From Bacillus sp. F19 (lineage in GTDB: Bacteria; Bacillota; Bacilli; Bacillales; Bacillaceae): a stretch of 64,000 bases of DNA. The position numbers and the translations under genes were made by a program. The notes under the pieces are model-generated. The model saw only the letters and a program-made list of their open reading frames with translations, did not search any database and was not told the DNA's origin. The stretch spans positions 708,001 to 772,000 of the forward strand of contig CP085710.1 in assembly GCA_023823795.1 (NCBI GenBank), written 5' to 3'. Of this stretch, positions 1-64,000 are shown piece after piece. Every line of letters begins with the position of its first letter. Within the stretch, counting starts at the first letter, position 1.

Positions 1-35
1 GGACAGTATTTCACAATCCCCTGCAATTTGAACGG

Positions 36-944
36 TTAAAATTGCAGTTTTGCCAATAATTTTTTCATATCTTCTGGGAAATCCGCGCTCACTGACACTT
101 TTTCAGCTGTAAAAGGATGCATAACCGTTATTTCTGACGCATGCAGAGCTTGGCGGTTTATCAAGTTTTTGTTCCCGCCATATAAGTCATCCCCTGAAAT
201 CGGATAGCCAATGTGGCTCAGATGGACACGAATCTGATGGGTTCGACCGGTTTCCAGCTGCAGTTTAACAAGTGATACATCAAAACGAGTATTGTAATCT
301 TCCGTTTTAAAATGAGTTAGTGCAGGCTGTCCGCTCGGAGATACTCTCCGACGGGTCGAATGATGACGGTCCTTTCCGATCGGCTGATCAATCTTTCCGT
401 TTTTCTGCTTCAATTTCCCTTGTACGATGGCTGTATAAGTTCTTTTGATCAGCCGTTCTTCAAGGAGGCGGTCCAGGATAGCATGTGATAAGGCATGTTT
501 GGCAAAAACGATTGCACCTGAGGTATCGTGATCAAGTCTGTGAATATGTCTTATTTTTCTAGTCATCCCCTGCATCTGTAAATGAAAGGCGGCTCCATTA
601 GCGAGTGTGCCGGTTTGACCCGGTTCATTTGGATGTGTATCCATTCCGGCAGGTTTATTGACGATTAAAAAATGCTCGTCCTCAAATAGTAAATCAAGCT
701 CCATGTATTCTGGGATGATATCAAGATCTTCATCTTGAAATAAACGAATCATAATGGAGTCTTTTTCATTTAATGGCGCCGTCCAATTTGGCAGGGAGTC
801 ATTTATTTTTACTTCATGTTCCATCCGCCATTTATGAATGAGCGTCTTTGGTGCATTCAGTTTTTCTTTCAGAAATTGCTGAAGGGAAATCCCTGTCCAT
901 TCTTTCTTAACCGGAAATTCCATCCATTCTCCTTTAATTTTCAT
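36..944 (-). CDS. yhcT: RluA-family 23S rRNA-type pseudouridine synthase
   Basis: The 302-aa protein has the RluA/RluD catalytic block HRLDHDTSGAIVFAK near residues 133-147, whose aspartate is the nucleophile converting uridine to pseudouridine in RNA, and the later RTHQIRVHL motif near residue 230. An N-terminal S4-like region (about 1-75) probably helps bind RNA. The length and the position next to yhcU match B. subtilis YhcT. Translation may start at 944 (GGGG six bases upstream) or at the ATG at 923, which has AAAGGAG five bases upstream. The RNA target cannot be read from sequence. The gene is divergent from yhcU. Confidence 0.93.
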   Translation of the reverse strand: MKIKGEWMEFPVKKEWTGISLQQFLKEKLNAPKTLIHKWRMEHEVKINDSLPNWTAPLNEKDSIMIRLFQDEDLDIIPEYMELDLLFEDEHFLIVNKPAGMDTHPNEPGQTGTLANGAAFHLQMQGMTRKIRHIHRLDHDTSGAIVFAKHALSHAILDRLLEERLIKRTYTAIVQGKLKQKNGKIDQPIGKDRHHSTRRRVSPSGQPALTHFKTEDYNTRFDVSLVKLQLETGRTHQIRVHLSHIGYPISGDDLYGGNKNLINRQALHASEITVMHPFTAEKVSVSADFPEDMKKLLAKLQF

Positions 945-1102
945 TGCAATCCCCTATCTATCAGTAGTCTTACAAGTATACTAAAGATGCTAATTGGATG
1001 TCCAAGCTAGAAACGGAAACACTTACCTCTCCTTCGGGCATTAGAGCTATGTTATTCTAGCAGTAAGATAAATGCCCGATCGCAGCAAAGAGGTGAATGA
1101 AT

Positions 1103-1504
1103 TTGAGAATTGTTTTTGCATCAACCGAGGAGCAGGAGCAGTACATTGAAGAACTGATTGAAACTATGTATGAAGAAATATTCCCGCAGTATTTTTCAGA
1201 TGAAACGATTGATCAGCTGGATGAACTTGCCGTTTTAAAGCCGCAAACAGAAGACATGCAGTATAATGGCACGTTAAAAGAAGCTTTTCAAATCATGTCC
1301 AGTCTTCAAGCCCTTACAGCATTGCTTAATCATTTGGATCAGCAATCTGAAGAGGAAAACAGGGATCTTTACGACCGCAATATCAATATCTTAAAGAAGT
1401 ACGGCTATCAATTCCCCCTTACATTTGATCACTTTCTTTCTTCAAAAGAGAAGGCTGAACAAGTAAGCAAATATGGTAAACCGTCAAATAAGTGGATTGT
1501 ATAA
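1103..1504 (+). CDS. yhcU: YhcU-family conserved hypothetical protein
   Basis: An acidic soluble protein of about 133 aa with no recognisable catalytic motif, similar in size and position to B. subtilis YhcU (DUF5365 type). I prefer the TTG at 1103 because the AGAGGTG ribosome binding site lies seven bases upstream and the product then begins MRIVFAST, like the remembered homologue. The ATG at 1097 is almost on top of that site. A strong terminator follows directly, so the gene is probably monocistronic. The function is unknown. Confidence 0.85.
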   Translation: MRIVFASTEEQEQYIEELIETMYEEIFPQYFSDETIDQLDELAVLKPQTEDMQYNGTLKEAFQIMSSLQALTALLNHLDQQSEEENRDLYDRNINILKKYGYQFPLTFDHFLSSKEKAEQVSKYGKPSNKWIV

Positions 1505-1538
1505 AAAAAGGGTACACGGTCGTGTACCCTTCTTTTTT
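1504..1538 (+). terminator. Rho-independent terminator of yhcU
   Basis: The inverted repeat GGGTACACG-gt-CGTGTACCC (1510-1529) is followed by a T-rich run and begins just after the yhcU stop codon. Confidence 0.9.
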
Positions 1539-1627
1539 GTATTTAGAACCCGTATTTTCGGTCGATAGAGCCTGGATGTATGTTATTTTCGTTATTTAGT
1601 GTGCCCTATCTGCCTTTAAATAACGTT

Positions 1628-1738
1628 ATTGTCCAGCTCCATCGACCAGAACACCTCTGCCTATAAAGTCAAACCCGGACTTTTCTGTCAGAGCCTTATC
1701 TGTCTGTCGGGGCTAAATGGATGATTCCGCTTTTCTTA
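1628..1738. repeat. Dispersed palindromic intergenic repeat, copy A
   Basis: This segment shares blocks with a copy at 23.3 kb: an agaac block, aaaagtcaaacncggactttt, cttatctgtctg, and a final ggncgattccgctttt block. The element is about 110 bp, partly palindromic and lies at the 3' end of the minus-strand thioredoxin-like gene. Similar elements are common between genes in Bacillaceae. The role is unknown. Confidence 0.7.
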
Positions 1739-2200
1739 TTTCCAATTACTCAATAAATTCTTAAAATAAGCCTCATCATTATAGCCTTCTACACGTTCTA
1801 CTTCTTTTCCGTTCTGATAGCGGACAAGTGTTGGAGTAACTTCGATTCCGTACTGCTGCCAGCCGTCTTCAAACTCAAGCAGGTTTAATTGGCCGATTTC
1901 TACCCCTGCTTCTTCTGCAGCAGGCATTAATTCAGGAGTCGTTCTTTTGCAGTGTTCACAAGTTGGACTGAAGTAATAAATAACAAAGTCCTCTTTTTTA
2001 TCCATCTTTTCATCTACTTCTTCAGGAAGGATGATATTCTGATAATTTGGGTCTTCAAGCTGGTCTACGGTAGCAGGATTCAGTTTGTCCTTGCCATATG
2101 GATTGCCTTCTGCTTTTTCTGTTTGCTGATAATTTGTTACCAATGCCAAACCGCCGAATAACACGATAAAAATACCTGCAAAAATTAAGAGCTTCTTCAT
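1736..2200 (-). CDS. Membrane-anchored thioredoxin-like thiol-disulfide oxidoreductase
   Basis: A 154-aa protein with an N-terminal hydrophobic anchor (residues 4-22) followed by a thioredoxin fold outside the membrane. The redox site is CEHC inside YFSPTCEHCKRTTPEL (about residues 77-92), and the cis-proline loop appears as VTPTLVRY (about 122-129). It should oxidise or isomerise cysteines of exported proteins. It lies one base downstream of bdbC on the same strand, so the DsbB-type protein is its likely electron acceptor. It resembles BdbA/BdbD-type partners but is shorter than BdbD, so no symbol is given. Confidence 0.88.
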   Translation of the reverse strand: MKKLLIFAGIFIVLFGGLALVTNYQQTEKAEGNPYGKDKLNPATVDQLEDPNYQNIILPEEVDEKMDKKEDFVIYYFSPTCEHCKRTTPELMPAAEEAGVEIGQLNLLEFEDGWQQYGIEVTPTLVRYQNGKEVERVEGYNDEAYFKNLLSNWK

Positions 2201-2201
2201 A

Positions 2202-2639
2202 TTAACGACCTACCTTCATTTTTCTGTAAATATTTAAGCTTGTCACAAATACAACGGTAAATCCGATTAGTGCCAGAAATGGTATCGTAATAAATCCAAG
2301 CCAGTTGATGTATTCTCCAGTGCAGGGAACAATGCCGCATGATGCTGAATTTTCGCCTACAAAGTCAATTTTTTGAACCGCATAATGATAAATGGAAATC
2401 GAACCGCCAATCGCTGATAAAATCATGGAATAAAACGCAATTTGGTAATCCTTCTTATAGATCGCAATGCCAAGAATGACGACAAGAGGATACATTAAGA
2501 TCCGCTGGTACCAGCAAAGATCACAAGGGATGAATTCCATAATTTCTGAAAAGTATAAGCTCCCAAGCATCGAGATGAATGAAGCCGCCCATGCAATAAA
2601 TAATTGATTTTCTATGTATTTTTTATGTTTCTCTGACAC
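2202..2639 (-). CDS. bdbC: Disulfide bond formation protein, DsbB family
   Basis: A 145-aa four-helix membrane protein of the DsbB/BdbC family. The first periplasm-side cysteine pair is in CDLCWYQRILMYPL (about residues 39-52) and the second in CGIVPCTGEYINWLGF (about 99-114). It re-oxidises the thioredoxin-like partner and passes electrons to quinone. The start is GTG at 2637-2639, with GGAGAGGCG about eight bases upstream. It forms a two-gene operon with the next gene. In B. subtilis this pair is not between yhcU and yhcV, so the pair is an insertion relative to that order. Confidence 0.92.
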   Translation of the reverse strand: MSEKHKKYIENQLFIAWAASFISMLGSLYFSEIMEFIPCDLCWYQRILMYPLVVILGIAIYKKDYQIAFYSMILSAIGGSISIYHYAVQKIDFVGENSASCGIVPCTGEYINWLGFITIPFLALIGFTVVFVTSLNIYRKMKVGR

Positions 2640-3053
2640 ATTATCGCCTCTCCATTCATGAGTTTACACTACATATTATAGTCCTCGATCAGAGTCTTGT
2701 AAAACCAAACTTTCAGACGGCCAGAAATTGGAAAAAGAAGACCTTGATTTGCAGCTTCGCTCATGATGCTTTTCCAGTTATAAAAATAATTGCAGAAACT
2801 CTTTTGTCATTTTGTTTCGGTTTTGATTTCCAAAATAATTAGCGGGTGTTTGTACACTTCTGAAGCAAAAATTTAAAGTAAAACATGTCTTCTTTCAAAA
2901 CCGTTCATACTAAAACACCTCTTTCTTATCTTAATGAAAAAGAAGGGTGAATACAAATTTCAAATTCAGCGGCAAAAGTTCATGGATTTAATTGAGAGTA
3001 AAGGACACATTTTCTAAAAGAAAAGACAGGATTTATGCACATACTATTAGCTG
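2640..3053. other. Divergent intergenic region bdbC / yhcV
   Basis: About 410 bases separate the divergent genes. I see only AT-rich sequence. On the minus strand an AAAGAGGTG site precedes an 11-codon open frame near 2910, which looks like decayed coding sequence. No convincing RNA gene was found. Confidence 0.4.
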
Positions 3054-3070
3054 AAAGGAGCTGTTTTAAG

Positions 3071-3490
3071 TTGAATTCATCAATCAGAGAAACTATGTCA
3101 AAAGATCTTGTTACAATTTCTTCCTCACAAAGCATACAGGAGGCTGCAGAACTGATGAGCAGCAAAAATGTTGGTTCCATTCCTGTTGTGGATGGGGGAC
3201 AGGTAAAAGGTGTCATCACAGACCGGGACATCACGCTCCGTTCAACTGCACAAGACATGCCTAATGATACGAAAGTGGCAGATGTAATGTCTTCAAACCT
3301 TGTGACAGGAACACCTGACATGAGCAGCGAAGAAGCAGCGCGGCTGATGGCGTCAAATCAGATTCGCCGCTTGCCGATCGTTGAAAACAATCAGCTTGTA
3401 GGCTATGTTGCACTGGGTGACCTTGCAACTGATCAAATGTCTAATGAAGCAGCAGGACAGGCACTGACTAACATTTCAGAGCAGCACTAA
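3071..3490 (+). CDS. yhcV: Tandem CBS-domain protein YhcV
   Basis: Two CBS domains fill the protein (about residues 8-60 and 72-122), a module that normally senses adenine nucleotides. Repeated signatures are GSIPVVDGGQVKGVITDRD and RRLPIVENNQLVGYVALGD. The start is TTG at 3071: AAAGGAG sits ten bases upstream and the product then begins (M)NSSIRETMSKD, which aligns with B. subtilis YhcV. The upstream ATG at 3035 would add a non-conserved tail. The length is 139 aa, as usual for the family. The ligand is unknown. Confidence 0.92.
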   Translation: MNSSIRETMSKDLVTISSSQSIQEAAELMSSKNVGSIPVVDGGQVKGVITDRDITLRSTAQDMPNDTKVADVMSSNLVTGTPDMSSEEAARLMASNQIRRLPIVENNQLVGYVALGDLATDQMSNEAAGQALTNISEQH

Positions 3491-3498
3491 TAAGGAAG

Positions 3499-3536
3499 GC
3501 ACCTGCAAAGTATAAGCAGGTGCTTTCTTTTCTTTT
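3499..3536 (+). terminator. Terminator of yhcV
   Basis: The hairpin GCACCTGC ... GCAGGTGC (about 3500-3523) is followed by a T-rich tract, between yhcV and yhcW. Confidence 0.88.
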
Positions 3537-3578
3537 TCCGTTATATAATGTTCTTATTAATGACAGGGGGGAAGATTC

Positions 3579-4241
3579 ATGATTAAAGCCATCATCTTTG
3601 ATTTTGACGGATTGATTCTTGATACAGAAACGCACGAATATGAAGTCCTTCAGGAAATTTTTAAAGAACAGGGCAGTGAATTGCCTATGTCAGTATGGGG
3701 TAAAGTGATAGGAACAGCATCTGATTTCAATCCATTTGCATACTTGGAAGAACAAATCGGAAGATCAGTCAATCATGAGCATTTAACACACTTGCAAAAA
3801 GAAAAGTTTGAAAAAAGAATATCTGCTGAAGCTGCGAGACCTGGTGTTGAGGCTTATTTAATGGCTGCAAAGGAATTGGGCCTGAAAATTGGCCTGGCAT
3901 CTAGTTCAAGCTATGAATGGGTATCCTCGTATTTAGAAAGTTTGAATCTAATTGCTTATTTTGAGTGCATACGCACATCCAATCATGTTCAATTCGTTAA
4001 ACCAGATCCTGCCTTGTACATAGAAGCAGCTAAATGCCTAGGTGTTAAGCCCGGTGAGTGTCTGGCCTTTGAAGATTCCGTAAATGGCGCACTCGCCGCT
4101 AAAAAAGCAGGCATGTTCTGCACCATCGTTCCAAACAGCGTGACAAGTCACTTAGAGTTTGGAGACGTTGATCATCGTTTAGAGTCGATGGCTGAAATGG
4201 AGCTTGAAAAAGTCATCTCGCTTATTGAGTCAAAGAACTGA
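3579..4241 (+). CDS. yhcW: HAD-superfamily hydrolase, beta-phosphoglucomutase-like
   Basis: A 220-aa HAD phosphatase. Motif I is DFDGLILDTE (residues 8-17, both aspartates present), motif II the ASSSSYEWV serine cluster (about 106-114), motif III the lysine of FVKPDPALY (about 143), and motif IV FEDSVNGALAAKKAGM (about 160). A helical cap lies between motifs I and II (subfamily IA). The size matches B. subtilis YhcW. It should hydrolyse a small phosphorylated metabolite, but the substrate cannot be read. A GGGGGG ribosome site precedes the ATG. Confidence 0.9.
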   Translation: MIKAIIFDFDGLILDTETHEYEVLQEIFKEQGSELPMSVWGKVIGTASDFNPFAYLEEQIGRSVNHEHLTHLQKEKFEKRISAEAARPGVEAYLMAAKELGLKIGLASSSSYEWVSSYLESLNLIAYFECIRTSNHVQFVKPDPALYIEAAKCLGVKPGECLAFEDSVNGALAAKKAGMFCTIVPNSVTSHLEFGDVDHRLESMAEMELEKVISLIESKN

Positions 4242-4303
4242 AAATGTTTCGGAGCGGACTAATTAGGGAATAAATTGCTGTACTACATAAAGGAGCGATT
4301 CTT

Positions 4304-5848
4304 TTGACCGATACAATTGATTTGTCCAAATTCGAGAAAAAAATGATTATCAGAAATATTGAAGAGAATGACATAGATGAAATATTAGCGATGCAGGCTT
4401 TATGTTTTCCAGGAATGGTTCCTTGGGAAAGAGAGCATTTAGAAAGTCATCTGGAGCATTTTCCTGAAGGCCAGTTTTGTGCTGAATTTGAAGGAAAGAT
4501 CATTGGTTCATGCTCAAGTCTGATCATTAACTTTGATGAATACGATGACCGTCACACTTGGGATGATATTACGGATAACGGATATATATCAAACCATAAT
4601 CCTGACGGCTACAATATGTATGGAATAGAAGTGATGGTGCATCCTGAGTATCGCCGGATGAAAATCGGCCATAGGCTTTATGAGGCAAGAAAAGATCTTG
4701 CGAGACGGCTGAATCTTAAAAGTATTATAATCGGGGGACGAATCCCGAATTATCATAAGTTTGAAAAAGAAATGTCTCCGCGTCAGTATGTGCAGGAAGT
4801 CATTCATCATAAAATCTACGATCCAGTGCTCTCGTTTCAGCTGCTGAACGGATTTTTGCTGATGAGAATTAATCCAAACTATTTGCCTGACGATCGTGCT
4901 TCGGGTAAATATGCAACTCTAATGGAGTGGAACAATGTTGATTACATGCCAAACACTAAACGATTCTATAAAACGGCTCTGCCGGTGCGTATTTGTGTTG
5001 TGCAGTATCAAATGAAACAAATTAACTCGTTTGAAGAGTTTGCGAATCAGGTGGAATATTATACAGACGTTGCATCTGATGCATCTGCTGATTTTGCTGT
5101 ATTCCCGGAATTGCTTACAGCTCAGTTAATGTCCTTTTTGGATGAAAAATCACCAAGCAGGGCGATCCGCAAACTGACTGAGTATACGGAAGAGTACATT
5201 AGTCTTTTTACAGAGCTTGCAGTGAAATATAATGTCAATATCGTTGGCGGTTCTCACTTTGTAGAGGAAGATAACGGAAAAATTTTTAACGTTGCCTACC
5301 TTTTCCGCAGAGACGGCACAATTGAAAAGCAATATAAAATTCACATCACTCCAAATGAACGCAAATGGTGGGGAATCAGCAGAGGGGATGATGTCAAAGT
5401 TTTTGATACTGACTGCGGCAAGGTCGCCATTCAAATCTGCTATGACATTGAATTCCCTGAGCTCGCACGCATCGCTACTGAAAAAGGCGCTAAAATCATA
5501 TTCACGCCATTTTGTACAGAAGATCGCCAGGGCTACTTGCGTGTCCGCTATTGCTCACAGGCGAGAGCAGTGGAGAATCAGATCTATACCGTCATTTCAG
5601 GTACAGTCGGAAATCTCCCGCAAACAGAAAATATGGATATTCAATACGCACAATCCGCTATTTTTGCTCCGTCTGATTTTGAATTTGCAAGAGACGGCAT
5701 AGTTGGCGAGTGCAATCCGAACATTGAAATGGTCGTGATCGGAGATGTGGATCTTGAAATACTCCGCAGGCAGCGTCAATCCGGAACAGTCAGACAGCTG
5801 AAAGACCGCAGACATGACGTTTACGGAATTCGATATAGGAAGAACTAG
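4304..5848 (+). CDS. yhcX: GNAT acetyltransferase fused to a carbon-nitrogen hydrolase (nitrilase superfamily)
   Basis: This 514-aa protein fuses two enzymes. Residues about 14-190 form a GNAT domain (acetyl-CoA site near VHPEYRRMKIGHRLYEAR). Residues about 228-505 form a nitrilase-family domain whose Glu-Lys-Cys triad is visible in FPELLTAQ, KIHITPNE and QICYDIEFPE. Amide hydrolysis and N-acetylation may act in sequence on one substrate, which is not established. B. subtilis YhcX has the same length and plan. The start is TTG at 4304 with TAAAGGAGCG seven bases upstream. The aminotransferase gene yhxA that follows in B. subtilis is absent here. Confidence 0.92.
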   Translation: MTDTIDLSKFEKKMIIRNIEENDIDEILAMQALCFPGMVPWEREHLESHLEHFPEGQFCAEFEGKIIGSCSSLIINFDEYDDRHTWDDITDNGYISNHNPDGYNMYGIEVMVHPEYRRMKIGHRLYEARKDLARRLNLKSIIIGGRIPNYHKFEKEMSPRQYVQEVIHHKIYDPVLSFQLLNGFLLMRINPNYLPDDRASGKYATLMEWNNVDYMPNTKRFYKTALPVRICVVQYQMKQINSFEEFANQVEYYTDVASDASADFAVFPELLTAQLMSFLDEKSPSRAIRKLTEYTEEYISLFTELAVKYNVNIVGGSHFVEEDNGKIFNVAYLFRRDGTIEKQYKIHITPNERKWWGISRGDDVKVFDTDCGKVAIQICYDIEFPELARIATEKGAKIIFTPFCTEDRQGYLRVRYCSQARAVENQIYTVISGTVGNLPQTENMDIQYAQSAIFAPSDFEFARDGIVGECNPNIEMVVIGDVDLEILRRQRQSGTVRQLKDRRHDVYGIRYRKN

Positions 5849-5849
5849 G

Positions 5850-5881
5850 GCAAAGATAACTCATCTTTGTCTTCTTTTTTT
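5850..5881 (+). terminator. Terminator of yhcX
   Basis: A stem CAAAGAT-aactc-ATCTTTG followed by a T-rich run directly after the stop codon. Confidence 0.85.
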
Positions 5882-5899
5882 GAAGTTATAGGAATGCAC

Positions 5900-5975
5900 A
5901 TGATTGCAAGCGGAAGCGCCTAACTCCTCGGTCAGAACGGATCACAGAAAAGTCAAAACCGGATTATAGAAAGAA
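5900..5975. repeat. Dispersed intergenic repeat, copy B (half element)
   Basis: It contains the blocks aactcctcggtcagaac and gaaaagtcaaa-ccgga shared with the copy at 23.3 kb, but the right half is missing. It lies between yhcX and glpP. Confidence 0.55.
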
Positions 5976-6056
5976 ACCTTGAGTTTACAGGAATATATGT
6001 AGTACATTCCATTTAAGCATTTATATTAAATATTAAAAAAGTAGGAGGTGCAGACG

Positions 6057-6617
6057 ATGAGTTTTGAAGGTCAGCAAATATTGCCTGCTATCCGCAATAT
6101 GAAGCAGTTTGAACGTTTTTTGGAAAGTCCGTATCAGTATGGAGTCCTTCTGGATACTCATCTCGGACAGGTTCGGAATATTGTCAGACTGACAAATGCA
6201 TCGAACAAGAAAATTCTCATTCATGTCGACTTGATTCAAGGCTTGAAGCACGATGAGTATGCAGCAGAGTTTATCTGTCAGGAAGTAAAGCCGGCAGGAT
6301 TAATTTCAACCCGATCAAACGTGATTGCAAAAGCAAAGCAGCGGGGTATTTATGCCATTCAGCGGCTGTTTCTTCTTGATTCGAGTGCCCTTGAGAAAAG
6401 TTTAGAGCTGATAACAAGAAACAAACCGGATTATATTGAGGTACTTCCAGGACTTGTTCCCAGTTTGATCCAAGAGGTAAAGGAGAAAACCGGAATACCT
6501 ATTTTTGCAGGCGGTTTCGTCAAAACCTCTGAAGAAGTGCATAACGCGCTCGCAGCAGGTGCTACAGCAGTAACATCATCAGAAATGGAGTTATGGAAAA
6601 ATTATCAAAATATATAA
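6057..6617 (+). CDS. glpP: Glycerol uptake operon antiterminator
   Basis: A 186-aa soluble RNA-binding protein of the GlpP family with conserved stretches [41 protein letters not shown] and [11 protein letters not shown]. With glycerol 3-phosphate bound it stops termination in the glpFK and glpD leaders; both leader hairpins are visible downstream (6691-6742, 9173-9234). The ATG at 6057 has TAGGAGG nine bases upstream and gives the same N-terminus as B. subtilis GlpP; the GTG at 6048 is adjacent to the ribosome site and is rejected. The gene heads the glpP-F-K-D cluster. Confidence 0.96.
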
Positions 6618-6626
6618 TGTTTTTTG

Positions 6627-6655
6627 TTGACACCGCTTACATTAGCATGTACCAT
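6627..6655 (+). promoter_or_regulatory. glpFK promoter with overlapping cre site
   Basis: A -35 TTGACA (6627-6632), a 17-base spacer and a -10-like TACCAT (6650-6655). The 14-mer TGACACCGCTTACA (6628-6641) fits the CcpA cre consensus TGWNANCGNTNWCA at every position and covers the -35 box, so glucose should repress glycerol uptake here. Confidence 0.8.
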
Positions 6656-6690
6656 AAAGGCAAGTTAATAAATGTGATGGAGAAACGGAG

Positions 6691-6742
6691 ATCCACAGCA
6701 AATCTTTACTTATTGTAAAGTCATTTGTTGTGGATTTTTTTA
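6691..6742 (+). promoter_or_regulatory. GlpP-controlled leader terminator of glpFK
   Basis: ATCCACAGCAAA pairs with the TTTGTTGTGGAT arm (centred near 6712) and is followed by a T7 run, all between promoter and glpF. This is the expected target of GlpP antitermination: without active GlpP the transcript ends here. Confidence 0.88.
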
Positions 6743-6790
6743 TTCTTTTAATCTATTAAAATCACATTTATCAGATAGGAGGATATAAAG

Positions 6791-9120
<2,330 letters not shown>

Positions 9121-9172
9121 ACAAATCTTATGATATACTGACATCAAGTTAATAGAACGGTTGGAGATTGGG

Positions 9173-9234
9173 AGAGGCCACAACACTAGAGCAGGCATTT
9201 AATTGCTGCACTAGCTTGTTGTGGTCTCTTTTTT
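9173..9234 (+). promoter_or_regulatory. GlpP-controlled leader terminator of glpD
   Basis: The arm AGAG-g-CCACAAC pairs with GTTGTGG-t-CTCT and is followed by a T6 run, 35 bases upstream of glpD. It shares the CCACA / TGTGG core with the glpFK leader hairpin, consistent with a second GlpP antitermination site. A weak -10-like TATACT lies at 9134-9139. Confidence 0.85.
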
Positions 9235-9268
9235 AATCCCTTCTGGAAAATATTAGGAGGAAAATCAA

Positions 9269-10939
9269 ATGGCTTTTTCAAGCGATAAAAGACACGATAT
9301 CTTAAATAAAATGACGCAGGAAACGTATGATGTATTTGTCATTGGCGGAGGAATCACAGGGTCCGGCATCGCGCTTGATGCTGCTTCAAGAGGAATGAAA
9401 ATCGGTCTTGTTGAAATGCAGGACTTTGCAGCAGGCACTTCAAGCAGATCGACAAAGCTTGTGCACGGCGGACTCCGCTACCTCAAGCAATTTGAAGTCA
9501 AAATGGTGGCAGAGGTCGGGAAAGAAAGAGCCATTGTGTATGAAAACGGGCCGCATGTAACAACTCCTGAATGGATGCTCCTCCCCATGCACAAAGGAGG
9601 AACGTTCGGACCATTTTCAACATCGATCGGTCTTCGTGTATATGATTTTCTTGCAGCTGTTAAACGCGGAGAAAGAAGAAAGATGCTAAGCGCCAAGGAA
9701 ACACTTGCGAAAGAGCCGCTTGTGAAAAAGCAAGGACTAAAGGGCGGAGGCTACTATGTAGAATACCGGACAGATGACGCAAGACTTACAATTGAAGTCA
9801 TGAAAGAAGCTGTGCGCTTCGGTGCAGATGCAGTCAACTATGCAAAAGCGGGCGGGTTTATTTACGAAAAAGGAAAAGTCATCGGTGTTCATATTGTGGA
9901 TACGATTTCTGGAAAAACATATGATGTGTACGCTAAGAAAATCATCAATGCTGCAGGCCCTTGGGTCGATCAGCTGAGAGAAATGGATAAATCGAAAAAT
10001 GGAAAATCTCTTCAGATGACAAAGGGAATACATCTTGTCTTTGATCAAAGCAAATTCCCGCTGAAACAGGCTATTTACTTTGATACGCCTGATAAACGGA
10101 TGGTATTCGCGATCCCGCGTGACGGTAAAACCTATGTAGGCACAACAGATACAGTATACAAAGAAGATCCGAAAAATCCCCGTATGACAGTGAAAGACAG
10201 AGATTACGTGATTGAGTCCATTAACTATATGTTCCCTGACTTGTCCATCCGTGCTGAGGATGCTGAATCAAGCTGGGCCGGCATTCGTCCGCTTATTCAT
10301 GAAGACGGCAAAGATCCTTCTGAAATATCAAGGAAGGATGAGATTTGGACATCTGAAACAGGACTCATCACCATTGCAGGCGGAAAACTGACAGGCTACA
10401 GAAAAATGGCAGAGCACATTATTGACCTCATTGTAAAAGATTTTAAAGAAGCAGGATTAAAGGATTTTGGAGCATGCAAAACAAGAAACATGCCGATCTC
10501 AGGCGGACATGTAGGCGGTTCATCAAGTCTTGAAACTTTTGTCAAAACAAAAACGGAACAAGGCATGTCCCTTGGACTGACAGAAATGCAGGCGAAGCAT
10601 TTATCAAGAAGGTATGGATCAAATGCAGATGCGCTGTTTGAGAGAGCAGAGACGTTAAAACCGTTTGCTGAAAAATACGGGTTGCCTATTTACATTCTCG
10701 CAGAAATTGACTATGCGATGACAGAAGAAATGACAGCCACTCCTTCCGACTTCTTTGTCAGAAGAACAGGTGCCGTGTACTTTGATATTAATTGGGCAAG
10801 AACGTATCAGGAGCCTGTCACAAATTACATGGCTGACAAACTGAAGTGGAGTCCTCGGCAAAAGCAGCAGTACTTTGCTAAGCTTCAAACTCATCTGCAC
10901 GATGCAGTTGTGCCTGATGAGGTAAGAAAAGCAAACTGA
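9269..10939 (+). CDS. glpD: Aerobic glycerol-3-phosphate dehydrogenase
   Basis: A 556-aa FAD enzyme that oxidises glycerol 3-phosphate to dihydroxyacetone phosphate at the membrane and passes electrons to menaquinone. The FAD dinucleotide fold is VFVIGGGITGSGIALDAASR (about residues 21-40), followed by the family signature GTSSRSTKLVHGGLRYL (about 55-71). The GIRPLI and ITIAGGKLTGYRKMAE regions are typical. The start ATG has AGGAGG eight to nine bases upstream. It is the last gene of the glp cluster, with its own antitermination leader and a strong terminator. Confidence 0.97.
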   Translation: MAFSSDKRHDILNKMTQETYDVFVIGGGITGSGIALDAASRGMKIGLVEMQDFAAGTSSRSTKLVHGGLRYLKQFEVKMVAEVGKERAIVYENGPHVTTPEWMLLPMHKGGTFGPFSTSIGLRVYDFLAAVKRGERRKMLSAKETLAKEPLVKKQGLKGGGYYVEYRTDDARLTIEVMKEAVRFGADAVNYAKAGGFIYEKGKVIGVHIVDTISGKTYDVYAKKIINAAGPWVDQLREMDKSKNGKSLQMTKGIHLVFDQSKFPLKQAIYFDTPDKRMVFAIPRDGKTYVGTTDTVYKEDPKNPRMTVKDRDYVIESINYMFPDLSIRAEDAESSWAGIRPLIHEDGKDPSEISRKDEIWTSETGLITIAGGKLTGYRKMAEHIIDLIVKDFKEAGLKDFGACKTRNMPISGGHVGGSSSLETFVKTKTEQGMSLGLTEMQAKHLSRRYGSNADALFERAETLKPFAEKYGLPIYILAEIDYAMTEEMTATPSDFFVRRTGAVYFDINWARTYQEPVTNYMADKLKWSPRQKQQYFAKLQTHLHDAVVPDEVRKAN

Positions 10940-10951
10940 TTATGAGAATAC

Positions 10952-10998
10952 GGCAGCCGTTAGTAATGCAAAATCACCATCGGCTGCCATTTTTCTTT
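10952..10998 (+). terminator. Terminator of glpD
   Basis: GGCAGCCG ... CGGCTGCC stem with a T-rich tail, 12 bases after the stop codon. Confidence 0.88.
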
Positions 10999-11187
10999 AG
11001 ATTTTATTATTTTAAAATTGAATTTTTTTAACAAAATTAAAATATCAGCAAGTCCCAATATGTGTTAAAATAAGCCTTGGAATCGACTGATTTCTATTTT
11101 TTACATACGAATTTAGGCAGGAATTGTCTAAATAATGAAGAAATAATTACAAAACACTTACAACCCTAAAATTATTGGAGGTACATT

Positions 11188-12918
11188 ATGAGTTTTGAAA
11201 AAAGCTATCAGCGCTGGAAAAGCAAAACAGATTTAGATTCAGAATTAAGACTTCTTTTATCAGATTTAGAAAATAACGATAAAGCGCGCGAGGATTGCTT
11301 TTACAAAAACTTAGAATTTGGAACAGGCGGCATGCGCGGGGAAATAGGACTTGGAATTAATCGCATGAACATATATACTGTCCGAAAAGCATCTGAAGGT
11401 CTGGCGCTTTATATTGAGTCTTTCGGCAAAGAAGCGAAAAAACGCGGAGTGGCGATTGCTTATGATTCCCGCCATAAATCACCGGAGTTTGCAATGGAAG
11501 CTGCAAAAACTCTTGCAAGCCATGGCATTCAAACATATGTCTTTGAAGAACTGCGCCCGACACCTGAGCTTTCGTTTGCTGTACGGTATCTAAACGCGTT
11601 CTCCGGCATTGTCGTCACAGCAAGCCATAATCCTCCTGAATATAACGGCTATAAAGTATACGGCGAAGACGGAGGACAATTGCCTCCTGCAGCAGCAGAT
11701 GAAGTCATCGCCAAAGTAAACGAAATTGAAGACGAACTAAGCATCCAGGTGAAGGATGAAGCAGAATTAAAAGCAGCAGGGCTTATTAAAATGATCGGAG
11801 AAGAAATTGATTCCGCTTATAATGACAAGCTTGTAACGATCTCTGTGAATCCGCAGCTATCTGAAGAAGTAGATTTGAATATTGTTTTTACTCCTCTTCA
11901 TGGTACAGCAAATAAGCCTGTTCGACGCGGCCTTGATGCACTTGGCTATAAAAATGTAACCGTTGTATCAGAGCAGGAGCTGCCTGATCCAAACTTCAGC
12001 ACAGTCAAGTCTCCAAACCCTGAGGAGCATGCAGCATTTGAGTATGCCATCCGTGACGGCAAAAAAACCAATGCGGACTTATTGATTGCAACAGATCCTG
12101 ATGCAGACCGCCTTGGAATCGCCGTGAAAAATTTAGAAGGAGAATATGTCGTTTTGACGGGCAATCAAACTGGGGCCATTCTTCTTCACTATTTATTATC
12201 CCAGAAAAAAGAAAAGGGCATCCTGCCTGCCAATGGAGTTGTTCTGAAAACCATCGTAACTTCAGAAATCGGCAGGGATGTAGCGGCGTCCTTCGGTTTA
12301 GATACAATCGATACACTGACAGGCTTTAAGTTCATCGGTGAAAAAATCAATGAATACGAGCGCACCGGTCAATATACTTTCCAATTTGGCTATGAAGAAA
12401 GCTACGGCTATTTGATTGGGGACTTTGCACGTGATAAAGATGCTGTACAAGCAGCAATCTTAGCTGTTGAAGTGGCAGCTTATTATAAAAAACAAGGCAA
12501 GACGCTTTATGAAGGTTTACTCGAAATTTTTGAGCAATACGGCTATTACCGTGAAGGACTTGAGTCATTGACACTTAAAGGGAAAGATGGAGCTGAACAG
12601 ATTCAAAGCATTTTAACTTCATTCCGCAGCAATCCTCCTCAGACGATGGGAGTTAAAAAAATTGTGACGATTGAAGATTATAAAGCAGGAACCCGCTTCA
12701 ACGCAGAAGCTAAAACGACAGAAGAGATCACGCTGCCGCCGTCTAACGTTCTTAAGTACTATTTAGAAGACGGATCATGGTTCTGCCTGCGTCCATCCGG
12801 AACGGAGCCGAAAGCGAAATTCTACTTCGGTGTAACAGGAGAAACACTTGCGGACAGCGAACAAAAGCTTGAAGCTCTTACTTCTGCCCTTATGAAAAAA
12901 GTAAACGAATTGATCTAA
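11188..12918 (+). CDS. pgcA: Alpha-phosphoglucomutase (phospho-sugar mutase)
   Basis: A 576-aa phosphohexomutase interconverting glucose 6-phosphate and glucose 1-phosphate, which feeds UDP-glucose for cell-envelope glycolipids and teichoic acid. The phosphoserine loop is [14 protein letters not shown] (about residues 143-156), the metal loop [11 protein letters not shown] (about 302-312), the sugar loop [12 protein letters not shown] (about 403) and the phosphate-binding loop [12 protein letters not shown] (about 540). Position after glpD and length match B. subtilis PgcA (YhxB). The 190-base gap upstream is AT-rich and has a TAAAAT -10-like element near 11067. A GGAGGT ribosome site precedes the ATG. 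Confidence 0.95.
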
Positions 12919-12939
12919 TAAGGAAGCTATTTTAAAAAA

Positions 12940-12980
12940 TGCAGCTGGAAAAGGTGATGGTCTTTTTCAGCTGTTTTAAT
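12940..12980 (+). terminator. Terminator of pgcA
   Basis: CAGCTGGAAAAGG pairs with the TTTTTCAGCTG arm and a TTTTAAT tail follows. Confidence 0.8.
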
Positions 12981-13309
12981 GGGAAAGAGGTTTTATCATC
13001 TCATCTGATGTCGGAAGATACACGATTGCAAATGGTTCAGCGTATACAGCGACTAAATATGCGGTTCAAGGCTTTTCAGGCTCACTGGCTCAGGAAGTGC
13101 GCGAATACGGCATTCGCGTAGGCACAATCAATCCAGGCATGGTCGATTCCTATTTCAACAATGGAGTACAGGGCGCGGAGGAGAAAAAAGACTGGCTTAA
13201 AGGAAAAGACATTGCAGACGCAGTTGTCTATATGGCAAGCGCGCCAAAGCATATGATCATTGATGAAATTGTCGTTCATCCGCTTGTACAGCAATATCCG
13301 ATTTCGTGA
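12980..13309 (+). pseudogene. 3' fragment of a short-chain dehydrogenase/reductase gene
   Basis: About 109 in-frame codons encode only the C-terminal half of a classical SDR enzyme: the catalytic-serine region FIISSDVGRYT, the YxxxK catalytic pair in YTATKYAVQGFS, and the post-catalytic GIRVGTINPGMVD. The N-terminal NAD(P)-binding half is absent: an in-frame stop and the pgcA terminator lie directly upstream, and there is no start or ribosome site. It is therefore a truncated remnant. The neighbouring terminator at 13312 may have belonged to the original gene. Confidence 0.85.
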
Positions 13310-13311
13310 AA

Positions 13312-13335
13312 TCCGCTGATTCAGCGGTTTTTTTT
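13312..13335 (+). terminator. Terminator after the SDR remnant
   Basis: CCGCTGA-TTCAGCGG stem directly followed by T8. Confidence 0.85.
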
Positions 13336-13687
13336 TACGTTAAGATATTGATGCTACTTGAAATTTTTTCTGATTTCTAATTCTAACACTAGTGCGGGAA
13401 CCCATATTCACACAGGATCAGGCCCTTTCTATAAGGATTTGACATTTGGCATTTTAGTTGCTGCTCAGATGAAGTTCAACAAACTTGAAGTTCTATAGCG
13501 TAAAATGCAGTTTTATCAGTGAAAGTAATGATTTTATCAGTTTTACCGCAAAAACATGATTAGGGAAAACATATTATCCAGCCCAATTCTCCATCTAAAG
13601 TCTGAGAAAAAATCAGTCACATTGAGAAGGCAGCAAAAGGGGAAACGCTGATATACTATCAATATAAACACTGTGAAGGAGAAAGAT
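13336..13687. other. Intergenic region upstream of yhcY
   Basis: About 350 bases without a convincing gene. A TATACT element (13652-13657) about 30 bases upstream of yhcY could be a -10 box, but no good -35 box is correctly spaced. Confidence 0.4.
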
Positions 13688-14809
13688 ATGTCCAACGATG
13701 AAAAACGCATTTTGGAACTGCAGACGCTAAAGACAATCGCTGAAACACTTAATCAGTCAAATGATCTCGAACAAATGCTTGATGACGTTCTTAAGAAGCT
13801 TCTTCACGTAACGGGACTCGAAACAGGCTGGATCTTTCTTATTGATTCAGATAAACAATATCGATTAGCTGCGGACCAGCTGCTTCCGCCTGCACTTGAA
13901 ACAGAACATAAAAAAGCAATGTGCAGAGGGGATTGCTGGTGCATCGATAAATTTGCGGACGGCCGTTTAAACAAGGCTGCAAATATCATAAACTGCAAAC
14001 GTTTAGAAGACGCGGAGCAATTTGAATGGGGCGAAACGAATGAAATTACCCATCATGCTACCGTTCCGCTTAGAACGGGGAATGAAAAAATCGGATTATT
14101 AAATGTTGCTTCTCCAAATAAAACTAATTTCTCGACCGAAGAGCTTGCCTTGCTCGAAGCTGTTGCTTTACAAATAGGGACTGCCATGAAACGGATGAAG
14201 CTTGTTGAAAACGAACAGCATCTTGCTCTAATTGCGGAGCGGAACAGGCTGGCACAGGATTTGCATGATTCCGTCAATCAGCTTCTCTTTTCAATTATGC
14301 TGACAGCAAGAGGTTCAAAGGAATTGACAGAAGATCAACAGATGAAAGAGATGCTGTCATATGTTCAAGATCTCTCACAGGAGGCTCTTTCAGAAATGAG
14401 GGCTTTAATCTGGCAGCTTAGACCTCAAGGGCTGGAAAATGGGATTGCATCAGCGCTGATGAATTACGCGAAAGTATTGGGCCTAGAGCTTGAAACGGAT
14501 ATTCAGGGTGTTCAAACTCTCCCGTGTGATGCAGAGGAAGCCTTGTGGAGAATCGGTCAGGAAGCGTTAAATAATTGTAAAAAGCATGCACAAATAAAAA
14601 CTGCTGCCATTCGCATACACCGTTCGAAAAATGAGGTAATCATGACAATTAAAGACCAGGGAGCAGGTTTTTCTTACAATGAAAAATTGCCGCTGCCTTC
14701 AATGGGGCTTCAGGGAATGAAAAATCGCGTCCAAAAATTAAACGGCACATTTCAAATAACCGCCGGAATAAATAGAGGCACGGAAATAGAAGTGAAAATA
14801 CCAATTTAA
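13688..14809 (+). CDS. yhcY: GAF-domain sensor histidine kinase (NarX/LiaS-type)
   Basis: A soluble kinase of about 373 aa. An N-terminal GAF domain (about residues 20-165) is followed by a HisKA_3 dimerisation helix with phospho-acceptor His in RNRLAQDLHDSVNQ (about 190-203), and an HATPase domain with N box GQEALNNCKKHA and G box GLQGMKNRV. The GAF domain has several cysteines (CRGDCWC, INCK), which could bind metal or a redox cofactor. The ATG at 13688 has AAGGAG six bases upstream; the GTG at 13673 lacks one. It partners YhcZ, 12 bases downstream. Confidence 0.93.
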   Translation: MSNDEKRILELQTLKTIAETLNQSNDLEQMLDDVLKKLLHVTGLETGWIFLIDSDKQYRLAADQLLPPALETEHKKAMCRGDCWCIDKFADGRLNKAANIINCKRLEDAEQFEWGETNEITHHATVPLRTGNEKIGLLNVASPNKTNFSTEELALLEAVALQIGTAMKRMKLVENEQHLALIAERNRLAQDLHDSVNQLLFSIMLTARGSKELTEDQQMKEMLSYVQDLSQEALSEMRALIWQLRPQGLENGIASALMNYAKVLGLELETDIQGVQTLPCDAEEALWRIGQEALNNCKKHAQIKTAAIRIHRSKNEVIMTIKDQGAGFSYNEKLPLPSMGLQGMKNRVQKLNGTFQITAGINRGTEIEVKIPI

Positions 14810-14821
14810 GGGGGCATGAAC

Positions 14822-16006
<1,185 letters not shown>

Positions 16007-16007
<1 letters not shown>

Positions 16008-16034
16008 AATGGAGGGGATTCCCTCCATTTTTTA
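16007..16034 (+). terminator. Terminator of azr
   Basis: AAAATGGAGGG-gatt-CCCTCCATTTTTT, a near-perfect stem with T-run. Confidence 0.92.
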
Positions 16035-16054
16035 TTTGAGCAGAGCTATTTATT

Positions 16055-16104
16055 CGATTCCATTTTCTAGCTTCTCCGCCTAACAAGTCGGTTCCGCTTT
16101 TCTA
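16055..16104. repeat. Dispersed intergenic repeat, copy C (short)
   Basis: Contains the cctaacaagtcggttccgctttt type of right-end block seen in copies A and D. It borders the 3' end of yhdB. Confidence 0.45.
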
Positions 16105-16353
16105 TGTCAAATAAGCATACTCCGCATCTTCTAACTCATGTCCTGTTTCTACTGCGTGATCGATATAGCGAAGGAGTGAATATAATTTCTTTTCGACTTC
16201 TCCGTAATTGTTTTCGAAATTGTATGCGTGCAGGAACTGCTCAATCCGTTTTGAGAGCATATCATCTTTTGTGCGCACCATCAAAATCAAAAGATTATCC
16301 CACTGTGATCGGTGAGTATAATATAAGGCTTTGTCGTAATCGACTGTCTCCAC
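16102..16353 (-). CDS. yhdB: YhdB-family conserved hypothetical protein
   Basis: An 83-aa protein beginning VETVDYDKALYYTHRSQWD, which aligns with the remembered start of B. subtilis YhdB. The GTG at 16353 has GGGAGG seven bases upstream. The longer open frame to 16440 would add 29 residues without a ribosome site and is rejected. The protein is soluble and charged, with no known domain. It is convergent with azr, keeping the yhdA-yhdB neighbourhood of B. subtilis. Function unknown. Confidence 0.85.
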   Translation of the reverse strand: METVDYDKALYYTHRSQWDNLLILMVRTKDDMLSKRIEQFLHAYNFENNYGEVEKKLYSLLRYIDHAVETGHELEDAEYAYLT

Positions 16354-16545
16354 AAACATTCCTCCCTTTAAGGAGATATGTTTATTTTGTGTGAAACGGG
16401 CAATGATTTTCTGTGTAAAAGTTGGAGGACCTTTGCTCATCAGCTTGGAAGTGTTTCCCCGGGATAATTGTTCTGTAAGCGGCTCATAAACATCTTTGTT
16501 CAGGAGAAGAATAATGATTAATCACCTTATTAGGAAGTGTAAAGA

Positions 16546-17250
16546 ATGGATTTTTTTCATGGTCAGGAAACTCTTACATCCATTCAATGGATTCTGAGAG
16601 CAGTTTTTGCTTTTTTCTTTTTAGCCTTATCCGCTAAAGTCATGGGCCAGAGATCGATTGCCCAGCTGCGGCTCCTTGATTTCGTGATTGCACTCATTAT
16701 TGGCAATATCATGGCTCATCCGCTTTCTGATGAAGGACTTGGACTAAAAGGTTCAACAATCACGATGACCGTTTTAATTATTTTGTATGCAGCGGGCGTA
16801 TTTATCAGTCTAAAGTGGCATGCGTTTCGCATATTTCTTGATCCACCCGCTTTTCCTTTAATCACAAATGGCAAGATCTTTTATAAAAACTTGAAAAAAG
16901 CAAGATTAACCATTGAAGATTTGCTTTCGGAGCTTAGGAAACAGCAGATTGAAGATCCTGAAAAAGTTGCCGCAGCCCTTTTCGAATCAGACGGCAGGAT
17001 TTCCTGTTTTTTAAAAGCGGATCATCAAACCGTTACGAATCTTGATCTGAATTTAGCCCCGGCTCCTTTCGATCTACCTGCAACCATCATCAGAGAAGGC
17101 AGCATAAATAAGCAAGAACTTCAGCGTTTTGGGAAGGATGAAGAATGGCTGGTCACTGAACTTAAAACCGTTCACCAAAAAAAAGTGAATGAAATTCTCC
17201 TTGCCATTATGGATCAGAAGGGCAGTCTGAGGGTGTTTCTATATTCATAA
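16546..17250 (+). CDS. DUF421-family membrane protein (YetF/YrbG type)
   Basis: A 234-aa protein with three N-terminal transmembrane helices (about residues 15-33, 45-62, 70-90) followed by a soluble DUF421 region; the segment AKVMGQRSIAQLRLLDFVIALIIGN is the family hallmark. Paralogues are numerous in Bacillus and some have spore-related expression, but the biochemical role is not established. It stands alone between yhdB (divergent) and the catabolic island. Confidence 0.85.
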   Translation: MDFFHGQETLTSIQWILRAVFAFFFLALSAKVMGQRSIAQLRLLDFVIALIIGNIMAHPLSDEGLGLKGSTITMTVLIILYAAGVFISLKWHAFRIFLDPPAFPLITNGKIFYKNLKKARLTIEDLLSELRKQQIEDPEKVAAALFESDGRISCFLKADHQTVTNLDLNLAPAPFDLPATIIREGSINKQELQRFGKDEEWLVTELKTVHQKKVNEILLAIMDQKGSLRVFLYS

Positions 17251-17331
17251 TGTCTCCTTTAAAAAACTTTAAATGAAATACAAAATTTTTAAAAAAATGG
17301 ACATACCAATAAAAATCCGGTTTTACTAATA

Positions 17332-17351
17332 ATATGTAACCGGTTACATAT
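17332..17351. promoter_or_regulatory. Perfect 20-bp palindrome, likely LacI-type operator
   Basis: ATATGTAACCGGTTACATAT is an exact inverted repeat with the central CG typical of LacI/GalR operators. It lies 42 bases upstream of the first gene of the catabolic island, in the promoter zone, and the island encodes a LacI-family regulator (25648). I infer that this protein binds here. Confidence 0.8.
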
Positions 17352-17392
17352 ATTTGGTAGTGCATAAAAAATTGAATTTCAAGGGGGATGGC

Positions 17393-18748
17393 ATGAGCAA
17401 AGAAATCCGGATTTTGTCACCATGCGGCATGCTTGGATACGGTTTTCCGCTTGAGAGCTTTCAGAATGGCATGAAAAAGAAGCCTCATGCGATTGTTGTG
17501 GATGCCGGTTCTACAGATGCAGGACCGCATAAATTGGGGGCAGGTGTCGGCATCGTTTCAAAAAGGGCTGCGAAAAAAGATCTGAAGATCCTCATTTCTG
17601 CTGCTTTGGACAATCACATTCCTCTTATCGTCGGTTCAGCGGGAGGAGCTGGTGCAAAACCTCATGTTGAATGGACATTGGATATAATGGATGAAGTCCT
17701 GTCAAATAAGAAAACCAGGCCTAAAGTTGGTGTCATTTGGGCGGATTTTGATAAATCGTACATCAGTCATGCCCTTAATGAGGGGAGAATGGAGAAAATG
17801 AGTCCGAATGTGCCCGATTTAACTCATCTTTCTTTAACTGAAACTCATTCAATTGTTGCCCAGATGGGACATGAACCCATTTTAGAAGCGCTTCATCAGG
17901 AGTGTGATCTTATCATTTGCGGGAGAGCGTTTGATCCATCTCCGTTTGCGGCTGTTGGCATTTTTCACGGCATGGATGCAGGCCTTTCTTATCACTTAGG
18001 AAAAATATTAGAATGCGGTGCCTTATGCGCTGAACCTGGAACGACGAAGGATTGTATTCTCGGTACAGTTAAAGAAAGCTCGTTTACTGTTCAGGCTTTA
18101 AATCCAATCAGAAAATGCAGTACAACAAGCGTGGCAGCTCATACCTTTTATGAAAAAGATCATCCTTATCTACTCCATGGTCCGGGATTTTTATTGGATT
18201 TATCTCAGTGTGAGTTTAAAAATGCAGGCGAGGATTTAATTGAAGTATCAGGCAGTAAATATGTTCCTTCAAAGGATTACCGTGTGAAGCTTGAAGGAGC
18301 GAGAGTGAAAGCATACAGAACATTTGTCCTTGCAGGGGTTCGTGATCCGGTTTTACTTAAAAATATCGAAAGAATTGAAGCGTCTGTAAAAGAAGAAGTA
18401 ATGAGCCATTATAGGGATATCCCTGAACATACTTATCAAATCAACTTTTACCACTATGGAAAAAATGCCGTATTAGGAGAAAGTGAGAGCGAACCCTTTT
18501 CAGGTCATGAAATTGGTCTTGTATTTGAGGTTGTCGCAGATACTCAAGAAGCAGCAAGCAGCATATGTGCAACGCTGCGCTCCACTTTTTTGCACTACGG
18601 CTATGAAGGAAGAAAGTCGACAGCCGGGAATCTGGCCTTTCCTTTTGCTCCAAGCGATATTGAGTTTGGACCTGTATATGAGTTCTCAATCTATCATCTT
18701 ATGAAACTGAATAAAGGTGAGATGCCGTTTCAATTGGAGGTTCTATGA
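17393..18748 (+). CDS. AtuA-like (DUF1446) family protein
   Basis: A 451-aa soluble protein related to the DUF1446/AtuA family. Glycine-rich segments typical of it include VVDAGSTDAGPHKLGAG and VGSAGGAGAKPHVEW. AtuA itself was linked genetically to acyclic terpene use, but the reaction of the family is not known. The ATG at 17393 has AAGGGGG five bases upstream; the TTG at 17354 has none. The stop overlaps the start of the DUF4387 gene by four bases (ATGA), so the two are translationally coupled and may form a complex. First gene of the island operon. Confidence 0.82.
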   Translation: MSKEIRILSPCGMLGYGFPLESFQNGMKKKPHAIVVDAGSTDAGPHKLGAGVGIVSKRAAKKDLKILISAALDNHIPLIVGSAGGAGAKPHVEWTLDIMDEVLSNKKTRPKVGVIWADFDKSYISHALNEGRMEKMSPNVPDLTHLSLTETHSIVAQMGHEPILEALHQECDLIICGRAFDPSPFAAVGIFHGMDAGLSYHLGKILECGALCAEPGTTKDCILGTVKESSFTVQALNPIRKCSTTSVAAHTFYEKDHPYLLHGPGFLLDLSQCEFKNAGEDLIEVSGSKYVPSKDYRVKLEGARVKAYRTFVLAGVRDPVLLKNIERIEASVKEEVMSHYRDIPEHTYQINFYHYGKNAVLGESESEPFSGHEIGLVFEVVADTQEAASSICATLRSTFLHYGYEGRKSTAGNLAFPFAPSDIEFGPVYEFSIYHLMKLNKGEMPFQLEVL

Positions 18749-19056
18749 CAACTTTAGGAGAATACTCAAAGGTGCTTAGAAGCAAAAACTCCGGTCCATT
18801 TGAAATCACGCTGGATGTTTTATTTTGCAAAAGCGATGATTATTTTCATGTGAAGCATTCAAACAAAATCACCGGGGACGCTATTTGCAGGCTCTATCGT
18901 CTTAAAGCGGAGGAGCTGAAGCATATCGTTTTTTTTGATCAGGCGCTTGGATTCAAGATTACCTTTTTCAGAAGCCATTCGTCCGGATCTGTGTTTGACC
19001 GCGATGTGTATGGTGCGCAGCAGCATGCCCCATTAATGAATCTTGAAATAGATTAG
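18745..19056 (+). CDS. DUF4387-family protein
   Basis: A 103-aa soluble protein of the DUF4387 type, a family that as I recall sits next to AtuA/DUF1446 genes, sometimes fused to them. Its start overlaps the preceding stop by four bases. There is no visible catalytic motif; conserved-looking segments are RSKNSGPFEITLDVLF and FDRDVYGAQQHAPL. It probably acts as the small subunit of the AtuA-like protein, which is inferred from coupling only. Confidence 0.78.
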   Translation: MTTLGEYSKVLRSKNSGPFEITLDVLFCKSDDYFHVKHSNKITGDAICRLYRLKAEELKHIVFFDQALGFKITFFRSHSSGSVFDRDVYGAQQHAPLMNLEID

Positions 19057-19067
19057 GAGATTTGACT

Positions 19068-19970
19068 ATGAATAAAATAGCGGTCATTGGCAGTTTAAAT
19101 ATGGACCTGGTTGCCGTAACAGATATTTCTCCTAAAATGGGAGAAACCGTAATAGGGAAGGATTTTCATATGTTTCCCGGCGGAAAGGGAGCCAATCAGG
19201 CAACCGCAGCTGCTAGGCTCGGCGGCTCAGTCAAGCTTTTTGGAACGCTTGGAGACGATCAGCACGGAAAGTTTCTGCTTCATCAATTAGAAAACAATAA
19301 GGTAGATGGATCAAGCATTCAAATGCGGCGCGATGCACCGACCGGCTGCGCAATAATTGAAATCTGCGAGGCTCAAAACCGGATCATCGTTGTCCCGGGT
19401 GCAAATGCAAAAACGGATGAAGCTTATTTGCAGAAAAAAATAGATGATCTTTTAGAAGCTGATGTCATCTTAATTTCAATGGAGATTCCGATGCAGCCGA
19501 TAGAATACATCATCAAAGAGCTTGCCGATCACGGAAAAATCATTATTCTGAATCCTGCCCCGGCTGTTCCATTATCTGATGAGATAATCAGCCTTTGCAC
19601 ATACTTGATTCCAAATGAACATGAAGCAAAAATTATTTTTAACAGCAAGTATGAAGAAGCTGAGGCTTTGAAAAAGTATCCAAATAAGCTCCTAATTACA
19701 AAAGGAGAACAAGGCGTCACCTGCTTCAATGGACAGGAAATGGAAACTGTCCAGGCCATCAAAGTAAATCCAGTTGATTCAACAGGTGCAGGTGATACGT
19801 TTGCAGGTGCATTTTCTTACGCGATTTCAGAGGAAAAGCCTCTAAAAGAATGTATTCAATTTGCGGTGATCGCTGCAGGCTTAAGCGTTGAAAAACGAGG
19901 GGCGCAGAGCGGGATGCCGACCGCAGCAGAAGTAAAAGAATATTGCAGCAGGGCTGCTGATGATGATTAA
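19068..19970 (+). CDS. rbsK: PfkB-family carbohydrate kinase, ribokinase-like
   Basis: A 300-aa PfkB kinase resembling ribokinase: N-terminal sugar-binding GSLNMDLV and the signature FPGGKGANQATAAARLGG (about residues 36-53), and the C-terminal catalytic DSTGAGDTFAGAF with the base aspartate. It should phosphorylate a released pentose such as ribose. The ATG at 19068 has AGGAGA seven bases upstream, better than the TTG at 19062. It overlaps the downstream permease start by about 11 bases. The symbol is given for the family resemblance; another sugar is possible. Confidence 0.85.
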   Translation: MNKIAVIGSLNMDLVAVTDISPKMGETVIGKDFHMFPGGKGANQATAAARLGGSVKLFGTLGDDQHGKFLLHQLENNKVDGSSIQMRRDAPTGCAIIEICEAQNRIIVVPGANAKTDEAYLQKKIDDLLEADVILISMEIPMQPIEYIIKELADHGKIIILNPAPAVPLSDEIISLCTYLIPNEHEAKIIFNSKYEEAEALKKYPNKLLITKGEQGVTCFNGQEMETVQAIKVNPVDSTGAGDTFAGAFSYAISEEKPLKECIQFAVIAAGLSVEKRGAQSGMPTAAEVKEYCSRAADDD

Positions 19971-20862
19971 ACAAAAATTAGCGCTCATGCGCAAAGACTG
20001 GGTATTATACCTCATGATTTTCCCTGCCCTCCTGTACTTTGCTGTCTTCCATATTGTGCCTTTGATCGGCATGAAGCTTGCGTTTCAGGATTACAGGATT
20101 ATTGGTGACAATGTGTGGGTTGGCATGAAGCATTTTAATGTCCTGTTTGATTCACCGGCGTTTTTCTCCGTGCTGAAAAATACGATCATCATCAGTACGA
20201 TGAAAATCATTTTTGTCTTTCCAATTCCCATTATTCTTTCTCTTCTCATCAACGAGGTGAGAAACATGCCTTACCGGAAATATGTTCAGTCGATTGTTTA
20301 TTTGCCTCATTTCCTGTCGTGGGTTGTCATAGCAGGGATTTGGATCAGTCTGCTGAGCCCTGTAGACGGCGGAGTGAACGTAATCAGGAATTTCTTTCAG
20401 CTGCCTTCGCTTGACTACATGACAAGCAAGGATCAAATACGCTGGGTGCTCGTCTTTTCTGAAATGTGGAGAAGCGCCGGCTGGGACTCGATTATCTATT
20501 TAGCGGCGATAATGAAAATCAGTCCTTCCCTGTATGAAGCGGCACGCATGGATGGAGCATCTGGCCTGCAGCAAATGAGGTATATTACGCTGCCTGAAAT
20601 GAGCAATACGATCATTACGGTCTTTATTCTGAATTTAGGTTTCTTTATGAATGCAGGCTTTGATCAGGTATTTAACTTTATGAATGATTCCGTTATCAGC
20701 GTTGTCGATATTCTGGACACATATGTATACAGAATCGGAATTCTGAACGGTCAGTATGCTTACGCTACAGCAGCGAGTCTCTTCAAAGGCGTAATTGGGG
20801 TCGTTCTTATTTTCGGCACTCATTTCCTTGCAAAACGGCTGACCGGGAAAGGGGTATGGTGA
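19960..20862 (+). CDS. CUT1 ABC sugar transporter permease, LplB type
   Basis: A 300-aa inner-membrane permease with six helices. The EAA loop is YEAARMDGASGLQQMRYITLPEM (about residues 191-213), where an ATPase docks. The segment MIFPALLYFAVFHIVPLIGMKLAFQDY is typical of the LplB/YtcP class of oligosaccharide importers. The start overlaps the kinase gene. It forms a pair with the next permease. No ATPase gene is in the island; in Bacillus such importers commonly borrow the shared ATPase MsmX. Confidence 0.9.
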   Translation: MMIKQKLALMRKDWVLYLMIFPALLYFAVFHIVPLIGMKLAFQDYRIIGDNVWVGMKHFNVLFDSPAFFSVLKNTIIISTMKIIFVFPIPIILSLLINEVRNMPYRKYVQSIVYLPHFLSWVVIAGIWISLLSPVDGGVNVIRNFFQLPSLDYMTSKDQIRWVLVFSEMWRSAGWDSIIYLAAIMKISPSLYEAARMDGASGLQQMRYITLPEMSNTIITVFILNLGFFMNAGFDQVFNFMNDSVISVVDILDTYVYRIGILNGQYAYATAASLFKGVIGVVLIFGTHFLAKRLTGKGVW

Positions 20863-20871
20863 GGAATTCCT

Positions 20872-21750
20872 ATGAAAACATTGAAACTGTCTAAAATCCT
20901 GCTTTACTCAGTCTTATTTTTAATAACGCTTACAATGATTATTCCAATTGTGAATTTGCTTGCCATGTCTCTTACAGCACCTGAGAATGCTCACAAAATG
21001 ACGGGGCTTTCTCTGATTCCGAAAGGATTTTCGCTGATTAATTATCAAATTCTTCTGTCCAATCCGCTTATCGTGAAAAGTTTGTTCAATTCAATTTTCA
21101 TTACTGTTTCGGGTACTTTGCTGAATCTTCTTCTTACTGCACTGGCAGCCTATGTTTTAACAAGAAAAAGGCTTGCCGGCAGAAAGTTTTTTATGGTCAT
21201 CCTGATTTTGATCATGGTTTTTGAGCCGGGCTTAATACCTGAATATTTAGTTGTAAAGGATCTTGGACTGCTTGATTCCTATTTATCTCTTATTCTCTAT
21301 AAAGCCATCAATGTCTATTACTTGTTTATTATGATGCGATTTTTTGAAGATGTGCCCGAAAGCATACTCGAAGCAGCGAGAATCGACGGAGCAGGTCACA
21401 TGAATATATTTTTCAGAATTATGCTGCCGCTGTCAAAGCCGGCACTTGCAACGCTGGGCTTATTTTACGCCGTCTTTCATTGGAACGAATTTTTCAGAGC
21501 GTCCATTTATCTTACGGACCCGGGAAAATGGCCTCTGCAGCTTGTTCTCAGGCAATTCGTTGTTGAACGGGATAATGCTTCATTAGTCGGAGTACAGACC
21601 CTTTTAGAGTACAAAAGTGTGGCCAATCTTGATTTTGGCTCGCTGCAGGCAGGTACGATTATGCTTGCCATAGTACCCCTCTTAATCATGTATCCCTTCA
21701 TTCTGAAGTTTTATGCAAAGGGTGCATTAGAGGGTGGAGTAAAGGATTAG
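20872..21750 (+). CDS. CUT1 ABC sugar transporter permease, LplC/YtcP type
   Basis: A 292-aa second permease with six helices. Its EAA loop reads LEAARIDGAGHMNIFFRIMLPLSKPAL (about residues 165-191), the standard MalG-like ATPase contact. The C-terminus ends with YPFILKFYAKGALEGGVKD, the usual ending of this subfamily. It lies ten bases after the first permease and 33 bases before the solute-binding lipoprotein; the three genes make one importer. Confidence 0.92.
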   Translation: MKTLKLSKILLYSVLFLITLTMIIPIVNLLAMSLTAPENAHKMTGLSLIPKGFSLINYQILLSNPLIVKSLFNSIFITVSGTLLNLLLTALAAYVLTRKRLAGRKFFMVILILIMVFEPGLIPEYLVVKDLGLLDSYLSLILYKAINVYYLFIMMRFFEDVPESILEAARIDGAGHMNIFFRIMLPLSKPALATLGLFYAVFHWNEFFRASIYLTDPGKWPLQLVLRQFVVERDNASLVGVQTLLEYKSVANLDFGSLQAGTIMLAIVPLLIMYPFILKFYAKGALEGGVKD

Positions 21751-21783
21751 AAAGGCAAATTCATGATATAAAGGAGAATGGCA

Positions 21784-23241
21784 ATGAAGAAACTTTTGCT
21801 GATTATGCTTGCAGGTCTATTTGCATTTGCTGCAGGCTGCTCGGAAAAAACAGAAACGGCAGAGAAAAACGAGGATGGTTCTACTGTAATCCGCATAGTC
21901 ATGAAGGATGAAAATCCGTCGAATCCTGTTTCAGCTGCTTATTTTGAAGCGCTGGAAAAAGGATTAAAGAACGATGAGAATCTGAATGTGAAATTTGAGC
22001 TTGTAGAAATGCCACAGGGAAACTATGCAGAAAAACTGAATTTGCTTCTGCTGAGCGGTGATATTCCGGACATGATTTATTTCCAGGGGGGAGATCAGCA
22101 GATTGCAGATCAAGATTTGCTGGAAGATTTAACGCCTCATATCGAAAAATCGAAGTATTTGAAGGACAGTCTTGAGCCGTGGAACGAAAAGAGACTTGAA
22201 AATTATCCGTACTTATTGTGGGTGAAGCCTCTTTCTCAGAAGACGCCAGTGATCAGAGGCGATTGGTTTGAAAAAATGAAATCGTCCAAAGTGCTAGCTG
22301 CCGATCCTACGATTGATAACTACTATAATTTCTTTAAAGAATTAAAAACGAACCCTCCAGGCGGAGCAGGAAAACCTTCGTATGCTTTTACGGCTGCTGG
22401 AGATCTCGAGGAACTGAATGCCATTTTCAACATGTCGTTTGGCATTACCTCTTCATGGCTGAACAGCGGCGGGCAATTTGAGCATTACAAAGTATCGAAA
22501 CAGGAGAAGGAGAAGCTTGCATTCTATCAAAAGTTATACAAAGAAGGTCTCCTTGATCCAGGCTATATCACGAAAGAATGGGATACAAAAGAAAAAGCCT
22601 TTTATGATGGGGAGGCTGGCGTGATTGTCGGTACCGCGGGCAAAGTCATTGATATCTACAATGGGAAAATGATGCAGACTAATGGCGAAAATACCGGGGT
22701 GAAGGTATTGCCGCCTGCTAAAGGGGAAGGCCAGGGATTTGGCGCTGCAGATGTCACAAAAGAAGCAAGAGGAGTAGCGATATCCTCACAATCAGAAAAG
22801 AAGGAGCTTGCATTTAAAATTCTAGATTACCTGGCAAGCCCTAAAGGACAAATGATTGACCGCCTTGGTTTTGAAGGGGAGCACTATGTGGTAACTGACG
22901 GAAAAATAGATCTTACAAACACGTATTATGAACAATGGTTTGCGAGATTCTGGGAGCCATCTGAATTTAAACCCGAAATGCCGCTTGAAAAGCCGCTGCT
23001 TGGAGAAGCGGCTGAGGAATCTTTAAATATGGTCAATGAATTCTACAAGGAAGATAACCTCTTTATTTTGCCTGAGGAATATATCGCAAATTGGGATGCA
23101 ATGGAGAACCTATATAAAGAATATGCAACTGACATCATCACGGGAAAGCGTCCGCTTGAGGACTTTGATGCATTCGTAAAAGAATGGAATGCTGCAGGAG
23201 GAAAAGAGATTACAGAATATGCAAACAAGCAATTGAAATAG
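21784..23241 (+). CDS. ABC extracellular solute-binding lipoprotein
   Basis: A 485-aa substrate-binding protein. The signal peptide ends in the lipobox FAAGC (Cys about residue 19), so it is tethered to the outer face of the membrane. Size and layout match the LplA/YtcQ-like cluster of CUT1 binding proteins, which usually take oligosaccharides or glycosides rather than free sugars. The ATG at 21784 has AAGGAG seven bases upstream; the ATG at 21778 is too close to it. Ligand unknown. A hairpin follows, so this may end the first transcription unit. Confidence 0.9.
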   Translation: MKKLLLIMLAGLFAFAAGCSEKTETAEKNEDGSTVIRIVMKDENPSNPVSAAYFEALEKGLKNDENLNVKFELVEMPQGNYAEKLNLLLLSGDIPDMIYFQGGDQQIADQDLLEDLTPHIEKSKYLKDSLEPWNEKRLENYPYLLWVKPLSQKTPVIRGDWFEKMKSSKVLAADPTIDNYYNFFKELKTNPPGGAGKPSYAFTAAGDLEELNAIFNMSFGITSSWLNSGGQFEHYKVSKQEKEKLAFYQKLYKEGLLDPGYITKEWDTKEKAFYDGEAGVIVGTAGKVIDIYNGKMMQTNGENTGVKVLPPAKGEGQGFGAADVTKEARGVAISSQSEKKELAFKILDYLASPKGQMIDRLGFEGEHYVVTDGKIDLTNTYYEQWFARFWEPSEFKPEMPLEKPLLGEAAEESLNMVNEFYKEDNLFILPEEYIANWDAMENLYKEYATDIITGKRPLEDFDAFVKEWNAAGGKEITEYANKQLK

Positions 23242-23281
23242 AAAAAGAGAGAGATTCTGAATTCGGGATCTCTCTTTTAAA
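23242..23281 (+). terminator. Hairpin after the solute-binding gene
   Basis: AGAGAGAT ... ATCTCTCT with a TTTTAA tail. It probably attenuates or ends the upstream operon. Confidence 0.7.
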
Positions 23282-23308
23282 ATATAGGAGAATAAAGTTT
23301 GGCTCATC

Positions 23309-23430
23309 GATGGCGCGCGGAATCGCCCAACTCCTCGGCCAGAACAAATCCTCAGGAAAAGTCAAACTCGGACTTTTCTGCCGGATTCTTATCTGTCTGC
23401 CTGCGCTAAACGGGCGATTCCGTTTTTCCT
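23309..23430. repeat. Dispersed palindromic intergenic repeat, copy D (most complete)
   Basis: About 120 bp containing all blocks: gcggaatcgcccaactcctc, aaaagtcaaactcggactttt (itself an imperfect inverted repeat), cttatctgtctgcctgcgct and aaacgggcgattccgttttt; the outer gcggaatcgccc and gggcgattccg arms pair. It separates the importer genes from the first glycohydrolase gene. Confidence 0.75.
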
Positions 23431-23524
23431 ATAAAAAACATAGAATGATAGCCTATTCCCAGACGTAAGTTAGAAAGAACAGCAGGAATTACAGCGAAAC
23501 TGAAATGGGAGAGGGGAATGGCGG

Positions 23525-25627
23525 TTGATTCCTGGAGATTATCTTGAGCGTGTGTATGTAGGGTTTCTTGGAATGAATATTGGAATAAGGCTCGGAGCGC
23601 CGGTTGAGCCTTTGGAATGGACATTTGAGAGAATCGAAGATGTGTATGGTGATATAAAAGGATATCTTAAAGAATATAACACCTTTTCTGCCGATGATGA
23701 TGCGAACGGACCAGCTTTTTTTATCAGGGCTCTATATGACGATGCAGCTGACCGTGAGCTGACGGCCGAAGATGTCGGACGCGCATGGCTGAACTACACC
23801 CGCCAAGGGATCGGGATGTTCTGGTGGGGAGGAGAAGGGATCAGCACGGAGCATACGGCATATCTGAATTTGCAGAGAGGAATTCTGCCTCCTCAATCAG
23901 GATCTGCAGATCAAAATGGTTTAACGCTTGCGGAACAGATCGGCGGGCAAATTTTTGTCGATACTTGGGGGCTGCTTTTTCCGGGAGACAGCGAAAAAGC
24001 GGCTGATTATGCAGCCAAGGCGGCAAGTGTCTCGCACGACAAGAATGGTATATACGGTGCGAGATTTATTGCTGCATGTATTGCGGAGGCCTTTCATGCA
24101 GAGAGTATCCCGGAAATCATTTCAAATGCTTTAAAAACCATTCCGTCTGACAGCACCTACGCCAAAGTCGTTAACGAAGTAATTGATTTTCATTGGGAGC
24201 ATCCCGAAGACTTCAGAGCCTGCAGAATGTTTTTGGAGGAGAACTGGGGGTACGATAAATATCCGGGTGTCTGTCATATTATTCCTAATGCAGGTGTTTG
24301 CATTCTTGCGCTTTTATACGGAAATGGAAGCTTTGAAAGAACGATCGAAATCGCAGCCATGTGCGGCTGGGATACAGATTGCAATGCAGGCAAGATCGGG
24401 ACGATTGCAGGAGTATGGAATGGAATTGAAAAAATACCGAATCATTATAGGAAGCCGATCAATGATTTTATTGTACTATCAAGTGTCTCGGGATATTTGA
24501 ACATCATGGATATTCCTACATTTGCAAAAGAGCTTGCCCTGCTCGGCTATAGGGTGTCAAAGCAGCAGGCTCCAAGCGGTTTGCTGAAAAGCTTCAAAGA
24601 AGAGCACATCTATTTCGACTTTACCCTTTCAGGATCGACGCACGGCTTTCAAACAAATTTTCCTTTCAAGACATTCATCAGACACAGCAATGAAATCGGT
24701 TATGAAACAAATGGGGCCCTCGAAATATTCATTGACCGGATGATAGAAGGCGAAGCAAGCAAGGTATTCTATAAGCCTTTTCACAGAAGAAAAGACTTTA
24801 ATGATGAGAAGTATAAACCGTCGTTTGCCCCTAAAGCCTGCAGCGGCCAAAAGGTCAGCATGCAGATTTATTGTGACAAGTGGCAGGGTGAAGATTTTTT
24901 TGTCACTCCGTATGTGAGAAATACGTTTAATGAAGGGGACATCAAGCTTCAGCCTATCAGGCTGATCAATCAAGCGTGGAACGATATAGTGTTTATTATT
25001 CCAGAGACAGACGGCGCAATCATCGATGAGGTCGGAGTGATGATAGAAAGTCCATCTCCGCTTTTAAACCGGTCATTTGGGAAGCTATTTATAGATGAGT
25101 TTCAGATATCAGGAAAGGCGAATTATAAAATAGATTTCAGCAAACAGGCAATAGAGTTCCAATCTGTCACACCTTTTGCCCATCACAAGGGTGAAGCAAG
25201 CCTCGAACACAGAAAAATGAGGTGCAAGTCTGAAGATGAGTGCTCTTCTTTTACAGGGAATTATTATGCCAAAAACTATAAGTTCGCAGCCGCTGTTCAG
25301 CCGCTCAGCGGCGTTCAGCACATGATGATCCTCAGGGCGGAGGGAATCTTCCGGCATTACAAAGCCGGGTTTGACGGGCAGAATAAGGTTTCTTTGGTCT
25401 TAACCGATTTTGGCATGAAAAGACTGATAGAAGTGCCATATAAGTGGACCGCTGGGGTGGAGTACTGGTTTGAAGCAAGCTGTGAGGGAGACATGATTGA
25501 GTTTTTCATAAACGGCAAACGGATTTTCCAAGTGGAAGATGATCGCTTCAAGCGGGGAATGTTTGGATTTTCTGTCCTTGGAAAAGGCGAAGCTCTTCTG
25601 TCAGATATAGAAGTGAAGGAACTATAG
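23525..25627 (+). CDS. ADP-ribosylglycohydrolase-family enzyme with C-terminal beta-sandwich domains
   Basis: A 700-aa two-part protein. Residues about 1-340 form an all-helical ADP-ribosylglycohydrolase (ARH/DraG) fold with metal-ligand motifs FSADDDANGPAFF (about 56-68) and GWDTDCNAGKIG (about 282-293). Residues about 350-700 are beta-rich, the end resembling a LamG/DUF1080-like sandwich (WFEASCEGDMIEFFINGKR). There is no signal peptide, so it acts inside the cell on an imported substrate. The start is TTG at 23525 with GAGAGGGG eight bases upstream; the ATG at 23518 is out of frame. The family cleaves N- or O-ribosyl bonds; the actual substrate is unknown. Confidence 0.85.
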   Translation: MIPGDYLERVYVGFLGMNIGIRLGAPVEPLEWTFERIEDVYGDIKGYLKEYNTFSADDDANGPAFFIRALYDDAADRELTAEDVGRAWLNYTRQGIGMFWWGGEGISTEHTAYLNLQRGILPPQSGSADQNGLTLAEQIGGQIFVDTWGLLFPGDSEKAADYAAKAASVSHDKNGIYGARFIAACIAEAFHAESIPEIISNALKTIPSDSTYAKVVNEVIDFHWEHPEDFRACRMFLEENWGYDKYPGVCHIIPNAGVCILALLYGNGSFERTIEIAAMCGWDTDCNAGKIGTIAGVWNGIEKIPNHYRKPINDFIVLSSVSGYLNIMDIPTFAKELALLGYRVSKQQAPSGLLKSFKEEHIYFDFTLSGSTHGFQTNFPFKTFIRHSNEIGYETNGALEIFIDRMIEGEASKVFYKPFHRRKDFNDEKYKPSFAPKACSGQKVSMQIYCDKWQGEDFFVTPYVRNTFNEGDIKLQPIRLINQAWNDIVFIIPETDGAIIDEVGVMIESPSPLLNRSFGKLFIDEFQISGKANYKIDFSKQAIEFQSVTPFAHHKGEASLEHRKMRCKSEDECSSFTGNYYAKNYKFAAAVQPLSGVQHMMILRAEGIFRHYKAGFDGQNKVSLVLTDFGMKRLIEVPYKWTAGVEYWFEASCEGDMIEFFINGKRIFQVEDDRFKRGMFGFSVLGKGEALLSDIEVKEL

Positions 25628-25647
25628 GATCATCAGGGGGAAATCAC

Positions 25648-26691
25648 TTGAGGGAGAAGAAAGTAACCATTCGGGATGTGGCAAGGAAAGCGGATGTTTC
25701 AGTTGCCACCATTTCCAGATATCTGAATAAAAAAGGATATGTCAGCCATGCAACAGAAAAAAGAATTCAGTCTGTCATGGAGAATTTGAATTATAAACCA
25801 AATGAAATTGCAAGAGGTCTTGCCAGGCAAAAAACGAATACAATTGCCCTGTTTATTCCTGATCTCAGCAACCCTTTCTTTCCCAAGCTTGTTCAAGCAA
25901 TCGAAAAAGAAGCAGCCCGCAAAGGATACAAAATAATCCTGGTGCCTGCCGGTTTTAAGGAAATGACGGGTGTCTTTATGTGGGAAAGCTTTGAAAATAT
26001 GTATATTGACGGGTTTATTTTCGCTCCCTATCAGCTTAAGGAGAAATCAATTAAGCTTCTGAAGGAAAAGAAGATTCCATTTGTGATTGTTGACCGTGCA
26101 GCCAATGTAACATCCGCAAACTCAGTGGCAGTCGATCATTATACAGGTGCAAAGCTTGCAGTCTGCCACCTGTTGGATGTCGGCTGCAGAAAGATTATTC
26201 ACATAGGCGGACCGAAACAGCTCATTCCATCAAATGAGAGGCTGAGAGGTTATGCGGATAGTGTAAAGCAATTTTCCAGGGAGCACCCTGTGATTCATTA
26301 TGAAGGTGATTACAGTCTTGAAAGCGGGAGGCTGCTGACTAAGGTGGCGCTGAAGCAGCATCCTGATGCAGATGGATTTTTTCTCGGAAACGATTTAATG
26401 GCAATTGGCTGTTTGAAAATGCTGAAGACTCTTAGGAGAAAGATCCCTGAAGAGATTGCTATTGCCGGTTTTGACGGAATTGACCTCACGACCCTTGTAG
26501 AGCCCGAGATTACAACGATTGAGCAGCCTGTGTATGAAATTGGACTGGCTGCAGCAGGCAAGCTTATTCAATTAATTGAAGAGAAAACAGGAGGGAATGA
26601 GGCATTTCCGAAGCTTGCATTAAAACTTCTGGCAAGAGCCTCCACACTTGGTTTTAAGGGAAAGACCATCAGTAAAGGAGAGGGACAATGA
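25648..26691 (+). CDS. LacI/GalR-family transcriptional regulator
   Basis: A 347-aa repressor: N-terminal HTH VTIRDVARKADVSVATISRYLN (residues 5-26), hinge helix PNEIARGLARQ, then a periplasmic-binding-like effector domain starting TIALFIPDLSNPFF. The start is TTG at 25648 with CAGGGGG seven bases upstream. Its stop overlaps the next gene by four bases. It probably controls the island from the palindrome at 17332, sensing the substrate or a product of the pathway. Confidence 0.93.
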   Translation: MREKKVTIRDVARKADVSVATISRYLNKKGYVSHATEKRIQSVMENLNYKPNEIARGLARQKTNTIALFIPDLSNPFFPKLVQAIEKEAARKGYKIILVPAGFKEMTGVFMWESFENMYIDGFIFAPYQLKEKSIKLLKEKKIPFVIVDRAANVTSANSVAVDHYTGAKLAVCHLLDVGCRKIIHIGGPKQLIPSNERLRGYADSVKQFSREHPVIHYEGDYSLESGRLLTKVALKQHPDADGFFLGNDLMAIGCLKMLKTLRRKIPEEIAIAGFDGIDLTTLVEPEITTIEQPVYEIGLAAAGKLIQLIEEKTGGNEAFPKLALKLLARASTLGFKGKTISKGEGQ

Positions 26692-27824
26692 CGGAGCGGA
26701 TGCTTGAAAAAATAGAAGGTGTTCTTTATGGCGGTGCTATCGGTGATGCAATGGGTTCACCGACAGAGGGGCTGCTGCCTGAAGTAATCAGGGAGAAATT
26801 CGGTGTTGTAACATCATTTCGGGAGCCGGCAAGTGATGCGTGGAAGGAACCAGGCAACATGAGGCCTCTCGAAAAGGGAAACGGACACATAACGGATGAC
26901 ACATTAATGGTAGAGGCGCTGCTTAAGGTATATGAAAAAAAGCGAAGGCATTTAACAGCTTATGATATAGCAGAAGAACTAGTGGAGGAAATAGCTGAAA
27001 AGAAGGTCTACATTCCTGAGCTGCGGAAGGAAGCGCCTATTATTACAAGACTTTATTATCCAGAGCAGTATCTCTTTCTAAGGCACAGGCTTGCAAATGC
27101 AGATCCCCGAGAAGCGGGCATCGGCAATATGGTGAACTGCGGAGCTGCCATGTATATGAGTCCTGTCGGAATGATGAATGCAGGAGATCCTGAACGAGCC
27201 TATCACGAAGCAATTGATCTTGCCGGGGCTCATCAAACAAGCTACGGCAGGGAAGCAGCCGGTGTAATGGCAGCTGCTGTTGCTGAAGGCATGAGCGAAA
27301 ACGCGACAGTGCAAAGTATTCTAAAAGCGGCACGGACGCTCGCTAAAGACGGTACAAAGCTTGCCATTGAGGCAGCGCTGGGTGCAGCAGCTGTCCATTT
27401 GGATGTTCTCGAAGCAAGAGAGGATCTAAGACGGGCTATTGAACCTTTCGATACAGTGAAAACTTTTTCTGATCGTAAAAAGCAGGGAAAAGGAAATGCC
27501 AACACACCGAGCAGAATTCATTCCATTGAGGAATTGCCGATAGCCCTGGCTTTATTTTTGGTAGCAGGAGGAGACACGATGAAGACGATCATAGGCGGTG
27601 TGAATTACGGCCATGATTCAGATTCTATCGCAAGCATGGGCGGAGCGATCGCAGGATCATTAAATGGAAAATCCTCATTGCCTGAAGAGCTTATGAAGGA
27701 ACTTGATGCTGTTAATAAACGTTCGTTCAAAGAACTATCAAAGACAGCATATGAAACAGCCATGACTGTGATCAAGAATGACAAAGCTTATTTTGAAAAG
27801 AGGATAAACAGGATCGGCTTATAA
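26688..27824 (+). CDS. Second ADP-ribosylglycohydrolase-family enzyme
   Basis: A 378-aa single-domain ARH/DraG-fold protein. The N-terminal family motif is GVLYGGAIGDAMGSPTEG (about residues 8-25), metal-ligand residues lie in HITDDTLM (about 65-72) and in YGHDSDSIASMGGAIAGSL (about 306-324). It is clearly distinct from the 700-aa relative upstream, so the island has two glycohydrolases that may cleave successive bonds or different forms of the substrate. It overlaps the LacI-type gene by four bases (ATGA), meaning translational coupling. No signal peptide. Confidence 0.9.
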   Translation: MTERMLEKIEGVLYGGAIGDAMGSPTEGLLPEVIREKFGVVTSFREPASDAWKEPGNMRPLEKGNGHITDDTLMVEALLKVYEKKRRHLTAYDIAEELVEEIAEKKVYIPELRKEAPIITRLYYPEQYLFLRHRLANADPREAGIGNMVNCGAAMYMSPVGMMNAGDPERAYHEAIDLAGAHQTSYGREAAGVMAAAVAEGMSENATVQSILKAARTLAKDGTKLAIEAALGAAAVHLDVLEAREDLRRAIEPFDTVKTFSDRKKQGKGNANTPSRIHSIEELPIALALFLVAGGDTMKTIIGGVNYGHDSDSIASMGGAIAGSLNGKSSLPEELMKELDAVNKRSFKELSKTAYETAMTVIKNDKAYFEKRINRIGL

Positions 27825-27830
27825 TAAAAT

Positions 27831-27858
27831 AGCCGCAGCCAGATAGAATGCTGCGGCT
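27831..27858 (+). terminator. Probable terminator of the catabolic island
   Basis: A perfect stem AGCCGCAGC ... GCTGCGGCT just after the last stop codon; the downstream T-tract is weak (gaatcttt). Confidence 0.6.
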
Positions 27859-27978
27859 GAATCTTTCTCGGCAGTTCCAATTTTATGGGGGGTATCCACT
27901 AAATGGATGTAAATAAATGTGTAGTCTGTATGAAGAGGGGGTAAAGATTAGTACAAACCTAAAGAAAGAGGTACAGCG

Positions 27979-28434
27979 ATGAGAAAACCTACCATTTACT
28001 TTCTGTCATACTTTAACTCTTGCAGGAGCATAATTGCAGAAGCATGGGCAAAAAAACTGTTCTCAAGTAAATGGCAAATCGAAAGTGCTGGTCTTGTCAC
28101 ATCACGAGCCGACCATGCTTGCGTAAAGGCCATGAAAGAAGTAAATATGTTTATTGAAGACCTTGACTCGGATAAAATTAACCTGGAACTATTAAATAAA
28201 GCATCAGTAGTTGTTCAAATGTACGATTACAAACAGGAAAAAACACCGCCTGTTGAAGAAGGGAAGAATGTTTTTTCGTGGAATCTGCCCAATCTGTCCA
28301 TGTATTCATATGAAAGTGACGAGGAAGAATTTGCCCACTATCAGGAACTTTGTGATGACATTGCCATGAGAGTGAAAAACCTCTATGAGAAGGTTGAAGG
28401 TAAGACATTGAATCATACCGGTTTTGTGATGTAG
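27979..28434 (+). CDS. ArsC-like low-molecular-weight phosphatase-fold protein lacking catalytic cysteines
   Basis: A 151-aa protein that aligns along its length with thioredoxin-coupled arsenate reductase ArsC (IYFLxxxNSCRSxxAExWAK, IESAG, VKAMKEV). In ArsC the P-loop is CTGNSCRS; here it is SYFNSCRS, so the nucleophilic Cys10 is Ser10. The later redox cysteines (Cys82 and Cys89 of ArsC) are also missing: the segment reads VVVQMYDYKQEKTPP. It cannot work as ordinary ArsC or phosphatase; a binding or regulatory role is possible. A GAGGT site precedes the ATG. It stands alone. Confidence 0.8.
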   Translation: MRKPTIYFLSYFNSCRSIIAEAWAKKLFSSKWQIESAGLVTSRADHACVKAMKEVNMFIEDLDSDKINLELLNKASVVVQMYDYKQEKTPPVEEGKNVFSWNLPNLSMYSYESDEEEFAHYQELCDDIAMRVKNLYEKVEGKTLNHTGFVM

Positions 28435-28440
28435 TGCACG

Positions 28441-28466
28441 GAAAAAAAGCTTGGCAGCTGCCAAGC
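28441..28466 (-). terminator. Minus-strand terminator hairpin
   Basis: The perfect palindrome GCTTGGCAGCTGCCAAGC (28449-28466) has a run of seven A on its left, i.e. a U-run when read on the minus strand. It would end transcripts coming leftwards from the esterase gene through the 52-bp array. Confidence 0.7.
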
Positions 28467-28477
28467 ATACATAGTTT

Positions 28478-28720
28478 AAGCTAAGACTTGTTCAACCGCA
28501 GACACTTTATCCATCGCCGCTCCGGCATTGATGAAGCTTAGGCTCATCTCTGCTCTCCATCCCTGTAAGAATGGGTTTTACTCCAATCAGACCTATTGAA
28601 AGGATTAACTTTTCCAACCTTTCCACCACCATCTCACCAGACCTTATATACTCCCGAAAAGTCTACGATCAGCGTGTTTAATTTCAGCTGTAAGGCACGA
28701 GATAATGATTGTTCAATTAA
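28478..28720. other. Intergenic stretch left of the tandem array
   Basis: No intact gene. On the minus strand a 22-codon open tail (about 28478-28546, ending AAMDKVSAVEQVLA) looks like the end of a lost gene. Confidence 0.35.
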
Positions 28721-29400
28721 AACAGTGCGTATAACACCGTGAATCAAGCAAACTCCGGTTTTTGGGTACTCATACAGTGCGTATGACACTCGGAAACAGT
28801 CAAACTTCGGTTTTTGGATACTTATACAGTGCGTATGACACCGTGAATCAAGCAAACTTCGGTTTTTGGGAACTCTTACAGTGAGTATGATACCCTGAAA
28901 CAGTCAAACTTCGGTTTTTGGGAACTCATACAGTGCGTATGATACCCTGAAACAGTCAAACTCCGGCTTTTGGGAACTCATACAGTGCGTATGATACCCT
29001 GAAACAGTCAAACTCTGGATTTTGGGAACTCATACAGTGCGTATGACACCGTGAAACAGTCAAACTCCGGTTTTTGGGAACTCATACAGTGCGTATGACA
29101 CCGTGAAACAGTCAAACTCCGGTTTTTGGGTAATCATACAGTGCGTATGATTCCCTGAAATAGTCAAACTCCGGTTTTTGGGAACTCATACAGTGCGTAT
29201 GACACCGTGAAACAGTCAAACTCCGGCTTTTGGGAACTTATACAGTGCGTATGACACCGTGAATCAAGCAAACTTCGGTTTTTGGGAACTCATACAGTGA
29301 GTATGACACCTTGAATCAAGCAAACTTCGGTTTTTGTGTACTCATACAGTAAGTATGACACCCTGAAACAGTCAAACTCAGGTTTTTGGGTACTCATACA
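28719..29400. repeat. Array of 13 tandem 52-bp repeats
   Basis: The anchor ATACAGTGCG recurs at an exact 52-base step: units begin near 28719, 28771, 28823, 28875, 28927, 28979, 29031, 29083, 29135, 29187, 29239, 29291 and 29343, with a broken unit at 29395. Each unit has three parts: the dyad TCATACAGTGCGTATGA, a GACACCGTGAAACAGTCAAA-like middle, and CTCCGGTTTTTGGGAA. Units differ by a few substitutions but no indels. There are no unique spacers, so it is not CRISPR. 52 is not a multiple of three, and it lies between the convergent ArsC-like and esterase genes. Confidence 0.95.
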
Positions 29401-29435
29401 TGGCGTTAAAACATACATTTTTTAACGAAGTTCCA

Positions 29436-31355
29436 TTACTGCGCACGGAGACCATTTTCAAACATATATACCAAACCCTGTTCAAACCCTGCTGCCCATA
29501 CCTGCATCCCGTGGCCGCCGTTTAATATTCTGAGTTCAGCCGGGCTTCCGGGGACAGGCTCCCATTTCTCAAAAGGCCGATTAAAGACATTCGATCTGTG
29601 AAGGAACTGATAGGAGGTGACTGCCTGAACTTCCATATTGTATTTGTAGGCATCCTCAGGCAGATCCTCTTTTTCACTTATATGATTCCAGTCATCGTCT
29701 CCGGTCATAATAAACACCGGCACTTCGAAAGGCTGCTGTCCGTATGCTTCAAGAGCTTGAGGATAATTTAACGAGTCCCATCTTGCAGCATCAAAGGGAT
29801 CTCCAAATGAACCTCGTTCAACTGCGCCAGATGTTTTAGGCGCATCGAAAGCCTGTATGGCAGGACTTAATAGTGATGTTCCGCCGAAGAGGTGTGGATA
29901 AACAAGAGAGTAGCGCAGTGCTCCATATCCTCCCATTGAATAGCCGACAAGCCCGCGTCCATTCCTTTCTGGAATCGTTTTAAAATCCATATCTATTTTC
30001 TTTATCAAATCGTTTATAAATGCAGATTCCGTATTTCCATATTTGAGTGAATTCACCCAATAGCTGTTGCCTGTCACAGGTGCAACAGCCATGACGGGTT
30101 CAATCTTTTTATCTTCAATCATTTTATCTAAAATTGGCCAGAATTTGTCCCAGCTTTTTTCATCTCCATAAGAACCATGAAGCAAGTAGAGGACGGGATA
30201 TTTTTTTTCAGCAATTGGATTATACTCTTCAGGCAAATAAACGACATACTTCAATTCATCGTTCCCTGGTGTTTCATCTTGGATCAGACTTGGTGCATTG
30301 AATGAATAAGTATTTACAGTTCCTTTCTTTTCAGAGCTGTAGCTGTCAGGGTCATAGATTGGAGAAAATTCAGGACTTTCAGTTTTTCCGAACATATACT
30401 TTAATCCTTCTTGAAATCCCTTCAGCCAAACATCAAGTCCATGGCCGCCACCTATGATCCTTAGTTCTGCGGGACTTGAGGGAACATCTTCCCACTTTTG
30501 AAAGTCTATGCTGAACAGGTTTTTCCTGTGGAGCTCCTGATACAGCTGCACAGCCTGAACCTCCATATTATATTTATAAGCATCAGGAGGAAGATCCTCT
30601 TTTTCACTCAAATGATTCCAGTCATCATCTCCTGCTACTATATAGACTGGGACCCGAAAAGGCTGTTTTACGTAACTATTGATTGCAGTCGGGTAATTGT
30701 TTGCATTCCACAAAGCAGGATCATATGGTTCTCCGAAACTTCCTCTTTCAACTGCCCCGGATGTAGAAGGAGGCTCTGTGTTTTGAATGGCAGGGCTTAA
30801 AAGGGTTGCTCCTGAAAACAGATCAGGATAAACCATTGAATATCTGAGTGCCCCGTATCCGCCCATTGAATAGCCGGAAATAAATCTGCCGCTGCGGTCT
30901 GCAATAGAATTGTATTTCTTATCGATATGCGGAATTAAATCATCTATAACAGCGCTTTCATAATGGCCGTGCTTTTTAGAGTTTACCCAATAGGAATTGC
31001 CCGCTGCTGGGACTACGGCAATAAGCGGCTCAATTTCTTTTTTTTCGATCATTTCGTCAAGCTTTCCAAAAAAATCATCCCAGCTGTTTTCATTTCCTTC
31101 GCTGCCATGCAGCAGATAAACGACCGGATATCCTTCTGAGCGTTTTTTATCATATCCTCTTGGAAGATAAATCTTATAGGTGAGCTTATGGTGCTTTGGC
31201 CGCTCATCTTTCAGCAATGCTTTGGAAGTGATCGATTCAACAGCGGTTTTGCTTGGGGGCACATACGGATTTTTTGCTGCAGTGAAAGAAGGAATTGTTA
31301 AGTTGATCATGAAAAAGACAAAAAGAAGCACAAGCCATACTTTTTTGTTCCCCAC
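29436..31355 (-). CDS. Secreted double-domain esterase (two tandem alpha/beta-hydrolase domains)
   Basis: A 639-aa protein with a signal peptide (residues 1-27, ending FTAAK) and two near-duplicate esterase-D/feruloyl-esterase-like domains, about residues 50-325 and 350-635. Each has an oxyanion loop YLLHGS(E/Y)G, the nucleophile in GYSMGGYGALRYS, an acidic GDDDWNH and a catalytic-His region GGHG(L/M)(D/Q)VW. Shared blocks such as SGAVERGSFG(E/D)P and YKYNMEVQAV show a recent internal duplication. Both active sites look intact. It probably cleaves esters on polysaccharides or lipids outside the cell. It is monocistronic; the 52-bp array lies directly 3' of it. Confidence 0.9.
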   Translation of the reverse strand: MGNKKVWLVLLFVFFMINLTIPSFTAAKNPYVPPSKTAVESITSKALLKDERPKHHKLTYKIYLPRGYDKKRSEGYPVVYLLHGSEGNENSWDDFFGKLDEMIEKKEIEPLIAVVPAAGNSYWVNSKKHGHYESAVIDDLIPHIDKKYNSIADRSGRFISGYSMGGYGALRYSMVYPDLFSGATLLSPAIQNTEPPSTSGAVERGSFGEPYDPALWNANNYPTAINSYVKQPFRVPVYIVAGDDDWNHLSEKEDLPPDAYKYNMEVQAVQLYQELHRKNLFSIDFQKWEDVPSSPAELRIIGGGHGLDVWLKGFQEGLKYMFGKTESPEFSPIYDPDSYSSEKKGTVNTYSFNAPSLIQDETPGNDELKYVVYLPEEYNPIAEKKYPVLYLLHGSYGDEKSWDKFWPILDKMIEDKKIEPVMAVAPVTGNSYWVNSLKYGNTESAFINDLIKKIDMDFKTIPERNGRGLVGYSMGGYGALRYSLVYPHLFGGTSLLSPAIQAFDAPKTSGAVERGSFGDPFDAARWDSLNYPQALEAYGQQPFEVPVFIMTGDDDWNHISEKEDLPEDAYKYNMEVQAVTSYQFLHRSNVFNRPFEKWEPVPGSPAELRILNGGHGMQVWAAGFEQGLVYMFENGLRAQ

Positions 31356-31481
31356 TTTGGATCCTCCTTTAGAAATATTCCACTTATTAGCTTATTTAAA
31401 TTCTCCTGAATTGATAATATAAGATACTGGATATATTTACAAACTATTCTGAAAAAATAGCTCCAGATTGTCTATGCAAAT

Positions 31482-31507
31482 AAAAAAACTGCCCTATCAG
31501 CAGTTTT
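31482..31507 (-). terminator. Terminator of nsrR
   Basis: On the minus strand an AACTGC ... GCAGTT stem is followed by a U7 run, just after the nsrR stop. Confidence 0.75.
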
Positions 31508-31509
31508 CT

Positions 31510-31947
31510 TCACGTGTTATTTAATAATCGAACCAGCATCGGTTTGTTTTTAACCAGGTCTGCAAGCGTATATCCGTCAAGTACTTCAAAGTAGGCCTGC
31601 AGCGCTTTATGAAGCACCCCTTTTAATGTGCAGGCAGGGGATATCGTACATGCATTTCGTCCAGGATCGAAGCATTCCACAAGGCTGAAGTCGTCTTCGG
31701 TTTGACGGACAATGAACCCGATATTGATTTCTGAAGGATCTTTCGCCAGACGAATGCCGCCGCCCCGACCTCTTATCGTTTCAATTACATTTAATTTGCC
31801 AAGCTCATAGGTTACTTTCATTAAATGATTTTTTGAGATTTGATAGGCTTCTGCTATTTCTTTTATATTGGATAGATTATCTTTTTCTTTTGTTGCCAGA
31901 TAAATCAGCACCCGCAAAGAATAATCTGTATAGTTTGTTAATCGCAT
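31510..31947 (-). CDS. nsrR: Nitric-oxide-sensing Rrf2-family repressor
   Basis: A 145-aa Rrf2 regulator starting MRLTNYTDYSLRVLIYLA. The winged helix includes EIAEAYQISKNHLMKV, and three cysteines in CFDPGRNACTISPAC (about residues 92-106) are the ligands of the NO-sensitive [4Fe-4S] cluster, with the conserved Asp8 of NYTDYS as the fourth ligand in B. subtilis NsrR. The ATG at 31947 matches the homologue; the GTG at 31956 is nearer a weak GGGG. It is divergent from hmp, its classic target. Confidence 0.93.
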   Translation of the reverse strand: MRLTNYTDYSLRVLIYLATKEKDNLSNIKEIAEAYQISKNHLMKVTYELGKLNVIETIRGRGGGIRLAKDPSEINIGFIVRQTEDDFSLVECFDPGRNACTISPACTLKGVLHKALQAYFEVLDGYTLADLVKNKPMLVRLLNNT

Positions 31948-32042
31948 AAATGTCACATCGCCCCATTACATGAAGTACGTCTATCTTACCACAGCAGCAG
32001 AGACTTTATGAAAAGTTAAATTTCAATTGTGACAATTTTTCT

Positions 32043-32068
32043 AAAGATGTATTCGAAATATTGCTTTA
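32043..32068. promoter_or_regulatory. NsrR-like dyad, distal site
   Basis: AAAGATGTATTCGAAATATTGCTTTA (listed by position; core ATGTATT-CG-AAATAT) is an imperfect inverted repeat like known NsrR sites. It repeats 47 bases further on. Confidence 0.65.
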
Positions 32069-32089
32069 AGAGTTTTTTCGATTTAAGAT

Positions 32090-32115
32090 AAAGATGTATT
32101 TAAAATACTACTTTA
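32090..32115. promoter_or_regulatory. NsrR-like dyad, hmp-proximal site
   Basis: The core ATGTATTTAAAATAC fits the NsrR operator pattern and shares flanks AAAG and CTTTA with the distal copy at 32043. It ends 20 bases before the hmp start codon, so repressor binding would block transcription initiation. A TAAAAT -10-like element (32101-32106) lies inside it. Confidence 0.75.
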
Positions 32116-32135
32116 ACACGAAGGGAAGCATCGAA

Positions 32136-33350
32136 ATGCTTACTCAAAAAACAATCGAAATTATTCAATCTACTGTTCCCGTATTAGAAGAAAAAGGTGT
32201 AGAAATCACATCTGCTTTCTACAAAAATCTATTTGAAAGCCATCCTGAGCTGCTGAATATTTTCAATCATGCCAATCAGAAAAAAGGAAGACAGCAGACT
32301 GCCCTTGCAAATACGGTATATGCTGCAGCAAAACACATTCATCAGCTTCATATGATACTGCCGGCAGTGAAACAAATTGCACATAAGCATAGAAGTCTAG
32401 GAGTAAAAGCGGAACACTATCCAATTGTTGGAGAACATTTGCTTAAGGCCATAAAACAAGTTCTCGGAAATGCTGCAACGCCTGAAATCATAAATGCCTG
32501 GGCTGAAGCATATGGCGTCATTGCCGATGTTTTTATCGAAGCGGAAAAAGAATTATATGATGGCGCAGATTGGTCTGGATTCAAGCCTTTTAAAGTCGTG
32601 CGCATTGAGAAAGAAAGTGAATCGATCTCTTCTTTCTATTTAGAGTCAAAAGATGGCCTGCCAGCTTTCAAGCCAGGCCAGTACATTTCCGTAAGAGTCA
32701 GCATTCCGGGAGAAACGTATACGATGAACAGACAATATAGTTTGTCAGGCAGCAAAGATATGCCGCATTTAAGAATTTCAGTAAAACGAGAAGGCGGTCC
32801 AGAGACTGAAGCAGGGAAGGTGTCCAATTATCTTCATGATCATATAGCAGTCGGAGATAAAATCGAAATCAGTGCTCCTGCCGGTGAATTTACATTAAGT
32901 GAGGCTGCTGAAACACCTGTCACATTTATTAGCGGAGGAGTAGGCATCACTCCATTTATGAGTATGCTGCGCACTATTGCAGTTGAACAGACAGAGCGGG
33001 AAGTGACGTTTGTCCATGCAACACAAAACAGCAGCACACATGCATTTGTAAAAGAAACAGCATCATTAGGTGCGAAGCTGCCTAACAGCAGAATGTTTGC
33101 CTTTTACAGCAGCCCGTTAAATCAGGATTTGACAGATCTATGCTTTTATAAAGAAGGCTTAATTTCTAAGGATGATTTGGAGCGTATTCTGGAGAATAAA
33201 GAAGGAGATTTCTATATTTGCGGACCTGTGTTATTCATGAAAGCAATGATTCAAAATCTGCTGTCTCTAGGGGTTGAAAATGAAAAGATCCACTATGAAT
33301 TCTTTGGGCCGGCAATGGACTTAAAGACAGACGTTCAAACCGTTTCTTAA
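32136..33350 (+). CDS. hmp: Flavohemoglobin (nitric oxide dioxygenase)
   Basis: A 404-aa three-domain protein: a globin domain (about residues 1-138, proximal histidine in KHRSLGVKAEHY), an FAD-binding domain with RQYSLSG (about 205-211), and an NAD(P)H-binding domain with GGVGITPFMSML (about 269-280) and a C-terminal FYICGPVLFM. It oxidises nitric oxide to nitrate. The ATG at 32136 has AAGGGAAG seven bases upstream; the in-frame ATG at 32094 would sit inside the operator. It is controlled by the divergent nsrR product. Confidence 0.96.
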   Translation: MLTQKTIEIIQSTVPVLEEKGVEITSAFYKNLFESHPELLNIFNHANQKKGRQQTALANTVYAAAKHIHQLHMILPAVKQIAHKHRSLGVKAEHYPIVGEHLLKAIKQVLGNAATPEIINAWAEAYGVIADVFIEAEKELYDGADWSGFKPFKVVRIEKESESISSFYLESKDGLPAFKPGQYISVRVSIPGETYTMNRQYSLSGSKDMPHLRISVKREGGPETEAGKVSNYLHDHIAVGDKIEISAPAGEFTLSEAAETPVTFISGGVGITPFMSMLRTIAVEQTEREVTFVHATQNSSTHAFVKETASLGAKLPNSRMFAFYSSPLNQDLTDLCFYKEGLISKDDLERILENKEGDFYICGPVLFMKAMIQNLLSLGVENEKIHYEFFGPAMDLKTDVQTVS

Positions 33351-33378
33351 TGTCATAAAACGTTACAATCCTTTCTCG

Positions 33379-33408
33379 TTGACAGAATGACGCCAAACAA
33401 CTTAACAT
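33379..33408 (+). promoter_or_regulatory. SigA-type promoter of a small transcription unit
   Basis: TTGACA (33379-33384), 18-base spacer, TAACAT (33403-33408). It lies 30 bases after hmp and 17 bases before a 40-codon open frame. Confidence 0.55.
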
Positions 33409-33424
33409 AGTTAAGTATTTGAAA

Positions 33425-33547
33425 ATGAAATGCCTGATGCAGCAGTTTATTATAGAAAGCTTCCTTGTTGTGACGCTTGTTATGACAATCATTTGGCAAA
33501 AACAAACGCTAAAGCAAAATATGTATGTAAAGCCTGAACGAGTTTAA
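33425..33547 (+). CDS. Candidate 40-aa membrane peptide (or small RNA unit)
   Basis: An ATG opens 40 codons whose middle (about residues 8-24, IIESFLVVTLVMTIIW) is a hydrophobic helix, followed by a positively charged tail (KQTLKQNMYVKPERV), as in small membrane proteins. A promoter lies just upstream and a strong terminator ten bases downstream, defining a transcript of about 180 nt. No Shine-Dalgarno is visible and the leader would be only about ten bases, so the message may be poorly translated or the unit may be a small RNA. Confidence 0.4.
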   Translation: MKCLMQQFIIESFLVVTLVMTIIWQKQTLKQNMYVKPERV

Positions 33548-33556
33548 ATAGAGTGA

Positions 33557-33594
33557 AAAGCATGAATCCTGCCATAAGGATTCATGCTTTTTTA
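33557..33594 (+). terminator. Strong terminator of the small unit
   Basis: AGCATGAATCC ... AGGATTCATGCT stem followed by T6, an 11-bp perfect arm. Confidence 0.9.
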
Positions 33595-33824
33595 TTTGTA
33601 CCCGGAAATTTCTAATCTGAGTGCTAAAAAAGAAAGATACACTTAATAGAAAGAATAATGGCACATTATAAAATATAATTAAATCAAAAAAAACGTACAC
33701 TAGTAAATTCCTGAAAATGGCTTAATGAATGAGAAAAAAGGCTAGGAAAAACAAGATTTCGCTTTTATGTGCTGATTGCCTTCCTGCATTGCACCTGCTA
33801 ACAGCTTTTCTGAAACGGATTTCC

Positions 33825-33854
33825 TTCATCTTTTCCGCCCGCCATTCATACATT
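33825..33854 (+). promoter_or_regulatory. Possible sigma-E promoter of spoVR
   Basis: CATACATT (33847-33854) fits the sigma-E -10 consensus CATACANT exactly; a weaker TTCATCT (33825-33831) is at -35 distance. spoVR of B. subtilis is known to be transcribed by sigma-E. Confidence 0.55.
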
Positions 33855-33883
33855 GTCTTAAAGACGAAATAGGGGGAAAACGC

Positions 33884-35293
33884 GTGAACGAAGCCTACCG
33901 GAAATCACTGGAATATGCCATTGCGGAAATCACGGAAATTGCAGATGGATTTGGACTTGACTATTATCCGATGCGGTATGAAATTTGTCCTGCTGATATC
34001 ATTTATACATTTGGTGCTTACGGAATGCCGACCCGTTTTTCACACTGGAGCTTCGGAAAACAATTCTTCAAAATGAAGCTTCACTATGACCTTGGATTAA
34101 GCAAAATCTACGAATTGGTCATCAATTCGGATCCATGCTATGCGTTTTTGCTTGATACCAACTCCCTGATTCAAAATAAATTAATTGTGGCTCACGTCCT
34201 TGCCCACTGTGACTTTTTCAAAAATAACAGCAGGTTTCAAAATACGAAGCGCGATATGGTTGAAAGCATGGCTGCCACAGCCGAACGGATTAAACAATAT
34301 GAAATTGATTATGGCAGAGCAGAGGTAGAGACATTCTTGGATGCGGTGCTTGCGATTCAGGAGCATATCGATCCGTCCTTAATGCGGCCAAAGCTCTCCT
34401 GGACAATGGGAGATGCTGAGGAGGAGGATGTTAAAAAGGCTTCTCCGTATGATGATTTGTGGAATTTGGATGATAAGGAAAAGCCAAAAGGGGCTCCTCC
34501 AAAAAAGAATAAAAAGTTTCCGCCATCACCTGAAAAGGACATCCTGCTGTTTATAGAAGAATACAGCAGGGACCTGGAAGACTGGCAGCGCGATATCCTC
34601 ACGATGATGCGGGAGGAAATGCTCTATTTCTGGCCGCAGCTCGAAACAAAAATCATGAACGAAGGCTGGGCATCCTTCTGGCATCAGCGGATTCTGAGAG
34701 AGCTTGACCTAACCACAGATGAATCCATTGAATTTGCAAAGCTGAATGCAGGCGTCGTTCAGCCGTCACGGACTGGCATTAATCCATATTATTTAGGACT
34801 TAAAATTTTTGAAGACATCGAAGAACGCTACAACAATCCCACAGAAGACATGAAAAGACGCGGGGTAGAGCCTAACTCTGGCCGAGAAAAAATGTTTGAA
34901 GTGCGGGAAGTCGAATCTGACTTGTCGTTTATTCGAAATTATTTGACAAAGGATCTTGTCACTAGAGAAGACATGTATCTCTTTCAAAAGCAGGGAAGAG
35001 ATTACAAGGTTGTCGATAAAGTGTGGGAAAATGTCCGGGACCAGTTAATCAACATGCGTGTAAATGGAGGGTTCCCGTACATTACAGTGAACGATGGGGA
35101 TTATCTTAAGAATAATGAACTTTACTTGAAGCACTGGTACGAAGATATTGAACTCGATTTAAAATATCTTGAAAAAGTGCTTCCTTATATTCATCAGCTG
35201 TGGGGACGCGCAGTGCACATGGAGTCGATTCTGGAAGGGAAGCCTGTTTTGTTTACGTATGACGGGAAGGCGATTCACCGTAAGTATTTATAA
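33884..35293 (+). CDS. spoVR: SpoVR-family stage V sporulation protein
   Basis: A 469-aa SpoVR protein, the usual length, involved in spore cortex formation in B. subtilis. Family landmarks include [50 protein letters not shown] (metal-like His/Cys cluster) and [12 protein letters not shown]. The GTG at 33884 has AGGGGG seven bases upstream; the longer frame to 33776 adds residues without a ribosome site. The protein is soluble and made in the mother cell. It stands as a single gene between its own promoter and terminator. Confidence 0.95.
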
Positions 35294-35298
35294 AAAGG

Positions 35299-35322
35299 AA
35301 GCAGCCTGTGGCTGCTTTTTTT
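35299..35322 (+). terminator. Terminator of spoVR
   Basis: AAGCAGCC-tgt-GGCTGCTTTTTT. Confidence 0.88.
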
Positions 35323-35453
35323 GATGTGCAATTTTTAAGGATTCAATTGATGTTTATTGAAAGATATAATTAATGAAAGATTTGTGACTTTCCTTGCTAA
35401 TAAGGGTTAGTAGTCCATAGAATAGATATAGATCTTACTAGGAGATGTGAAAA

Positions 35454-35960
35454 ATGAAAATCAAAGCCTTTTTATTAAGTAGTGTAACAGCTTTTGCATT
35501 ATTACTTTCAGCCTGTACAGATCAGCCAGAGGAAAAGAAAACTGCGAGTAAGGAAGAACATGCAGACCACGGTGAACATGCTGCTTCTGGAGATATTCGG
35601 GAAGAAACAAAAGGTATCGGTTACCAGCCATCCTTTTTAGCAGATAAACCAGAAGACATGCAGGTAATTTACTCTGCAGCAGCAAAAAACAGAGAACTTT
35701 TAGAGAATATTCCATGTTACTGTGGTTGCGGTGAATCAGCAAACCATAAAAACAATTATGATTGCTTTGTTTTTGAGAACAAGGAAAATGGAGCAATTGT
35801 CTGGGATGACCATGGAACGAAATGCGGAGTTTGTTTGGAAATTGCAGCACAATCTGTTTTACAGCTGCAGGAAGGCAAATCAATTAAAGAGATTAGATCT
35901 GAAATTGATGAGAAATATAAAGAAGGATATGCTAAACCAACTCCAACTTCAGAGGTTTAA
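35454..35960 (+). CDS. PCYCGC-motif lipoprotein
   Basis: A 168-aa lipoprotein: signal peptide with lipobox LLLSAC (Cys21), a His-rich linker (EEHADHGEHAASGD) and the motif PCYCGCGESANHKNNYDCF near residues 86-104, which names a Firmicutes family. More cysteines follow in HGTKCGVC. The clustered Cys and His suggest metal binding at the cell surface, in line with the neighbouring metal transporter and oxidase genes. The exact function is not known. An AGGAG site precedes the ATG. Confidence 0.85.
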   Translation: MKIKAFLLSSVTAFALLLSACTDQPEEKKTASKEEHADHGEHAASGDIREETKGIGYQPSFLADKPEDMQVIYSAAAKNRELLENIPCYCGCGESANHKNNYDCFVFENKENGAIVWDDHGTKCGVCLEIAAQSVLQLQEGKSIKEIRSEIDEKYKEGYAKPTPTSEV

Positions 35961-35983
35961 TAATATGGTAATTCTTGAATCAC

Positions 35984-36024
35984 AAAACGAGCACCCAATT
36001 CTTATGAGTTGGGTGCTCGTTTTG
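35984..36024 (+). terminator. Terminator of the PCYCGC lipoprotein gene
   Basis: AAAACGAGCACCCAA ... TTGGGTGCTCGTTTT, a 15-bp arm that is symmetric and probably works on both strands. Confidence 0.88.
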
Positions 36025-36120
36025 GTTTAAATTATTACGCATATGCTCTTCTCTAACTATGCAGACATTGATCCTCATAAATTGAATATACATGTACAAA
36101 CTTCATTTTGGAGGGTGTAA

Positions 36121-36840
36121 ATGTCTATTGATGCTGCGGTATTTATTTTTATATTTTTAGCTATCTTATTAGGGTGTATGATTGGAGGCATTTTCATACA
36201 TACAACCAAAGGGTTGTTTCGTCAGAATGAAACATACATCAGTTTGTTGTCTGGAGGACTTCTAGGTGGACTTTTAATTTTTGAGTTAGTTCCGGAAACA
36301 CTCGGGGAATATAATTACATTGGCATTTTTGCAGGCAGTACCATAGGGATCATCATCATGTTATTTGTTAAGCGATTTTTACATCAAGATCGTTTTTGGT
36401 CATCTAATCTCTCGAAAAGTACATTCTTCTTTTTATTTATTTCTTTAATTATCCACAGTTTACCAACAGGGATGGCATTAGGTCTTAATATTAAAAGTGA
36501 TAATTCTTTTTCACTTTTATTCGCCGTTTTGATTCATCAAGTACCTGAGGGTGCAGCGTTAATGGGTGCAGCCATGTCTTCAAAGCTGCAGTTTAAGATC
36601 TTCGTTATCTTTAGTGTTTTGATTGCTGCAATTTTTGCTGCTACAACATATGCAGGTATGAATATTCATATTCACTCGATTAAATTGGATACCATATTTA
36701 TGGGTATGGCTATAGGAACCTTAACCTACGTTGCTTTCATTGAAATGCTGTATAAAGGCGTAAAGGAAATAACAGTTCAATCATTTTTTATTATTTTACT
36801 AGGTATTTTCATGATGAAAGTCTATTTTTTCTTGGTTTGA
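36121..36840 (+). CDS. ZIP-family metal transporter
   Basis: A 239-aa membrane protein with about eight helices. The ZIP signatures are IIHSLPTGMALG (about residues 117-128, helix 4) and LIHQVPEGAALMG (about 139-151, helix 5), the metal-binding helices of this family (Zn, Fe or Mn import). It has no long histidine loop. A GGAGGG site precedes the ATG. A hairpin follows that probably serves this gene and the opposing tatA gene. Confidence 0.88.
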   Translation: MSIDAAVFIFIFLAILLGCMIGGIFIHTTKGLFRQNETYISLLSGGLLGGLLIFELVPETLGEYNYIGIFAGSTIGIIIMLFVKRFLHQDRFWSSNLSKSTFFFLFISLIIHSLPTGMALGLNIKSDNSFSLLFAVLIHQVPEGAALMGAAMSSKLQFKIFVIFSVLIAAIFAATTYAGMNIHIHSIKLDTIFMGMAIGTLTYVAFIEMLYKGVKEITVQSFFIILLGIFMMKVYFFLV

Positions 36841-36935
36841 ATCAAAGTTTACAATTTTTCTGTGTACTTTCTGAGTAACGATTCTTACTTAAATCACCTT
36901 GTACCAAAGCAAAACAACAATAATGAATGAAGAAT

Positions 36936-36967
36936 AACAAAAAGCTCCGAACGCTCGGAGCTTTTTG
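36936..36967. terminator. Bidirectional terminator between ZIP and tatA genes
   Basis: AAAAAGCTCCGA-acgc-TCGGAGCTTTTT with A-run left and T-run right. Confidence 0.88.
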
Positions 36968-36995
36968 TCTGCTGGCGTAGCCTCAAGCCAAATTG

Positions 36996-37175
36996 TTATT
37001 TTTCTTTTCCATCTTCTTTGACATCATCATTTCCATCATCTATGATTCCTTTAGTTGATTGCTTGAATTCTTTTAGGGTTGTACCGACAGCTCTGCCAAG
37101 TTCCGGGAGCTTCTTTGGTCCAAAAATGATTAATGCCATCGCTCCAATTAAAACAATACTACCTGGTCCTACCAT
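36996..37175 (-). CDS. tatA: TatA-family twin-arginine translocase subunit
   Basis: A 59-aa open frame, short enough to be easily missed. It begins MVGPGSIVLIGAMALIIFGP, one membrane helix, followed by the amphipathic KKLPELGRAVGTTLKEFK hallmark of TatA and an acidic tail. TatA multimers form the export channel for folded proteins. GGAGGG lies about seven bases upstream. It is the last gene of the multicopper oxidase operon, 12 bases after the ZIP-like gene, and the oxidase has a twin-arginine signal, so it is probably a dedicated pore subunit. No tatC is present here. Confidence 0.93.
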   Translation of the reverse strand: MVGPGSIVLIGAMALIIFGPKKLPELGRAVGTTLKEFKQSTKGIIDDGNDDVKEDGKEK

Positions 37176-37187
37176 GTAAATCCCTCC

Positions 37188-38360
37188 TTAGAATTTAACA
37201 AAAAATGCGGTAAAATACATAATCAAGATTCCAATGGTAAAACCAGATAGGTTTAACCATGAAACAGATGGTTCTGCATGTTTTTTATGATCTTCCATTA
37301 ACATTTTAGTTATGACGTAAATGACTTGAAGAATGGCTCCTGCACCAATTCCTAGGAACAACGCTCCCAAAATTGGAGAGAAAATAAATCCGCCAACCCA
37401 TGTACCTACAATAGCGGGGGCACCAGCAATTAATCCAAGTAAAATAAAGTCTCTGAAACGAGGTTTTGACTTTAACAAAGGAGCTGCGATCCCGATCCCT
37501 TCCGTTATGTTGTGGAGAGTAAATCCAATTATTAAAAAGGTTCCCAGAGCAGCTTCACCTAGCGCAAACGATGAACCTATTGCTAAGCCTTCTCCGAAGT
37601 TATGAAGACCAATTCCAGTCGCCATCAGCAAAGCTAGACCAAATGGTGAATATCCATTCTTTTCTTGCTTTTTTTGCTGATACTGATCAAAACCGATCAA
37701 CAGCAAGAAGGTAATCGCCGCTCCTATAATGACAACCATATTTCCTTGAAGGACAGAAGGGGCTTCTGCACCAATTTCAAAACCGTCAGCCAGAGTTCCA
37801 ACAAATAAGAATAATAGCAAGCCAACTGTAAGGGCAAGAATGGCATTAATCCACTTTCGAGAGAACCGCTTCATAAATGGATACCACATTAATCCCAATG
37901 TAATCGGGACAATCCCGACATAAAAACCAATAAAGCCGTAGTTAAGGAAATTCTCCCAGTTCGTTTCTGGAGTGAGTGTTGCCGCTGCAATGTCTCCCTC
38001 AGTGATAATACCGTTTTCTGTAATTAATTTAATTGTATGCGGATCACCTTCCACCCATGGATAGGTGATGCTCACCTTTCCTTTATCAAAACGTTTTAGA
38101 GTTTCGCTGGGTGTGACTCTGAAATTCCAAACGGAATCATTCACCATGATTTGAGAGATCGTTAATGATTTTGGTCCAGTATTACTAACAGATAATTCAA
38201 AGCCGGATTCTGTTACCTTGATTTGTTCGATATTCAAAACTTCAATCGGAGCTGCAGGATCTTTTTCTACACCTGCTCCATTCATAAGTACCCAACCTAA
38301 TACTCCTAAGAGTAAAAATAATGGTATTAAACCTGTAACCAGCCAATTAATCTTCATCAT
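37188..38360 (-). CDS. ZIP-like metal transporter with extracytoplasmic N-terminal domain
   Basis: A 390-aa membrane protein. After a first helix (about residues 5-26) comes a beta-rich outer domain (about 35-135), then about eight helices of a ZIP fold with the metal motifs GLHNFGEGLAIG (about 249-260) and TLHNITEGIGIA (about 282-293). ZIP proteins move Zn, Mn or Fe. The extra outer domain is unusual and could collect metal from the neighbouring oxidase. It lies 12 bases downstream of the oxidase gene and 12 upstream of tatA: a tight three-gene operon. Confidence 0.85.
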   Translation of the reverse strand: MMKINWLVTGLIPLFLLLGVLGWVLMNGAGVEKDPAAPIEVLNIEQIKVTESGFELSVSNTGPKSLTISQIMVNDSVWNFRVTPSETLKRFDKGKVSITYPWVEGDPHTIKLITENGIITEGDIAAATLTPETNWENFLNYGFIGFYVGIVPITLGLMWYPFMKRFSRKWINAILALTVGLLLFLFVGTLADGFEIGAEAPSVLQGNMVVIIGAAITFLLLIGFDQYQQKKQEKNGYSPFGLALLMATGIGLHNFGEGLAIGSSFALGEAALGTFLIIGFTLHNITEGIGIAAPLLKSKPRFRDFILLGLIAGAPAIVGTWVGGFIFSPILGALFLGIGAGAILQVIYVITKMLMEDHKKHAEPSVSWLNLSGFTIGILIMYFTAFFVKF

Positions 38361-38372
38361 AAGCCCCCTTTC

Positions 38373-39389
38373 TTATTCGACTTCAAAGAATCCCATCCAC
38401 CCTAACTCAGCGAACTCACTGACATGGGCATGAAACATGTACTTTCCTTTGTATGGAAAACGCACTTCAACAATTCCGCGTTCTCCTTGACATTGCATAA
38501 TTGTGTCGGTAAATTGAGACGGATTATCGTCTCTTCCAGTCGGATAGTACGTAAAGAAATTTGCATGCAGGTGAAAGGAATTGATTAAGTCGAATTCTGT
38601 TAAGTTACTTAGATAAATTCGAACGAGTTGATCCTTTTTGATTTTAATAGGATGATTCATAAATGCGAAGGCATATCCGTTTACTGTGTAAAATTCGTTT
38701 TCTCCATCTAAATCCAAATCAAATCCATTCATAACCATATTTAATTCTAATGCTGGTTCTCTAGGCTTCTTAGGATCAATTATGAAATTCCCGTATAAAC
38801 CTTTATGAATATGGCGTGCTAATGGAAGGACATGGCAATGGTAAACTTGTAATCCATATGGCTTTGCCTCAAATTCATACGTAAATTTCTGCCCTGGATA
38901 GATAGATTCTAAACCGTCCATTTCTGGCGGATGAATGCCGTGAAAATGAATGGAATGAGGATGGCTGCCCTTATTAATAAAATGAAATCTCAAAAGGTCA
39001 CCTTCGGTACAGCGAAAAGTTGGTCCCGGAATCGTCCCGTTATAAGTCCAGCCAGGGAATTTAATTCCTTTGGCTATTTCAATTTCTTTATCAATTGCTT
39101 CCACTTCATATACTCTGAGTGTTTGCCCGTTGGGGAGGATGGAAACTTTTCCATAATCAAATTCAGTAAGGAGGCGTTCCGCCATTTTATATCCTGTGGT
39201 CTTCGATGTATCACCCGTATTAGCATGATTTGAATGATTGCTGGTTTTATGAGACGTATGACCAGATGCTTTGGCTACAGTGGAAAATGGAAATAAATGA
39301 TTTAAATAATAACTGCCTGCAAGCCCAAATGCTCCAGCTGATCCAATCTTTAAAATATCTCTGCGAGAAATCTTTTTTTCTTCAGACAT
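38373..39389 (-). CDS. Tat-exported two-domain multicopper oxidase
   Basis: A 338-aa protein starting with a twin-arginine signal (ISRRDILK at residues 7-14 plus hydrophobic stretch). A His-rich linker precedes two cupredoxin domains. Copper motifs: HPHSIHFHG (about 136-144), YHCHVLPLARHIH (type-1 Cys, about 182-194), FHLHANFF (about 273) and FHAHVSEFAELGWMG (end, Ala in place of the second type-1 Cys). It may oxidise metal ions or phenols outside the membrane. First gene of the oxidase-ZIP-tatA operon. A GGAGGTCA site precedes the ATG. Confidence 0.9.
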   Translation of the reverse strand: MSEEKKISRRDILKIGSAGAFGLAGSYYLNHLFPFSTVAKASGHTSHKTSNHSNHANTGDTSKTTGYKMAERLLTEFDYGKVSILPNGQTLRVYEVEAIDKEIEIAKGIKFPGWTYNGTIPGPTFRCTEGDLLRFHFINKGSHPHSIHFHGIHPPEMDGLESIYPGQKFTYEFEAKPYGLQVYHCHVLPLARHIHKGLYGNFIIDPKKPREPALELNMVMNGFDLDLDGENEFYTVNGYAFAFMNHPIKIKKDQLVRIYLSNLTEFDLINSFHLHANFFTYYPTGRDDNPSQFTDTIMQCQGERGIVEVRFPYKGKYMFHAHVSEFAELGWMGFFEVE

Positions 39390-39410
39390 AACTTGACCTC
39401 CTCTTAAAAA

Positions 39411-39477
39411 AAGTTTACCTAAGGAAACTTTTTGGTGTATAACCTATACTTTAAGGTGGAACCAAGTTAACTGTCAA
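39411..39477 (-). promoter_or_regulatory. Promoter and metalloregulator-like box of the oxidase operon
   Basis: On the minus strand: TTGACA (39477-39472), 18-base spacer, TAAAGT (about 39453-39448). Downstream, the imperfect inverted repeat AAGTTTACCTAAGGAAACTT (39411-39430, 8 of 10 arm positions pair) resembles DtxR/MntR-type boxes. A further ACCT-N8-AGGT dyad lies at the promoter. Confidence 0.5.
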
Positions 39478-39563
39478 CATGTTTTTGTTTACAAAAAAAA
39501 ACATAATTCTACAGTTACAATACGATTCTTTGGTCTAATCTAAGACACATACAATTAAAAAGA

Positions 39564-39597
39564 AAAGCAGGAATCCGAAAAGGGATACCTGCTTTTT
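39564..39597. terminator. Isolated terminator hairpin
   Basis: AGCAGGaATCC-gaaaa-GGGATaCCTGCT followed by TTTTTG, about 170 bases upstream of the oxidase operon and not tied to an intact gene. Confidence 0.65.
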
Positions 39598-39671
39598 GAT
39601 GTTTAAATGGAAAGAAAGAAATTAGTATAATAAGAACGTTTGTTTATCCTTTTAATAAGGAGGGATAAAAG

Positions 39672-39859
39672 ATGAGTATCAATGATCGAGGGTAATATCA
39701 AATGGACCAGCTTGATGCTTCCGGAACAAGTTAAAGCACTGCGTTATTTTTTTCACGAAGAATATTATGATCATTTCCGAGCCGGTCATAGACGAACAGC
39801 AGCTGGAAGAAATGAATAAAATTGTGGCGGAATCCAATCGTGTATGGTTCATTATGTGA
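39672..39859 (+). pseudogene. YolD-like gene remnant with two frameshifts
   Basis: A strong AAGGAGGG site and ATG start MSINDRG then stop; shifting one base gives NIKWTSLMLPEQVKALR, and a second shift gives PVIDEQQLEEMNKIVAES before a stop. Together these read as a YolD family protein (normally about 100 aa, paired with Y-family polymerases), so the gene is dead. Confidence 0.75.
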
Positions 39860-40091
39860 CCCTATTCAAAATCACTTTCGAGTTGTTAGAATCACCATCT
39901 AAAGGCAAGCCTGGCAACGAACTATAGGAATGAGGAGTAAATAATGTAAGGGAATCGTACCTTTTCCTCCAACTTTCACCGATCATGCTGGCTTCGTCCA
40001 AAATAAGAAATGATACATTTGCTTTCTTTAAGAAGTATCCGATCGCAAGACCTGCTTGTCCGGCACCAATCACAACGACATCGTATATCAT
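39852..40091 (-). pseudogene. N-terminal fragment of a flavin monooxygenase-like (CzcO-type) gene
   Basis: The 79-aa frame begins MIYDVVVIGAGQAGLAIGYF, a perfect FAD-binding GxGxxG motif, and continues GESWRKRYDSLTLFTPHSYSSLPGLPL as in flavin-containing monooxygenases of about 350 aa. It then runs into unrelated sequence beside the yolD remnant, so three quarters of the gene are missing. A GGAGGG site precedes the ATG. Confidence 0.85.
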
Positions 40092-40154
40092 TTAAAATAC
40101 CCTCCCTACTGTTCCTTTGTTTGGATGACAAAGAAATATTATTCAAAAGATTGT

Positions 40155-40204
40155 TTGACTATTAGTGTAATGCTCCATATACTAATAATCAAATGAATGT
40201 TTGA
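40155..40204 (+). promoter_or_regulatory. cadCA promoter and CadC operator
   Basis: TTGACT (40155-40160), 17-base spacer, TATACT (40178-40183). The dyad TCAAATGAATGTTTGA (40189-40204) overlies the start point and closely resembles the pI258 cad operator. Confidence 0.8.
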
Positions 40205-40220
40205 ATGTTGAGGTGAGAGA

Positions 40221-40592
40221 ATGAAAAACCAAGATGTATGTGAGGTAACTTGCGTTGATGGAGAAAAGGTAAAACGAGTGCAAATGGAGCTTGAAACACA
40301 AGATACAACACCTGTTGCCAAAATCTTTAAAGCATTATCGGATGATACAAGAGTGAAAATTGCATATGCCCTTTCTCTTGAAGAGGAGTTATGTGTTTGT
40401 GATGTCGCAAACATTGTTGGTGCAACGACAGCGACAGCTTCTCACCATTTAAGACTTCTTAAAAATTTAGGATTAGCTAAATTTCGTAAAGAAGGAAAGT
40501 TGGTCTACTATTCTTTAGATGATGACCATGTCAAACAGCTTATACAAATTGCTTTTGCTCATCAAAGGGAGTTGAGTGTTCGTGTCAACTGA
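40221..40592 (+). CDS. cadC: ArsR/SmtB-family metal-sensing repressor
   Basis: A 123-aa CadC-type repressor that leaves DNA when Cd, Pb or Zn binds. N-terminal cysteines (DVCEVTC, residues 5-11) and the ELCVCDVA pair (about 57-64) form the typical CadC thiolate site. The winged helix is [31 protein letters not shown]. An AGGTGAG site precedes the ATG. It overlaps cadA and should repress the promoter at 40155. Confidence 0.94.
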
Positions 40593-42723
40593 AGGTTTGG
40601 AACAAATGGATGAAAAAAATGTATATCGTGTTCAAGGATTTACATGTGCAGGCTGTGCAGGTAAATTTGAACGGAATGTAAAAGAATTAGATGGTGTTCA
40701 AGATGCGAAAGTGAATTTCGGTGCTGCCAAGTTAATGGTAGTAGGAAACGCAAGCATAAAAGAACTTGAAAAAGCAGGAGCATTTGAAAATCTAAAACTA
40801 ACTCCTGAAAAAGAGAAAATTCAGGCTGTCAAAGAACCTTTCTTGAAAAAGTATGGGTCGCTCCTAGCTTCCGGTTTATTCATTGCTATCGGTTATCTAT
40901 CCATGATGATGTATGGAGAAGAAAGCATTCAGTCCGTTCTTGCCTTTTTAGCCGCCATCATCATTGGAGGTTACTCATTATTTATTGTTGGGTTCAAGAA
41001 TTTATTTCGTTTCGAATTTGATATGAAAACCTTAATGACAATTGCCATCATCGGAGCAGCTATTATTGGGGAATGGAGCGAAGGTGCGATTGTTGTTATC
41101 TTGTTCGCCATCAGTGAAGCGTTAGAGTCTTATTCGATGGATAAAGCACGGCAATCGATACGTTCTCTTATGGATATAGCTCCAAAAGAAGCACTTATTC
41201 GACGCAATGGCACTGAAAGTATGATTGCAGTGGATGATATTCAAGTCGGAGACATCATGATTGTAAAACCTGGTCAGAAAATCGCAATGGACGGTATGGT
41301 TGTTAAAGGAAATTCGTCCATCAACCAAGCTGCGATTACTGGAGAATCTGTGCCTGTTGAAAAAAGAATGGATGATGAGGTTTTTGCAGGAACGTTAAAT
41401 ACAGAAGGTTTATTAGAAGTCAAAGTGACAAAGCATGTCGATGATACAACGATTGCAAAGATTATTCATCTTGTTGAAGAAGCTCAAGCAGAACGTGCTC
41501 CTTCCCAAGCTTTTGTTGATAAATTTGCAAAATGGTATACACCTGCGATCATGGTTGTAGCATTCCTAGTCGCGGTTCTTCCTCCCCTTTTCTTTGATGC
41601 AAGCTGGGATACTTGGATTTATCAAGGTTTAGCGGTATTAGTTGTTGGCTGTCCATGTGCATTAGTTATTTCTACACCAGTATCCATCGTAACTGCCATT
41701 GGGAACGCTGCGAAGAACGGCGTCTTAATCAAAGGCGGTATATATTTAGAAGAAATGGGTGCATTAAAGGCAATCGCTTTTGATAAAACAGGCACCTTAA
41801 CAAAAGGTGTACCTGTTGTCACCGACTTTGAAATGGTCAACCTTAAAGGGAACGAAAAAGAATTGTTCTCGATTATAACGGCTTTGGAATATGGTTCCCA
41901 GCATCCTCTTGCGTCAGCCATTATGAAGAAGTCTGAAGATAAAGGTATCGACTATAAGCACTTGAAAGTAGAAAATTTTTCATCCATTACTGGTAAGGGA
42001 ATTGAAGGGATCGTTGATGGAAATCATTATTACATCGGCAGCCCTAAGTTATTTGAAGAAATGTTTCTAACCCACATGACTACTGAAATGAAAGATCGCA
42101 TTCTATCCTTACAAAATCAAGGTAAAACAGTTATGCTGATTGGTACGAAGGAAACCCTTCTCGCAATCTTAGCTGTAGCTGATCAAGTTCGCGAAAGCTC
42201 TAAGTATGTAGTGAAAAGATTGCATGATTTAGGCATTAAAAAGACAATCATGCTTACGGGTGATAATAAAGGAACCGCAAGTGCCATCGGAAATGAGGTA
42301 GGCGTTACTGATATTCAGACTGAATTGCTTCCTCAAGATAAGCTAAACACGGTAAAGCAATTGAGAGATGAATATGGTCAAGTCGCAATGGTCGGAGACG
42401 GTATTAATGATGCACCAGCTCTTGCCTCAGCAACAGTTGGGATTGCGATGGGCGGAGCTGGAACAGACACTGCTCTTGAAACAGCAGACGTGGCATTAAT
42501 GGGAGATGATTTGAAGAAACTTCCTTTCACAATTGAACTTAGCCGCAAAGCACTTGCGATTATCAAACAAAATATTACGTTCGCTTTAGGAATTAAGCTT
42601 TTAGCATTATTACTGGTCATCCCAGGATGGCTAACCCTATGGATTGCCATCTTTGCGGACATGGGAGCTACACTGATCGTAACGTTAAATGGTTTAAGGC
42701 TTCTGAGAGTTAAAGATAAATAA
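40582..42723 (+). CDS. cadA: Cadmium/zinc/cobalt-exporting P1B-type ATPase
   Basis: About 713 aa. One N-terminal metal-binding domain ([12 protein letters not shown]), eight helices with the CPC ion motif in [11 protein letters not shown], the phosphorylation motif [14 protein letters not shown] actuator loop ([10 protein letters not shown]), the SEHPL-like SQHPLASAI, and [11 protein letters not shown]. It pumps Cd(II)/Zn(II) out. The start is uncertain: GTG at 40582 has AAAGGGAG about ten bases upstream and overlaps cadC; GTG 40576 and ATG 40606 are alternatives. A clean terminator follows. Confidence 0.95.
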
Positions 42724-42727
42724 GTAA

Positions 42728-42760
42728 AAAGGCTTTCCATTCCTGTGGAAAGCCTTTTTT
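42728..42760 (+). terminator. Terminator of cadCA
   Basis: AAAGGCTTTCCA-ttcc-TGTGGAAAGCCTTTTTT stem and T-run. Confidence 0.9.
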
Positions 42761-42824
42761 AGGTATGCTGTATATGTACAAAAGGAAGCAGGGAAATGTT
42801 ACAAAATTGTAGAAACTGACGGAC

Positions 42825-43256
42825 ATGTCCCTATGTGTATTTGTTGATCTTTATAATCGGGAAATTATCGGATACAGTGCTGGTCCACAGAAGGACGCAA
42901 AGCTTGTGTATCAAGCGATTTCTTCGATAAAAATTGATCTAAACAAGATCAAGTTATTTCACACGGATCGTGGAAGTGAATTCAAGAATAAATTGATTGA
43001 CGAAGCCTTAGAAACGTTTGAAATCAAGCGTTCTATGAGTATGAAAGGCTGCCCATATGATAATGCGGTTGCGGAGGCAACATTTAAAATTATCAAGACA
43101 GAGTTTGTGAAAAAACGCCACTTCGAATCACTATCCGACTTAAAGAGGGAACTATTTGATTATGTGAACTGGTTTAATGGAACAAGAATTCATGGAACAT
43201 TGGGTTATTTAAGCCCACGAGAATACAAAAATTTACACCTTAAGAAAACTGTTTAG
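42825..43256 (+). pseudogene. IS3-family (IS150-type) transposase, C-terminal fragment
   Basis: 143 codons of an rve/DDE integrase core: VDLYNREIIGYS, second catalytic Asp in FHTDRGSEFKN (about residue 48) and the catalytic Glu in NAVAEATFKIIKTEF (about 85), ending GYLSPREYKNL. The first third of OrfB with the first catalytic Asp, and all of OrfA, are missing. The right element end should be near 43275, where it abuts the remains of another gene. Confidence 0.85.
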
Positions 43257-43277
43257 TTTAGTGTTGACATACCAGTT

Positions 43278-43796
43278 TGCTTATCCGAAAAAGAACAAGT
43301 TATCAAGAAATACAAAGCATCCGTTGTAGGTCCGCAACACTTTTTATCTATGTTGGCTCCAAATACACAGTTGAGAAAACCAAAATCATCCACAATAGGA
43401 TATTTTATCGTTACGACACATCGAATCATTTTTGTTGGTGAAACAAAGGTGAATGAATTTTTTACAATTAGGGATGTAAGTATTGATAAAGTAACTGGAG
43501 TTATTTCTTACATAGGTAAAAAGGTAAATATCTTCAAGGTTTTAGGAGGATTATTTCTTTTGCCAATCGAATTAATTTTCTCTTATCTTTTAACGACTGT
43601 GAGTGATTCTTTCATATCGATCCTTGCAACTATCTTATTCATAGGTGGGCCATTCTTTATGATCTACTCTGGTCTGGTAAAAAAATATACACAAATAGAT
43701 TTAAGAATTATGGCTAGTAATGATGGAAATAGTGCTGTTGGAGTTTCTGCTGACATAAACCTTGGACTTTTAGCGAGAATTTTATATACAATCTAA
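43278..43796 (+). pseudogene. 5'-truncated PH-like membrane protein gene
   Basis: An open frame without a start continues from the transposon end: LSEKEQVIKKYKASVVGPQHF, then PH-domain-like FIVTTHRIIFVGETKV and two hydrophobic helices (about 43555-43680). The first Met in frame is at 43350, without a good ribosome site. The N-terminus was evidently removed at the IS3 fragment boundary, so the gene is probably not functional. Function unknown. Confidence 0.65.
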
Positions 43797-43797
43797 A

Positions 43798-44063
43798 GCA
43801 GACAGAGAGAAAGCTTGGATGGCCGTTGATGCAGCAAACACAGCTGCCGATACACAAAAGCTAATGAGGGAACTTGGTGCCCTTGTACGTGATGTTCAAA
43901 ATTAGGTCATCAAGCTGTTGCTAAATGGCAAGATAAAAATGTTCTTAAGGAAATTATAGATACAGATTTGGAGCATTCAGAAAATCTAGATGTTAATCAA
44001 TCAAATAATACTTTATCTGCTAACTCATCAGAGGTTTCAAATTTACAAAATATTTTTCAGTAA
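43798..44063 (+). pseudogene. Frameshifted coding remnant
   Basis: About 35 codons (ADREKAWMAVDAANTAADTQKLM ...) end at a stop, and the next frame continues GHQAVAKWQDKNVLKEII to a stop at 44061. Coding-like composition but no start and one shift; a decayed gene tail of unknown family. Confidence 0.45.
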
Positions 44064-44089
44064 AATCACTTAGGTTATGTGAACAAGAA

Positions 44090-44126
44090 CTCCCTTCAGA
44101 ACGCAAGTTCTGAAGGGGGTTTTTAC
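44090..44126 (+). terminator. Terminator after the coding remnant
   Basis: CCTTCAGAAC-gcaa-GTTCTGAAGG followed by GGGTTTTT. Confidence 0.85.
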
Positions 44127-44189
44127 AGTGTATAAGTTGCATTGACTACCTATGACGGTGTAAAAGGCATTTAAAGAAATCTGCTTTTC

Positions 44190-44241
44190 TTGTTCAGCAA
44201 TCGGGCGCGATTGCTGAACAAAGAGCAGTCGCTTTTTTACT
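44190..44241. repeat. Perfect 14-bp-arm hairpin, dispersed repeat type
   Basis: TTGTTCAGCAATCG-GGCG-CGATTGCTGAACAA then a T-rich stretch. The sequence TTGTTCcGCAATCGGGC recurs at 51.87 kb, so this is a repeated element rather than a single terminator. Confidence 0.6.
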
Positions 44242-44288
44242 GGGGTAAGATCCGAAATGTTCTAAAAATGATTGATGTAGATAATCAA

Positions 44289-44328
44289 GAAACCCAGCAT
44301 CTTCACATGAGAAGATGCTGGGTTTTTA
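44289..44328 (+). terminator. Terminator-like hairpin
   Basis: AAACCCAGCATCTTC ... GAAGATGCTGGGTTTTT, 15-bp arm and T-run, with no intact gene upstream. Confidence 0.75.
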
Positions 44329-44360
44329 AGGTTGGATGTGCAAAATAACTCCTAAAGTGA

Positions 44361-44405
44361 CAAGTACCTCTTGGACGTCCAAAAGGTACTCAACCTCGTT
44401 TTGTT
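44361..44405. repeat. AGAGGTTGGGT hairpin repeat, degenerate copy 1
   Basis: TTGGACGTCCAAAAGGTACT and CAACCTC-gTTTTGTTaccATAA match copy 3 at 46573, but the left GAGGTTGGG arm has been lost. Confidence 0.65.
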
Positions 44406-44534
44406 ACCATAACCAGGGATTATCGGTAGTTAACGGATCGTAATTTAGGCTGCGAATAAGCTTCACATAAGGACCGTATTGAAAATCCTATTGGATACAT
44501 AACGACAGTTTTAAATGCCTCTAAGGGTCAGGAG

Positions 44535-44834
44535 ATGGCTGCGAGTACATCTGAAGAGTCTGTGATATTGCTGCACTTGATTTCTTACTTTAGAAAATCA
44601 AAAGGTCCAAAGCCTGATTGGTTTATAAAAAAATAATCGATTGAACAGTTAAAAACAGAGTTCAATATGAATGAAAAAGAGGCATTATCAATCTTTGAAG
44701 GGGTTAGAGCAGGATTATACGAGGCCTTAAATATAAATGTCTCCTCTGAGGAATATAAAGAAGAAGACTTCGAAAAAGAAAAAATAAAATTGAAAAAACT
44801 CATCCGGCAAAGGAATTCCGCCTCACCTAAATGA
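44535..44834 (+). pseudogene. Gene of about 99 codons interrupted by one TAA
   Basis: From ATG 44535 an open frame runs MAASTSEESVILLHLISYF ... to a single TAA after codon 33, then continues in the same frame for 65 codons (SIEQLKTEFNMNEKEALSIF ...) to TGA 44832-44834. Both parts look coding and there is no frameshift, so one nonsense mutation split it. Family not recognised. A palindrome GCCTCA-cctaaa-TGAGGC covers the stop. Confidence 0.55.
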
Positions 44835-45028
44835 GGCATTGCATAAACCGTTATGGGGATGTTTATTCGGAGGGGTATGCCCTTATAATATTTAATTGGA
44901 TTTATTCTTTAATAAAAAATATTGATCATTATTGTGTTCTCTAATGAACTAACGCATTCGTTAGTTCATTAAAGAATTACCCCTCTTAAAAAGTAAATAA
45001 TTAGTTTTATCTATTAGTGTTGTAATGT
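44835..45028. other. Intergenic with a 12-bp-arm hairpin
   Basis: AATGAACTAACG-catt-CGTTAGTTCATT (44943-44970) lies downstream of the minus-strand gene ending at 45029. There is no U-run on either strand. Otherwise nothing recognised. Confidence 0.5.
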
Positions 45029-45466
45029 TCAATCATCATCTTCTTTAACAAAATCATCTAGACGGAAGAAGAGGGTCGGGTCAGCGAATTCTACATATCC
45101 TCCTCCTGCGTTCACACTTCCTCCAGTTACGCTAACTTCCATTTTTTCCGCATCTAGATCGATATCACCTCGAATGCTTACACGATAAGTATTAAAAAAG
45201 GTAATTGGTACCGCTACTATCGTGCATTCATTGGGTTGTAGTATAACCGTTGTTTCCGGTAAAGCAGGTGGTCCTTCAACGCTTGTTGTTGGAAAAAGCG
45301 CTAAAGTGCACTCATCTACAGTTACCTTAACTATTCTCGTGTCATCTGTATGATTTTTAAAAACGATATTCAGACCGTTATTGACTCTTCCGAAAAAGTT
45401 AAATTCGCTCGCATTAGGAGACAATGGGACGTAAAAAGGTCCCGTGGATATTTTCTTTTTTGACAT
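45029..45466 (-). CDS. Small beta-rich protein of unknown function, paralogue 2
   Basis: A 145-aa protein starting MSKKKISTGPFYVPLSPNAS and ending in a conserved acidic tail FRLDDFVKEDDD. It shares with the product of 45968-46378 the blocks GPF(Y/F)VPL, V(K/R)VTVD-C, LFPTT, ETT, CT-V--V, RV(S/T)(I/V)-GD-D--AE and FxxxDFxExDxD. The alternating hydrophobic pattern suggests a beta-sandwich. No signal peptide. The ATG at 45466 has TGGAGGT about seven bases upstream. The small gene at 45508 is just upstream on the same strand. I do not recognise the family. Confidence 0.75.
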   Translation of the reverse strand: MSKKKISTGPFYVPLSPNASEFNFFGRVNNGLNIVFKNHTDDTRIVKVTVDECTLALFPTTSVEGPPALPETTVILQPNECTIVAVPITFFNTYRVSIRGDIDLDAEKMEVSVTGGSVNAGGGYVEFADPTLFFRLDDFVKEDDD

Positions 45467-45507
45467 TTTACAAACCTCCAAAATTATTTTTGATTATTTG
45501 TTAACGA

Positions 45508-45669
45508 CTAACTGCTGTACTCTTTCTCAAGAATGTATGTTAAGCCATTATTAAAATTTAATTGTTGTTTTATTTGGTATCCTTGTGATAATAGGTCTTC
45601 TATAATTTGTTCAAGAGGTAATATGGGATCAGTACCTGAATAATTTAAAACGATTAACGCTTTATTCAT
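45508..45669 (-). CDS. 53-aa hypothetical protein
   Basis: A short open frame with a strong GGAGGTG ribosome site seven bases before the ATG, encoding MNKALIVLNYSGTDPILPLE and then LEQIIEDLLSQGYQIKQQL. It looks like a small alpha/beta fold. It is 41 bases upstream of paralogue 2 on the same strand and is probably co-transcribed. No known family. Confidence 0.6.
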   Translation of the reverse strand: MNKALIVLNYSGTDPILPLEQIIEDLLSQGYQIKQQLNFNNGLTYILEKEYSS

Positions 45670-45734
45670 GTTCTTACACCTCCTTTAAAAATCTACTTTA
45701 CTTATTTATTAGATTCCGAATATCGTATAAATGA

Positions 45735-45876
45735 AATGGACCAGAAGACACCATTAACAAATTAATTCAAGCAGGAATTGAATTGTTTTCTAAACAAGGC
45801 TATTCTAGTTACGAAGATAAACAAGGCACTACGGCAGCTCGGGAAGGATGTGCCGGATGATTATTTCGGCATGTAA
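45735..45876 (+). pseudogene. Gene debris (TetR-like HTH start and an unrelated tail)
   Basis: The open codons TINKLIQAGIELFSKQGYSS look like the start of a TetR-family HTH; after a shift follows LRQLGKDVPDDYFGM and a stop, which belongs to something else. No complete gene. Confidence 0.35.
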
Positions 45877-45885
45877 GAGAGAGCA

Positions 45886-45930
45886 AAGAGGTTGGGTCCC
45901 TCTTAGAGTCCAAAAGGGACCCAACCTCTT
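45886..45930. repeat. AGAGGTTGGGT hairpin repeat, copy 2
   Basis: AAGAGGTTGGGTCCC ... GGGACCCAACCTCTT, 15-bp arms, followed by TTTGTCGTGACATAAG. It sits just 3' of paralogue 1 and could terminate on both strands. Confidence 0.85.
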
Positions 45931-45967
45931 TTTGTCGTGACATAAGATCTGTTAGATTTAGTCTAAG

Positions 45968-46378
45968 TTAATCTTCATCTACCTCGATAAAGTCTTCATG
46001 TTTAAACACCATTGACACAGTTGGACGTCCATCATTACCACCGAACAATGCCACTTCAATGCCTTCTGCCTCTTCATCTGTATCACCTTCAACGGTTACA
46101 CGAAGCATGTCACCACTTTGGAAGGTAGAAGGGCCATCCAATACTCTTAAAACTGTACAGTGTTCTGACGGTAGAGTTACTAGTTGGTTGAGAATTGTAG
46201 TCTCTGGAGCAGTAGTTGGGAATAAAGTACCTGCACAACGGTCAACTGTTACACGAACAGTTTTAGGTTGATCAGTAGGATTTTTAAGACCAATCACTAA
46301 ACGATCTACAGGTAGATTACTAGTACCGTCAATAAATAATGGTACAAAAAATGGACCTGATGTGATCTTATTACTCAT
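45968..46378 (-). CDS. Small beta-rich protein of unknown function, paralogue 1
   Basis: A 136-aa protein, MSNKITSGPFFVPLFIDGTS at the start and FKHEDFIEVDED at the end, clearly related to the product of 45029-45466 (see shared blocks there). There is one Cys in VDRCAGTLFPTT and another in SEHCTVLRV; both are conserved in the paralogue. No signal peptide or helix-rich region. GGAGG lies about eight bases upstream of the ATG. Family and function unknown; structural or surface proteins are one possibility, but nothing in the sequence proves it. Confidence 0.75.
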   Translation of the reverse strand: MSNKITSGPFFVPLFIDGTSNLPVDRLVIGLKNPTDQPKTVRVTVDRCAGTLFPTTAPETTILNQLVTLPSEHCTVLRVLDGPSTFQSGDMLRVTVEGDTDEEAEGIEVALFGGNDGRPTVSMVFKHEDFIEVDED

Positions 46379-46572
46379 TTATTAGTGCCTCCTTTTCTTT
46401 TTGGTAATATATTTTATTCTGATTTATCCATAGTGAAACGGACAAACTGATCAGGTGAATCAACCATTTTTTCTCATTTTATCTATTAAAAGTTATCTCC
46501 TAACAAAAAGATATTTTTAGTATGTATACTCTATACAAATCTAGTTAACATAAACAGTAATTATAGGCAATG

Positions 46573-46620
46573 AAAGAGGTTGGGTATCTTTTGGACGTCC
46601 AAAAGGTACCCAACCTCTTT
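46573..46620. repeat. AGAGGTTGGGT hairpin repeat, copy 3
   Basis: AAAGAGGTTGGGTA ... TACCCAACCTCTTT enclosing CTTTTGGACGTCCAAAAG, itself palindromic, followed by TTGTTGACATAAG. Almost the whole 48 bp is self-complementary. Confidence 0.88.
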
Positions 46621-46770
46621 TTGTTGACATAAGCGATGTTATCAGTACTGAAAAAAGGATATTTAGTTCATATAATGTTCGTACTGTGCAATAACCACTC
46701 CCTATTTCTCACCAATCAACTAATAAAACTGTGTTAGACTTATTTAAAAAAGACAATGGGAGGACTTAAA

Positions 46771-47063
46771 ATGGAAGTATTACAAAATTACATCAAAGCA
46801 ACAAATACTCACAATTTTGACGAAGTCAGAAAAGTGCTGCACCCTAATGCTGTTTACTTCTTCACAGATCGAAATTGTACTACTCACGAAGAAATCCAAA
46901 CATACTTTGAGAACGCTTGGTCATTGGTTGAAAACGAAAATTATGAAGCAAAAGATGTGAAATGGCTATTCACAACAAGTAACTCAGCAACTTGTACATA
47001 TACATATTTCTATGAAGGCTATATCAATGGAAAATATATAAGTGGTCATGGAAGAGCTACTAA
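46771..47063 (+). pseudogene. NTF2/SnoaL-like gene truncated by an insertion sequence
   Basis: About 98 native codons of an NTF2-like protein (MEVLQNYIKATNTHNFDEV ... YINGKYISGHGRATKV). The typical last strand is lost because the IS6-type inverted repeat begins at 47064; the reading frame then runs into the element and stops at 47103. The ATG at 46771 has GGGAGGA seven bases upstream. Confidence 0.8.
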
Positions 47064-47905
47064 GGTTCTGGTGCAAGTAATCTCTAAATCTTGGACATAC
47101 TGATACTATTACTCTAAAAAGGTGCGTGATCAGTATGGAAAAGGAAAATTTGTTCAAATGGAAGCACTATCAGCCTGATATTATTTTATTAACGGTAAGA
47201 TGGTACCTACGGTACACCCTAAGTTTTCGTGATTTGGTGGAAATGATGGAGGAGCGAGGTCTGTCCATTGCTCACACAACCATTATGCGTTGGGTACATC
47301 AATATGGTCCTGAGTTGGATAAGAGAATCCGACGTCATCTCAAACAAACCAATGACTCATGGAGAGTGGACGAAACGTACATAAAAGTAAAAGGACAATG
47401 GATGTACCTGTATCGTGCAGTCGATTCAGATGGGAATACCATTGACTTTTTCCTTAGTAAAACGAGAGATGCCAAATCAGCCAAGCGCTACTTGAAAAAA
47501 GCCTTGGCTTTTTCGTATGTTGCCAAACCTCGTGTAATAACAGTAGATAAAAATCCAGCTTATCCAGTAGCTATTCAACAGCTGAAAAACGAAAAAAAGA
47601 TGCTGGAAGGCATCCAAATAAGGCAAGTAAAATATCTGAACAACATCGTGGAACAGGATCATCGATTCATTAAGAAGCGAGTCCTTCCTATGTTAGGGTT
47701 CAAGTCTTTTGACACTGCTACATCCATTCTTTCAGGAGTAGAAGCCATGCATATGATTAAAAAAGAACAGATTGATTTGCGGGATCAGTCTGTCCAAAAT
47801 CAGAAAGAATTCATCCATCAATTGTTTGGGCTTACAGCATAAGATACGATTCCGCTAGGAATATATGCGCTTTATTCTCTTTTATTTTATCTTTGCACCA
47901 GAACC
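47064..47905 (+). mobile_element. IS6-family (IS240-like) insertion sequence, complete
   Basis: 842 bp bounded by inverted repeats GGTTCTGGTGCAA (left) and TTGCACCAGAACC (right, 47893-47905), enclosing one full transposase gene. The flanking 8-mers (GCTACTAA left, ATATTAAA right) differ, so no target duplication is visible. Confidence 0.92.
47135..47842 (+). CDS. IS6-family transposase
   Basis: A 235-aa DDE transposase, the usual length for IS240/IS257 relatives. It starts MEKENLFKWKHYQPDIILL; catalytic residues appear in WRVDETYIKVKGQW (Asp), VITVDKNPAYP (Asp) and EQDHRFIKKRVLP (Glu). The ATG at 47135 is preferred over the GTG at 47126. The reading frame is intact, so it is probably active. 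Confidence 0.95.
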   Translation: MEKENLFKWKHYQPDIILLTVRWYLRYTLSFRDLVEMMEERGLSIAHTTIMRWVHQYGPELDKRIRRHLKQTNDSWRVDETYIKVKGQWMYLYRAVDSDGNTIDFFLSKTRDAKSAKRYLKKALAFSYVAKPRVITVDKNPAYPVAIQQLKNEKKMLEGIQIRQVKYLNNIVEQDHRFIKKRVLPMLGFKSFDTATSILSGVEAMHMIKKEQIDLRDQSVQNQKEFIHQLFGLTA

Positions 47906-48188
47906 ATATTAAAAGCTATCTTTAACAATCTGATGCGTTAGTTACTATGTAATACCTCTCATTCATCATTACGTTTTATTTGAAAAACTTATTAGAACAA
48001 AACGTTATATTCATTTTCTTAGAGTTCTCAACAAAGAAAAAAGAATCCTTGTAGAACATATATTGACCCCGATAATCCTGAAAAAGACGAAGCACTGTTT
48101 GATGCTGAAATAGAAATTAACGGAAACTATGACGGGAACCCTACATGATAGACTGGGGCCCACTATAAATATTTTCCATAGTGGCCCC
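47906..48188 (+). other. Intergenic debris with one coding tail and a strong hairpin
   Basis: The codons DPDNPEKDEALFDAEIEI ... YDGNPT and stop (48065-48148) look like the end of a lost gene. A stem GGGGCCCACTAT ... ATAGTGGCCCC (48155-48188) follows. Confidence 0.45.
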
Positions 48189-48707
48189 TCATTCCTCGAA
48201 TCTTTTCCGTACCCTAAGTGTCAAAAAAAATAGAAAAAGCCTTCCGTTAGGAGGGCTTTTATGCTGTCCAATGCTCAAAAGAAGGTATCCGTAAGAATCC
48301 CTTCTTGTAAGGTTGCTATACTTTACGACTCCTTTTAGCCTCGGTTTTAGATATATATAATCGCTGCTTTCATCAACAACGAGTCTTTTATATTCAGAAT
48401 AAAGCTTTTTACGGTCTGAAGGTTTCATGAACTCCATGATCCCAGCTGACGAACCATCCTCAAAAGAAAGGAGCACGCCAAATTTACTTTTTCTCAATCC
48501 AGTAATGACAATGTCCTCATATTGATAATTAATAACCTTTAACCAATCATTAGATCGTGTGGCTGGAGAATACTTAGAATCCTTTCTTTTCAAGACAATG
48601 CCTTCAGGACCTTGTTCTTTTACAAGATTAAAGTATTGTTCCCCATGACCTTCTAAATACTGTACAAAAACAATATATTCATTTGAAGGCAATATCTCTT
48701 GAAGCAA
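48189..48707 (-). pseudogene. ATP-dependent DNA ligase, C-terminal part
   Basis: The frame holds the later ligase motifs: GPEGIVLKRKDSKYSPATRS (motif IV) and WLKVINYQYEDIVITG (motif V) and an OB-fold region, as in the short YoqV-type ligases of about 270 aa. The N-terminal nucleotidyl-transfer part is 1.7 kb away at 50416-50691 on the same strand. An in-frame stop precedes the TTG at 48707. The last 20 codons run through a terminator-like stem (AAAAGCCcTCC / GGAaGGCTTTT), so the original stop is also lost. Confidence 0.85.
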
Positions 48708-48947
48708 TGCTTTTCAAAGCGTACCTTTCAGCAAAAAGCCAAAGGGTACACTTTTGTGTGCAGTATTTTTCTTTTCTTAGCTGGTAATGCGTAAGCCTGT
48801 TACACGGTAGTTTGCTTATACTCTACGGATCACTTTTTTGTTTTTTTCCATTTTAAATTATTTGATTGAGTGTTACCTGCGATCTAAAAAGAAGTTCGAA
48901 TGAACGCAAAGTGTGGTAATATCTTAAAGTTTGATTAATTTATTTTC

Positions 48948-49601
48948 TTATCGAATGTACTTGTGCGAGCCGTCACAGTAGGGCTGCTTTTGAGATAGTC
49001 CACAAGTGCAATCATTTAATCCCTTTCCATTGAGAATTTGCTGCATACATTTTTCAACCCTTGACTCTCGAGTTTTGGATTGTTTGGCTTTAGAAAAATA
49101 AAGAATGTATTCTCTTTGTCGTCCCGGCGTCAATGCTTCAAAAGCGGTTTTCAAGGCAGGGATTTCATCGAATTTATTTTGAAGTTCTTCAGGAATTATG
49201 ATTTCTGTATTCTTTTTAAAATTCACTTCCAAACCGGCTTTTTCAACTTCAATGGCTTCATAAATATAGGCTTTCAAGATGGTTTCCATTTCAACTATTT
49301 CTTTAACATGGGTGAACCTAATCTGGCGCGCCGCCTGTACATTCTCCGTTTGTTGGATTAGAATCCCATGGGCATCCTGTAACAAGGCACCTTTGTGAAA
49401 CAGAAGCGCACAATATTCTTTGAATCCATGTATTAAAACTATGTTTTTTTTCTCAAACGTGTAACAAGGATTCATCCACTTAAATTCTTCGGTCAGCTCA
49501 CAGTCAAGAACGATATTTCTCAACTGCTCATATTCTTCCTTCCACTTTTTAGCTTTACTTAAAAATTCATCAACCTTAGGATTCATTCTACTATTTGTCA
49601 T
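48948..49601 (-). CDS. YdeI-like protein (DUF1801/OmdA domain) with C-terminal CDGSH motif
   Basis: A 217-aa protein: N-terminal DUF1801-like domain (about residues 10-120), a YdeI/OmdA-type helical region (PEELQNKFDEIPALKTAFEALTPGRQREYILYF) and at the end CTCGLSQKQPYCDGSH, an exact match to the CDGSH [2Fe-2S] cluster pattern CxCx2Sx3PxCDGxH. It may bind an iron-sulfur cluster. The ATG at 49601 has GAGGGGTG seven bases upstream. It lies with the frataxin-like gene inside the split ligase gene. Confidence 0.82.
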   Translation of the reverse strand: MTNSRMNPKVDEFLSKAKKWKEEYEQLRNIVLDCELTEEFKWMNPCYTFEKKNIVLIHGFKEYCALLFHKGALLQDAHGILIQQTENVQAARQIRFTHVKEIVEMETILKAYIYEAIEVEKAGLEVNFKKNTEIIIPEELQNKFDEIPALKTAFEALTPGRQREYILYFSKAKQSKTRESRVEKCMQQILNGKGLNDCTCGLSQKQPYCDGSHKYIR

Positions 49602-49693
49602 CAAGGAACACCCCTCTTCAATTTTTCGATCAGCTGACAGTCAAGAATAATCATTCTCAATTTCTCGAAAAGTGGTTGCTTATACGCTAATAA

Positions 49694-50063
49694 TTATTTC
49701 CGCCAAAAAGTTGAACAGTCTGCCTTATCCAAAATATTAAACTCGATCATTTTCTCAAGTAATGAGAAATCAACCGGACTATCCCACTGGATACGTACCA
49801 ACTGCTTGGTGTGATCATAGCCAGCCTGCACAATTTCATCAGAAAAATGATTAATCCCTGCCCTTTCAGGGGCAACAGCCAAATGATGTTTGGCTACGCT
49901 AAAGCCAATAATAAATGTGCCGTGATCGGTAAACATAGGCTGATTCCACGCAATTTTTGGCATTAAATTTGGAAATTTCTTAGTTACCCAAGCCAAAACC
50001 TTCCGTTCGGGCCCGATGTTGCGGGTTATCAATATGCGCTAAATATTCTGCAAAAACTTCCAT
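49694..50063 (-). pseudogene. fra: Frataxin-like iron chaperone gene with a frameshift
   Basis: The ATG at 50063, with GGAGGG eight bases upstream, starts MEVFAEYLAHIDNPQHRART, and a one-base shift near 50010 is then needed to reach VLAWVTKKFPN ... AWNQPMFTDHGTFIIGFSVAKHHLAVAPE ... FNILDKADCSTFWRK, which follows B. subtilis YdhG (Fra) closely to the end. Total 370 bases, not a multiple of three. It is either a dead gene or a sequencing error. Confidence 0.8.
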
Positions 50064-50415
50064 GTTGTTCCCTCCTAAAATAAAAATTATGTCGTTCAGA
50101 GAAATTCCTCAAACCCATTCGTTTGTAACTTTTTAAACTTCTACAAATAATACACAAACTCCTTCTTCCATAAAACTGCCCGTGAGTTTAAAAGCATTTC
50201 TTCACTAACTACATCCATCATAACTTTGATTCCGGTGTCTAATCAATGCGGGGCTTTATAGTGCTGGTTTGAGTGACAGGTGTGGAAGGATCTTGCCAAT
50301 CAGCCACCAAGCTGAACAAAAAAAAGAAGCGGTTCAATTCCCACTTCATATCGAGCAATCACTTTTCTATGTTTGTATGTAAACAATGATTTAACATTAT
50401 TATGAAAGCTTTTTA
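50064..50415. other. Intergenic region without a recognisable gene
   Basis: About 350 bases between the frataxin-like remnant and the ligase N-terminus. A minus-strand open tail (about 50140-50220, SEEMLLNSRAVLWKK) may be debris. It lies where the middle of the ligase gene should be. Confidence 0.4.
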
Positions 50416-50691
50416 TCACTTCTGAATATAGATAATTGCTTCAAAGTCTGGCCGTCCTTTACGGTCAGAAACAATAATCTCACCGTCAAGAATCGTTCCG
50501 TCAGGTGCGTCTATACGGTGCAGCTCCTTAAACTTTGCAGTAACTTCATTATTATGGCGTGTATATAATCTGACGTTCCCCTCAAATTTGGAGAGTGTCA
50601 GCCGTATTCCGTCAAGTTTTAGTTCACATAAGAAGTCTGGATTTGTAAAAGCCTCATCTGATTTATGAAGAAGCATTGGAGAAATGTACAT
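50416..50691 (-). pseudogene. ATP-dependent DNA ligase, N-terminal part
   Basis: 91 codons starting MYISPMLLHKSDEAF, with the AMP-accepting lysine motif ELKLDGIRLTLSKFEG (motif I, about residues 25-40), the RLYTRHNNEVT motif and DGEIIVSDRKGRPDFEA (motif III). After DFEA the sequence departs from the family and stops. AGGTGA lies six bases before the ATG. Together with 48189-48707 it would make most of a 270-aa ligase; about 45 central residues are missing. Confidence 0.88.
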
Positions 50692-50776
50692 TAGAATCAC
50701 CTAAGTTTCATTCTAAATCTTGGGATTAGGTTAGTAACTAGTGGTTTTTTTGGGAAAATAGGGATTAACTATTCAC

Positions 50777-50838
50777 GAATAATAAAGTTGTATGAAAAAT
50801 AATAAAGTCGTTTAAAAAATATAATAGTTGTTTAAAAA
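50777..50838. repeat. Three short tandem repeats, left border of the MBL cassette
   Basis: About 21-bp units AATAATAAAGTtGTaTgAAAA, AATAATAAAGTCGTTTAAAA and ATATAATAGTTGTTTAAAA follow one another. The first 19 bases (50777-50795) are repeated in inverted orientation at 51670-51688 with one mismatch. Confidence 0.7.
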
Positions 50839-50948
50839 TTAGCCGACATGAAAGGTTTTATATCCCCTTTTTCCATATCATGTATAATAAGTATATGGAA
50901 TATTCGGTTATTGAATGTTTCACAAACATGCAGTATGGAGGAAGAAAA

Positions 50949-51635
50949 ATGAAGATAATAGAGCTGCCAATTGAATTTGAATTTAATAGACAAAAAAATT
51001 ACATTTATCCTAACTTAATTATATTGAATAATGAACTAACTTTGGTCGATACAGGGTATACAAATTTCTTACCTTTAATTGAAAATGAAATTTTTAAAAA
51101 TGGGTATGAATTGAAGAATTTAAAGAATATAATCATTACTCACTATGATGATGATCATATAGGTTCCCTATATGATTTCAAAGAAAAGTATCCTTGGATT
51201 AACATTATAGCTAGTGAAAGTGAATCAAAATACATTAGTGGGGAAATGAAGTCAGAGAGATTGGTTCAAGCCGAAGAAATGCTAGAAAACATGCCAAATA
51301 AAGAAATTGAATTTGGTAAATGGTTTATACATCAATTAAAAAATTTGAAGCATGTTTCAATTGATGAAAAGGTAAATGATGGTGATATGATTTTAGATAA
51401 CAAATGCAGAGTAGTAGCAACACCAGGGCATACTTCAGGGCATATTTCATTGTATTTTCCAAGCTTAAAAAGTGTAATTACAGGTGATGCAGCTGTTAAT
51501 GAAGATCATGAATTGAACATTGCTAATCCACACTTTTGTTTAAATGTTGAGAAAGCGCAATGGTCTTTGAGAAAGGTTAAAAACCTTAAAGCTGAAACTT
51601 ACTATTGTTATCATGGTGGTAAATTCACTTTATAA
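50949..51635 (+). CDS. MBL-fold metallo-hydrolase
   Basis: A 228-aa metallo-beta-lactamase-fold protein. Metal motifs: THYDDDHIGSL (about residues 57-67; HxDxDH variant, as in several Bacillus hydrolases), PGHTSGHISLYF with the next His (about 158-169), VITGDAA Asp (about 176-182) and a final His in YYCYHGGKF. The ATG at 50949 has GGAGGA five to six bases upstream; the upstream frame to 50880 is rejected. The substrate is unknown. The gene stands alone between inverted repeats and is very AT-rich compared with the core genes. Confidence 0.85.
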   Translation: MKIIELPIEFEFNRQKNYIYPNLIILNNELTLVDTGYTNFLPLIENEIFKNGYELKNLKNIIITHYDDDHIGSLYDFKEKYPWINIIASESESKYISGEMKSERLVQAEEMLENMPNKEIEFGKWFIHQLKNLKHVSIDEKVNDGDMILDNKCRVVATPGHTSGHISLYFPSLKSVITGDAAVNEDHELNIANPHFCLNVEKAQWSLRKVKNLKAETYYCYHGGKFTL

Positions 51636-51669
51636 ATTTTGGGGTTAACATAGATATTCGGCTTTAAAA

Positions 51670-51688
51670 TCAAACAACTTTATTATTC
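51670..51688. repeat. Inverted repeat, right border of the MBL cassette
   Basis: TCAAACAACTTTATTATTC is the reverse complement of 50777-50795 at 18 of 19 positions. A degenerate direct copy (gaataaagtcgtgatgtttg) follows at about 51722. Confidence 0.75.
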
Positions 51689-51762
51689 AGTTTTATAACA
51701 ACAATCGCGAATCGATGTTTTGAATAAAGTCGTGATGTTTGAAAAAAAGTTACGATGCTTTG

Positions 51763-51797
51763 CCCCTTTGGATATAGCTATCTAAAGGGGTGTTTTT
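51763..51797 (+). terminator. Terminator-like hairpin after the MBL cassette
   Basis: CCCCTTT-ggatatagctatct-AAAGGGG then TGTTTTTA. Confidence 0.75.
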
Positions 51798-52250
51798 ATA
51801 GTGAAAGGAAAAGTACATCTGAATTAAAAGGTGGATTAGGGAATTGTTGAGTGACAATAGAGTTGTTCCGCAATCGGGCCATATTCTGGAGTAAAAAAAG
51901 GCAATTAGGTGGTTCATCTCGAAATGTATGTTATTCCATTATAGAATTAGCCCCCGTTGGAGTGAGCTCTAACATTTTGTCAGCTAACTTATTAAGAAAA
52001 TAACGGTCATTTTGGTATTCTCATTTTAGAATTTATAGATCTCTTAATGGTTTTATGAATTTTAATCAAATACCCTGTAAGTACTAGGCACCGGTTTTGT
52101 CCGGTGCCTTTTGAAGAAGATGTTGCCCATCTCCCCAATATGAAGCTAAATATACATTGAAGCAGAATTGGTGATCATATTATTTATTCCTGAAACCGAA
52201 GGAAAAATAATATAGTAGTCTCCTTAAACTACTATATTATTAAAATTATC
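51798..52250. other. Intergenic region with repeat and hairpins
   Basis: It holds a second copy of the TTGTTCnGCAATCGGGC block (about 51866-51890), a hairpin GGCACCGG-ttttgt-CCGGTGCC with TTTT tail (52087-52112), and a 13-bp-arm palindrome ATAATATAGTAGT ... ACTACTATATTAT (52207-52241). No gene recognised. Confidence 0.55.
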
Positions 52251-52254
52251 TATA

Positions 52255-52456
52255 TTCCCCCAATTTAAGCCTTTTACTAAAATGAAAATTCGACAATATT
52301 CGTAACATTCTCCTATAAAAAAACAAAAATTCTTTGTTAATATCACTTTAATACAATTTTTTTATTAAATTTTCCAAATTAAAGATTAAGTATCATGTGA
52401 AATCCCCCCATTTACACTCTTTAAAGATGCACTTACATTTAAATTGTATGTATTAT
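52255..52456 (+). promoter_or_regulatory. Upstream region of protease 1 with two C5 motifs
   Basis: TTCCCCCAATTTA (52255-52267) and AAATCCCCCCATTTAC (52400-52415) recur in the same arrangement before protease 2. Then follows a conserved block GATGCaCTTACAtTTaAATT with TATTAT (52451-52456) as a possible -10 box. Confidence 0.6.
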
Positions 52457-52512
52457 CCTGCGAGGGGGAAAATTTTTATCATAATATTTTAATGGGGGAG
52501 AGGTAAAAGAGA

Positions 52513-55500
52513 ATGAAAAAGAAGTTTATTAAAAAAGTGACAACGCTTGCATTGGGGCTAGGTTTGCTTTCTAGCAGTCTATCAATCACATATCTTAGTC
52601 TACCAACTAAAGTACGTGCTGAGGAGACTCTATTACCACTTTTTCAAAGTGGATCTGTATCAAGTACAAAGTCTGAACAAATCTTGGCTTCTCTGACTAA
52701 AGAGCAGCGGGAGGCGCTGACTAAGCTTCAAGCCTCCGAAAACTATGGGCCACAAGGATTTAATGAAGAAGAATTAAAGAGTGATAATGAAATCACTGTT
52801 ATTGTTGAGTTTAAGACCAAGCCTGAGAAAGTTGCGGTTCTTGATGCTGCATTAAAGGGAAAGAAATTAACAGCTGTGCAAGCGAAAAACAAAATTGACC
52901 ATGAGCACGCTACTTTTGAAGAGGATGTAAAGAGAATTTTGCCATCCACTCTAGAAAAAAGTGGAAAAAAGGCTTATCAAATAACGCGTTCCTTTAAAAC
53001 AGCCTACAACGGGGTTTCTATGAAACTACCCGCAAATGAAGTAGAGTCGCTACTTCAATCAGATGCTGTAAAAGCAGTTTATAAAAGTGTTACATTTACT
53101 ATCGATCCGCCAATCCAATCAGATTCTAGTGAAGAAGAAGAATCTACTAAAAGAATAGAGAGTATTCCTTTTCTAGGTGTAGACAAGTTACATAAAGAGG
53201 GTATTACAGGAAAAGGAGTGAAGGTCGGAGTCATTGACACAGGTATCGATTATCACCATCCTGATTTAAAAGGTGCTTTTAAGGGTGGATATGATTTTGT
53301 AGATAACGATCTTGATCCAATGGAAACATCATACGACGATTGGAAAAAGTCTGGACTTCCAGAGACTAGTGAAGGTGGTTCACCATATTATACGAATCAT
53401 GGTACGCATGTTTCAGGTACGATTGCAGGGCGAGCAAAAAATACGAGCGGTGTAGCTGTAAAAGGAATTGCACCTGAAGCTGAAGTTTATGGATATCGTG
53501 TTTTAGGGCCATATGGAACGGGTGGACTGGAAGATATTCTAGCGGGTATAGAAAAAGCAGTTAGCGATGGCATGGATGTTATCAATCTATCATTAGGGAT
53601 CAACATCAATGATCCGCAGTATCCTACAAGTACAGCTATCAACTATGCGGTTTTAAATGGTGTGACCGTGGTTGTTTCGGCTGGTAACTCTGGACCTTAT
53701 TCGTATACTCTTGGCTCTCCGGGAGCGGCTGCTTTAGCATTGACGGTTGGAGCTAGCAGTACACCAATTCCGGTAGCGCAATATACTGGAGTAGTATCTG
53801 GTTCTACGACAGAATTTCTTTTAAGCAATCTATACAGTGATTTAGTGACCGATTTGAGTGTTTTTAACAATCATCAATATGAGGTCATTGATTTAGGGGT
53901 CGGTTTGGAATCCGATTACGTTGGGAAGGATGTCGCTGGAAAGATCGTTTTCGTGAGTACCGGCGTTATTGGGACTCAAACTAAAACCGTTTATGCCAAG
54001 AATAACGGTGCAGCTGCCATCATCGCATATCACAATATCCCAAATAGCGGGACAAACCCTTTCGTAAGAGAGGATCAAAACTTCATTCCTGCTTTTTCCA
54101 TTAGCTATGAGCAAGGATTGGAGTTAAAAGCACAATTAGCTACAGGCAATACGAAATTGACTTTTAAAAATTTTAAAGAAGAATATACAGAAGGTGATAA
54201 GCTTGCTTGGTTCAGCTCTCGCGGGCCATCACGCAAAAATTACGATATGAAGCCAGAAATCACCGCCCCAGGTGTGAACGTTTTATCAAGCGTTCCAGCT
54301 TATTCGGTTTATCAAAATGATCCATCTAATTATCAATACGCTTATAACCGCATGTCTGGTACATCAATGGCCGCACCTCATGTAACAGGAATTTCTGCTT
54401 TATTACTACAGGCAAATCCTGATCTCGAGCCAAGTGATATTAAAACGATTTTGATGAATACAGCTAAACCATTAGCAGACCAATATAGTGTATTTGAAGT
54501 AGGAGCAGGTCGTGTCGATCCATATCGTGCCATCCACGCAGGAATGGAGCTTCAAGTTCAAGATGAAACTCCAATTCGCGTAAATGAAGAAAACATTGTA
54601 ATGAAAGAAGAGACAGGCGGGATTAGTTTCGGTAATCATTATGCAAACGAAGAAACTATTATTAAAAAGACTGTAAATATTACAAATTTAGAAGATAAAA
54701 AGAAAAAGTTTGATGTGGATGTCCAATTTCAAACAGATATCAGTGGATCACTAAATGCTAGTTCTAATGAGGTGATAGTAGATATTCCGAAGGTTATTCC
54801 GGTTCAATCTTTTAAAACAAAAAAAGTGCCTGTTTCCATAACGGTTCCTGCGACTGCCAAAGCCGGCATTTATGAAGGCTATGTTAACATGACAAACCAA
54901 GACGACAAAAACGAACAATATCGGATTCCGTTTAGCGTTCGAACAACTGAGGAAGGAATTGACTCTGCTTCCCTTTCTTCAAATACAATTTCACCTTACC
55001 ATTTACAAGTGAGCCCAACTAGTACTACCTGGTATGAAAAATTGAATTTCAGATTAAAGTCTCCTATGAAATGGCTGGATTTAGTTGTGGTTGATGGAAA
55101 AACTGGAGAGGATATAGGATTTTTAGAAACGATTTATACGGAAGATTTGTATGATAATACGAACTATTATGTTGATAGGATATTTGATGGTAGATACTAT
55201 GCGTTTACTGGAAATCCAGAAAAGCCTATCTCCTCTCAACAGAGTTATGTAAAACCTGGATATTACCGGATTAAAGTTATTGGTACAAGTGAACGTGATC
55301 ATATTTTTACAACGAATAATGATATATATGTTGACCCTAACAGCTCAACGATGACAACAACTTTAGATGGAAATGAATCACCTGTCTTTGAATATCAGCC
55401 GGGACAAAAAACAGTTCCTCTTCATGTTAAAGTTACAGATGAAGAAGTGGAAAAGATGTTGGCATCGGGAATGAATGTAAATCAGTCAATCAACTCCGTC

Positions 55501-56649
55501 AAGTATTCTATTAACGGAAGCTCTAAGCCTCTCCTTCCTGTTGGGACAGATGGAACGGTAGATTTTGACTTTCCGATAAATGAAACCAACCCATTCAATC
55601 GCTTTACATTAAATGGACTAGATGGAGCCAAAAATCCGACTCCAAAGAAAAATTACTACTTTGTTAAAGCGGGTACACCGTACGGATATATGAAGACTGA
55701 CAAAACAAACGTAAAAATGGGAGATACGGTATCTACCACCCTCTTCTTAAATAACGTACAAAAGTTAAAAACGGCAGAGTGGACTCTCACTAACATTGGC
55801 CAAAGCTTTGATATTGTAGAAGTAAAGGGGAATGATGCCCTTGCGAATTACGGTGCTGCCGTGGTGAATGTTGAAACGACAGGCAACACTTCAAAAGTGA
55901 AGCTGACTATAGATGGAACAAAAACGGTGAGCGGAAATATTCCTGCAATCAATCTGACATTGAAAGTGAAGGATACAGCATTTGCAGTAAGTGCAGCCGT
56001 AAATCCGACCGTTGCTTATACGAATGATCTGGGTAATCGTATTTCCGTCTCTTCTGCGGGAATGGAATGGCAACTACAGTCAACCTTCTCGGATGTAACT
56101 GGAGCAATAAGAGGATCTGCCGTGCCATTAAAAGATTGGACAAAACTTGGTGCATCTATTCGATTAATCGATGCGAACGGCACTGTGTTTGATGGCACAT
56201 CGACCATTGGTAGAACTGGAGATTACCGTATTTCTAAACTTCCAATTACTGACAAACCGTTCACTTGGGAAATGAAATTGCCAGGACATTTTATGATGAA
56301 ACGACAAATTCAAATTGGGGTCGAGAAGAATGGAATCATTTTGGGACAGCTTCGTCAATACTATAGTGGTGGCAGTCATTACTTTTGGGAATATGCTGTT
56401 GCTGGCGATGTGAATCAAGATCATGTGATCGATGTTCAGGATGCACTCGAAATTCAAAAGGCTTGGAATACAAATAACAGAGCCGCTGATATTAACTTCG
56501 ACGGAATTGTGGATGCAAATGATATGTATTGGGTTGAAAGAAACTATCTAAAACAAAACCATGAAGCTGACAATCCACCAGTACCTTTCCAACAAGTTGA
56601 TGGAAAGACACTGCAAGATATTTTAAAAGAATTGCAAATCTCAGCCTAG
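52513..56649 (+). CDS. Secreted subtilisin-family (S8, Vpr-like) protease with cohesin-like and dockerin-like C-terminus
   Basis: 1378 aa. Signal peptide (1-36), I9 propeptide (about 90-200), S8 catalytic domain with Asp242 (GVIDTGIDYHHPDL), His299 (NHGTHVSG) and Ser618 (MSGTSMAAPHVTG), interrupted by a PA domain (about 420-560). After Fn3-like parts, residues about 1060-1190 resemble a cohesin-type beta domain (MKTDKTNVKMGDTVSTTLFL), and residues about 1297-1349 read as a type I dockerin with two calcium loops (GDVNQDHVIDVQDALEI and ADINFDGIVDANDMYWV). The start ATG follows GGGGGAGAGG. It degrades extracellular proteins; the partner of the dockerin is unknown. Confidence 0.92.
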   Translation: MKKKFIKKVTTLALGLGLLSSSLSITYLSLPTKVRAEETLLPLFQSGSVSSTKSEQILASLTKEQREALTKLQASENYGPQGFNEEELKSDNEITVIVEFKTKPEKVAVLDAALKGKKLTAVQAKNKIDHEHATFEEDVKRILPSTLEKSGKKAYQITRSFKTAYNGVSMKLPANEVESLLQSDAVKAVYKSVTFTIDPPIQSDSSEEEESTKRIESIPFLGVDKLHKEGITGKGVKVGVIDTGIDYHHPDLKGAFKGGYDFVDNDLDPMETSYDDWKKSGLPETSEGGSPYYTNHGTHVSGTIAGRAKNTSGVAVKGIAPEAEVYGYRVLGPYGTGGLEDILAGIEKAVSDGMDVINLSLGININDPQYPTSTAINYAVLNGVTVVVSAGNSGPYSYTLGSPGAAALALTVGASSTPIPVAQYTGVVSGSTTEFLLSNLYSDLVTDLSVFNNHQYEVIDLGVGLESDYVGKDVAGKIVFVSTGVIGTQTKTVYAKNNGAAAIIAYHNIPNSGTNPFVREDQNFIPAFSISYEQGLELKAQLATGNTKLTFKNFKEEYTEGDKLAWFSSRGPSRKNYDMKPEITAPGVNVLSSVPAYSVYQNDPSNYQYAYNRMSGTSMAAPHVTGISALLLQANPDLEPSDIKTILMNTAKPLADQYSVFEVGAGRVDPYRAIHAGMELQVQDETPIRVNEENIVMKEETGGISFGNHYANEETIIKKTVNITNLEDKKKKFDVDVQFQTDISGSLNASSNEVIVDIPKVIPVQSFKTKKVPVSITVPATAKAGIYEGYVNMTNQDDKNEQYRIPFSVRTTEEGIDSASLSSNTISPYHLQVSPTSTTWYEKLNFRLKSPMKWLDLVVVDGKTGEDIGFLETIYTEDLYDNTNYYVDRIFDGRYYAFTGNPEKPISSQQSYVKPGYYRIKVIGTSERDHIFTTNNDIYVDPNSSTMTTTLDGNESPVFEYQPGQKTVPLHVKVTDEEVEKMLASGMNVNQSINSVKYSINGSSKPLLPVGTDGTVDFDFPINETNPFNRFTLNGLDGAKNPTPKKNYYFVKAGTPYGYMKTDKTNVKMGDTVSTTLFLNNVQKLKTAEWTLTNIGQSFDIVEVKGNDALANYGAAVVNVETTGNTSKVKLTIDGTKTVSGNIPAINLTLKVKDTAFAVSAAVNPTVAYTNDLGNRISVSSAGMEWQLQSTFSDVTGAIRGSAVPLKDWTKLGASIRLIDANGTVFDGTSTIGRTGDYRISKLPITDKPFTWEMKLPGHFMMKRQIQIGVEKNGIILGQLRQYYSGGSHYFWEYAVAGDVNQDHVIDVQDALEIQKAWNTNNRAADINFDGIVDANDMYWVERNYLKQNHEADNPPVPFQQVDGKTLQDILKELQISA

Positions 56650-56727
56650 CATTTAAATTCTCTATTAGTTCATAATGTGTTTGTCTCATGCCGATTTAAG
56701 TAAGACGCACTTACCTTTCTATAACGA

Positions 56728-56775
56728 AAAAGACGCTATTCTTCTAAAATAATTGGAAAGAATAGCGTTTTTTTC
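56728..56775 (+). terminator. Terminator of protease 1
   Basis: AAGACGCTATTCTT ... AAGAATAGCGTTTTTTT, strong stem and T-run. Confidence 0.88.
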
Positions 56776-56787
56776 TTAATCCATACG

Positions 56788-56817
56788 TCGCTAAACGGGC
56801 GCTTGCGCTTTTCTTAA
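56788..56817. repeat. Dispersed intergenic repeat, copy E (right end only)
   Basis: cgctaaacgggcgcttgcgcttttctta matches the right-end block of copies A and D. Confidence 0.55.
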
Positions 56818-56920
56818 TATCTTGAAAGGCTTCAGAATGTTATTTAGTAGCCAGGTCTTTGGTCTTATTTTACTAAACTTCATTTTCAGAAAAATCATAA
56901 AAGTTAATTAATTATGCTTA

Positions 56921-57100
56921 TTTCCCCCATTTTAAAAGTAATCATTTTACTACTAATCATAACTTCGACAAAATAACTTAAAGTTCTATTTTAATATTGC
57001 TTAAATGACAAAATTTTTTATTGAGATATAAAAAAATAAGTCTATCGAACCATGCTTAAATCCCCCAATTTACTATATTTTATGGTGCCTGTACAATTTG
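56921..57100 (+). promoter_or_regulatory. Upstream region of protease 2 with two C5 motifs
   Basis: TTTCCCCCATTTTA (56921-56934) and AAATCCCCCAATTTAC (57058-57073), both preceded by ATGCTTA, spaced 137 bases against 145 in front of protease 1. Then GGTGCCTGTACAATTTGAAT aligns with the block before protease 1. Confidence 0.6.
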
Positions 57101-57190
57101 AATTATATTTATTTACGCTATCATTTTATAAGTTTAATAATCTCATAATCATGGTGGAATAAATATAAACTCAAAAAAGGAGAGACGTAA

Positions 57191-60100
57191 ATGAAAAAAA
57201 GTAAATTGAAGGCGTTTAAAGTCATGTCTACTGCAGCTGTCGCATCCTTAATACTTACATCTTTCACAGTTTTTGCAGAAACGAATGACACTTCAACCGA
57301 GCCTCAAGCGTTTGAAGATATTGTGGAACAAGGAAGGAATTTATTTTTTGATAAGGACAAGTTAGATCCTGGAAGTGATGATTTATATAATAAAGATATT
57401 AATAAAGAAGGTTCGAATAAAGCCTATAACCCAAATGACCTTGTTCGACTAATCGTAGAAGTGGAACAACCAACAGATGTGGACAATACATCTAAAAATA
57501 AAAAATTAATCATGAAGCAAAAGCAAGACAAAGTCATCTATCAAATCTCAAAAGCGAAAGCTTCAAAATCAAATTTGCCAACTAAGGTGAAACATCGTTA
57601 TTTTGAAGGGTTTAACGGATTCAGTTTAGAAACAGAGTTTCAAAATATTAATGAAATCCAGTCAATTCCTGGGGTTACTAATGTACATATCGCCAAAACA
57701 TTCCAACCAGCTATGGGAGCAAGTAAAGATTTAGTCCAAGCTCAAAAGGTATGGAAACAATATGGTTATGAGGGTGAAGGATTACTAGTCGCTATCATCG
57801 ATTCAGGGGTCGATTACACACACAAAGATATGACACTCACTGAAGAGGGAAAGGCAAAACAAAAGTGGTCTCAAGAAAAAATCGAGTCTAAATTGGGAGA
57901 AACGGAAGTAAACGACGTTTGGTATAGTGAAAAAGTCCCTACAGGTTATGATTGGGCAGATAATGATACGAATGTCATTCCCGCGATAACTGGAAGTGCT
58001 CACGGTACTCACGTTGCTGGTACAGTTGGAGCAAATGGAGATGAAACGAAAAGTGGTGTTGCAGGAATAGCACCAGGTGTTCAACTACTAGCAGAAAAGG
58101 TATTTTCAGATAATAGTGGTGGAGCCTATGAGGATGATATTATAGCAGGTATTGAGCATGCTATTACAATGAATGCAGATGTTATCAATATGAGCTTAGG
58201 TTCAGATGCAGGCTATGTAGGGGAAGAAAATGATCCGATTCAGAAAGCTATTCGAGTCGCATCAGAAAATGGGACACTTGTTGTAGTGGCAGCAGGTAAT
58301 GCATCGTACAGTACGAAGAATGCATTGATTCCCTCTTCTTTACAGCCATATGCAGAAAATCCAGATATAGGAGTAGTAGGTGAACCTGGTGTAAGTCCTT
58401 ATGCTTTATCAGTCGCTTCCTATGAAAATACAAAACTACATGTAAATACATTAGTCGAAGAAAATGGCCTATCACTTCCATTTCAAGATCAAACACAATT
58501 TGGTCCAAAATTTAACTTTAAATTATCTAAGTTTTTATCACCAAATGAATCCTATGAACTGGTATATGTAGGCGAAGGAAAGGTAAAAGCTGATTACTAT
58601 AAAAACAATGTTTCGATGGTTAATGGAAAAATTGCCGTAATAAAGCTATTAAATAGTTACTCTTATTATTCTCCTATTCAAGCTCAAGCAAAAGCAGCCG
58701 GCGCAAAAGCTATGATCATTATTCCACCTACAAATATGGCTGATTATCCATATTTATTTTTAAGTCAATATGGCATTCCAGCTGCGACTACAGGTAAAGT
58801 TCCTGGAGAAGCATTAGTAAATAAACTAACAAGTGGTCAAACTGTAAAAATGAAATTAGCTGGCGGCACTTCGGTAGACAACCCAGCGAAAGACACAATG
58901 TCCCATTTTTCATCTATTGGTTCCCCGCATACATTAGATTTTAAACCAGAGATTTCGGCACCAGGTGGAAAAATTTACTCCACTGTACCAGGAAATGATT
59001 ATGAAATAATGAGTGGAACATCCATGGTAACTCCACATGTTGCAGGCGGCTCAGCATTGTTAATGCAGGCCCTATATGAAAAAGGATTAGCACATTCTAA
59101 AGATACCGTTCTAAAGGCAAAACTTGCTTTAATGAATACTTCCAATATTGTCATGGATCCAAGAACAAATGGAGAAGTTCCATATTCACCACGTGTACAA
59201 GGATCAGGTTTAATGCAAATTCAAAATGCAATTAATACACCTGTTATTGTGGCAAATAGAAACACTCCTTTAGAACAAGCTGGAGCGGTAGCTTTAAAGG
59301 AAATCGGTCAAAATACAAGTTTTAAATTAAACGTAGAAGCATTTGACATACCTAAGGGTAAAAATAATAGTGATGATATTGAATACAAGGTTTATGTCGA
59401 TGTATTAAAAGATCAAACTGAAATGAAAGAATTTGATTTAGACGAAGATGGTGACTTAGATTCCAAGGAGTATTTAACGTTAACAAGTGAACGTATTAAT
59501 GGTGCGGATGTCACGGTAAATGATAAAAAAGTAACGCTAACAGAAGGCGCATCCATTAAAATCCAACCTGGTCAAACAAAAATGCTGACTATAAATGTAA
59601 AGTTACCAGATTCCTTAAAGAAAAATAGTTTTGTAGAGGGATTTGTTCGTCTCGTTCCAGTAGCTGAAGACCAGGATAAAGCAGTTCCACTTTCCGTTCC
59701 TTATATGGGCTTCTATGGAAAATGGGATGAACCACAAAATATTGATCCTCCAGCATGGGAAACCGATGCCTTCTTAGGATATACTGCTCTTTGGGATGAA
59801 GTATCAGAGAATTATCCAATGGGATATGACCCAACTACTGGAACATTTGATACAAACCGTATCGCATTCTCACCAAACTTCTTTGCAAATGGTGTATATG
59901 GTACATTTACAGCATTACGTAATTTACAAAAAGTTGAAATGTATGTAGAAGACGAATCGGGAAATTCCATTAAAAATTTAGGTGACTTTAGTGAATACAC
60001 AGGAAAGCCATGGAAATTCAGAAAAAATATTATGGGATATAGAGATTATAAATATCAGGGATATATGTGGGATATGAAAAATCTATCTGGACAGTTTGTA

Positions 60101-60742
60101 CCTGACGGAAATTATCGTTATGTAATTAAAACGACATTAGATTATGAAAATGCAAAACCACAGATAGTTAAAATGCCAATTAAAGTAGACTCCATTGCTC
60201 CAACCATTTCTGATATTCAGGTGAAGCCAAAGGACGGTAAATATGAAATATCCTTTAAGGCCGAAGATAATGATAAGGGAAGTGGCTTTAATGATAGTAT
60301 TATTTGGTATAATGGGAAATATTCAAGCTTAAAACCAGGAGTAACTTCTAAAATTGTAAATGAAGAACCGAAAAGTGTTGTCGTTGTAGCATCTGACTAT
60401 GCTTATAATCAATCATACCTAGTTTGGGGAGATCCAAGTTATATTAATCAAGATATGGTCATTTCCTATTACGGCGTAAGTCCAGTAAATAATGTTAACA
60501 GTACTAATCAGGCAAAAATTTTAAGTTTTGCTAATAACCGAGTAGACTGGACGATTACTATCAAAGATGCAAGTGGAAAAATCGTCGATTCATTTGAAGT
60601 CAAAAATGAACATACACTAAGAACACAATGGGCACCTAAAGCGGGTCTCCCAAATGGTACGTATTCTATTTCGTTGGATATTGTCACGAAAAGTGGCTTT
60701 AAAGTAACAACAACGTCCAAGCAAGTAACAGTTAACCAATAA
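57191..60742 (+). CDS. Secreted subtilisin-family (S8) protease, large Vpr-like
   Basis: 1183 aa. Signal peptide (1-29, ending FAE), propeptide (about 75-170), catalytic domain with Asp204 (AIIDSGVDYTHKDM), His274 (SAHGTHVAGT) and Ser611 (MSGTSMVTPHVAGG), a PA insert (about 420-560), then Fn3-like and beta domains. An EF-hand-like calcium loop DLDEDGDLDSKEYL is at about 753-766. It has no dockerin. It is a paralogue of the upstream protease in plan and promoter region but diverged in sequence. GGAGAGACG precedes the ATG. Probably an extracellular nutrient-scavenging protease. Confidence 0.93.
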   Translation: MKKSKLKAFKVMSTAAVASLILTSFTVFAETNDTSTEPQAFEDIVEQGRNLFFDKDKLDPGSDDLYNKDINKEGSNKAYNPNDLVRLIVEVEQPTDVDNTSKNKKLIMKQKQDKVIYQISKAKASKSNLPTKVKHRYFEGFNGFSLETEFQNINEIQSIPGVTNVHIAKTFQPAMGASKDLVQAQKVWKQYGYEGEGLLVAIIDSGVDYTHKDMTLTEEGKAKQKWSQEKIESKLGETEVNDVWYSEKVPTGYDWADNDTNVIPAITGSAHGTHVAGTVGANGDETKSGVAGIAPGVQLLAEKVFSDNSGGAYEDDIIAGIEHAITMNADVINMSLGSDAGYVGEENDPIQKAIRVASENGTLVVVAAGNASYSTKNALIPSSLQPYAENPDIGVVGEPGVSPYALSVASYENTKLHVNTLVEENGLSLPFQDQTQFGPKFNFKLSKFLSPNESYELVYVGEGKVKADYYKNNVSMVNGKIAVIKLLNSYSYYSPIQAQAKAAGAKAMIIIPPTNMADYPYLFLSQYGIPAATTGKVPGEALVNKLTSGQTVKMKLAGGTSVDNPAKDTMSHFSSIGSPHTLDFKPEISAPGGKIYSTVPGNDYEIMSGTSMVTPHVAGGSALLMQALYEKGLAHSKDTVLKAKLALMNTSNIVMDPRTNGEVPYSPRVQGSGLMQIQNAINTPVIVANRNTPLEQAGAVALKEIGQNTSFKLNVEAFDIPKGKNNSDDIEYKVYVDVLKDQTEMKEFDLDEDGDLDSKEYLTLTSERINGADVTVNDKKVTLTEGASIKIQPGQTKMLTINVKLPDSLKKNSFVEGFVRLVPVAEDQDKAVPLSVPYMGFYGKWDEPQNIDPPAWETDAFLGYTALWDEVSENYPMGYDPTTGTFDTNRIAFSPNFFANGVYGTFTALRNLQKVEMYVEDESGNSIKNLGDFSEYTGKPWKFRKNIMGYRDYKYQGYMWDMKNLSGQFVPDGNYRYVIKTTLDYENAKPQIVKMPIKVDSIAPTISDIQVKPKDGKYEISFKAEDNDKGSGFNDSIIWYNGKYSSLKPGVTSKIVNEEPKSVVVVASDYAYNQSYLVWGDPSYINQDMVISYYGVSPVNNVNSTNQAKILSFANNRVDWTITIKDASGKIVDSFEVKNEHTLRTQWAPKAGLPNGTYSISLDIVTKSGFKVTTTSKQVTVNQ

Positions 60743-60765
60743 CCATAAAAAAAAGATTTTGATTT

Positions 60766-60798
60766 GAAGAAAACGACAGGTTCGCCTGTCGTTTTTTA
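60766..60798 (+). terminator. Terminator of protease 2
   Basis: AAAACGACAGG-ttcg-CCTGTCGTTTTTT, perfect 11-bp stem. Confidence 0.93.
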
Positions 60799-61023
60799 TT
60801 TTATGGAATAGGTGGGAGAAGAAAGATGGCGCAGGAGACATCCCTTGCCCATTTAAGACCCTGGGGATTCTCCCCAATACCCCTAACCTCAAAGGGCCAG
60901 TAAATTGAGTAAAAGATTTACAACTTCACTTTTTTATACAGCTATTAGGTGTACTTAAGCATGATCAACTCTTAATTTTTCAACTGTAAAACAGAATCTT
61001 ATATATCGCTCAAAAAACAATCA

Positions 61024-61077
61024 TTGACAGCGAATAATGAAAAAGATACTTTTAATTAATGATGAGAATTATTATCA
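61024..61077 (+). promoter_or_regulatory. Promoter and Fur box of the siderophore operon
   Basis: TTGACA (61024-61029), 17-base spacer, TACTTT (61047-61052), then TGAGAATTATTATCA (61063-61077), which matches the Fur core TGATAATNATTATCA except one base. Iron should repress transcription. Confidence 0.8.
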
Positions 61078-61095
61078 AGTAGGTAAGGTGATGAA

Positions 61096-61917
61096 ATGAA
61101 ACAATTACTAGTTGAAGATTTATTGGTTGGCTATAATGAAAAGGTGATTATTAACTCTTTGAACGTTGAGATACCTGAAGGAAAGATCACTACAATTATT
61201 GGTCCCAATGGGTGTGGTAAGTCAACACTATTGAAAACAATTTCTCGTATTTTAAAGCCGAAAAAGGGAATTATTTACTTAGACGGAAAATCTATTCACC
61301 AGCAATCACCAAAGGAATTAGCGAGGCAAATGGCGCTTATGCCGCAAAGTCCAACAGCTCCCCAAGGCTTAACAGTTTATGAGCTTGTATCTTATGGACG
61401 TTTTCCGCATCAAAAAGGGGTGGGGCGTTTAAATAAAGAGGACAAAAAGATGATTGAGTGGTCTTTAGAAGTAACGGGAGTAAATGCTTTTGCCGATTTA
61501 GAAGTAGAATCATTATCTGGAGGACAAAGGCAAAAAGTTTGGATTGCCATGACTTTGGCTCAAGATACAGGCGTTATTCTACTTGATGAACCAACAACCT
61601 ATTTAGATATGGCTCATCAATTAGATGTTCTTAAGCTCTTAAGAAAGTTAAATGAACAAGAAAATCGTACTGTTGTCATGGTTCTTCATGATATAAACCA
61701 TGCCGCTCGTTTTTCTGATAACTTAATAACGATGAATGCTGGAAACATTGTGAAAACGGGTTCGCCTTTAGAGGTGATGACTCAAGAAACATTAAAGAAT
61801 GTATATGACATTGAAGCAAGCATTATCATCGAACCAAAATCAGGCTGCCCAATTTGCTTAACATATGATTTATGTGATGATTACGATAAACGTGAACTTG
61901 TTTTGAGATCTTGCTGA
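61096..61917 (+). CDS. Iron-siderophore ABC transporter ATPase (FecE/YusV type)
   Basis: A 273-aa ABC ATPase: Walker A GPNGCGKSTLL (residues 37-47), signature LSGGQRQKVWIAMTLAQ (about 138-154), Walker B VILLDEPTTYLD (about 159-170) and switch His in VLHDINHAARF. A Cys-containing tail (GCPICLTYDLCDDYD) near the end resembles that of YusV. It powers import of ferric siderophores with the FecCD permease at 63832. GGTAAGGTGATG gives a plausible ribosome site. It is controlled by the Fur box upstream. Confidence 0.92.
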   Translation: MKQLLVEDLLVGYNEKVIINSLNVEIPEGKITTIIGPNGCGKSTLLKTISRILKPKKGIIYLDGKSIHQQSPKELARQMALMPQSPTAPQGLTVYELVSYGRFPHQKGVGRLNKEDKKMIEWSLEVTGVNAFADLEVESLSGGQRQKVWIAMTLAQDTGVILLDEPTTYLDMAHQLDVLKLLRKLNEQENRTVVMVLHDINHAARFSDNLITMNAGNIVKTGSPLEVMTQETLKNVYDIEASIIIEPKSGCPICLTYDLCDDYDKRELVLRSC

Positions 61918-61973
61918 AAAGTCAAGGTCTCTTCTTAATTTTCAAATACTTTTAGAAAAAGGATGATTCACCA

Positions 61974-62771
61974 ATGAGCTTTCAACAGCTGTCTACCATT
62001 ATTCCCATCTTAATCGATGTAACTCTTCTTAAGACTTCGCAAATACATACAGCTAAATCAGACTGTCATGCAATCCTCATTGTTAAATATGGGCATGTAA
62101 CCATCACTCCAGAAAATCAGCCCCCTATAATTTGTACAGAAGGCTTTGCACTTAATGCAAAGGAAGGCCCATTTCTCATTGAAATTCCGAAAACAAGGTC
62201 TGCAGAATATGTATTAATTACCTATCGTCTCTTCCCGGAAAATCAAGAGTGGGCATTAAGTGGTCTTTTGTATTCAATTAGTGAAGAAAAAATTTATTAT
62301 ATGCTTGACGAGCTTATTCGAATACGTACCTTAAGTAGTAATAAACAGGACCCTGGGGTACAGTCGTTTAGAGAACGACTTATGCTTGAAAGGATTTTAT
62401 TTATTTATTTGTTCGAGTCAGCGATGAAAAAGGAAAAAAATACTACGATGAGCTTAATTGAGGAAACGGTATCATATTTGAACCAACATTATATGCTTGA
62501 AATAAAGCTGCCACTGCTGGCTGATAGGGCTGGTTTAAGTGTCGGTCATTACACAGTTGTATTTAAAAAACATACTGGTATGACAGTTAAAGCTTACCTA
62601 TTGAAACTTCGAATTGAAAAAGCAAAACAATACTTAGCACAATCAAACTTAACGGCGAAGGAAGTGGGAAAACGAGTTGGATTCTATGATTATTTCCATT
62701 TCAGTCGCAGCTTTAAAAAGGCGGTTGGCTGCTCTCCGACGATTTTTCGAGCAAACGTTGAGAAAATCTAA
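61974..62771 (+). CDS. AraC-family regulator (Btr-like, without a binding-protein domain)
   Basis: A 265-aa protein with an N-terminal cupin-like sensing region (about 1-150) and a C-terminal double HTH: LPLLADRAGLSVGHYTVVFKKHTGMTVKAY and AKEVGKRVGFYDYFHFSRSFKKAVGCSPTIFR. In B. subtilis a related AraC protein, Btr, senses siderophore and activates feuABC. Its place inside the iron-uptake operon suggests a similar activator role. AAAGGATG lies upstream of the ATG. It lacks the extra solute-binding domain of Btr. Confidence 0.85.
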   Translation: MSFQQLSTIIPILIDVTLLKTSQIHTAKSDCHAILIVKYGHVTITPENQPPIICTEGFALNAKEGPFLIEIPKTRSAEYVLITYRLFPENQEWALSGLLYSISEEKIYYMLDELIRIRTLSSNKQDPGVQSFRERLMLERILFIYLFESAMKKEKNTTMSLIEETVSYLNQHYMLEIKLPLLADRAGLSVGHYTVVFKKHTGMTVKAYLLKLRIEKAKQYLAQSNLTAKEVGKRVGFYDYFHFSRSFKKAVGCSPTIFRANVEKI

Positions 62772-62837
62772 AAATACGACATGCTAGTTCTTATATTATG
62801 ATATGTTCAAGAAAAGCAATAACACATAAAATCTAAT

Positions 62838-62852
62838 TGATAATAATTATCA
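62838..62852 (+). promoter_or_regulatory. Perfect Fur box
   Basis: TGATAATAATTATCA is an exact match to the 7-1-7 Fur consensus, 25 bases before the binding-protein gene, implying an iron-regulated promoter there as well. Confidence 0.9.
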
Positions 62853-62876
62853 AAATCAATTAAGGGGGAGCAAATT

Positions 62877-63830
62877 ATGCACCAGCGGATGAAACGGTTC
62901 CTTGGCTTTGCTATTATGTGTTCATTTATTTTAAGTCTTATTGCTTGTAGCAATTCCGTTAATAATGAATCAAAGAAAGAAGCACCAAAAGAAGCAAAGG
63001 AAGAAGCTATTGAGGTTGAACATGCACTTGGGAAAACAGTGCTAGACAAAAAACCTGAAAAAATTGTTGTATTAGAATTTAGTTATACAGACGCACTTAT
63101 GACACTTGACGTTCAACCTATAGGTATAGCAGACGATGATGATCCAGACCTTTTCATGGATACTGTAAGAGAACAATTAGAGGATTACACATCAATTGGA
63201 TCTCGCTATGAGCCAAATATCGAAATGATTAGTTCATTACAGCCTGATTTAATCATTGCAGATTTAAATCACCATAAGAACATATATGATCAATTAAATG
63301 AAATTGCCCCTACAATTGTTTTAGATGACCATCAAGCAAATTACAATCAAATGCTTGATAACTATTTACTCATTGCTAAAGCGATCGGAAAAGAAGAAGA
63401 AGGTAAAGACCGTTTAGAAGAGCATAATCAAAAAATTGAAGAAGCGAAGCAAAAGCTAGGAGATACTGCTATTACCGTGTTGCCAACTGTAACGAATCCA
63501 GAAGGTTTCTTTGCACACTCCGATCATTCATATACAGGATCTTTCCTGACAAGTATTGGCTTTGATGATCCAGTAAAAAGTGAGGATTCCTATCCGAAGT
63601 TAAGCTTGGAGCAGCTTGTTGAAACGAATCCACAAGCGATTTTCTTACTGCCAGCTACAGAAGAAACAATTGTAGATGAATGGGAAAAAAATCCTTTATG
63701 GCAAGAGATTGACGCTGTGAAAAATAATAAAGTGTTTACAGTTGAAAGAAGAGATTGGGCACTTTCACGCGGATTGATTGGGTCAGAAAAAATGATTGAG
63801 GATATTGTAAAGCATTTAGGAGAGCAGTAA
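62877..63830 (+). CDS. Iron-siderophore solute-binding lipoprotein (FecB/YfiY type)
   Basis: A 317-aa lipoprotein: signal peptide with lipobox LSLIAC (Cys24), charged linker, then a class III binding fold of two lobes joined by a long helix. Typical segments are KKPEKIVVLEFSYTDALMTL, YEPNIEMISSLQPDLIIA, and the C-terminal WALSRGLIGSEKMIEDI. It binds a ferric siderophore at the cell surface. GGGGGAG lies about seven bases before the ATG. It lies one base upstream of the permease gene. Confidence 0.92.
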   Translation: MHQRMKRFLGFAIMCSFILSLIACSNSVNNESKKEAPKEAKEEAIEVEHALGKTVLDKKPEKIVVLEFSYTDALMTLDVQPIGIADDDDPDLFMDTVREQLEDYTSIGSRYEPNIEMISSLQPDLIIADLNHHKNIYDQLNEIAPTIVLDDHQANYNQMLDNYLLIAKAIGKEEEGKDRLEEHNQKIEEAKQKLGDTAITVLPTVTNPEGFFAHSDHSYTGSFLTSIGFDDPVKSEDSYPKLSLEQLVETNPQAIFLLPATEETIVDEWEKNPLWQEIDAVKNNKVFTVERRDWALSRGLIGSEKMIEDIVKHLGEQ

Positions 63831-63831
63831 T

Positions 63832-64000
63832 ATGAGCAAGTTTACAGTAAGAAAGCAGAAACCTAAATTGTTTCTGCTCTTACTTTTTTCAGGGACTTTG
63901 TTTTTCATTGTCACCGGCTTCCTCATTAGCCTTAAGTGGGGACAAGCGACTATTTCATGGCGTACTTTATATGAGGCCATTACATATCAAGGGCAAAATA
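63832..64000 (+). CDS. FecCD-family siderophore permease, 5' part only
   Basis: ATG at 63832, one base after the binding-protein stop, with AGGAGAG upstream. The 56 visible codons give a basic N-terminus, one hydrophobic helix (LFLLLLFSGTLFFIVTGFLI) and a following SLKWGQATISWRTLYEAIT, as at the start of FecCD/BtuC permeases. The gene continues past the window edge. Confidence 0.85.
   Translation, partial: MSKFTVRKQKPKLFLLLLFSGTLFFIVTGFLISLKWGQATISWRTLYEAITYQGQN

Follow-up and report, generated by a model that had tools for sequence, protein, structure and literature searches.

A nine-gene operon in Bacillus sp. F19 is best read, with confidence slightly better than even, as a system for the import and use of a ribose conjugate of a citramalate-type 2-hydroxy dicarboxylic acid, both halves of which would be consumed. 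The operon lies in a window of 64,000 nucleotides (contig CP085710.1, positions 708,001 to 772,000 of the forward strand) and its features are collected in Table 1. In the proposed pathway the conjugate would be brought in by a CUT1-type importer, after which one or both of two proteins with the ADP-ribosylglycohydrolase (ARH) fold, termed ARH700 and ARH378, may split the ribose-acid bond, be it a glycosidic or a 1-O-acyl ester linkage. This step, suggested by the fold and the metal motif, would employ the two-metal site that grips the ribofuranose diol in this family. A ribokinase, recognizable by family and sugar contacts, would then supply ribose 5-phosphate to the pentose phosphate pathway, and a complex of the AtuA and DUF4387 proteins would break a C-C bond in the released hydroxy acid, in keeping with the name of the related citramalate lyase CmlAB. 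If the acid were citramalate, the products would be pyruvate and acetate. A LacI-family repressor would bind the palindrome that precedes the genes, the conservation of which across AtuA loci is the basis for this step, and would repress the operon as long as neither the compound nor a product is present.

Table 1. Features of the operon and the matches that support them, in positions of the window.
Feature	Positions	Strand	Evidence
Predicted operator of the cluster's LacI	17332..17351		perfect 20-bp palindrome ATATGTAACCGGTTACATAT
AtuA-family protein, predicted lyase large subunit (CmlA relative)	17393..18748	+	PF07287 80.7 bits; PDB 9erq_A 449 bits, residues 14-453
DUF4387 protein, predicted lyase small subunit (CmlB relative)	18745..19056	+	PF14330 116 bits; PDB 9erq_B 91.5 bits
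Ribokinase	19062..19970	+	TIGR02152 307.6 bits vs cut-off 299.65; sugar contacts as E. coli RbsK
CUT1-type importer permease 1	19960..20862	+	PF00528
CUT1-type importer permease 2	20872..21750	+	PF00528
Solute-binding lipoprotein of importer	21778..23241	+	PF01547
ARH700, ADP-ribosylglycohydrolase-fold domain and ~390-residue C-terminal region	23525..25627	+	PF03747 185.9 bits, residues 14-306
LacI-family repressor, RbsR-like	25648..26691	+	PF00356, PF00532; best NCBIfam RbsR 233 bits, below cut-off 382
ARH378, ADP-ribosylglycohydrolase-fold enzyme	26688..27824	+	PF03747 157 bits; canonical metal motif

The nine consecutive plus-strand open reading frames described in the initial annotation are all present, with the overlaps that it mentioned: 4 bases between the AtuA and DUF4387 genes, 11 between those for the kinase and the first permease, and 4 between those for LacI and ARH378. 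A gap of 283 bases separates the binding-protein and ARH700 genes. The family labels of the initial annotation proved sound, as every product scored above the Pfam curated cut-off (AtuA PF07287, DUF4387 PF14330, PfkB, BPD_transp_1 twice, SBP_bac_1, ADP_ribosyl_GH twice and LacI). Position 17332, given there as the start of the stretch of interest, is the first base of the palindrome rather than the beginning of a gene, and the AtuA start most likely is the ATG at 17393 behind AAGGGGG when judged by eye, although the reading frame opens at TTG 17354. The two permeases and the family 1 binding protein (Pfam) fit a CUT1-type importer. No ATPase subunit is encoded among the nine genes; UgpC is present in rhizobial relatives. 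The solved structures nearest to the binding protein (5xs8, alginate-binding AlgQ1/AlgQ2) were weak matches. In the whole genome, no second protein matched DUF4387, and the kinase was the sole protein above the TIGR02152 cut-off.

The palindrome core TGTAACCGGTTACA has one exact copy in the genome, and 0.07 occurrences with up to two mismatches are expected per window. Among the best 80 of the 168 AtuA relatives found, the operator was present in 18 of the 20 loci that include a LacI protein of at least 45% identity. It also was found in five of the 60 loci without such a LacI in the stretch examined (L042, L051, L052, L054 and L057) and in none of the remaining 55. As operator and LacI co-occur, the palindrome is predicted to be an operator linked to its own regulator. 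A site with one mismatch elsewhere in the genome (C2:444872) is near a 428-aa open reading frame.

Conservation of the gene set was assessed in the same 80 loci; since these are the best of 168, more distant AtuA relatives fall outside the counts. AtuA, DUF4387, both permeases, the binding protein and ARH700 occurred together in 71 of these closest 80 loci, which span three phyla. Counted separately, both permeases were present in 77, the binding protein in 74 and ARH700 in 74 of the 80, and at least two ARH genes were found in 74. The families co-occur tightly, in support of the initial annotation. The expectation that homologous clusters would keep the ARH genes and the kinase held for ARH700 but not universally for the kinase, which was matched in 60 of the best 80 loci and not found in 20, one of which, L090, ends early. 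Among 398 genomes of the class, the six with ARH700 at 60% identity or more were the same six with AtuA at 60% or more; four of these come from a single genus, and the AtuA copy of G418 is broken. The nine-gene operon is confirmed as real, and the association of its genes is beyond chance. The statement that the combination matches no familiar pathway stands within the literature searched, mostly without full texts, in which nothing appeared to describe such an operon; two Salmonella papers mention an ARH and citrate lyase. A minor precedent is E. coli yegTUV, in which a transporter, an ARH-family protein and a PfkB kinase are in a row; it differs in having one ARH and no lyase, and its transporter, YegT, is not an ABC importer. 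That ARH-fold genes also reside in other transporter/kinase operons (yegU) counts against the proposed pathway.

The AtuA and DUF4387 proteins matched both chains of PDB entries 9erq and 9evf, in which the molecules are named citramalate lyase CmlA/CmlB; the literature search yielded no paper on 9erq. Because of this relationship, the acid half most likely is a citramalate-type hydroxy acid. As in CmlAB, AtuA-type and DUF4387-type subunits are paired, both are homologous to their counterparts, and the window genes are adjacent. Relatives of the pair follow methylaspartate ammonia-lyase in fumarase-containing clusters (a coli plasmid; Prevotella). The methylaspartate pathway cluster (glutamate to mesaconate to citramalate) resembles the operon in holding AtuA/DUF4387, but the two such cluster regions have no ARH, sugar importer or kinase, whereas the partners in the operon are ARHs and ribokinase rather than fumarase. 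PMC4682846 describes the DUF1446 gene in the methylaspartate cluster as being of unknown function and regards what happens to citramalate in E. coli as unclear. Methylaspartate ammonia-lyase, a glutamate mutase subunit and two fumarases, used as four query proteins, produced no match in the 80 AtuA loci (best 80 of 168), which leaves no visible source of free citramalate nearby; a methylaspartate/mesaconate pathway in the operon was rejected on this result. Acyclic terpene use also was rejected, as it rests on the AtuA name and the Pfam results for the nine genes included no further terpene gene.

In a tree of 55 AtuA sequences (the window, 44 of 58 representatives and 10 outsiders), the ARH-linked proteins formed one group (100/99) separate from the methylaspartate-cluster proteins; 9erq itself is not in the tree. 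The group also includes the protein of L092, a locus that has no ARH and adjoins a peptide importer, and which was excluded from the ARH set in the tree grouping and position comparison. The ARH-linked group and four methylaspartate/fumarase-linked citramalate-lyase relatives, a reference of four sequences only, shared 106 conserved positions and differed at 11 switched positions at which each group is conserved. Two of the latter are lysines in the ARH-linked clade, K60 and K232, compared to Y and S in the four citramalate-lyase-like proteins, and the acid therefore may be either citramalate itself or a malate with a substituent at position 2. The ratio of 11 switched to 106 shared positions, and these lysines, also speak for a reading that we consider unlikely, in which the pathway is the same and the acid is citrate, malate, homocitrate, a 2-alkylmalate or a 3-hydroxy-3-methylglutarate-type acid.

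The lyases of related cassettes bear on this question. The chief new result is that several ARH cassettes without AtuA/DUF4387 include a lyase of another family, HpcH/CitE, with one of three activating partners. L111 (one genome) has an HpcH/CitE lyase and an ADP-forming CoA ligase, and in L126 (one genome) CitE carries a fused acyl-carrier domain and is accompanied by CitF (638.8 bits against a cut-off of 501.45). Of 11 rhizobial plasmid loci, from a search that covered 14 of 29 plasmid records, 7 have a CaiB-type CoA-transferase and 6 a CoA ester lyase; two of the 11 have the kinase without the lyase set, two have neither, and in one the CoA-transferase stands with no match to a lyase. As judged from sequence, the HpcH/CitE designs are of citramalate- or citrate-cleaving types, with CitE-type scores below the NCBIfam citE and RipC cut-offs. 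Because they share one lyase family, the three designs are not three independent lyases. No second copy of the ligase or CitF variant was found in relatives of G164 (39 genomes) and G672 (13 genomes), and a citramalate-type lyase was absent from ARH cassettes L105, L136, L137, L138 and L127/L128. A thiolase, a CoA transferase and an SDR are close by in L105. Searches across the 80 AtuA loci (1.61 Mb; E up to 1e-10) gave no match to CitF, CitE, CoA ester lyase or ligase, and one match to the CoA-transferase, in the flank of L063. In L111 and L126 the ARHs and kinase are the only close kin of those in the window; the permeases are 25-31% identical, and the import machinery may therefore serve another ligand.

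A CitDEF-type citramalate lyase, and a CoA-transferase with citramalyl-CoA lyase, are given as two citramalate routes in the accessible portion of PMC4682846. The family pair of the second route, which operates in mesaconate/itaconate use, also closes the rhizobial cassettes, but these have no itaconate or mesaconate gene among annotated neighbors and score below the RipC and CoA-transferase cut-offs. The best model for the rhizobial CoA-transferase was succinate-glutarate CoA-transferase, the cut-off of which it did not reach, and hydroxymethylglutarate CoA-transferase was among the nearest solved structures. These affinities, and the score of the L126 CitF above the citrate lyase alpha cut-off, argue for another acid. 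Conversely, in three of the four designs (CmlAB, CitDEF-type, and CoA-transferase with citramalyl-CoA lyase) citramalate is the acid of the reference enzyme. Moreover, an aerobic soil bacterium that runs the citric acid cycle needs no dedicated lyase for citrate or malate.

That the ribose and the acid derive from one molecule is presumed from co-location only. The operon instead might combine a ribose or riboside module with an independent citramalate module, without any conjugate, as the incomplete distribution of the kinase in the best 80 AtuA loci, and some rhizobial cassettes, in which the kinase or the lyase set stands without the other, would allow. This arrangement nevertheless is distinctly improbable: the operon has a single set of importer genes, the four query proteins disclosed no local free-citramalate source, and the ARHs persist while the lyase design changes. 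We know of no natural ribosyl-citramalate, and in a literature search with citramalate and ribofuranosyl neither term appeared in any title or abstract found.

The sugar half was approached through the kinase. Seven positions of E. coli RbsK (N14, D16, G42, K43, N46, E143 and D255; reference letters from L144), which we take to be its sugar contacts, were kept in the window kinase and in 50 of 50 cluster kinases checked, and the control YegV differed at three of the seven. The 50 proteins comprised those of 285-330 aa that start at locus position 7000-20000, from the 60 loci with a kinase match. The kinases of the window, L111 and L085 exceeded the ribokinase cut-off, and those of L084, L132 and L136 fell below it. 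The proposal of a ribosyl-citramalate or an analogue follows from these retained contacts together with the citramalate/citrate-cleaving lyase designs. Both ARHs score above the PF03747 cut-off of 26.2, and ARH378 retained the metal motif E..TDDT..DxDS in 28 of 28 aligned rows (the window and 27 of 33 representatives). ARH700 has a variant, E..ADDD..DxDC, in 40 of 40 rows (the window and 39 of 49 representatives); its ~390 C-terminal residues have no Pfam match, and the whole protein has no NCBIfam match. The letters of TDDT and DxDS/T, presumably the two-metal ligand motifs, are present in the MJ1187 and DraG alignments. In the ARH378 tree, the proteins of the window, L017 and L019 grouped with the ARHs of L111 and L126, the cassettes of which have CitE-type lyases, and the other 25 ARH378s from AtuA cassettes were apart from this group.

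Several clusters hold an esterase, and the linkage to the acid may therefore be of another kind. These genes and the invariant ARH700 variant motif would suit a sugar that is another furanose or pentose, or ARHs that are esterases or deacylases, with ribose not the product, but this is very unlikely given the uniform RbsK contacts and the ribokinase-level scores of three of the six kinases evaluated. Reversal of protein or nucleic-acid ADP-ribosylation in regulation, defense or toxin neutralization, which the ARH domain of both proteins and the canonical metal ligands of ARH378, shared with DraG/ARH3 enzymes, might suggest, is rejected as extremely improbable because the context is sugar catabolism, with ARHs beside an importer in most of the best 80 of 168 loci, and because ARH378 is far below the DraG (TIGR02662; 45.5 bits, cut-off 337) and Tri1 (30.5 bits, cut-off 490) equivalog cut-offs and ARH700 matches neither.

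Overall, the initial annotation proposed import of a ribosyl compound, cleavage by the two ARHs, trapping by ribokinase and treatment of the other part by AtuA/DUF4387. Apart from the incomplete occurrence of the kinase, the gene content fits that outline, which is partly supported and in broad terms upheld; what is added is the specification of the acid half, most likely as citramalate-type. A wider reading, to which we give somewhat less than even confidence, is that ribosylated citramalate-type acids are an undescribed class of metabolites for which ARH-fold enzymes are dedicated glycosidases, and which are eaten by Bacilli, clostridia, a spirochaete and a chloroflexote MAG, and rhizobia, with two unrelated lyase families in at least four designs having been attached separately to one import-hydrolysis-ribokinase set. 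As lyase designs are swapped beside related ARHs, the substrate is narrowed to a few acids and could be decided by a handful of assays. If the proposal is true, two poorly understood families, AtuA/DUF4387 and the ARH-fold proteins, would acquire catabolic roles outside glutamate fermentation and ADP-ribosylation, respectively, and a further natural nutrient would be predicted. A citramalate lyase function for AtuA/DUF4387 also would bear on a question left open in PMC4682846, namely how enterobacteria that have methylaspartate genes dispose of citramalate.

Each gene family that the initial annotation had assigned to the operon was backed by Pfam, and the ribokinase additionally by NCBIfam (see the table for gene order). 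The host genome is Metabacillus-like, and the nearest named relative of the operon is that of Metabacillus idriensis (locus L017), with an AtuA identity of 89-90%. The genome contains two PF03747 matches only, ARH700 and ARH378 (the 700- and 378-residue ADP-ribosylglycohydrolase-fold proteins, ARHs), a single DUF4387 match and a single match above the ribokinase cut-off. A remnant of a second ribokinase (L115) adjoins a gene judged by eye to be thiolase-like. The predicted LacI operator site of the operon is TGTAACCGGTTACA. The core of the upstream palindrome has no other exact match in the genome, and the palindrome is present in 18 of the 20 AtuA loci that have LacI at ≥45% identity and in five of the 60 remaining loci; in these five, LacI is absent from the sequence stretch examined. 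A hairpin within the operon is perhaps a candidate attenuator ahead of the ARH genes.

Coordinates of the operon and of associated features in the window and in compared loci
Feature	Location	Strand	Remarks
Nine ORFs: AtuA, DUF4387, ribokinase, two permeases, binding protein, 700-aa ARH, LacI, 378-aa ARH	window 17354-27824	plus	Order from ORF calls and Pfam
Perfect 20-bp palindrome	window 17332-17351		41 bases upstream of the likely AtuA start (17393)
A/G-rich hairpin	window 23243-23278		Directly 3' of binding-protein gene; by eye
Second-ribokinase remnant	L115, own genome C1:2485959-2486429		Covers model positions 123-296 only
Disrupted AtuA	G050 C1:4923516-4924896		Relative genome
Methylaspartate ammonia-lyase, then directly AtuA/DUF4387	L097:7756-12126		E. 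coli plasmid
LacI-PfkB kinase fusion (~650 aa)	L074:8012-9964		Just upstream of AtuA; PF00356 and PF00294 (Pfam scan of this locus only)
LacI-PfkB kinase fusion (~650 aa)	L088:7962-9914		Just upstream of AtuA
LacI-PfkB kinase fusion (~650 aa)	L089:7987-9996		Just upstream of AtuA
GntR/FCD regulator	L028:9200-9946		Flanks cluster; Pfam
GntR/FCD regulator	L080:18169-18903		Flanks cluster; Pfam

Conservation of the cassette was assessed by tblastn in the loci of the best 80 of 168 AtuA relatives from species-representative genomes, which are mostly from Bacillota but include a spirochaete (L070) and a Chloroflexota metagenome-assembled genome (L064). DUF4387 was matched in all 80 loci, both permeases in 77, the binding protein and ARH700 in 74 each, the kinase in 60, the ARH378 type in 57 and LacI, at any identity, in 30. 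AtuA, DUF4387, the permeases, the binding protein and ARH700 occurred jointly in 71 loci. Two or more ARH genes were seen in 74 loci, of which 59 had two, four had three and 11 had four. Six loci are without a full ARH700: three end at contig ends (L042, L055 and L090), one has an ARH700-ARH378 pair on a different contig of the genome (L020/L110), one has a single smaller ARH instead (L077), and one, L092, has no ARH and adjoins a peptide importer. In the AtuA tree the ARH-linked proteins form a single group with support of 100/99, within which L092 is placed. Across 398 genomes of the class, ARH700 at ≥60% identity occurs in six, the same six that have AtuA at ≥60%; 12 others possess AtuA relatives at 31-53% identity without ARH700 at ≥60%, and four show weaker ARH700 matches (33-43% identity) and no AtuA match. 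AtuA is in two pieces or has an internal stop in single relative genomes (G050, L112 and L015).

The clusters with LacI-PfkB fusions also hold a separate kinase alongside. In 23 loci, AtuA has a relative of the L028 GntR/FCD gene nearby. Two loci represent another cluster kind (L127 and L128) with one weak ARH378 relative each and permeases that are 46-47% (first) and 38-41% (second) identical to those of the window; L127 includes a PfkB kinase, KDPG-type aldolase, hydantoinase-like protein, amidohydrolases and a serine dehydratase-like protein.

AtuA and DUF4387 match both chains of PDB 9erq/9evf, which were deposited under the names AtuA-family/DUF4387 and citramalate lyase subunits A/B. Relatives with 44-47% identity follow methylaspartate ammonia-lyase on an E. 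coli plasmid and a Prevotella replicon, with fumarate hydratase genes one to two genes beyond, and on Klebsiella and Neorhizobium plasmids such relatives share a gene run with fumarate hydratase. This neighborhood provides independent support for the kinship with citramalate lyase. The E. coli plasmid record with the methylaspartate cluster uses the name DUF1446, the older name of the AtuA family. According to one study, mesaconate is hydrated to (S)-citramalate by an E. coli class I fumarase from such a cluster; the neighboring DUF1446 gene is listed there without function and the fate of citramalate is left open (PMC4682846). The E. coli glutamate pathway described there lacks a citramalate lyase, and the AtuA/DUF4387 proteins of L097 are probably that missing enzyme. 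The ARH-linked AtuA clade and four methylaspartate/fumarase-linked relatives have 106 conserved positions in common and differ at 11. Thus, the acid is expected to be related, but not necessarily identical, to citramalate. A dedicated lyase is most sensible for an acid that is not part of the citric acid cycle, so citramalate and 2-alkylmalates are more likely candidates than citrate and malate.

The sugar was considered through the seven sugar-contact residues of E. coli RbsK. All seven residues are kept in each of 50 kinases checked from the 60 AtuA loci with a kinase match, as well as in the kinases of the ARH loci L111, L132 and L136, whereas E. coli YegV, a PfkB kinase that adjoins an ARH gene, differs at three. 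The ribokinase cut-off was exceeded by the kinases of the window, L111 and L085, but not by those of L084, L132 and L136; no kinase was found in 20 of the 80 AtuA loci. The contacts and ribokinase scores point to ribose as the leading candidate for the sugar in most cassettes. The binding protein has weak kinship to alginate-binding AlgQ, which fits an acidic ligand without being proof of one. An ester may be part of some versions of the compound, as suggested by esterase-family genes within several clusters (L067, L072, L076, L084 and L093 by scanning; L064, L068, L071 and L091 by clustering). The case is built on observed gene content, conservation, family membership, motif and operator. The importer would take up a conjugate of which sugar and acid are presumed parts of one molecule, the ARHs would hydrolyze it at a bond that is likewise predicted, and the released acid would then be cleaved.

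ARH cassettes without AtuA occur with other lyases. Locus L111, from one Bacilli genome, comprises an importer, four ARH-type genes (BLAST), LacI, ribokinase, a CitE/HpcH lyase and an ADP-forming acyl-CoA ligase. The nearest solved relatives of this lyase are malyl-CoA/beta-methylmalyl-CoA lyase, a CitE and a mitochondrial CitE-like protein. Locus L126, from a different family of the same phylum, has a half-length kinase, LacI, an importer, four ARH-type genes, a CitF that scores above the cut-off for citrate lyase alpha, and a fusion of CitE with an acyl-carrier domain. One ARH each in L111 and L126 is 69% and 50% identical, respectively, to the window ARH378, but the permeases are only 25-31% identical to those of the window; the close link to the window is in the ARHs and kinases. 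In L105, whose ARH700 is 40% identical, thiolase, CoA transferase and SDR genes are nearby in place of a CitE-type lyase set.

ARH700 matches were present in 29 plasmid records, 20 of which cover most of its length, and the loci of 14 were examined. Eleven rhizobial loci among these have permeases at 47-63% identity and a binding protein at 39-46%; they also have in common an ARH378-like gene and ARH700 (38-46%), although ARH700 is split and several genes are broken in one (L135). AtuA had no match in these 11 loci. Seven carry a CaiB-type CoA-transferase, six of which also have a CoA ester lyase; of the others, two have a ribokinase, one a kinase fragment and one neither. The remaining three of the 14 loci, from Deinococcus, Enterobacter and Rhizobium 11515TR, gave no match to lyase, CoA-transferase, CitF or ligase queries. 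In the Enterobacter hormaechei plasmid, which carries chromosomal-type genes, an ARH700 relative (33%) lies between chiP and glnS, accompanied by genes for LacI and a binding protein (L137).

The three CitE designs have the lyase family in common and differ in the mode of acid activation. PMC4682846 names two citramalate-breaking routes, a CitDEF-type citramalate lyase and a CoA-transferase with citramalyl-CoA lyase. As a control, the 80 AtuA loci (1.61 Mb in total) yielded no match to CitF, CitE, CoA ester lyase or ligase, and one match, in a flank, to the CoA-transferase query. Thus, the AtuA and CitE lyase families are mutually exclusive within this sample. In the ARH378 tree, which has long branches, that of L126 being the longest, the window, L017 and L019 proteins group with L111 and L126 (support 89/97 at the L111 join), and the other 25 ARH378 proteins from AtuA cassettes group with three rhizobial ones, a pattern that would fit exchange of ARHs among cassettes that differ in their lyase. 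Full-text searches of an open-access collection, which includes few subscription papers, gave no paper that appears to describe the operon. Taken singly, the parts are of kinds already known. What seems new, within the literature covered, is how they are combined, which substrate is predicted and how lyase designs are exchanged.
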